Origin: Parcubacteria group bacterium GW2011_GWA2_38_13
GTDB lineage: Bacteria; Patescibacteriota; Patescibacteriia; Buchananbacterales; GWA2-38-13
Direction: 5' to 3'
Assembly (NCBI GenBank): GCA_000992395.1
Contig: LBUD01000004.1
Span: 1 to 33,221 of the forward strand
DNA length: 33,221 nucleotides
Shown in pieces: positions 1 to 33,221 of this stretch (position 1 is the first letter of the stretch; every line of letters starts with the position of its first letter). Under the pieces are notes generated by a model. That model was given only the letters and a program-made list of their open reading frames with translations, made no database searches and was not told where the DNA came from. The translations under genes and the position numbers were made by a program.

Positions 1-123
1 TCTGTGGTGTGGCGAGCTTGTCGAGCAGTGGCGGGGCTGGCTTCCTTATTGGGGGTTTTGCTCAAAAAAAGTTCGAACATCAATCAAAAAACACCGCCAT
101 TTAGAGGACAGAGAGGTTTATAA
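1..123 (+). other. Possible 3' end of a truncated ORF open at the window edge (ends ..KKSSNINQKTPPFRGQRGL*)
   Basis: Frame 1 is open from base 1 to a TAA at 121-123; no recognisable family. May be non-coding. Confidence 0.15.
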
Positions 124-161
124 TATCTAAAAAGTGATTTGGATACACAAGATTATAATTT

Positions 162-749
162 ATGATTTCAGATACTTTAAAAGGTGTAATTTTTGGTGGA
201 TTATTGGGACTTATTTCTGGTTGGGGAGGTTTATTTATACAATCTTATATAGATGAACTTCAGGACAAAGGAGTAGCTAAAGAGGAAATATACGCGGAAA
301 CTAGGGGAATCCAAGAGACTTTAAGGAATTCCCTTTATAATTTAATGGAAAGCAAGTTAGACGTCGATTATTGAACCTATAGGTTTAAAAATCTTACACC
401 CACCGATCCAAAGGAGCATGACCAGCAAAATTTATCTGTAGAGCAATTTGAAAATGACAGAAATCAATTTAGTATCATTGTGGCAGATTTATATAGAGTG
501 ACAGGAAAGATTAGATCAATTTATAGATTAACAGATAAATTGAAAAGTGCAACCAATGATCTATTCTTAATCAATGAGCTATCATTTAAATATAAAAAGA
601 TTGATGAAAATAAAAAGCCTGCCATGACAGAATTAGATCAATGGCTATCAGAAGAAAGAGCTAGGGTCTTTTCGAATGCGAATGAACAAGTTGATGATAG
701 ATTCAAGTTACTTATTGAAGAATTGGAAAATCAGCTTCTTATAAATTAA
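162..749 (+). pseudogene. Small membrane-anchored protein interrupted by an in-frame TGA (372-374)
   Basis: ORFs 162-374 and 480-749 are in the same frame. After TGA the frame stays open (TYRFKNLTPTDPKEHDQQNLSVEQFENDRNQFSII) into the second ORF. One N-terminal hydrophobic segment (GVIFGGLLGLISGWGGLFI). Confidence 0.5.
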
Positions 750-1257
750 GTGGTTCCTGACCAAGATGGAAACAATGCTTCTTTAATCAACCTCCCGAAA
801 AACACTTAACGGTCTTCTTGATTGTAGTTGTCATCAGTTTGAGGCTTTGACGCTTAATATTTCAGTTTTGTGCGCATATCTCTATTTTATATGAAGAAAC
901 GATTGAATTTCGTTTTTTTATTGCTTTACATAGCAGTAAGCGAAATAAAATTAAAACAAATTACAAAAATTTTTTCGAAACGTTTGCGGTGGAATTAAAA
1001 AATATATTTAGCCGGTATTTCAGGCATTTTGATGCACAATGGATGCCCGATGGTTATATATTTCCATATATTGTGACATCAAAAAAATGTTTATGTTTGT
1101 AAGAAATTTATATTTAATGAGAAAGTTGGACATGATGATTATTCGTTTTTAAATATAGTCGCATTATTTTGGCTTTTATTATAAAATAATAAATAAAAGC
1201 CACGCTTTCACTCCGAAAGCTTTCGAGGCAATTATTTAAGTAATTAATTATAATACT

Positions 1258-1896
1258 ATGAATAAGACAATAGTATCTCTGCTGGCTATGGGCTTTATTG
1301 TAGCCGGGTGCCAAACGCAGAATCTAAAAAATAATACGAATGCTATGAATATAAATAATAGTGTTCCAAAAGCAAGCGATGTTTCCGAACAGAAAGCGAT
1401 ACCGACTCCGGAATTTTCAAAAGCAGTTATGAAAACAAGTATGGGAAATATCACGGTTGAATTTTATGTAAAGGATGCGCCAGCAACTGTTAATAATTTT
1501 ATCAAACTTGCCGGTGAGGGTTTCTATGACAACACAAAGTTTCATCGCGTAATCAGCAATTTTATGATTCAGGGTGGGGATCCGTTGTCAAAAGAGGCTG
1601 ATAAAAAGATGTTTTGGGGCACCGGGGGGCCGGGGTATGAATTTGAGGATGAATTCAATTCAAATCTGCTTGTGAGCGGGACATTGGCTATGGCAAATTC
1701 CGGTCCGAATACCAACGGGAGCCAGTTTTTTATTGTTACTGCCGAATCAACACCTTGGCTTGACGGAAAACATACGAATTTTGGATACGTCGTGGAAGGA
1801 AAGGATATTGTTGAAAAAATAGGGAAAGCAGAAACGGACAGTAGCGATAGACCCATTCAGGATGTCACCATCCAAAGTATTGAGCTTATTAAGTAG
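1258..1896 (+). CDS. Peptidyl-prolyl cis-trans isomerase, cyclophilin type, lipoprotein
   Basis: Lipobox-like VAGC after signal; cyclophilin signatures FHRVISNFMIQGGDP, GTLAMANSGPNTNGSQFFI, LDGKHTNFGYV. Confidence 0.95.
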   Translation: MNKTIVSLLAMGFIVAGCQTQNLKNNTNAMNINNSVPKASDVSEQKAIPTPEFSKAVMKTSMGNITVEFYVKDAPATVNNFIKLAGEGFYDNTKFHRVISNFMIQGGDPLSKEADKKMFWGTGGPGYEFEDEFNSNLLVSGTLAMANSGPNTNGSQFFIVTAESTPWLDGKHTNFGYVVEGKDIVEKIGKAETDSSDRPIQDVTIQSIELIK

Positions 1897-1936
1897 GTTG
1901 TTTTTGTTGTTCTAGAAGTACGCATTACATGTAAAT

Positions 1937-1967
1937 AAAAAACCTTCGGTGAAAACCGGAGGTTTTT
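1937..1967. terminator. Bidirectional Rho-independent terminator between convergent genes
   Basis: AAAACCTTCGGT-gaaa-ACCGGAGGTTTTT hairpin (one G-T pair) between cyclophilin (+) and peroxiredoxin (-). Confidence 0.8.
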
Positions 1968-1978
1968 GCGAAGTGAAA

Positions 1979-2524
1979 TTATTTTCCTAATGTTTTTTCG
2001 CCCTTTTTCCAGGTCGCAGGACACTTCTCTCCTGTTTGAAGAGCTTCAACTACACGGAGAGTCTCGGGGATGCTTCTGCCCACTGAGCCATCAGAAACAA
2101 GTAAGTACCGTAATATTCCCTTAGGATCAATAATAAAGGTTCCTCTTTGCGCCGAACCTTCCTCGTCTAAAATATTAAATTTTTTTGCAAGCTCGTGGGT
2201 AGTGTCGCCGATTACGGGATACATGACTTTATGAAGCCGCGAGTCAACATCAAACCATGCCGTATGGCTATGCACGCTGTCAGTACTTGCGGAAACAATT
2301 TCGCAATTTATTTTTTTAAATTCTTCATAATAGTTTGCGAATTCTTCAATCTCCGTAGGACACACGAAAGTAAAGTCTCGCGGATAAAAGAAAAGAACGA
2401 GCCATTTGCCAGCATAGTCGGAAATCGATATCGTATTTTTTCCACCCCGATGATAACAGGGCATATTGCTAAAAACTGGAGATGGCTTGCCAATCTGTAT
2501 GGCGTATGGTGATTCTTGGATCAT
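1979..2524 (-). CDS. Peroxiredoxin (AhpC/TSA, typical 2-Cys)
   Basis: PRDFTFVCPTEI peroxidatic Cys and C-terminal GEKCPATW resolving Cys. Confidence 0.93.
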   Translation of the reverse strand: MIQESPYAIQIGKPSPVFSNMPCYHRGGKNTISISDYAGKWLVLFFYPRDFTFVCPTEIEEFANYYEEFKKINCEIVSASTDSVHSHTAWFDVDSRLHKVMYPVIGDTTHELAKKFNILDEEGSAQRGTFIIDPKGILRYLLVSDGSVGRSIPETLRVVEALQTGEKCPATWKKGEKTLGK

Positions 2525-2609
2525 ATGTTTGTGTTTAGTTTTAGTATTGTCATAATACTCTATTTACAATATCTGCGCAAGATATCTTTATAAAAACAAA
2601 ATAATCGCA

Positions 2610-2638
2610 TTGACATTTTTTGTATTTCAAAGTATTAT
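2610..2638 (+). promoter_or_regulatory. Sigma70-type promoter for the lipoprotein at 2681
   Basis: TTGACA (2610-2615), 17-nt spacer, TATTAT (2633-2638). Confidence 0.7.
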
Positions 2639-2680
2639 GCCCTCAGTTGGTGTGGGATATTTATTATTAATCCATAGAAT

Positions 2681-3307
2681 ATGATTAAAAAAATTTCTAT
2701 AATACTTTTCGTATTTAGCTTTATTTTGGCAGGATGTGGCACCACGGATTTGACCAATTCAAACGAGAATACCAACAACGCCGACCAAGTTGAATCAGAT
2801 GTGAATATAAATACCAACATAAACACCAATGCCAGCCCTGAACCTCAAACAACTCCAGCACAAGAAGAGGACTATATCTCATATACGAATAAAGCTATAG
2901 GATATTCGTTGCAGTATCCCAAACGTTGGTATTGGAGGCATTACATTCGCAACGAAATAGGGGACAGAGATTCTCTTGTTGATGATTATTTTATTGCGGA
3001 TAGAGATAACGTCATTGATATTAAATCAGAAAATCTTGGGAGTATCGTTGTGGAAGTATCACGCCATGAATTAAAAGATTTTTTTTCCGGTATTGAAAAC
3101 TTTGATAAAAAAGATGTAAAAGTCGGCGGAGCAGATGCTTCCCGCTACGAGGGGGTAAGAAGTGTTGACTCGGGAAAATCTCAAAAAATTATAGAATATC
3201 AGTTTGCAAAAGATGGAAAAACTTATCGGATAATCTATACGAAAGTGGATAGTACGCAAGGCGAAGAGCAAATTTTTGAAAAAATTGTTTCAAGCTTTGT
3301 ATTGTAA
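2681..3307 (+). CDS. Putative lipoprotein, unknown function
   Basis: Signal and lipobox FILAGC, Asn/Thr-rich linker, globular C-terminal domain. Confidence 0.8.
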   Translation: MIKKISIILFVFSFILAGCGTTDLTNSNENTNNADQVESDVNINTNINTNASPEPQTTPAQEEDYISYTNKAIGYSLQYPKRWYWRHYIRNEIGDRDSLVDDYFIADRDNVIDIKSENLGSIVVEVSRHELKDFFSGIENFDKKDVKVGGADASRYEGVRSVDSGKSQKIIEYQFAKDGKTYRIIYTKVDSTQGEEQIFEKIVSSFVL

Positions 3308-3338
3308 TTGTGATTATAATTTTTTATTCCAATATACT

Positions 3339-3689
3339 ATGAGGACTTTCATACATTGGATTGTTGCCACTTTAGCAATAATTATAACTGCATATTTATT
3401 GCCGGGAACGAAAATTGACAGTTTTTTCGCAGCCATGGTGACTGCCTTGGTTCTTGGGTTAATCAATGCCGTCATTAGGCCGCTTTTTATTATTTTGACA
3501 TTGCCGATTAACATCCTATCGTTAGGCCTTTTTACTTTCATAATCAACGCCGCCCTGGTGATGCTGACAGCTACGGTGGTGCCGGGTTTCCACGTGAAAA
3601 ATTTTTGGTGGGCATTATTATTTAGTATGGTTTTATCAATAATAAATTATATTTTAAGCCAGATTGAAAAAGATCAAAATGTTATATGA
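3339..3689 (+). CDS. Phage holin family IV / YvlD-like membrane protein
   Basis: Four hydrophobic segments; MRTFIHWIVATLAII..LPG..ALVLGLINAVIRPL pattern. Start placed at 3339, not 3276, because the upstream part overlaps the preceding gene. Confidence 0.8.
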   Translation: MRTFIHWIVATLAIIITAYLLPGTKIDSFFAAMVTALVLGLINAVIRPLFIILTLPINILSLGLFTFIINAALVMLTATVVPGFHVKNFWWALLFSMVLSIINYILSQIEKDQNVI

Positions 3690-3841
3690 AAAGCAAAACT
3701 ATAACTAAAATTGAGGCGAATCCTTATATTGCAATAAAATTATTATACGCAGCGATTCAGGTTGCCACGGCGCTATTTTCATTGGTATTGATAATATTTT
3801 CTGTTATCAATATTGTCTTTGAGCTATTCTCTGCCGGATAA
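3686..3841 (+). CDS. 51-aa membrane protein overlapping the upstream stop (ATGA)
   Basis: MKSKTITKIEANPYIAIKLLYAAIQVATALFSLVLIIFSVINIVFELFSAG*; ATG overlaps TGA of the holin-like gene; below the ORF-track size limit. Confidence 0.55.
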   Translation: MKSKTITKIEANPYIAIKLLYAAIQVATALFSLVLIIFSVINIVFELFSAG

Positions 3842-3856
3842 TTATCATAAAATATT

Positions 3857-4369
3857 ATGAAACTTTCCGCGCTATCAAAAGGATTTACTTTTATTGAAAT
3901 TTTTATAACCATGGGTATTCTTGCTATTTTAGCCGGGATAGTTTTTTTTGTTTTTAATCCCGTACGCGGGTATCAGGTTGCCCGGGATGCGGAAAGGATG
4001 AATGTTGTGATCTCTTTAAGCGAGGCTTTGGCGCAATGCATTTTTGATAATAATGGCAAGATTCCCGAGGCAATCGCCGGAATGGTTGATGGCGCTTCCT
4101 ATATTATCGGTTCGGATACGGAAGGCTGTGAAAAAAATTGCTCTATTGTTGAAACACAAAGCGAATGCTTTGATATATCGCAGGTTCGGTGCGTATTGGA
4201 AAAACCATTTGTGCCCGTATATATTTCAGATCTGCCCATAGACCCTGATACAAAAAAATGGAGTAAGGAAAAAATCGGATATTATATTTCAAAAACATCC
4301 GGCAATGATATTACTCTAGGCGCCTGCAATCCGGAGAAAAGCATAATAAAAGTTTTAAAAGAATTTTAG
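3857..4369 (+). CDS. Type IV pilin-like protein with prepilin N-terminal motif
   Basis: KGFTFIEIFITMGILAILAGIVFFVFNP matches the prepilin cleavage/methylation motif. Confidence 0.85.
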   Translation: MKLSALSKGFTFIEIFITMGILAILAGIVFFVFNPVRGYQVARDAERMNVVISLSEALAQCIFDNNGKIPEAIAGMVDGASYIIGSDTEGCEKNCSIVETQSECFDISQVRCVLEKPFVPVYISDLPIDPDTKKWSKEKIGYYISKTSGNDITLGACNPEKSIIKVLKEF

Positions 4370-4372
4370 GAT

Positions 4373-4897
4373 ATGAAAATTCAGAAAAATCCGTCTTCGG
4401 ATACTTTTATAATCATTTTATTTATTATAATTATTGTAGCTGCTCTTGGGGTCCGGCTGGTACTGTTTCTCCGGGGAGATGCAGTCGCGCCCGCAAATAT
4501 CAATATGGCTATTTTGCAAAATGAAAAAGACAAAGATGACGAAATCGTTAAAAGAAATATTCAAGAATTTTCTCTCTTGAATGTTCAAGAAACATATGCG
4601 ACGGGTACGGTGGCAATCCAGGACGAGGGTACTAAGAAAAATATTTATGTCCAGGCTACACTTGCGGATATAACGTCAAAATATTCGTATAGGGTATTGT
4701 TCTATGGCAAGGAGCTCAATGAATGGAAGAGTTTGGGTGTTTTAGAAAAAAATATTCTTGGTTTGTATGAATTAAAAAAAGAAATTACTCAAAGAGAAAT
4801 GGATTATGATGAATTACGGGTGGCGCTTGTCTTTACAGATCGCAGCAGCACTACTCCCGGAATTACCATTCTTAAAAGAGAATTGCGTAATAATTGA
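4373..4897 (+). CDS. Membrane-anchored protein adjacent to pilin gene
   Basis: N-terminal TM helix; starts 4 nt after the pilin stop. Confidence 0.7.
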   Translation: MKIQKNPSSDTFIIILFIIIIVAALGVRLVLFLRGDAVAPANINMAILQNEKDKDDEIVKRNIQEFSLLNVQETYATGTVAIQDEGTKKNIYVQATLADITSKYSYRVLFYGKELNEWKSLGVLEKNILGLYELKKEITQREMDYDELRVALVFTDRSSTTPGITILKRELRNN

Positions 4898-4922
4898 CAC
4901 GCAAAAAATTTTATTCTATAAT
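4894..4922 (+). promoter_or_regulatory. Consensus sigma70-type promoter upstream of uvrB
   Basis: TTGACA (4894-4899), 17-nt spacer, TATAAT (4917-4922); -35 overlaps the stop codon of the upstream gene. Confidence 0.75.
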
Positions 4923-5028
4923 ATTGTTACAATAAAATCTATGTTTTAAGGGATACGAAGTCCCTTCATATTGGTATGGAAAAAATTCAAATTATTTTTG
5001 TGTCTTAGCATATACACTAATTTTTCGT

Positions 5029-6972
5029 ATGGGTTTATTTAAATTACAAGCGCCATTTTCGCCAAAGGGGGACCAGCCTAAGGCAATCCAAGAGCTGACG
5101 CGGGGATTTGAAAAATACAAACAGCAGACACTTTTGGGCGTGACCGGATCTGGAAAAACATTCACCGCGGCGCATGTTATACAAAACATTCAAAAGCCGG
5201 CGCTTATTTTGTCGCACAATAAAACGCTGGCGGCCCAACTGTATAATGAATTCACAGAATTTTTTCCCGAGAATAAAGTATGTTATTTTGTTTCTTATTA
5301 TGACTATTATCAGCCGGAAAGTTATCTGCCCGCAAGCGATACGTATATTGAAAAAGATTCCATGATTAATGAAAAAATTGAACGCCTGCGCCTTGAGGCA
5401 GCAATTGCGCTTTTAACGCGCAAGGATGTTATTGTCGTGTCTTCTATTTCCTGTATTTACGGTTTCGGCCAGCCGAAAGATTTTGAAAAAGAAAGCATTG
5501 TGCTTAAGGTTCAAAGTTCATGGCCGTCTGGCACGCGCGGTCTTGCGAGAAAACTTATTGAAATGCAGTATGTGAGAAATGATATTGAATTAAAGTCGGG
5601 AAGATTTCGGGTGCGGGGCGAGATTGTGGACATTGTATTAGCTTCGGGCACAATGGTTATTCGCGCGCATTTTTTTGGCGATGAAATTGAAAAAATTCAG
5701 GAATTGCATCCGGTTTCGGGAAAAATAATCCGCGAGCACGCCTCGGTTATGATTTTTCCTGCCAAAGCGTTTGTTGTCCCGCAAGAAAGGCAAAAAATTG
5801 CCGTTGCTGGGATACGGGAAGAATTGAAAATGCGTCTGAAGGAGCTTGGCCCCATTGAAGCTTATCGCCTAAAACAAAGAACGCAATATGATCTTGAGAT
5901 GATTGCTGAGCTTGGATACTGCAAGGGCATAGAAAACTATTCTCGCCACTTTGATCAAAGAGAACCCGGTAGCCATCCTTTTAATCTTTTGGATTATTTT
6001 CAATATACCAATAATGACGACTGGATGATGTTTATTGATGAAAGCCATGTCACTATGCCGCAAGCGCACGGGATGTATGTGGGAGATCAGTCAAGAAAAA
6101 AAAATCTTATTGACTACGGCTTTCGTTTGCCATCCGCTTATGACAACCGTCCCTTGAAATTTGAAGAATTTGAAAATTATTTGAAGCACGTTGTTTATGT
6201 GTCCGCAACGCCGGATGAATATGAATTGAAAAATTCAGGGCAAGTGGTAGAACAAATAATTCGTCCTACCGGCCTTGTGGATCCGGAAATTATTATAAAA
6301 CCGCTGGAAGGGCAGGTACGTGATGCCATTGTTGAGGTAAAAAAAATAACGGCAAAGGGCTATCGGACGCTTATCACAACACTTACAAAACGCATGGCAG
6401 AAGATTTGTCTGTATATTTAAAAGAAGCAGGCGTTCGGGCAGAGTATCTCCACTCGGAAATAGATACAATCGAAAGAACGGAAATTTTAAAAAATTTGCG
6501 GCTGGGAAAATTTGATGTTCTTGTTGGAATAAACCTGTTGCGTGAGGGCTTGGATTTGCCCGAGGTCGCGCTTGTGATTATTTTAGATGCTGACAAAGAA
6601 GGATTTTTGCGGAATGCAAAAAGTTTAATTCAGACCATTGGCAGGGCGGCGAGAAATATACATTCAAAAGTTATTATGTATGCCGAGACAATGACGGGAT
6701 CAATGCAAACAGCAATTCGTGAAACCAATCGCAGGAGAAAAATACAGATTGCGTATAATATAAAGCATAAAATTACCCCGCAAAGCATTGTGAAAGCGAT
6801 TAAAGAAGAAGAGGTTGTGATAGTGCCCGGAGAATTGGGAAATGATCTTAAGATTGATGAGTTGATTATTGAGCTGGAAGCCGAGATGCACACGGTCGCA
6901 GAGAATTTAGATTTTGAAAGAGCTATTGAATTAAGGGAGAAAATTCAGAAATTAAAAAGTTCTTTAAAATAA
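5029..6972 (+). CDS. uvrB: Excinuclease ABC subunit UvrB
   Basis: GVTGSGKTFTAAHVI, YYDYYQPESYLPASDTYIEKDS, VYVSATPDEYE, GINLLREGLDLPEVALVIILDADKEGFLR, C-terminal UVR motif. Confidence 0.98.
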   Translation: MGLFKLQAPFSPKGDQPKAIQELTRGFEKYKQQTLLGVTGSGKTFTAAHVIQNIQKPALILSHNKTLAAQLYNEFTEFFPENKVCYFVSYYDYYQPESYLPASDTYIEKDSMINEKIERLRLEAAIALLTRKDVIVVSSISCIYGFGQPKDFEKESIVLKVQSSWPSGTRGLARKLIEMQYVRNDIELKSGRFRVRGEIVDIVLASGTMVIRAHFFGDEIEKIQELHPVSGKIIREHASVMIFPAKAFVVPQERQKIAVAGIREELKMRLKELGPIEAYRLKQRTQYDLEMIAELGYCKGIENYSRHFDQREPGSHPFNLLDYFQYTNNDDWMMFIDESHVTMPQAHGMYVGDQSRKKNLIDYGFRLPSAYDNRPLKFEEFENYLKHVVYVSATPDEYELKNSGQVVEQIIRPTGLVDPEIIIKPLEGQVRDAIVEVKKITAKGYRTLITTLTKRMAEDLSVYLKEAGVRAEYLHSEIDTIERTEILKNLRLGKFDVLVGINLLREGLDLPEVALVIILDADKEGFLRNAKSLIQTIGRAARNIHSKVIMYAETMTGSMQTAIRETNRRRKIQIAYNIKHKITPQSIVKAIKEEEVVIVPGELGNDLKIDELIIELEAEMHTVAENLDFERAIELREKIQKLKSSLK

Positions 6973-7005
6973 AATTGAGAAATTAGGAAATTGTAGTTGT
7001 ATATT

Positions 7006-7146
7006 TCCCCTCCTCGTGAGCCTGCCAGCCTTGGGCTGGGAGGGGTAGGGGAGGTTATAGTAACGTTTTATAACATTCAGCGCTACCATGATCCCCTCCT
7101 GCCCTCCCCCCTGCCTACCGGTCAGGCAGGCTCATGAGGGGGAGGA
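7006..7146. repeat. Intergenic inverted-repeat element between uvrB and uvrA
   Basis: Left arm TCCCCTCCTCGTGAGCCTGCCAG; right arm GGCAGGCTCATGAGGGGGAGGA is its inverted counterpart; each arm contains a smaller hairpin. Confidence 0.7.
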
Positions 7147-7176
7147 TCAGATGCAATAATAATAAATAATTATTTT

Positions 7177-10011
7177 ATGCCAGAAAAATTTATCATCATC
7201 AAAGGCGCGCGTGAGCACAATTTAAAAAATATTGATGTAAAAATTCCCATTGATAAAATCACGGTTATCACGGGATTATCAGGATCGGGAAAGTCGTCTT
7301 TGGCGTTTGATACCCTGTATGCCGAGGGGCAAAGAAGGTATGTGGAAAGTTTGTCCGCGTATGCGAGGCAGTTTTTGGGCGTAATGAATAAGCCCGATGT
7401 GGATAAAATTCAAGGACTTTCACCGGCAATTTCCATTGAACAAAAATCTGTTTCAAAAAATCCACGGTCAACGGTTGGAACTATCACCGAGATATACGAT
7501 TATCTCCGGCTTTTGTACGCGCGCGTTGGCGTGCCTCATTGTCCGAATTGCGCAAAATTGATAACTCCTCAGTCAGCCGAAGAAATCGTGAAAATCGTTA
7601 TGCAGGAAAAAATAGGAACAAAAATTCAAATATTCGCGCCGGTTGTGCGCTCAAGGAAGGGCACGTATGAAAATCTTTTAAAAGATTTTCATCTAAAAGG
7701 ATTTGCTCGCGCGAGAATTGACGGAAAAATTATTGAATTGGAAAATTGGGAAAATATGAAGCTTGAAAAACAATACAAACATTCCATAGAGGTAATAATA
7801 GATAGGGTCGTGGCGAATAAGAGTATGGAAAGCCGTCTGAACGAAGCTGTTGAAACCGCTTTGGCATTGGCGCAAGGTTTGGTTGCGGTTGTAACAGGCG
7901 AGGGCAAGACGGTAAAAGAAAAAATATTTTCTCAGCACAATGCCTGCATTGTTTGCGGGGTATCTTTTGAAGATATGCAACCGCGGATGTTTTCATTTAA
8001 TTCGCCCTTTGGCGCGTGTTCCGAATGTCATGGCCTGGGAGTTTCAAGAAAATTTTCCGAAAACACAGTAATACCGGATACAAGCATTTCTGTTATGGAA
8101 GGCGCCATAAAGCCATGGCAAAATATTATTGACAGCTGGCGCAAGCATCAGTTGGAGGGTTTGGCCCGGCATTATCATTTTGATTTATGGCAATCCTGGA
8201 AAGAATTGCCGGAGAAAATTAAAAGCATTTTGCTCTACGGATCAAGCGACGCAATAAATTTTCATTGGGAATCCCATAGCGGCGACACATCATCAGAATA
8301 TAAAAGGCAGTTTGAAGGTGTTATTCCGCAATTGTACCGCTTGTATGAACAGACGGATTCGCAGTATCGGCGCGAAGAAATGGAAAAATTTATGCGAATA
8401 GGGCCTTGTGAAAAATGCCAGGGAAAGCGTTTGAAGCCGGAAGTATTGGCTGTTACCGTAAACAATAAAAATATTTGGGAAGCAACCGAATTGCCTATTA
8501 TTGAATTGGAAAAATTTATTTCAACGCTTGAGCTTGGAAAAACGAAAAAAGAAATCGCGCAAGGCATTGTAAAAGAAATTCAAAACCGAACCAGATTTCT
8601 TGTTGATGTCGGGCTTGATTATCTCACGCTGTCGCGCGAGGCAGCGACTTTGGCCGGCGGAGAAGCGCAAAGAATACGTTTGGCAACGCAAATCGGATCT
8701 GAATTGCGCGGAGTTTTATATATTTTAGATGAGCCGTCCATAGGGCTTCACCAGCGCGACAACCAGAAGCTTATTTTAACGCTGAAAAAATTGCGCGATA
8801 TCGGTAATACGGTCGTGGTCGTGGAACATGATGAAGAAACTATGAATGAGGCGGATTATATAATAGATCTCGGGCTCGGCGCCGGCATCCACGGCGGACA
8901 CGTGATTTTTGAAGGAAAGCCCGAGGATATAAAAAAATCAAAAAAATCATTGACCGGGCAATATCTGTCTAAAACGCGCTGTATTGAAATTCCGCACAGA
9001 CGTAAAAAAGCTTTTAAATTTTTAGAAATTATAGGCGCGAAAGAGCATAATCTGAAAAATATTGACGTGAAAATTCCTCTGGGAGTCTTCACGTGCGTGA
9101 CGGGCGTTTCGGGATCGGGGAAAAGCACTCTTGTCAATGATATTATTTACAAAGCGCTGTATAAAATTTTTTGGGCATCAAGCGAATTGCCGGGAAAACA
9201 TAAATCCATAAAAGGATACGGTGAGATAGATCAGGCAATTATTGTTGACCAGTCGCCGATCGGGCGCACGCCAAGATCAAACCCCGCGACGTATATAGGA
9301 GTGTTCAATTACGTCAGGGAATTATTTTCGTCAACTCGCGAAGCAAAGGCGCGCGGGTATAAGCCGGGAAGATTCAGTTTCAATGTGCCCGGAGGCAGGT
9401 GTGAGGAATGCGAGGGAGACGGAGTGAAAAAAATAGAAATGCATTTTTTGCCCGATATTTATATAACATGCGAAAAATGCAAAGGAACGCGTTTTAATGA
9501 AGAAACCCTTTCGGTGCAATTTAAAGAAAAAAATATTGCTGAAGTTTTAGCTATGACCGTTGAAGAGGCTCTTGATTATTTTAAAAATATTCCAAGGATA
9601 CACAATAAGCTTCAAACGCTTTTTGATGTTGGTTTGGGATATATCGCCTTGGGGCAAAGTTCCACGACATTATCCGGAGGCGAAGCGCAAAGAATAAAAT
9701 TAACAACCGAATTATCCCGCAAAGGAACAAAAAATATTTATATTCTTGATGAGCCGACAACCGGACTTCATTTTGAGGATGTGAAAAAACTTTTAACCGT
9801 AATTAACCGGCTTGTTGAAAAAGGGAATACCGTTTTAGTTATAGAGCACAATTTGGATGTTATAAAATCCGCTGATTGGGTGATTGATTTAGGACCGGAA
9901 GGAGGGGACAAGGGCGGGCGCGTGATTGCGGAAGGAAGCCCGGAAAAAATTGCCAAGTGCGCGAAATGGTCGTATACGGGAAAATATTTAAAAGAAGTTT
10001 TGAAAAAATAA
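7177..10011 (+). CDS. uvrA: Excinuclease ABC subunit UvrA
   Basis: Two ABC ATPase halves (GLSGSGKSSLAFDT, GVSGSGKSTLVND), two LAGGEAQR/LSGGEAQR signatures, CxxC zinc motifs. Confidence 0.98.
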   Translation: MPEKFIIIKGAREHNLKNIDVKIPIDKITVITGLSGSGKSSLAFDTLYAEGQRRYVESLSAYARQFLGVMNKPDVDKIQGLSPAISIEQKSVSKNPRSTVGTITEIYDYLRLLYARVGVPHCPNCAKLITPQSAEEIVKIVMQEKIGTKIQIFAPVVRSRKGTYENLLKDFHLKGFARARIDGKIIELENWENMKLEKQYKHSIEVIIDRVVANKSMESRLNEAVETALALAQGLVAVVTGEGKTVKEKIFSQHNACIVCGVSFEDMQPRMFSFNSPFGACSECHGLGVSRKFSENTVIPDTSISVMEGAIKPWQNIIDSWRKHQLEGLARHYHFDLWQSWKELPEKIKSILLYGSSDAINFHWESHSGDTSSEYKRQFEGVIPQLYRLYEQTDSQYRREEMEKFMRIGPCEKCQGKRLKPEVLAVTVNNKNIWEATELPIIELEKFISTLELGKTKKEIAQGIVKEIQNRTRFLVDVGLDYLTLSREAATLAGGEAQRIRLATQIGSELRGVLYILDEPSIGLHQRDNQKLILTLKKLRDIGNTVVVVEHDEETMNEADYIIDLGLGAGIHGGHVIFEGKPEDIKKSKKSLTGQYLSKTRCIEIPHRRKKAFKFLEIIGAKEHNLKNIDVKIPLGVFTCVTGVSGSGKSTLVNDIIYKALYKIFWASSELPGKHKSIKGYGEIDQAIIVDQSPIGRTPRSNPATYIGVFNYVRELFSSTREAKARGYKPGRFSFNVPGGRCEECEGDGVKKIEMHFLPDIYITCEKCKGTRFNEETLSVQFKEKNIAEVLAMTVEEALDYFKNIPRIHNKLQTLFDVGLGYIALGQSSTTLSGGEAQRIKLTTELSRKGTKNIYILDEPTTGLHFEDVKKLLTVINRLVEKGNTVLVIEHNLDVIKSADWVIDLGPEGGDKGGRVIAEGSPEKIAKCAKWSYTGKYLKEVLKK

Positions 10012-10022
10012 ATTTAAAAAAA

Positions 10023-10047
10023 GAAGCCTTGATTTTATCAAGGCTTC
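10023..10047. terminator. Terminator hairpin between uvrA and the convergent metallophosphoesterase
   Basis: GAAGCCTTGAT-ttt-ATCAAGGCTTC, perfect 11-bp stem. Confidence 0.65.
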
Positions 10048-10055
10048 AGGCTTAG

Positions 10056-10739
10056 CTAGGCCGTGAGAACTTTGCTGAAAACAATATCCCATGTTTTTGT
10101 ATCAATGGTAGCGAAAGATCTTTTTGGAATGCCGTTCATATCCACATCAAACGCGCCCGGATTGATGAGCGCCATTTTTCTGTTGACGTGGTAGAACTGG
10201 TGGTGAGAGTGCCCGAAGAGTGCGTAGCGCACGGTTCCAAATTTTTCTCGGATCCGATCTACAAGCTCAAACGGCATCACCTTTGTACGTTTGCCGGTAG
10301 CTGAAAAATCGCCCAAGATTTCATGTTTTAAAACCGTAGCGGCTTCGTCGCCATGCCTTAAGCGGTAGCGCTCAATGATATCAAGTATTTCCGCTTCCGT
10401 GGTTGGCGTCCCGAGATTGGATTTTAAAACATCAATGCCCAGGTAGTGATTGACATAGATGCGTAGTCCATTCAGTATCAGTACTTGCTGATCATTGTCA
10501 TCAAGCACATGCCAATTTGCCGGCAGATTTTTTATAACATCGTTAGAAATATCCTCATTGATTCTTGTGCGAATGACATATAGGGGAAGATACCCAAGCG
10601 CTCTGTGCCCAAAATGGGCGTTGGAAAGATCTCCGCAATGGATAATGCATTCGCAGTGCCTTCTCCACGCTTCCCTGGAAATAAGAGCGAGTTCTCTTTC
10701 GTGGCAGTCGTGCGTATCTGATACAATAAATAATCTCAT
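10056..10739 (-). CDS. Metallophosphoesterase, YfcE/MJ0936-like
   Basis: SDTHDCHERE, IHCGDLS, FGHSHHQF metal-binding motifs; SD-like AGGTGAA before ATG. Confidence 0.9.
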   Translation of the reverse strand: MRLFIVSDTHDCHERELALISREAWRRHCECIIHCGDLSNAHFGHRALGYLPLYVIRTRINEDISNDVIKNLPANWHVLDDNDQQVLILNGLRIYVNHYLGIDVLKSNLGTPTTEAEILDIIERYRLRHGDEAATVLKHEILGDFSATGKRTKVMPFELVDRIREKFGTVRYALFGHSHHQFYHVNRKMALINPGAFDVDMNGIPKRSFATIDTKTWDIVFSKVLTA

Positions 10740-10761
10740 GTTTCACCTCAATTGTGGGAAA

Positions 10762-11079
10762 TTACGTATTGTACGGTCGGCCAGTGCTTGCATCTATTCC
10801 GCACGGGCAAATCCCTTGGTCATCAAACACTTGATGGCACCTTGAGCATTGGTTGCCTTCGGGTGGCCATATATTTTGTTGCCAAGCAATTATTTTTGTT
10901 CCGCAGATTCTTTGCATAATCTCATCAATCCGATCCGGTTTCATACAGAATTCTGTCAATGGTACTATTACCACCTCGTTGCATTGCGCGCATCTCATCA
11001 GTCCCCGCGGCCTCTCCATTGTGCTCCAAAGCCCATCGCAATATGAACACATTCCAAGAGGTGTTTTTGAACAACTCAT
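10762..11079 (-). CDS. Small protein with two zinc-ribbon-like Cys motif sets
   Basis: CSYC..CAQC and CSRC..CPCG; SD AAGGAG upstream; same strand, 22 nt before the phosphoesterase. Confidence 0.7.
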   Translation of the reverse strand: MSCSKTPLGMCSYCDGLWSTMERPRGLMRCAQCNEVVIVPLTEFCMKPDRIDEIMQRICGTKIIAWQQNIWPPEGNQCSRCHQVFDDQGICPCGIDASTGRPYNT

Positions 11080-11143
11080 ACTTTCACTCCTTATAAATGT
11101 TGAAAGAACTTACAAAATAACGCATATTTTATTATACATTATT

Positions 11144-12742
11144 ATGAATAAAATGTCAATAAATTTAAGCTGTTACAATTTGCCCGGCAAGCCAGGTTGT
11201 TATATTTTCAAAGATAAAAATAACAATATTGTTTACGTCGGCAAGGCGAAAAATTTAAAAAAGCGTATAAGCTCGTACTTTCGCAAAGATATTGTTGATC
11301 CAAAAACACAAAAGCTTGTGGACGGGATAGATTCTTTGGATTTTATTATAACCCCGGATGAAATCGCAGCGCTTTTGCTTGAATCTAAGCTCATCAAGCA
11401 GCATAAGCCGAAATATAATATTATTTTAAAAGATGATAAGAGTTTTGCGTATATTAAAATAACAAACGAGGAATTTCCGCGAATTGTCGTGGTAAGGGAA
11501 AAAAATATTCTATGGGGTGAAAAAAATTTGTTCGGCCCGTATATATCCGGCAATGCGCGCAGAGAGACTGTCCGTCTTTTAAATAAAATTTTTCTTTTGC
11601 GCGTGTGTAAAAAATTGCCAAAACGCGCTTGTATTTTATATCATTTGCATCAATGTTCGGCGCCTTGCATAAAAAAAATCAGCAGAGATGAATATTTGGA
11701 AAATGTAAAAAAAGCAAAAATGGTTTTATCTGGGGAAACGGGCGAACTCATACGGATTTTGGGCAATGAGATGAAAAATTTTTCAAAAAATGAGCAATAC
11801 GAATTGGCGAAAAATCGCAGAGACCAGATACTTGCGCTTGAATATATTTCTAAAAAACCCGGGATTGCATTGCGCAAGACCTATGATCAGGATGTTATAA
11901 ATTATATTATTGATAAAGATGTTGTATTCCTTCAGCTTTTTAATATTCATAAAGGCGTGATTTCAAATCGAAATGATTTTGTCATTGAGAATAATGAATT
12001 AGGAATTATGAATCATGGTTTTTTGAAAAAATTTATTCAACAATATTATTTTTCCAATGCTATCCCGCAGGAAATTATTATTCCGAAAGATTTTAGTGAG
12101 AAAAATTTAATAGAAAAATATTTAAAAATATTGGCAAAAAGGAAAGTAAAAATTACTGTGCCGAAAGCCGGCAGTAAAATTCAGCTTCTTAATGTATTGA
12201 AAGAAAATATTATTTCCAAACACGAGCTTGGTGAAAAGAATTTGGTTGAACTTCGTGATACTTTATTATTACCCAATTATCCTTTAGTGATTGAATGTTT
12301 TGATGTCTCAAATCTTGGAAATCAAAATATTGTCGGGTCTATGGTGCAATTCAGGGAAGGGAAGCCGGATACAAGCAACTACCGCAGATTTAAAATAAAA
12401 ACCGTGCAAGGGCAATCAGATTTTGATTCTATGAAAGAAATCGTGTACCGCCGTTATTATCGTTTAAAGATGGAAAAATCCCAGCTTCCTGATCTCGTGG
12501 TAATAGACGGAGGAAAGCCGCAGCTTACCGCAGCGCTTATGTCGTTGAAAGATCTTGGGCTTATAATCCCAACCATTGCCTTGGCAAAACAAGAGGAAGA
12601 AATTTATACTGCTGATGCAATGTTTCCAATACAACTTGCCAAAAATAATTCTGCGCTATTGATGCTTCAGCGCGTGCGAAATGAAGCGCACAGGTTTGCC
12701 ATTCAATATCATAGGTTATTGCGAAGTAAAAAAATATTATAA
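11144..12742 (+). CDS. uvrC: Excinuclease ABC subunit UvrC, short form lacking a recognisable C-terminal HhH region
   Basis: GIY-YIG N-terminus (KPGCYIFKDKNNNIVYVGKAKNLKKRI), Cys cluster, RNase H-like domain (FDVSNLGNQNIVGSMV, LVVIDGGKPQL), ends at NEAHRFAIQYHRLLRSKKIL*. Start 11144 preferred over 10853. Confidence 0.95.
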   Translation: MNKMSINLSCYNLPGKPGCYIFKDKNNNIVYVGKAKNLKKRISSYFRKDIVDPKTQKLVDGIDSLDFIITPDEIAALLLESKLIKQHKPKYNIILKDDKSFAYIKITNEEFPRIVVVREKNILWGEKNLFGPYISGNARRETVRLLNKIFLLRVCKKLPKRACILYHLHQCSAPCIKKISRDEYLENVKKAKMVLSGETGELIRILGNEMKNFSKNEQYELAKNRRDQILALEYISKKPGIALRKTYDQDVINYIIDKDVVFLQLFNIHKGVISNRNDFVIENNELGIMNHGFLKKFIQQYYFSNAIPQEIIIPKDFSEKNLIEKYLKILAKRKVKITVPKAGSKIQLLNVLKENIISKHELGEKNLVELRDTLLLPNYPLVIECFDVSNLGNQNIVGSMVQFREGKPDTSNYRRFKIKTVQGQSDFDSMKEIVYRRYYRLKMEKSQLPDLVVIDGGKPQLTAALMSLKDLGLIIPTIALAKQEEEIYTADAMFPIQLAKNNSALLMLQRVRNEAHRFAIQYHRLLRSKKIL

Positions 12743-12771
12743 TTTTTTCCTGTGGATAAGTTATTTGCGTA

Positions 12772-12780
12772 GGGGGGGGG
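12772..12780 (+). repeat. Homopolymeric G9 tract
   Basis: Nine consecutive G just upstream of the TATAAT at 12791. Confidence 0.9.
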
Positions 12781-12787
12781 TAAAATG

Positions 12788-12796
12788 TGGTATAAT
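12788..12796 (+). promoter_or_regulatory. Extended -10 promoter element (TGG-TATAAT)
   Basis: TGGTATAAT, 34 nt upstream of the ATG at 12831. Confidence 0.6.
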
Positions 12797-12830
12797 AAAT
12801 ACATAATTTAAATAAATAATAAAAAAAATT

Positions 12831-15377
12831 ATGGATAACCCACAACTTAAGGTAAAGACAAAAATTTCTAGTCCCGGTGTGATTGTCGCTCATGTGTTTA
12901 TGATTACGCTTGCCGTGACAGTAGTCGCATTGCCGGGATTTTTTCTTGCCGCAGCTTCTTTTAGATTTAGTTTAACAAATACAAGCGCTCCGGCAACTTC
13001 TGTATCGCCGACCCCGGTAAAAACTCCGACCCCCACCCCGACGCTGATAGCCGGTAAAGTAAAGTTTTTGCGTGGTGATGCAAACAGCGATGGAAAAGTA
13101 AACATTTCTGATGCCATATATATTTTAAGAAATAAGAAATTATTAAGTACATTAAATAGGCCGGGTACGGCAATTGCCAAGGCAAATGCCGATCTTTTTT
13201 CTTGCCCCGAAAGCATGGACGTTGATAATAACGGCTTAATAAACGATGATGACGCGAAATATCTTTTAGCATTTCTTTTTCAAAACGGTAAAGCCCCTTC
13301 AGCGCCCGGCGCAACAGTTCTCGGAGTAGATCCGAAACCGGGAATATTCAGCTGCCGATGTTCTGATAATTCTTGTACCAAGGAAACAAAGGGTATGAAT
13401 AATTTTGCCATGATACAGGGAGGCGGAGGCAGTATCGGAGACCCGGAATGCAATGACGGAGTAGATAATGACGGCGACGGCGGATGCGATTCAATGGGAT
13501 GCACGGTTCGCGGAGTTCAATATCCGGCGGATCCTGATTGCGTGAATTCAGCATGGGATCAGGAAGACCCGCTATTACGTTCAAAAACCTTTGTAGAAAT
13601 CAGCCAAGGAGATGACTCTCCGGGTCTTATTTCTTTGGGGGATATAAATAGTGACGGTAAAATGGAGATAATTAAAATTTCTCAGGCAAGCAGCTGCCTT
13701 ATGGCTATTGATCCAATAACTGGCAGGGATTATTATGCACAAGCAAACCAATGGTGTGATCAAAGCAATCCATACGATAGGCCCATGGTGATTGATCTTT
13801 ATAATCAGGCAGGGGGTAAGGTAATCGCCCTTAAAAGCAATGATATGATGAGCGGCGGACAATCAATAGTTTTATATGATGCCGCAAGCGGGAAGGCAAA
13901 ATGCCGTTATACTCCGGCACAGTCTTTGGTCATGCCAATGAACGCTCCAATATATAATTATACCGCAGGGGATATTAATAAAGATGGGAAACAAGAACTT
14001 ATTGTATTAACCGCACGCGATTTTGAAACCGGCGTATTCGGTAATCCTGATTATTCCGTTAAAAGATATATAAATATTGATGTAGTCGAACCGGTAGGAT
14101 GTTCAAATATTCTAACTTTCAAAAGCCAAATGGTAGACTTTTATTCCCCTGAAGAAATACAGGATCCGCGGATGATGACAGTTGCTAATGTAGATAGCGA
14201 TAACCGTTTAGATATTTTAGTATCAAACACTTCGGGCGTGGTGAAATATTCTTTACCTTCTAGTGGCGTTATGACAGAGCAATTTTTAATGATGAAAGAT
14301 GCCTCGGGTAATACAATGCCAGCAGGTGGCGCAATACTGGGGGTAGCGGATTTCGATAGAGATTCAATGCAAGAATTTATTATCGGACAAGGGTGGGCGA
14401 CGTCCAATGAACCGGTATACGCTGTAAAATATACTACTACGCAATTTTCTGATCAGTGGGGAGGATCCTATAACGTTCTTAGATTATTATGGAAGATTGA
14501 TAATGTTTCTTCATGGTATGATTCTCGCATCGCTGATTTAGATAATAATGGCACCCTTGAATTGATTACAAACGACGGTAGTTTCATCAGTATATATAAC
14601 ACCTCTGTCGCAACGGGCGCAGCCATTACACCCATACAGGGTATGGAAACGAAAGGCGTAAATACTATGGTTATTGCTGACATGGATGGCGATGGCAGAA
14701 GAGACATTGTGACATTGGGATACGGGCTAGATCCTGAAGCGCCCATGTTCACCGGCAGCAAGATAATGGTATTTAACCTTTTGGGTGAAAAGATGGGCGA
14801 GCAATATCTTCCGGGTGATTCCATGAGTTTCAGTTTGTCAATTGCCGATATTGATAAAAACGGATTACTGGATATTGTTGTTGACGACGGGAACAGAATT
14901 TTTGTGACCGAGGTGAATTCATATTTTTATCAGGCAAAGCCAAGAGATGGCCATCCATGGAAATCGTATTTCTATAATTTCCAAAATTGGAATACTGCGA
15001 ATTCTTGTACGGTAAATAGCGATTGTGCGTACTCATTGGCTTGCGGTACATATACGTGTGTAAATTATCAATGCGTTAGGAATTATAGTGCATGTCCTGC
15101 CACACCTGTTGGCGCAGCATTTATGCGCGGTGATGTTGATAAGGATGGAAAATACAGCATTAATGATCCGGTTACAATTCTTTCATATCTTTTCCAGGGG
15201 AAGCCAAGTTTAACATGTTTGGATGCCGCGGATGTTGATGATAACGGTAAAGTAGATATGAGTGATGCCGTCTACCTGCTTGGGTATCAATTTCTAAGCG
15301 ATCCGTCGAGTCTCCCGGCTCCATTCAATGTTAAAGGCACTGATCCAACGCAAGACAATTTACCACCTTGCACATAA
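12831..15377 (+). CDS. Membrane-anchored surface protein: two dockerin type I-like regions flanking FG-GAP/VCBS repeats
   Basis: N-terminal TM, PTPVKTPTPTPT linker, dockerin-like GDANSDGKVNISDAIYIL..DVDNNGLINDDDAKYLLAFLF and GDVDKDGKYSINDPVTILSYLF..DVDDNGKVDMSDAVYLLGYQF, with several intervening D-x-(D/N)-x-(D/N)-G repeats. Confidence 0.88.
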   Translation: MDNPQLKVKTKISSPGVIVAHVFMITLAVTVVALPGFFLAAASFRFSLTNTSAPATSVSPTPVKTPTPTPTLIAGKVKFLRGDANSDGKVNISDAIYILRNKKLLSTLNRPGTAIAKANADLFSCPESMDVDNNGLINDDDAKYLLAFLFQNGKAPSAPGATVLGVDPKPGIFSCRCSDNSCTKETKGMNNFAMIQGGGGSIGDPECNDGVDNDGDGGCDSMGCTVRGVQYPADPDCVNSAWDQEDPLLRSKTFVEISQGDDSPGLISLGDINSDGKMEIIKISQASSCLMAIDPITGRDYYAQANQWCDQSNPYDRPMVIDLYNQAGGKVIALKSNDMMSGGQSIVLYDAASGKAKCRYTPAQSLVMPMNAPIYNYTAGDINKDGKQELIVLTARDFETGVFGNPDYSVKRYINIDVVEPVGCSNILTFKSQMVDFYSPEEIQDPRMMTVANVDSDNRLDILVSNTSGVVKYSLPSSGVMTEQFLMMKDASGNTMPAGGAILGVADFDRDSMQEFIIGQGWATSNEPVYAVKYTTTQFSDQWGGSYNVLRLLWKIDNVSSWYDSRIADLDNNGTLELITNDGSFISIYNTSVATGAAITPIQGMETKGVNTMVIADMDGDGRRDIVTLGYGLDPEAPMFTGSKIMVFNLLGEKMGEQYLPGDSMSFSLSIADIDKNGLLDIVVDDGNRIFVTEVNSYFYQAKPRDGHPWKSYFYNFQNWNTANSCTVNSDCAYSLACGTYTCVNYQCVRNYSACPATPVGAAFMRGDVDKDGKYSINDPVTILSYLFQGKPSLTCLDAADVDDNGKVDMSDAVYLLGYQFLSDPSSLPAPFNVKGTDPTQDNLPPCT

Positions 15378-15396
15378 ATAACAAAAGATGAATTAC

Positions 15397-15426
15397 AAAA
15401 GCCCCGGGTTAGCCTCGGGGCTTTTT
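15397..15426 (+). terminator. Rho-independent terminator
   Basis: AAAAGCCCCGGG-ttag-CCTCGGGGCTTTTT. Confidence 0.8.
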
Positions 15427-15469
15427 AGTTGAAAAATAAGAATATTTGTGTTATTGTATAAATAATTTT

Positions 15470-16132
15470 ATGTTATATATAGTAGCCACGCCAATTGGAA
15501 ATTTGTCAGATATAACTTTCCGCGCGATTGAAGTTTTAAAATCCGTTGATTTAATATTGTGCGAAGATACTCGCCAGACGAAAATATTACTTGATCGTTA
15601 TTGTATTGTAAAACAGCTTGTAAGCTATCATCAGCATTCAAAAATAGAAAAAGTTGATTTTATTATCAGCGAATTAAAAAATGGAAAAAATATTGCGCTT
15701 GTGTCTGACGCAGGTACTCCGGGAATTTCCGATCCGGGCAATATGCTAGTCGAAGCGGCGGTGAAAGAGGGGATTCAAGTTGTTCCCATCCCGGGCCCAA
15801 GCGCGGTTGTAACAGCATTATCAGCTTCGGGCTTTCCAACAGACAATTTTATTTTTTACGGTTTTATGCCACACAAAAAAGGCAAAGAGACCTTGATAAA
15901 GAAAATTGCAGATAATGAAATGGTATCGGTTTTTTATGAATCCACGCATCGCATTATGAAAACCTTAGAGAAAATGAAAAATTTTTTGGAACCTGAAAGA
16001 CAAATAGTTGTTTGCAGGGAACTGACAAAAAAATTTGAAACAATCTATAGGGGGACGGTTAGCGAAGTTTTGGAGAAATTATCAAAAGATAAAGTGTTAG
16101 GAGAGTTCGTGGTGATTATCAGGAACAAATAA
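15470..16132 (+). CDS. rsmI: 16S rRNA (cytidine(1402)-2'-O)-methyltransferase
   Basis: MLYIVATPIGNLSDITFRAIEVLKSVDLILCEDTRQT, VSDAGTPGISDPG, PIPGPSAVVTALSASG. Start 15470 preferred over 15446. Confidence 0.95.
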   Translation: MLYIVATPIGNLSDITFRAIEVLKSVDLILCEDTRQTKILLDRYCIVKQLVSYHQHSKIEKVDFIISELKNGKNIALVSDAGTPGISDPGNMLVEAAVKEGIQVVPIPGPSAVVTALSASGFPTDNFIFYGFMPHKKGKETLIKKIADNEMVSVFYESTHRIMKTLEKMKNFLEPERQIVVCRELTKKFETIYRGTVSEVLEKLSKDKVLGEFVVIIRNK

Positions 16133-16137
16133 CTGGT

Positions 16138-16222
16138 TGTCATTGCGAGCGAAGCGAAGCAATCTACCATTTATTAGATTGCCACGTCGTCCTCGACTTC
16201 GTCGGGACTCCTCGCAATGACA
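16138..16222. repeat. Palindromic intergenic repeat (TGTCATTGCGAG..CTCGCAATGACA)
   Basis: Perfect 12-bp terminal inverted repeats; inner GCAATCT/AGATTGC pairing. Confidence 0.85.
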
Positions 16223-16232
16223 AAATAATAAT

Positions 16233-17660
16233 ATGCCAAAATTCTATACAACAACCTCCATCCCATACGTAAACGCCCGGCCGCATCTGGGGCATGCTTT
16301 GGAATTTGTGCAAACCGATGTTTTGGCGCGGTACCATAAGCTATCGGGCGATGACACTTTTTTTCTCACCGGGGCAGATGAAAACAGTTTGAAAAATGTT
16401 CAGGCGGCCGAGGCTCTCAAAATATCAACAAAAGATCTCGTTGATAAAAATACAAAAATTTTCGCAGATCTTACAAAAGCGCTTAATATTTCCAACGACG
16501 ATTTCATAAGAACGATTGAAAAAAAACATTTTGCCGGCGCGCAAAAACTTTGGTCTTTATGTAAAAAAGAAGATATATATAAGAAAAAATACAAAGGGCT
16601 GTATTGCGTGGGGTGCGAAGCTTTTTATCTGGAAAAGGATTTGGTGGGGGGCAAATGCCCGGAGCACAAAAAGCCGCTTGAAAGTGTGGAAGAAGAAAAT
16701 TATTTTTTTAAACTTTCCAACTACCAAAAACAATTGGAAAAAATTATTGAATCAGATACTTATGAAATTGTTCCGAATTCACGCAAGAACGAGGTTTTAA
16801 GCTTCATCAGAATGGGGCTTGAAGATTTTTCTGTTTCACGTTCATTTGAGCGCGCGCATGGCTGGGGCGTGTCGGTGCCGGGTGATGAAAAGCAAATAAT
16901 GTACGTTTGGTTTGACGCGCTTTCCAATTATATTACCGGGCTTGATTTCGCAACCAATGGCCATCGTTTTAAGCAATATTGGCCGTGCGATGTGCATGTG
17001 GTTGGCAAGGGCATAATTCGTTTTCACGCAGTATACTGGCCGGCCATGCTTTTGTCTGCCGGTGTGGATTTGCCGAAAAAACTTTTTGTACACGGATACA
17101 TAAATATTGAAGGCGAAAAAATGTCAAAATCTTTGGGCAATGTTATTGATCCTTTAGAGCTTGTGGCAAAATACGGATGCGACCCTGTGCGATATTATCT
17201 CTTGCGCCATATTCATCCGGTTTTGGACAGTGATTTTGGTATAAAAAAGCTTGAAGACGCCTACACGGCTGATCTGGCAAACGGGCTGGGGAATTTAGTT
17301 TCGCGCGTTGCCGGGTTGATAGAGCAGAATAGTGTGAAGGTTAGTATCAAGTATCAAGTATCAAGTATCAAGTTTATGGATAAGTATATTGAGAACTTCC
17401 AATTTGACCAGGCGATGAAATTCATTTGGGAAAAAATTACCAAACTTGATGTGTATGTTTCAGAAAAAGAGCCCTGGGCTTTGGCAAAGGCAGGGAAGAC
17501 CGAAGAGCTTGCAAAAGTTTTAAACGAAGCGTCAAATGGAATTTTTGAAGTGGCAAAACTTCTTGAGCCCTTCTTGCCCGATACTGCGAAAAAAATACAG
17601 GATGTTTTTGAAAAAGAGGAAATTAGAAAAGGAAGTCCGCTTTTTCCGCGGCTTGTTTAG
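16233..17660 (+). CDS. metG: Methionyl-tRNA synthetase
   Basis: TTSIPYVNARPHLGHALEFVQTDVLARY, CVGCEAFY zinc knuckle, GEKMSKSLGNVIDP. Confidence 0.97.
   Translation: MPKFYTTTSIPYVNARPHLGHALEFVQTDVLARYHKLSGDDTFFLTGADENSLKNVQAAEALKISTKDLVDKNTKIFADLTKALNISNDDFIRTIEKKHFAGAQKLWSLCKKEDIYKKKYKGLYCVGCEAFYLEKDLVGGKCPEHKKPLESVEEENYFFKLSNYQKQLEKIIESDTYEIVPNSRKNEVLSFIRMGLEDFSVSRSFERAHGWGVSVPGDEKQIMYVWFDALSNYITGLDFATNGHRFKQYWPCDVHVVGKGIIRFHAVYWPAMLLSAGVDLPKKLFVHGYINIEGEKMSKSLGNVIDPLELVAKYGCDPVRYYLLRHIHPVLDSDFGIKKLEDAYTADLANGLGNLVSRVAGLIEQNSVKVSIKYQVSSIKFMDKYIENFQFDQAMKFIWEKITKLDVYVSEKEPWALAKAGKTEELAKVLNEASNGIFEVAKLLEPFLPDTAKKIQDVFEKEEIRKGSPLFPRLV
17344..17371 (+). repeat. Tandem heptanucleotide (GTATCAA)x4 inside metG
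   Basis: Four exact contiguous copies of GTATCAA. Confidence 0.95.
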
Positions 17661-17662
17661 AT

Positions 17663-17732
17663 TGTAATCCTGAACGCAGTGAAGGATCTCGCGGATTACC
17701 ATGGGATTCTTCGCCAGGGGCTCAGAATGACA
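17663..17732. repeat. Palindromic intergenic repeat (TGTAATCCTGAA..CTCAGAATGACA)
   Basis: Imperfect terminal inverted repeat (9/12 by eye) with GAAGGATC/GATTCTTC internal pairing. Confidence 0.65.
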
Positions 17733-17754
17733 GATAGAAAATAAATCAAAACTA

Positions 17755-18465
17755 ATGGCAGAAGAAAAACAAAACAATAGTATTATTTTGCAGAATAAGC
17801 CGACGCATCTTTTTATTTTGGTTTGGTTAAAGACGGCTGTATTTGGATTTTTTGTATTTTTTATATTCTGCACATATCTTTTTATAAGCAATGGGCGTAT
17901 AAGTTTATATATTATTAACGGGGCAATAGCGGAAACTGCCATGTTGCTTGTTGGTCTTTCCATGATCTTAAGCAGCGTTTCTTATTTTTGGAATTTCGCC
18001 GACAATACATTGATATATAGAAAATATCTTGGGGTCGGGGGCTTAATCTGTGGAATTATACATGCTCTGGTTATTCTATTATTTTTGGGAAATGAATTTC
18101 CTTTCCCCGGATATTTTTTAAATTATTGGATACCGATAAGCGCCGGGTTGCTTGCCATCATCCTTTTTATTTTTATTGTAATAATTTCCACAAAGAAAAT
18201 GATAGCTCGAATTGGAGGACAGCGCTGGAGAAAGACTATCCGGTACGTGGGATATATCGGGTATGCATTTGTTATTATACATATATCCATGCAGAAATAT
18301 CCTGAATGGATCGCGTGGATATCTGCGAAAAATTTTCAAACGCTTTTGCCATTAAGTATTTTTAACACTTTGTTTTTTTTCATAGTAATAATAATGCGCT
18401 TAGCGCTATGGCGCGCGCTTTTTAAAAAATCTATAAGACAGGGATCAGCAACTGGTAATCAGTAA
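17755..18465 (+). CDS. Polytopic membrane protein, possibly ferric-reductase-like transmembrane family
   Basis: About six hydrophobic segments with His residues in helices (CGIIHALV, VIIHISMQ); the C-terminal GSATGNQ is encoded by the repeat at 18439-18473. Confidence 0.6.
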   Translation: MAEEKQNNSIILQNKPTHLFILVWLKTAVFGFFVFFIFCTYLFISNGRISLYIINGAIAETAMLLVGLSMILSSVSYFWNFADNTLIYRKYLGVGGLICGIIHALVILLFLGNEFPFPGYFLNYWIPISAGLLAIILFIFIVIISTKKMIARIGGQRWRKTIRYVGYIGYAFVIIHISMQKYPEWIAWISAKNFQTLLPLSIFNTLFFFIVIIMRLALWRALFKKSIRQGSATGNQ

Positions 18466-18473
18466 TCGGGAAT
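18439..18473. repeat. Left inverted-repeat arm flanking the four-helix-bundle gene
   Basis: CAGGGATCAGCAACTGGTAATCAGTAATCGGGAAT. Confidence 0.75.
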
Positions 18474-18475
18474 TT

Positions 18476-18847
18476 ATGGAACAAATAAAAAATTTTTGGG
18501 AATTGGAGGCTTGGAAGAAGGCAAATGTTCTGGCTATAGAAATTTATATATTGACAAAAAATTTCCCGTTGGAAGAGAAATACGGAATGATATCACAATT
18601 AAGAAGAGCCGCTACTTCGGTTGCGGCAAACATAGCAGAAGGATTTAGTAGATACCATTATAAGGATAAAATTAAATTTTATTATAATGGACGCGGGTCA
18701 GCTTCGGAAGTGCAGAGCTTTATTATTTTTTGTAAGGACATCGGATTTGTGGATGCCAAAAGAGCCCTTGAAATCGTTGGCAAATATAATGAAGAATTAA
18801 GGCTATTAAACGGTTTAATAAATTCAATTTCTAAACAAATAAGTTAG
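18476..18847 (+). CDS. Four helix bundle protein (S23 / 23S rRNA intervening-sequence protein family)
   Basis: F-W-LEAWKKANVLAIEIY..TKNFPLEEKYGMISQLRRAATSVAANIAEGFSR and GSASEVQSFI. Confidence 0.93.
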   Translation: MEQIKNFWELEAWKKANVLAIEIYILTKNFPLEEKYGMISQLRRAATSVAANIAEGFSRYHYKDKIKFYYNGRGSASEVQSFIIFCKDIGFVDAKRALEIVGKYNEELRLLNGLINSISKQIS

Positions 18848-18926
18848 GAATCAGGGACCAGTAATCGGTAATCAGGAAAATTTTCTCGATTCCTGATTAC
18901 TAGTTACTGATTACTGATCCCCAACT
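18841..18926. repeat. Imperfect palindrome overlapping the IVP stop codon
   Basis: AAGTTAGG..CAGTAATCGGTAATCAGGAA-loop-TTCCTGATTACTAGTTACTGATTACTGATCCCCAACTT. Confidence 0.8.
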
Positions 18927-18943
18927 TACTGACCCCCAACACT

Positions 18944-19450
18944 ATGTTTTTCACTATCCTCGATCTCATCCTTATACTCATCACTTTTATTTTTATTACC
19001 TATGGTTTTATCATGGGTTTGATTGAGGCGCTTGGAACGCTTGTAGGCATTGCCTTGGGTGCGTGGCTTGGCGGGATTTTTTATAAAGATACGGGCGATT
19101 GGCTTTCCTCGTTTATGTTTGGGCAAAAAAATGTTGCCTACGTAGTCGCATTTGTTTTGATTTACGTTGTATCCAGTAAAGCCATAGGAATTTTATTTTG
19201 GTTTCTCAATAAAATTTTTAAACTTATCGCGATTATTCCGTTTTTGAAAACCATCAATCGCGTGGCAGGCGCTACTTTAGGTTTAATTGAGGCGGCTTTA
19301 ATGCTTGGAGTGATATTAATATTTTTATCCCATTTCCCTTTTTCCTCTTGGCTTACGGCCGAGCTTGCCAAATCGCAAATAGCTCTGTGGCTTATGGCAA
19401 TCGCCAAAGTGCTTACGCCGCTTTTACCAAAGGTGCTTTTTCTACAATAA
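18944..19450 (+). CDS. CvpA family membrane protein
   Basis: Four TM segments, DLILILITFIFITYGFIMGLIEALGTLVGIALGAWLG. Confidence 0.85.
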   Translation: MFFTILDLILILITFIFITYGFIMGLIEALGTLVGIALGAWLGGIFYKDTGDWLSSFMFGQKNVAYVVAFVLIYVVSSKAIGILFWFLNKIFKLIAIIPFLKTINRVAGATLGLIEAALMLGVILIFLSHFPFSSWLTAELAKSQIALWLMAIAKVLTPLLPKVLFLQ

Positions 19451-19451
19451 T

Positions 19452-20030
19452 ATGTTTTTTTTAAATAGGAATAAGATTTTAAGAAAAATTTTTCTAAAAA
19501 TAGATAACAATAGAAAGAATGATATACTAAGAAAAATTGTTGTTTATCTGAAAAAAGAAGATAAAATTCTTGATTTAGGCTGCGGAAATTGCAATGTGTC
19601 AAAAGATTTAATCGGCAATGGTTATGATGTTACGCCGATTGATATTAAAAATAAAAGTTTTTTCAATGATATCGCACCAGTGATTTATGACGGGAAAAAA
19701 TTGCCATACAATAATAATTATTTTGATATCGTTTTGGTAACAACGGTTTTGCATCACACGAAAGATCCCGTATCCGTGTTGGTTGAAGCTATGAGAGTTT
19801 CAAAGAGATTAATCGTAATGGAAGATCTTTACGAGAGCAGGGTTCAAAAATATTTGACATTTATTATGGATAGTTTAGTAAATTTTGAAATATTTGGACA
19901 CCCCCATGGCAATAAAACTCAAAAAGAATGGAATGATATTTTTAAAAATTTAGGGTTAAAAATTTTAGATGTTAATACTCATAAATTTTGGAAATTTTTT
20001 ATCACGCGTACATTTTATTTAGAAAAATAA
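19452..20030 (+). CDS. Class I SAM-dependent methyltransferase
   Basis: ILDLGCGNCNVSKDL motif I, YFDIVLVTTVLHHTKDP, MRVSKRLIVME. Confidence 0.88.
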   Translation: MFFLNRNKILRKIFLKIDNNRKNDILRKIVVYLKKEDKILDLGCGNCNVSKDLIGNGYDVTPIDIKNKSFFNDIAPVIYDGKKLPYNNNYFDIVLVTTVLHHTKDPVSVLVEAMRVSKRLIVMEDLYESRVQKYLTFIMDSLVNFEIFGHPHGNKTQKEWNDIFKNLGLKILDVNTHKFWKFFITRTFYLEK

Positions 20031-20098
20031 ATAAAAGCTGCAACAAAAAAAAGATTATTACGAAGAAATCATTTTTATTATTATTTTTTTAAAAATTT

Positions 20099-21403
20099 AT
20101 GAAAAATTTTGAAACAGGCTCGCGGGAGCCGGAAGAAGAGATTCCGCTGCAAGAAGAGGCGGGAAAGTTGCAGGAAGGGCTTGGCAAAAAAGGTTTTATA
20201 GAAAAACATTTTTCCGAAGTTCAAACAAGAGAAGCGCCGTTAAGAGGCGCTAAAAATCCCGAACAAACAAGGGGCGAAACTTTTCGTTTTGAAAGAGGGC
20301 AAATTCTTAAAGCTTACAAAATTTTAAGAAAAGAAATAAGAGATGCCGAAGAAAATGGGGAAGACGCGGCTCCAAATAAAAATCTTTTAAAAGAAATTCG
20401 TAGCAGAGCGAAAATTTTAGAAATAAATCTTGATAAATTAGAAAGACAATATTATGAAAATGTTAAAATTGTTAATATAGAAACTGAATTCGGAAAATTT
20501 TCAGTTCCAGTCGTTGAGCTTGATTTAAGAAAAAAAGAAGAAGAAGGAGAAAAAGGGGAAAAAAAAGATGAAAGAATTCCTTATTTTTTATTAGGACCCG
20601 TTGCTACAAACTATCATCAATCAGCAGCGCTTTCAATGGGCTTGGCGTTGGAAGGAGAAAGGGTTTTGGTTCCAGCTTGGCCAGAGCAAGCAATGGTTGG
20701 TCGTCCTGATAATTTTGGCGAACTATTAAAACAGCAAGAAGGATTAAAGCTTCATAAAGAATATGCCAAACAAACAATACGACAAATGGATTTAGAAACG
20801 GTTAACCTTATGGGATATTCAATGGGTGGAGCAGTTTCTCTGGAATTAGCCCAAGACCCAGATTTTCAAGAATTACGGGATTTAATAATCGTAGAACCAG
20901 CCGGATTAGAGGAAAAAAGTCTTGCTGGAATTGGAAAAGATTTTGTGTTAAAGGAAGGCTTAATTAAAACTCTTCCTTATTCCGAGGCAATGATTAAAAC
21001 CTTAAAACAAGGCAGTAGAGATGATACAGGAAGTTTAAAATTTCTTATACAAGACGGAAGAATTTTGGGAAAAAAACAATTTGACGCAGAAAAATTGGCG
21101 AATATACATCCGAAAGGCAGGTATCAATTATGGGTTGGTACAAAAAGCTCTATAACAGACGACAAAACAGCAGTAAGGATTTTTTTAGAAGCCGATGAAC
21201 TTTGTAAACAAAAAGATCCCGAAGCAAACCCTGTTGAAATTCATATTGCAGAAGGTGGAACTCATGGCTGGCCGTCTCTTAATAGTCTTGGATTTTCAAG
21301 AATGTTAAAGCAAGAAAAGCCGAAAGAACAAATTTCAACTTTCAAAATTTCTGATTTAGAAAATTCAGCAATGGCAGGAATTTTAGAAGATATAAATCAA
21401 TAA
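20099..21403 (+). CDS. Alpha/beta hydrolase with charged N-terminal extension
   Basis: Nucleophile elbow GYSMGG, candidate His in GGTHGWP; Lys/Glu-rich N-terminus; no signal peptide. Confidence 0.8.
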   Translation: MKNFETGSREPEEEIPLQEEAGKLQEGLGKKGFIEKHFSEVQTREAPLRGAKNPEQTRGETFRFERGQILKAYKILRKEIRDAEENGEDAAPNKNLLKEIRSRAKILEINLDKLERQYYENVKIVNIETEFGKFSVPVVELDLRKKEEEGEKGEKKDERIPYFLLGPVATNYHQSAALSMGLALEGERVLVPAWPEQAMVGRPDNFGELLKQQEGLKLHKEYAKQTIRQMDLETVNLMGYSMGGAVSLELAQDPDFQELRDLIIVEPAGLEEKSLAGIGKDFVLKEGLIKTLPYSEAMIKTLKQGSRDDTGSLKFLIQDGRILGKKQFDAEKLANIHPKGRYQLWVGTKSSITDDKTAVRIFLEADELCKQKDPEANPVEIHIAEGGTHGWPSLNSLGFSRMLKQEKPKEQISTFKISDLENSAMAGILEDINQ

Positions 21404-21435
21404 AAAAACTGTTTTTGGCAACCGGCTTAGAGGTA

Positions 21436-21787
21436 GTTTCTCAATAAAATTTTTAAACTCATCGCGATTATTCCGTTTTTGAAAACCATCAACCGTATAG
21501 CCGGTGCAGTTTTGGGATTGGTTGTGGCAACATTGATCCTTGGAGTGATATTAATATTTTTATCTCATTTTCCATTTTCCGACTGGCTAACAGCCGAGCT
21601 TGCCAAATCGCAAATAGCTCTGTGGCTTATGGCTATTGCAAAAGTGCTTACGCCGCTTCTTCCTAAAATTATTATAATTAAAATAATACTAAAAAATACT
21701 TACGGCTTATTATTTACGGCTTACAGCTGTTATGTGCATAACTTTATGCGCATTTTTTGTTATAATAAAGATATAAAATTATATTAA
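21436..21787 (+). pseudogene. Duplicated 3' fragment of the CvpA-family gene
   Basis: FLNKIFKLIAIIPFLKTINRIAGAVLGL..LGVILIFLSHFPFSDWLTAELAKSQIALWLMAIAKVLTPLLPK matches the C-terminal half of the 18944-19450 product; N-terminal half absent. Confidence 0.85.
21758..21766 (+). promoter_or_regulatory. Extended -10 element (TGT-TATAAT)
   Basis: TGTTATAAT, 23 nt upstream of the ATG at 21790. Confidence 0.5.
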
Positions 21788-21789
21788 AC

Positions 21790-24498
21790 ATGCCATCTAA
21801 ACCTCCTATTTATTCAGAAGTCAATACACGAACTGCTCTAAACACACAATTTGCTTTAGCGCTATCTTTTTTTGGCATTTCTTTTTTTGTTGCCATGGCA
21901 AGCTATACCATGAGTACGATTAACGGAAATGTTAATAATAGTAATGGCAATGTAAATGGGGGAACGCCAACACCAACCAAGACCCCTACACCGACACCTA
22001 CGCCCACACCAACCCCATCCCCCGCTTGCTGTGAGCTGGATTGTCAGGCCATCCAGGGGATTGCAACCTTTGACGGTAAAACAAAAGTGAATAAATGCGT
22101 GCAGACAACAGCGGATCAATGCAGTTGTTTACGGCAGGCGACGATCTGCAGCGATGGTTCCCAAGGAGCAGGCGATGGTTTTAATTGTAAAAGCGCCACT
22201 CCTCATCCCGGTATGGAATGTAAAGAAGACCCGGCTGATAGTATAAAAAAATGCATGCAACCTCCTCCACCACCGCCTCCTGCCTGTTGCGAAATCACCT
22301 GCAAGCTTTTTAATTGGATGGCAGGATTTCCTCCCACTTTTACTACTTGCGTTTCAGCAACTCAAGATCAATGCAAGGATGATGCCATGTGTGAACAGCG
22401 GTATCAAACTAAATGTACCGCAGGATATGATGAGCCATCAGGTGATATGTATGAATTTTCCTCCTGCGCTTTTCATGCCAACATGGTTTGCGATGCTGAA
22501 AAAATTCCGCCAAAATGTATGGCTCCGCCTCTGCCCAAAACCGGCTGTTGTGAATATAAAGACAATGCAGGGGCGCCTCAATGCATGGAAAACCAGACTG
22601 AATTGGGATGCAAAAATCTTAACGGCGATTGGGATGGATTCTGCAATGCCTGTGATATAATCACCAATTCTTGCCGTGACGCGCTTTGTTGCCAAGCAGG
22701 CAACCGATGTTCACAAGTTTCCCAGGCGCAAGATTGCGCCAACCTTGGCGGTACGCCGTCTCGAGGCCAGTGCAACAATACCATGGGCAAGTGCGAAGAA
22801 ACCGGCTGTTGCGACAATTTTGCCGATCCGAATAATAACCAAGATCATCAATTGTCAAAATCTGAATGTGATCAAAAATCGGGAGAGTGGCATCCCGCTA
22901 CTCTTTATGACCACACCACGGCTTCTTGTGAAGAACTCGGCTGCTGCCAAGCCGGGATTGCGGCAGCTTCGCAATGTACTGATAGTTCAAAAGACAAATG
23001 CCCAAATAACTGGGTGCAAAACGCTGAGTGTAGCTATCCAACTGGCGAGTGCGTGCCAAGACCAGGCGACATAAAAATGAGTATTGATGCGATGCCCGAT
23101 TCGGGTGATGAGGGGAATAAATATGTCCGCCCGACTACGGATCAAACCATAATATGTAGTGGCAGGGTGGAGAATTACAAAGGATGGAGCGTTGCATTAT
23201 ATATATCCGGGCTTAACGGCCAGCCGTTCACGCACGATTATGATGTTTGTAAATCAGGTAATGATCCGTGCAATTTTTCCATTTCCATCCCCGGCAGCGC
23301 TACTATTGCGGGGGATACGGTGCGCTGTACTCTCGATGCGTATGCCCCGGGTGATAATTACGAAACAACAAGTGATGATACAACGGTTCAAGTATGCGTG
23401 TATTTAGGAACCGGTACGGTGCCGAGAGAGACAGCATCAAATCAATTCATTGATGTTGTATTCCTCGGAAATAAATATGCTGATCCTGCCGATTACACCG
23501 CTTGGAAAAGTATTGCTTTGCGATATAAAAATGTGATTGCCGCCACGGATCCATTCAGCCAATATAATAATAAATTGCGATATTGGAGAATTGATACAAG
23601 TGGTCCGGGTGGAAGCGGGAATGATTTAGGATGTAAAAGCGACGGATATTGTGATAATCCTGCTTTGTTAAATCTTTTTGATGTATGTGATTTTGGTTAC
23701 AATCGCGGTGTTGTTGTGCTGAATAATGATGATATGCTTGCGGGGGCAAGGGCATTCACGAAACAAAATTATATCGTCGTGCCCTCGAAAAAGAAAATTT
23801 TAAACATATTTACCCCCGAACACACCATGCTCCATGAATTTGGACATTTATTCGGTTTATCTGATGAATATTTTTCGGCGCGCGAGGGATGGAATGAACT
23901 GTTTGCTTTGAAAAGCAGCACATCAAATTGTTCCGTTGAAAACCTTACTGTCTCCACGGAACTAAATCCTTGCATAAAAGAAAAAGGCGGCGTCTTTGCT
24001 AACCCTCCAGGTCGTGGATGGTGCGATAGAGTGAATCAGGATCCAGTAGCCGATCCTTCTTGCGCTGGTCTGAGAATTAATAAAACGCCCGATGGCTATA
24101 CTGATCCATCGTCAGAATGCCTCACTAAACAAGGATGCGTTGGCACGGCAGCACGATATTTTGATGCGTCATGTAAATTAAAAAATAATCCAAATGAATG
24201 CTGGAATACCCCAAACTGTCAATGGACATCGGTATGTTTTGATTATCACCAGAAGGTATGTATAAATAAATACGCTGACTATAATATTGGGATTAATTGT
24301 GATGCCGGTACGGGTTGCTACCCTGGTTGCGCATCTTTCCGCTCATCTATTGATTCAGTGATGAACAACCGCGGTAATACCTCATTGTTTAATGCGGTAT
24401 CAAAAAAGATTATCGAAAATGGAATCCTCTGTGAAACTATGGGTGTTGCGCAATGCCCAATTATCCAACAGCCACCGACATATTCCGATCCGTTTTAG
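21790..24498 (+). CDS. Membrane-anchored Cys-rich protein with zinc metallopeptidase domain (M64/IgA-peptidase-like)
   Basis: N-terminal TM, (PT)n linker, repeated Cys modules (GCC..C..C), HEFGHLFGLSDEY zinc motif in a domain starting IDVVFLGNKY. Confidence 0.82.
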   Translation: MPSKPPIYSEVNTRTALNTQFALALSFFGISFFVAMASYTMSTINGNVNNSNGNVNGGTPTPTKTPTPTPTPTPTPSPACCELDCQAIQGIATFDGKTKVNKCVQTTADQCSCLRQATICSDGSQGAGDGFNCKSATPHPGMECKEDPADSIKKCMQPPPPPPPACCEITCKLFNWMAGFPPTFTTCVSATQDQCKDDAMCEQRYQTKCTAGYDEPSGDMYEFSSCAFHANMVCDAEKIPPKCMAPPLPKTGCCEYKDNAGAPQCMENQTELGCKNLNGDWDGFCNACDIITNSCRDALCCQAGNRCSQVSQAQDCANLGGTPSRGQCNNTMGKCEETGCCDNFADPNNNQDHQLSKSECDQKSGEWHPATLYDHTTASCEELGCCQAGIAAASQCTDSSKDKCPNNWVQNAECSYPTGECVPRPGDIKMSIDAMPDSGDEGNKYVRPTTDQTIICSGRVENYKGWSVALYISGLNGQPFTHDYDVCKSGNDPCNFSISIPGSATIAGDTVRCTLDAYAPGDNYETTSDDTTVQVCVYLGTGTVPRETASNQFIDVVFLGNKYADPADYTAWKSIALRYKNVIAATDPFSQYNNKLRYWRIDTSGPGGSGNDLGCKSDGYCDNPALLNLFDVCDFGYNRGVVVLNNDDMLAGARAFTKQNYIVVPSKKKILNIFTPEHTMLHEFGHLFGLSDEYFSAREGWNELFALKSSTSNCSVENLTVSTELNPCIKEKGGVFANPPGRGWCDRVNQDPVADPSCAGLRINKTPDGYTDPSSECLTKQGCVGTAARYFDASCKLKNNPNECWNTPNCQWTSVCFDYHQKVCINKYADYNIGINCDAGTGCYPGCASFRSSIDSVMNNRGNTSLFNAVSKKIIENGILCETMGVAQCPIIQQPPTYSDPF

Positions 24499-24509
24499 TT
24501 TTAAATATT

Positions 24510-25355
24510 ATGCTTTTTGATTCTCACGCCCACATAAATTTTGAGTCTTTTGAAAATATTTGGAAAGAAGTTTTGGATGACTGCCAAAAAAATGATATTT
24601 GGGTGGTAAATATCGGTTCACAATTTCCGACTTCAAAACGAGCTGTTGAAATTGCCGAAGAATATGAAAAAGGAGTGTACGCATCCATCGGAGTCCATCC
24701 CATCCATTCTCATGAACAAGAGAATGCATTTGATTATAAAAAATTTGTTGATCTGATAACTGTAGGGGCGGGTCTTGTGCCCGCCCAAGATTCGGGCGAC
24801 CACAAGGGTCGCCCCTACAATACGAATAAAATCGTTGCAATCGGCGAAACCGGCCTTGATTTTTTTCATAGCGCCAAATATTTTGAAATACAAAAGAAAA
24901 CATTTATTGAACAGATAAATTTGGCAAAAGAATTTGATTTGTCGCTGATCATCCATGGGCGCAACAGCAAGGATGGCGCAATAAACTGTTATCAAGAGAT
25001 TTATAAAATTATAAAAAAAGAAAAAGTAAAAAATGCCGTAGTGCATTGTTTCGGAGGAAACGCTGATGAGGCAAAACAATTTATGGGCTTAGGGTTGTAT
25101 ATCGGCGTCACCGGCATTGTCACTTTCAAGAATGCAAAAGAACTTCAGTCAATGGTTCGCGATGTCATACCTTTAGAAAAAATACTTATTGAAACCGATT
25201 CGCCGTACCTCGCGCCGGATCCGCACCGCGGAGAACAAAACAAACCGCAATACGTGGAATATGTTGCGCGAAAAATCGCTGAACTTAAAAATATTTCGTA
25301 TGAAAAAGCGTGTGAAGTTTTATGCGCAAACGCACGGAAATTTTATAATGTTTAA
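24510..25355 (+). CDS. TatD family hydrolase
   Basis: MLFDSHAHINF, ASIGVHPIHSHE, AIGETGLDFF, VVHCFGG, ETDSPYLAPDPHRGEQNKPQYV. Confidence 0.95.
   Translation: MLFDSHAHINFESFENIWKEVLDDCQKNDIWVVNIGSQFPTSKRAVEIAEEYEKGVYASIGVHPIHSHEQENAFDYKKFVDLITVGAGLVPAQDSGDHKGRPYNTNKIVAIGETGLDFFHSAKYFEIQKKTFIEQINLAKEFDLSLIIHGRNSKDGAINCYQEIYKIIKKEKVKNAVVHCFGGNADEAKQFMGLGLYIGVTGIVTFKNAKELQSMVRDVIPLEKILIETDSPYLAPDPHRGEQNKPQYVEYVARKIAELKNISYEKACEVLCANARKFYNV
24762..24818. repeat. 57-bp palindromic repeat inserted in frame in tatD
   Basis: GTAGGGGCGGGTCTTGTGCCCGCCC..GGGCGACCACAAGGGTCGCCCCTAC; encodes VGAGLVPAQDSGDHKGRPY. Confidence 0.9.
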
Positions 25356-25394
25356 AAAAAGCTCAATTATTTTTTTGTTGTTTTCTGTTAATTA

Positions 25395-25403
25395 TGGTAT
25401 AAT
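25395..25403 (+). promoter_or_regulatory. Extended -10 element (TGG-TATAAT) with weak -35 TTGTTG at 25375
   Basis: TTGTTG, 17-nt spacer, TATAAT at 25398-25403, 17 nt before ATG 25421. Confidence 0.55.
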
Positions 25404-25420
25404 ATTACAATATAAAAAAT

Positions 25421-28400
25421 ATGAACATATTAAATTTCTTAAAAAAAGTTAATGTAAATATTATTCTCGTTGGATATTTTTTTGTTTATTTATTTGTATT
25501 TTCTTCTGGCACGGTATTTGCGGCGCGAACACCTGGCGCAACGGCATATTGGCCGATCAAAGAAAATGCCGGTTACATTATTTCTGATCAAGGGACGGCT
25601 CCAAAAATGGATCTCATTATTTTTAATGGAGGATCAAATCCAAACATTACCTTTTTACCGGGCTCTCTAAATGGAATTTTTTTTAATGACGCTTTTTTCA
25701 GTAATTTAACCCATCTTAGCGCTTCTACTGATAGTAAGATTGTGAATGCTATTAAAGCTGTTGGAAACACAGGATTTACTTTTGATGTCTGGTATAAGCC
25801 CTCTGATGTCTCTGCTACAGTTAATGCACCTATTATCGCGTCGTCACTTAATAATACTCTAATTAATTTTGCCATAATACAAGAAGGAAGAGATGTTGTA
25901 TTTAAGGGCATCTCAAAAAAGAATTTATCTTCGCCCCCTGCTTATCAGGAAATTCATAGATGTGTGGATTGTTTATTGGCGGGCACACCTTATTATATAG
26001 GATTTTCTGCGAATACAAATAATACTATAAATTATAGAGTTATTCCCTCTGGAACCATTAACATCACAAATTCTCAATATAATGTGGGATTTGCTCCGGT
26101 CTACCTGGATTACGAGGAATGGGATGCATCCTGGCCGTTTCATGTTGGAAGTTATTGGCCGGTTGCTCCAAATATTGCTCCAGGTATGGGGGGGTTGATT
26201 AAGGGAGATATTTATCAACTAGCATTTTATAATAAGTCGTTAACACCTGAAGAAACGGCTAACAATTATTTCGCAGGATATAGAACCACTGATCTCGACG
26301 GGGATGGGCATGCTTCTACCGCGGATGGCGGCGAAGACTGCAACGATAGTAATGCAAATATTCATCCGGGGCTTGCAGATACTTGTGAGACACTTAATAT
26401 TGATGATGATTGTAGTGGCACGGCAGATGAAGACGAACAGGTTAAAATATATTATCGTGATAACGATGGTGATACGTTTGGGAATACTTCCAATTCGGCA
26501 ACGCAGTGTTTGAGTACAAGCTCAGAACCGACTAAATGGGTTTTAGATAATGCTGACTGTAACGACAATAACGCCTCTATCAAGCCTGGTGCTATAGAAA
26601 TTTGTGATAATATTGATAATAATTGCAATGCCTCCATTGATGAGGGCTTTACGCAAACAACATATTATCTTGATAATGACGGTGACGGAAGGGGCGTTTG
26701 GAATGGTGTTCCACAGCAATATTGTACAGGAAGCCAGCCCGCAGGATGGGTTACAAATAATAATGATTGTGATGACAGCGATGTTGCCAGTACAAACGAA
26801 CCTTGGTGTCATATAGGTGGGACGTGTATTCAAAATTTAGACCGTAATTCCGCAAACCAATGTCAACAATGTATGTCCGCCGTTTCTCACACAGCATGGC
26901 AGTCTATGCCACCAAACACTTCCTGTTCAGACGGTAATGCTTGTACTAACCCCGATACTTGTCAGGCAGGAGCGTGTTCTGCCGGAGCAGCCATTTCCTG
27001 TGCGGCTGCCACAGCCTGTAAAAATGCCAGCACCTGTAATATTGCAACGGGCGCGTGTTCAATACCCATCAACAAAGTAAATGGTACCGGCTGCTCAGAC
27101 GGTAATGCTTGTACTAACCCCGATACTTGTCAGGCAGGATCATGCACCTCTGGAATCGCTATTATTTGCGCTTCGGCAACAGACTGTAAAAGTGCATCAG
27201 CTTGCAATACTGCAACGGGCGCATGTTCAGTGCCAATCAACAAAGCCAACGGCATAGTCTGTGGCGATTTGAATGCTGACGGCTGTTCCTATGATACCTG
27301 CAATGCCGGTATTTGTACGGCTGGCGTAACCCCACCCCCATCATGCGTAGACGGCAATGCCTGCACTCAAGATGTTTGCACGGACACTGCAAATCCAGAC
27401 AAAACAAACTATTCCTGTGCCCACCCTGCGGCTGCGGGCAAATGCGTGATTGGAGGCACATGTTATGCCAATGGCGATAAAAATCCAGCAAATGATTGCC
27501 AGTACTGTAATACCGCCCTCGGCACTTCCGTATGGTCAAATTACGCTACGACGCAGATTTGCAACAAAGACTCTAACGGCTGCACCAAGGATGACAAGTG
27601 CAATGGCACAGGCACATGTGTTGCGGGAACAAATCAGGCCTGCGACGATTCCAAAACCTGCACCACAGATTCCTGCACGAACACGGGTACGGCAGCAAAT
27701 CAATTTAATACATTCTCTTGCAGCAACCCAGTAAACGTAAATACCTGTTTAATCGCTGGCGTTTGTAAAAACGAAAACGATACCAATGGAACCAACACCT
27801 GCCAAATATGCAAATCAGCCTCAAGTAAGACTGCCTGGACCAACCAGCCAAACATCACGGCCTGCAACAAAGATTCCAACGGTTGTACTTTGAATGACAA
27901 ATGCAGTGGGCTTAACCCAAGCACGTGCGTTGCTGGCGCGGCGCCAAACTGCGAAGAAACACCAGCCAATCTCTGCACGGCAGATGCTTGCACATCTACG
28001 GGCAATAATACTTATAATTGTACGCATGCAGCAGTTGCTGGCAAATGTGTGATTGGAGGCGTGTGTTATGCCAATGGCGATAAAAATCCTGTAAACGATT
28101 GCCAGTATTGTAATACAGCAGCCAACACTTTTGCCTGGTCCAATTATGCTGCAACACAAATCTGCAACAAAGATTCTAACGGCTGCACCAAGGATGACAA
28201 GTGCAATGGCACAGGTACATGTGTTGCGGGAACAAATCAGGCCTGCGACGATTCCAAAACCTGCACCACAGATTCCTGCACAAACACGGGTATGGCAGCA
28301 AATCAATTTAATACATTCTCTTGCAATAGCGTGTTTAATGGAGTCGGATGCTTTATAGCAAGCTCATGTTATGCGGCTAACGTCGTAAACCCGGGGAATA

Positions 28401-29137
28401 AATGCCAAATGTGTAATCCCGCAACCAACTCTACCGGCTGGACTCCAAAAAATTGTAATGATTTAAATGCCTGCACTTCCGATTCATGTAATCTTGGATC
28501 CGGAGCGTGTGTTAATACAAATACGGTAGTGTGTAATACTCCTCCCAATATAGCTCCCAATTCGGCACAATGTTATAATTCGCCGGGTACATGTACTCCT
28601 GCGACAGGCATTTGCAATTATACGCCGAAACCAAATACGGAAAGCTGCATTGATGGTTTGGTTTGCACAGAAAATGAAAAGTGCAATGGCGCTGGAAGCT
28701 GTTTGGGAACGCGTATTACCGTAGAATCAAATTGCGACGACGGCATTGATAATGATTGCGATGACAAATGCGATACAAGCGGATGCGCGGGTATGGCAGC
28801 AGATCTTCCGGATTGCAGTGACGTCAATAAGCCCGTCGCGGTTATTAGTACGCCATTTAATACAAAAAAAGGAAAAATAATTTTTGCTTTTGTGGGGACG
28901 TCAATTACTATTGATGCGTCATTAAGCAGAGATCCAAGACGGGAGGACATTGAATTCAGTTGGATTAAAAAAACCGTGTCAGATGTTACTTTGGCAGGCA
29001 CAGATACTCAAAGAACCACATTATCAAATCTAACAAAAGAAGAAATTTTAGAAATTGAGCTTACTGTAAAAAATGAAAGCAAATTTACGGGAACAGATAG
29101 GGTATTTGTTGTTGTGAGCAAAGATTGCAGAAATTAG
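25421..29137 (+). CDS. Large secreted protein: LamG-like N-terminus, MopE-type metal-binding repeats, Cys-rich repeats, PKD-like C-terminus
   Basis: Signal peptide ending TVFAA; DLDGDGHAST..DCNDSNANIHPG, YYRDNDGDTFG..DCNDNNASIKPGAIEICDNIDNNC, YYLDNDGDGRG..DCDDSD; repeats CSDGNACTNPDTCQAG and CNKDSNGCTKDDKCNGTGTCVAG. Confidence 0.85.
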   Translation: MNILNFLKKVNVNIILVGYFFVYLFVFSSGTVFAARTPGATAYWPIKENAGYIISDQGTAPKMDLIIFNGGSNPNITFLPGSLNGIFFNDAFFSNLTHLSASTDSKIVNAIKAVGNTGFTFDVWYKPSDVSATVNAPIIASSLNNTLINFAIIQEGRDVVFKGISKKNLSSPPAYQEIHRCVDCLLAGTPYYIGFSANTNNTINYRVIPSGTINITNSQYNVGFAPVYLDYEEWDASWPFHVGSYWPVAPNIAPGMGGLIKGDIYQLAFYNKSLTPEETANNYFAGYRTTDLDGDGHASTADGGEDCNDSNANIHPGLADTCETLNIDDDCSGTADEDEQVKIYYRDNDGDTFGNTSNSATQCLSTSSEPTKWVLDNADCNDNNASIKPGAIEICDNIDNNCNASIDEGFTQTTYYLDNDGDGRGVWNGVPQQYCTGSQPAGWVTNNNDCDDSDVASTNEPWCHIGGTCIQNLDRNSANQCQQCMSAVSHTAWQSMPPNTSCSDGNACTNPDTCQAGACSAGAAISCAAATACKNASTCNIATGACSIPINKVNGTGCSDGNACTNPDTCQAGSCTSGIAIICASATDCKSASACNTATGACSVPINKANGIVCGDLNADGCSYDTCNAGICTAGVTPPPSCVDGNACTQDVCTDTANPDKTNYSCAHPAAAGKCVIGGTCYANGDKNPANDCQYCNTALGTSVWSNYATTQICNKDSNGCTKDDKCNGTGTCVAGTNQACDDSKTCTTDSCTNTGTAANQFNTFSCSNPVNVNTCLIAGVCKNENDTNGTNTCQICKSASSKTAWTNQPNITACNKDSNGCTLNDKCSGLNPSTCVAGAAPNCEETPANLCTADACTSTGNNTYNCTHAAVAGKCVIGGVCYANGDKNPVNDCQYCNTAANTFAWSNYAATQICNKDSNGCTKDDKCNGTGTCVAGTNQACDDSKTCTTDSCTNTGMAANQFNTFSCNSVFNGVGCFIASSCYAANVVNPGNKCQMCNPATNSTGWTPKNCNDLNACTSDSCNLGSGACVNTNTVVCNTPPNIAPNSAQCYNSPGTCTPATGICNYTPKPNTESCIDGLVCTENEKCNGAGSCLGTRITVESNCDDGIDNDCDDKCDTSGCAGMAADLPDCSDVNKPVAVISTPFNTKKGKIIFAFVGTSITIDASLSRDPRREDIEFSWIKKTVSDVTLAGTDTQRTTLSNLTKEEILEIELTVKNESKFTGTDRVFVVVSKDCRN
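27448..27722 (+). repeat. Intragenic direct repeat, copy 1 (copy 2 at 28051-28325)
   Basis: In-frame copies offset by 603 bp; the 3' ~160 bp differ at only a few positions by eye. Confidence 0.85.
28051..28325 (+). repeat. Intragenic direct repeat, copy 2
   Basis: See 27448-27722. Confidence 0.85.
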
Positions 29138-29153
29138 CCATTAATTTTTTATA

Positions 29154-29183
29154 AAAAACATCGGAATCATTCCGGTGTTTTTT
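29154..29183 (+). terminator. Rho-independent terminator
   Basis: AACATCGGAAT-c-ATTCCGGTGTTTTTTT. Confidence 0.75.
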
Positions 29184-29326
29184 TATATTTTCAATTACGG
29201 GCTACTTGTAAAAAGTTCGGATTTTCATTAAAATAACTATATACATAAACCAATGCAAAAATATCTTATTTTAGATAAATAATGTTTTTGCTTTTATATT
29301 TTATTCATAATTATATTAAATAATAT

Positions 29327-31375
29327 ATGTATTTATATCTTGTTTTTGTCATAATCGTGGGAATATTGGGTCTTGGTATGGCCTGGTTTCTCGCACGTTA
29401 TATCCTTGCAAGCGACCAAGGAACGGATAAAATGAAAGAAATCGCTTTAGCAATACGCCAAGGCGCGGCAGCGTTTTTGAAACGGCAGTACACAACGATT
29501 TCAATTATTACCGGCATTGTCGCGGTGCTCATCTTTGGATTATATTTTTTTACGGGGAAATTAGATCTTGGAATAAAAACCGCCATTGCGTTTCTTCTTG
29601 GCGCAATATTTTCCGGAGCTGCCGGCTTTACCGGAATGTTTATTTCCGTACGTGCGAATTTGCGCACGGCTTCAGCTTCAACCCGAAGTTTGAACGAGGC
29701 GCTAGTAAAAGCGCTTCGCGGAGGCGCGGTGTCCGGAATTTTAGTTGTTGCTTTATCGCTTCTTGGAGTGACTGCACTTTTTATTATTTTCGGTGGGATG
29801 ACCGATCCGGAAGTAGTGCCTCTTGAATTGGTTGGATTTGGTTTTGGCGCGTCACTGGTTGCACTTTTTGCCCAGCTTGGCGGAGGCATATATACCAAGG
29901 CCGCTGACGTTGGAGCTGATCTAGTAGGAAAAGTTGAGGCGGGAATACCGGAAGATGATATTAGAAACCCGGCAGTAGTCGCGGATTTGGTGGGGGATAA
30001 CGTGGGCGATTGCGCAGGCCGAGGAGCTGATCTTTTTGAATCAACGGCTGCGGAAAATATCGGCGCTATGGTTTTGGGAATCGCGCTTTTTGGAACTTTT
30101 GGCATCGGCGGCATTATATTTCCTTTGGTCGCGCGCGCGTTCGGGCTTATTGCATCAATAATCGGAGTCTGGACTGTGAAAATAAAAAATGAAAACGAAG
30201 ATCCTATGAAGGCGCTTAATCGCGGTTTTTATATTACCGCGTTTTTAGCAATGCTTGGGCTTGGATTATCAACATATTTGCTTTTAAATGCGCAATGGAT
30301 ATTATTTTCATTAGCCGGATTAGTCGGTATTGCAACAAGCGTTATATTTTTACTCATTACCCAATATTATACCGAGTATAGATATCGGCCGGTGAAAAGC
30401 ATAGCCGAAGCATCGCAGACAGGGCCTGCTACAAATATTATCACAGGGTTTGCCGTAGGGCTTGAAAGTACCGCGCTACCGGTGGTTGTGATTTCCGGCG
30501 CCTTGCTTTTAGCATATTACATTGGTACAAAAACCGGTTTACCAAGCGGAGGTCTATACGGAACAGCGGTTGCAACCATGGGTATGTTGGCGCCTGCCGC
30601 GTATGTATTGGCAATGGACACATTTGGTCCGATTACGGATAACGCGGGTGGAATTATTGAAATGTCAGGAGCATCCGATGAAGTAAGGAAGCGAACAGAC
30701 AGGCTTGATTCAGTGGGCAATACCACAAAAGCCCTGACTAAAGGATACGCGGTTGGATCAGCGGCATTGGCTGCATTTTTGCTTTTTTCAGCGTATATGG
30801 CAGACGCAAAACTTGATAGCATTGATTTGTCAAAACCGATTGTGTTCGTGGGCGGAATGCTTGGCGCAATGCTTGTGTTTTTATTTTCAGCCCTTGCTAT
30901 ACGGGCAGTTGGAAAAAGCGCGTATTATATTATTAATGAAGTGAGACGGCAATTTAAAGCAGACCCGGGCATTATGGCGGGCACCTCAAAGCCAGACTAC
31001 ACCCAATGCGTTGACATTGCGACGAAGGGCGCATTGAAAGAAATGGTGTTGCCGGGATTATTGGCGATTTTGGGTCCTACGATTATCGGTTATGTATTAG
31101 GCGCGGAAGCGGTCGGCGCGACATTAATGGTTGGAACCATTGCAGGTGTTTTAATGGCGCTACTTTTGAATAATGGAGGCGGAGCTTGGGATAATGCCAA
31201 AAAATATATTGAGGCAGGAAATCTCGGAGGCAAGGGATCGGATACGCATAAAGCAGCTGTGGTCGGCGATACAGTAGGAGATCCTTTCAAAGATACAGCA
31301 GGACCATCATTACATGTTTTGATAAAACTGCTTGCAACACTCACCCTTGTACTTGTACCCCTTTTCACACGATAA
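29327..31375 (+). CDS. hppA: Membrane-bound proton-translocating pyrophosphatase, probably K+-independent
   Basis: DVGADLVGKVEAGIPEDDIRNPAVVADLVGDNVGDCAGRGADLFES; GNTTKALTKGYA carries Lys where K+-dependent forms have Ala. Confidence 0.96.
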   Translation: MYLYLVFVIIVGILGLGMAWFLARYILASDQGTDKMKEIALAIRQGAAAFLKRQYTTISIITGIVAVLIFGLYFFTGKLDLGIKTAIAFLLGAIFSGAAGFTGMFISVRANLRTASASTRSLNEALVKALRGGAVSGILVVALSLLGVTALFIIFGGMTDPEVVPLELVGFGFGASLVALFAQLGGGIYTKAADVGADLVGKVEAGIPEDDIRNPAVVADLVGDNVGDCAGRGADLFESTAAENIGAMVLGIALFGTFGIGGIIFPLVARAFGLIASIIGVWTVKIKNENEDPMKALNRGFYITAFLAMLGLGLSTYLLLNAQWILFSLAGLVGIATSVIFLLITQYYTEYRYRPVKSIAEASQTGPATNIITGFAVGLESTALPVVVISGALLLAYYIGTKTGLPSGGLYGTAVATMGMLAPAAYVLAMDTFGPITDNAGGIIEMSGASDEVRKRTDRLDSVGNTTKALTKGYAVGSAALAAFLLFSAYMADAKLDSIDLSKPIVFVGGMLGAMLVFLFSALAIRAVGKSAYYIINEVRRQFKADPGIMAGTSKPDYTQCVDIATKGALKEMVLPGLLAILGPTIIGYVLGAEAVGATLMVGTIAGVLMALLLNNGGGAWDNAKKYIEAGNLGGKGSDTHKAAVVGDTVGDPFKDTAGPSLHVLIKLLATLTLVLVPLFTR

Positions 31376-31394
31376 ATAGAGTTTTTCATCACAC

Positions 31395-31425
31395 AAAAAG
31401 CCGTTCAAATTATGAACGGCTTTTT
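31395..31425 (+). terminator. Rho-independent terminator
   Basis: AAAAAGCCGTTC-aaattat-GAACGGCTTTTT. Confidence 0.85.
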
Positions 31426-31496
31426 CATTCCATCAGCGCGACATATCCTTTTATAATGCATTGCATTGTGCTAAAATAAAAAAGTCTTACATTCAT

Positions 31497-32444
31497 ATGC
31501 CTTTGGATATTTTGGATAATCTCAATGACGAACAAAAAAAAGCCGTTACTTTCAAGGACGGCCAGCTTTTGATTGTGGCCGGAGCCGGTACTGGAAAAAC
31601 AACCGTTATCACCAAGCGCATAGCGCATTTTATTGAAAAAAAATACGCGAAAAGCAATGAAATTTTGGCCTTAACTTTTACTGAAAAAGCAGCCGGGGAA
31701 ATGGCGGAGCGCCTGGATAGGATCCTACCGTACGGATATCTTGATTTATGGGTTCATACATTTCATTCTTTTTGCCAAAGAATTTTAGAATCATATGGCA
31801 TTGAAATCGGCTTGCCGTATAATTTCAAACTTTTTAATGAAACACAGCAATGGATACTTATCTATAATAATTTTTCAAAATTCAAGCTTGATTACTATCG
31901 TCCGCTTGGCAATCCCACAAAATTTATCCACGCGCTTATAAGCCATTTTTCGCGCTTGAAAGACGAGGCCATAACGCCCGATGATTATTTGCGATATGCT
32001 GAGGATCTAAAATTAAATTCAGACTCTGTTCATTTTATCACGCAAATACTATCGCCCGAGGAGCAGGAAAATTTATCAAAAAAAGAAATCAAAGAAATGT
32101 GCAGTCAGGAGATGAAAAAAATACACGAGGTATCTGATAGCTATCATGTGTATCAGCAGCTGCTTTTGGAAAATAACGCGCTTGATTTCGGGGATCTTAT
32201 AAATTATTGTCTGAAGCTTTTCAAGAATAGGCCAAAAATTTTAGCGCAATTCCGAGCGCAGTTTAAATATATTTTTGTTGATGAATTTCAGGACACAAAC
32301 TGGGCGCAGTACGAATTAATTAAATTGTTATCCGCTCCGAAAAATAATTTGACCGTTGTCGGGGACGATGATCAATCTATCTATAAATTTAGGGGAGCTT
32401 CTATCAGTAATATTTTACAATTTAAAAAAGATTACCCAGAATAA
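31497..32444 (+). pseudogene. UvrD/PcrA-type helicase, N-terminal part, prematurely ended
   Basis: LNDEQKKAVTFKDGQLLIVAGAGTGKTTVITKRI, ALTFTEKAAGEM, FVDEFQDTNWAQYELIKLL, VVGDDDQSIYKFRGA; stops at DYPE*. Confidence 0.9.
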
Positions 32445-33221
32445 TAATCCAAACCGCCTTGAGGCAACATTGAAAGACGAAAAGGGTTTTTCTAAAAAGC
32501 TTGAAGCGAAAAATTCTGGATCTGGCGCCATCGCGTATCTTGAATTGGAATCGCAGGAAGATGAAATGGCTGCGGTTGTTAATACGATTTTAGAAATTAA
32601 AGATAGGGACAAAGATGCCACATGGTCTGATTTTGCCATATTGGTTCGAGCCAACAGCCACGCAGATGTTTTCAACTACGGATTATCGCAGGCTCATATT
32701 CCATATCTTTACTTTGCTTCCAAAGGATTGTACAACAAACCGATTGTTTTGGATATTTTGGCGTGGTTGAAACTATTGGATAATTACCACGAGAGCGCTT
32801 CATTATTTAGAATATTGTCTCTTCAAATTTTTGGCTTTACGCAAAAGGAGGTTGTTAATTTTAATTACTGGATTAAATATAAAGGCAAATCATTGTACCA
32901 TGCGTTGGCGCAAGCCGCGGGGATTGAGGGGATAGGGGAAGATACGGTGAAAAAATCTCAGAGAGTTGTTTCAATTATTGAAAAGCATACAAGGTTTGTG
33001 TTGGAAAAAACCGTGAAAGAAATGGTTTTGATGTTTCTAGAAGATTCCGGATATTTAAAAGAAATAACCAAAATTGAGTCTGCGAAAACGCAAGAAATAT
33101 TAAATCATCTTAACCAATTTTATAAAAAGATTTCTGATTTTGAGCTCAATACCCCCGACCCGTCCGTGAAAAATTTTTTGCATATTATGGATTTGGAATT
33201 ACGCTCGGGCGAAGAAGGCGC
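32437..33221 (+). pseudogene. UvrD/PcrA-type helicase, C-terminal part in a shifted frame, running off the window
   Basis: QNNNPNRLEATLKDEKGFSKK..DFAILVRANSHADVFNYGLSQAHIPYLYFASKGLYNKPIVLDILAWLKLLDN; open to base 33221 in the frame of 32437. Confidence 0.88.

What the first reader, a model, noticed from the sequence alone, without database searches (positions are those of the whole stretch)
19201..21670. Duplicated cvpA 3' end brackets a methyltransferase + alpha/beta-hydrolase pair: candidate integrated cassette
The complete CvpA-family gene (18944-19450) is followed after 1 nt by a methyltransferase, then a hydrolase, then at 21436 a second copy of the cvpA 3' region without its 5' half. 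Homology starts sharply at GTTTCTCAATAAAATTTTTAAAC (19201 and 21436) and ends near GTGCTTACGCCGCTT. The ends of the repeat are nearly identical while the middle differs, giving a mosaic. This is the geometry left when DNA integrates into a gene and restores its 3' end (attL/attR-like). No integrase is present, so this would be a remnant, a trans-mobilised cassette, or a recombination product. The two cargo genes may form an undescribed unit.
Basis: partly seen in the sequence, partly recalled or inferred. Interest (0 to 1): 0.75.

Follow-up and report, generated by a model that had tools for sequence, protein, structure and literature searches.

The report
Foreign genes inserted behind cvpA
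Two foreign genes were inserted at the end of a conserved gene in a small-genome Patescibacteria bacterium in a way that rebuilt the gene's end and left the old end behind as a scrap, and the same genome holds five more insertions built the same way with no obvious enzyme to make them.

Summary
A 231-nt direct repeat (19201-19431 / 21436-21666, 85% identical) brackets a methyltransferase and a hydrolase. The second copy is a 5'-truncated cvpA 3' end. Copy differences are mostly synonymous (omega about 0.10), so the copies diverged as working genes before truncation, and identity is significantly blocky. In the same-order relatives examined cvpA is followed by tatD without this cargo, so the site is empty there. 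The hydrolase has a clear homologue in only one other of 381 class genomes. MTase homologues are scattered and were not found beside the hydrolase, so the two genes are not a conserved unit.

Beyond the brief, scanning the whole host genome (1.04 Mb Patescibacteria MAG) found five more loci of the same form: intact gene, cargo, truncated copy of that gene's 3' end. All six are at 3' ends, none at 5' ends. No common core was found and no cassette carries an integrase. None were seen in about 1 Mb of relatives.

Best reading: incoming DNA carrying cargo plus a homologous 3' end recombined into the gene and displaced the native end. The geometry resembles e14/icd and displaced toxin 3' ends; its recurrence at unrelated genes in one reduced genome is unusual.

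The parts
18944..19450 (+). cvpA (Colicin_V family), intact; its 3' part (from 19201) is repeat copy 1, probably delivered with the cargo
   Evidence: Pfam PF02674 9.7e-20; metG-cvpA-tatD order conserved in relatives
19201..19431 (+). repeat copy 1 (inside cvpA, ends 19 nt before the ORF end)
19452..20030 (+). cargo gene 1: class I SAM-dependent methyltransferase, 192 aa
   Evidence: Pfam PF08241 1.9e-12; 43-49% homologues in 5 of the other class genomes searched, at other loci
20099..21403 (+). cargo gene 2: 434-aa protein with a C-terminal alpha/beta-hydrolase-like region (GYSMGG motif)
   Evidence: weak NCBIfam hydrolase matches; clear homologues only in G044 at 35-38%, plus one marginal hit
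21404..21435 (.). right end of the cargo; non-homologous junction into copy 2
   Evidence: alignment
21436..21666 (+). repeat copy 2: 5'-truncated cvpA 3' fragment, the probable displaced native 3' end
   Evidence: stop codon missing at the natural place
21790..24498 (+). 902-aa metalloprotease-like protein, a further lineage-specific gene between copy 2 and tatD
   Evidence: weak Peptidase_M64 match; absent from relatives' loci
24453..25355 (+). tatD, the conserved native neighbour of cvpA (homology starts about 24513)
   Evidence: follows cvpA in the relatives' loci L048-L058

Best explanation
Cargo DNA acquired from outside, carrying a homologous cvpA 3' end joined to MTase and hydrolase genes, entered the host. 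It recombined through the shared cvpA stretch, so the incoming 3' end completed the resident gene. On its other side it was joined without homology inside the resident cvpA, leaving the native 3' end downstream as a dead fragment. This is homology-facilitated illegitimate recombination, or equivalently a single crossover by a circle carrying [cvpA 3' end + cargo]. Shown: empty sites in relatives, coding-type divergence of the copies, mosaic identity, no integrase in the insert, five more loci of the same form in this genome. Inferred: that the incoming DNA carried the 3' end, the route of entry, RecA dependence, and which copy is native. A consequence: recombination between the direct repeats would excise the cargo and leave an intact cvpA.
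For: Empty site: cvpA followed by tatD without this cargo in the same-order relatives examined. Copies diverged as coding DNA (omega 0.10, third-position bias p = 1.9e-6), which a 5'-truncated fragment is not expected to do after truncation, so two alleles from different lineages probably met. Blocky identity (0 of 20000 permutations). Five further loci of the same form: holA C17:3191-3245/12539, radical-SAM gene C41:7663-7769/11291, C38:3215-3113/688, sortase C23:22681-22771/20300-20390, 75-aa gene C44:7360-7554/4621-4815. holA-rpsT-bactofilin is contiguous in most relatives, with 9.3 kb of cargo between holA and its 3' copy here. The holA copy-2 tail (VMRG*) sits beside native rpsT and has the one-residue-longer form seen in many relatives. 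Cargo composition is atypical in two of six (55.7% GC in C41, 99.8th percentile; 32.7% in cvpA, 5.7th percentile). RecA present. Literature: displaced effector 3' ends attributed to this mechanism (PMC5361080).
Against: No donor and no same-genus genome was found, so the empty site is seen only in distant relatives and the direction of transfer is inferred. ComEC (PF03772) was not found in this 83%-complete genome. The cvpA copies are about equally similar to relatives (15 versus 11 of 29), so which copy is native is unresolved for cvpA itself. The mechanism does not by itself explain why all six events are at 3' ends.
Confidence: 0.58

Rival explanations
1. Remnants of integrase-dependent elements (e14/icd type): each cargo once belonged to an element whose attP carried the target gene's 3' end; the integrase has been lost or acted in trans.
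For: Same geometry as e14 in icd: 165-bp duplicated 3' segment, 12 nt exchanges, reading frame restored (PMC11148124). All six at gene 3' ends, as integrases often prefer (general knowledge); in several loci differences concentrate toward the stop codon.
Against: No integrase in any cassette; only one tyrosine recombinase (311 aa, Xer-like architecture, C52) and two serine recombinases (C62, C29) in the genome, none on a cassette contig. Six unrelated targets with no shared core motif. No phage hits.
Confidence: 0.17
2. Assembly artefact of mixed strains: cargo-bearing and cargo-free versions were joined head to tail in the MAG.
For: Single MAG of 63 contigs, no reads available; the pattern was not seen in about 1 Mb of relatives.
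Against: The first identical block of the repeats is 24, 51, 84, 75, 13 and 13 nt, not a constant k-1, and 13 is below usual k-mer sizes. An assembler does not know strand or genes, yet all six are at 3' ends (sign test p = 0.03, counts). cvpA copies are too diverged (dS 0.6) for strain variants.
Confidence: 0.12
3. Old tandem duplication of cvpA followed by insertion between the copies and decay of the second.
For: Coding-type divergence would fit two once-functional paralogues.
Against: No relative has tandem cvpA genes; does not explain five other loci; the sharp 5' start and identity blocks would need extra events.
Confidence: 0.06

Closest known systems
Prophage e14 in icd of Escherichia coli K-12 (PMC11148124)
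   Same: Insertion near the gene's 3' end, incoming DNA restores the reading frame with a mostly synonymous version, native 3' end left as a fragment on the far side
   Different: e14 has an integrase gene (intE) and phage genes; here a 2-gene cargo, no integrase, and six different targets in one genome
Displaced effector 3' ends and orphan immunity genes in T6SS/Rhs loci (PMC5361080)
   Same: Incoming module anchored by homology in the gene, joined without homology on the other side, shifts the old 3' end downstream
   Different: There the effector module itself is the selected variant; here the encoded C-terminus hardly changes and unrelated genes are added behind conserved genes
Merodiploids formed by natural transformation in Streptococcus pneumoniae (PMC3784515)
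   Same: Transformation creating duplications with partly repeated donor DNA
   Different: Those are 100-900 kb tandem duplications; here 50-230 nt repeats around 2-9 kb cargo

Membership tests
Integrase-dependent integrative element at a gene 3' end (e14/icd type) | Duplicated 3' end of target gene at both borders, target gene restored | tested here: met
Integrase-dependent integrative element at a gene 3' end (e14/icd type) | Integrase gene within the element | tested here: not met
   PF00589 only at C52, PF00239 only at C62 and C29
Integrase-dependent integrative element at a gene 3' end (e14/icd type) | Common core sequence for one recombinase across sites | tested here: not met
   no motif shared beyond shuffles among the six repeats
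Homology-facilitated illegitimate recombination product | Homologous anchor on one side, non-homologous junction on the other | tested here: met
   cvpA homology in copy 1, no similarity left of copy 2
Homology-facilitated illegitimate recombination product | Microhomology at the illegitimate junction between donor and recipient | not testable with these tools
   donor sequence unknown
Homology-facilitated illegitimate recombination product | DNA uptake and recombination machinery in the host | tested here: inconclusive
   RecA found; ComEC not found in the 83%-complete genome
Tandem gene duplication and decay | Two full adjacent cvpA genes in relatives | tested here: not met
   single cvpA in relatives; no same-genus genome available
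Conserved MTase-hydrolase unit | Both genes neighbours in other genomes | tested here: not met
   no co-occurrence in the homologues' loci held, flanks from about 1.3 kb to 8 kb

The most novel reading that the evidence does not exclude
This Patescibacteria lineage acquires genes through a recurrent route in which cargo travels with a portable 3' end of a conserved gene, integrates by general recombination, appends the cargo behind that gene, rebuilds the gene, and stays excisable by recombination between the two 3' ends: recombinase-free mobile cassettes addressed by gene-end homology.
Probability: 0.3. Interest if true: 0.72.

Novelty: new variant of a known kind. Interest (0 to 1): 0.52.

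Why it matters
Reduced Patescibacteria genomes gain many genes, but how foreign DNA enters them is poorly known. Six scars of one form in one genome give a readable signature (intact gene, cargo, 3'-end scrap) that can be searched for in thousands of genomes. It would show whether general recombination at gene ends, without mobile-element enzymes, is a major entry route.

Tried and rejected
IMG/VR scans with hydrolase, MTase and CvpA gave no relatives; blastn of the insert against phage records gave none. A genome-contig scan with CvpA gave none. The C19 repeat (226 nt, 86%) looked similar but is non-coding, belongs to a dispersed family and flanks what looks like an IS110-type transposase (my reading of the sequence): excluded. 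C16, C6, C2, C23:678 and C45 repeats have further copies in the genome: excluded as dispersed repeats. Cargo codirectionality with the target gene (18 of 19 ORFs) is not informative, because 83% of neighbouring genes are codirectional anyway. A weak shared motif at cargo right ends (4 of 6) is AT-rich, one of several tests, and not trusted. DNA folding at the junctions shows nothing unusual. PADLOC shows no convincing defence link (one weak MTase match). A PDB sequence search with the hydrolase found nothing. The few literature searches made found no description of this pattern in Patescibacteria.

Full report
1. The observation. The window is contig C4 of a 1.04 Mb, 63-contig genome estimated 83% complete. 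Its closest named relatives by MetG are Patescibacteria MAGs (Parcubacteria SURF_54, 64%; a Falkowbacteria bin, 60%), so the host is most likely a Patescibacteria bacterium. The repeat exists exactly as described: 19201-19431 and 21436-21666, 231 nt, 85% identical, with no further copy in the genome. The upstream copy lies inside an intact cvpA (PF02674); the downstream one has no 5' half and no stop codon at the natural place.

2. Divergence between the copies. Over 76 shared codons, 48 are identical, 21 differ synonymously and 7 non-synonymously; dS 0.61, dN 0.06. Third-position changes are in strong excess (p = 1.9e-6). A 5'-truncated fragment is not expected to diverge under protein selection, so the copies most likely diverged as working genes and were brought together later. 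Identity is blocky: identical stretches at the start, middle and end around a block with almost every codon changed (0 of 20000 permutations have so few runs). This suggests crossover or gene conversion between two alleles; the longest run taken alone is not significant (p = 0.09).

3. Relatives. In same-order genomes the order is rsmI-metG-cvpA-tatD, with tatD starting within tens of bases of cvpA in most loci examined (loci L048-L057); L058 has a longer gap and a divergent cvpA. In the window, MTase, hydrolase, the cvpA fragment and a 902-aa metalloprotease-like gene lie between cvpA and tatD. None of them is at this site in relatives. The hydrolase has clear homologues in one other genome of 381 in the class, at 35-38% (plus one marginal hit); the MTase has 43-49% homologues in five others among 363 class genomes searched. 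In the homologues' loci held, the two do not occur together. They look like separate accessory genes, not a conserved unit.

4. The same structure recurs. I rebuilt the host genome from stretches (1,036,695 bases) and compared it with itself. Five further two-copy loci show an intact gene, then cargo, then a 5'-truncated copy of that gene's 3' end: holA (C17, 9.3 kb of B12/radical-SAM, GH3 and other genes); a radical-SAM activating-type gene beside what looks like an anaerobic ribonucleotide reductase (C41, one 1140-aa protein with dockerin and PPDK_N matches, 55.7% GC against 35-39% in the flanks); a conserved unknown gene (C38, two secreted-type proteins, one with a peptidoglycan-binding domain); a sortase (C23, three ORFs including RmlD-like and UDP-glucose-dehydrogenase-like); and a 75-aa gene (C44, three ORFs; here nearly the whole small gene is repeated, so it is the weakest case). 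Domain calls; composition. For holA, the contiguous holA-rpsT-bactofilin order in most relatives shows a second empty site, and the copy-2 tail next to rpsT has the one-residue-longer form seen in many relatives. The two copies end at or within about 20 nt of the stop codon and often carry different last residues. All six cases are at 3' ends; the same scan found none at 5' ends (sign test p = 0.03, small numbers). None were found in 600 kb of G005, 200 kb of G025 and 198 kb of other relatives' loci.

5. Mechanism. A recombinase with one target is unlikely: no cassette carries one, the genome has a single tyrosine recombinase of Xer-like architecture and two serine recombinases on other contigs, and the six repeats share no motif. 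The common element is homology to the end of whichever gene is hit. The best reading is that incoming DNA carried [3' end of gene X + cargo]; it recombined in X, so that its own 3' end completes the gene, and was joined without homology inside the resident X, leaving the native end as a scrap. A linear molecule (homology-facilitated illegitimate recombination) and a circle (Campbell-type single crossover) give the same product and cannot be told apart here. RecA is present; ComEC was not detected, which leaves the uptake route open. The literature describes Patescibacteria in general as competent and rich in transferred genes (PMC12455944).

6. Artefact. No reads were available. A mixed-strain de Bruijn error would make the repeat begin with a constant k-1 identical bases; the observed first identical blocks are 24, 51, 84, 75, 13 and 13 nt. 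The 3'-end bias and the dS of 0.6 in cvpA also speak against it, but absence from other sampled genomes keeps this rival alive (about 0.12).

7. Novelty. The geometry is known from e14/icd (165 bp, 12 exchanges; PMC11148124) and from displaced toxin 3' ends attributed to homology-facilitated illegitimate recombination (PMC5361080). New here are the recurrence at six unrelated genes in one reduced genome and the lack of any integrase in the cassettes. I therefore call it a new variant of a known kind.

Noticed in passing
window 18476-18847, flanks 18430-18480 and 18846-18943: A 23S rRNA-intervening-sequence (four-helix-bundle) gene sits between metG and cvpA, flanked by palindromic AGTAATCAGGAATC-type repeats that occur elsewhere in the genome; absent from this site in relatives.
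   Followed up: partly
L111 (C17) 3191-3245 / 12539: 9.3 kb of B12-binding radical-SAM, GH3-family and other genes between holA and a copy of the holA 3' end, splitting the conserved holA-rpsT pair.
   Followed up: yes
L094 (C41) 7663-7769 / 11291; L091 (C38); L143 (C23); L097 (C44): Four more cassettes of the same form behind a radical-SAM gene, a conserved unknown gene, a sortase and a 75-aa gene.
   Followed up: partly
L113 (C19) 6498-6717 / 8781-8998: What looks like an IS110-type transposase gene lies between two copies of a dispersed non-coding repeat.
   Followed up: no
whole genome G000: Dense dispersed repeats of 100-140 nt, many matching in both orientations; possibly MITE-like.
   Followed up: no
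window 12831-15377, 21790-24498, 25421-29137: Large secreted-type proteins (dockerin-like, metalloprotease-like, cysteine-repeat) interrupt gene order conserved in relatives.
   Followed up: no
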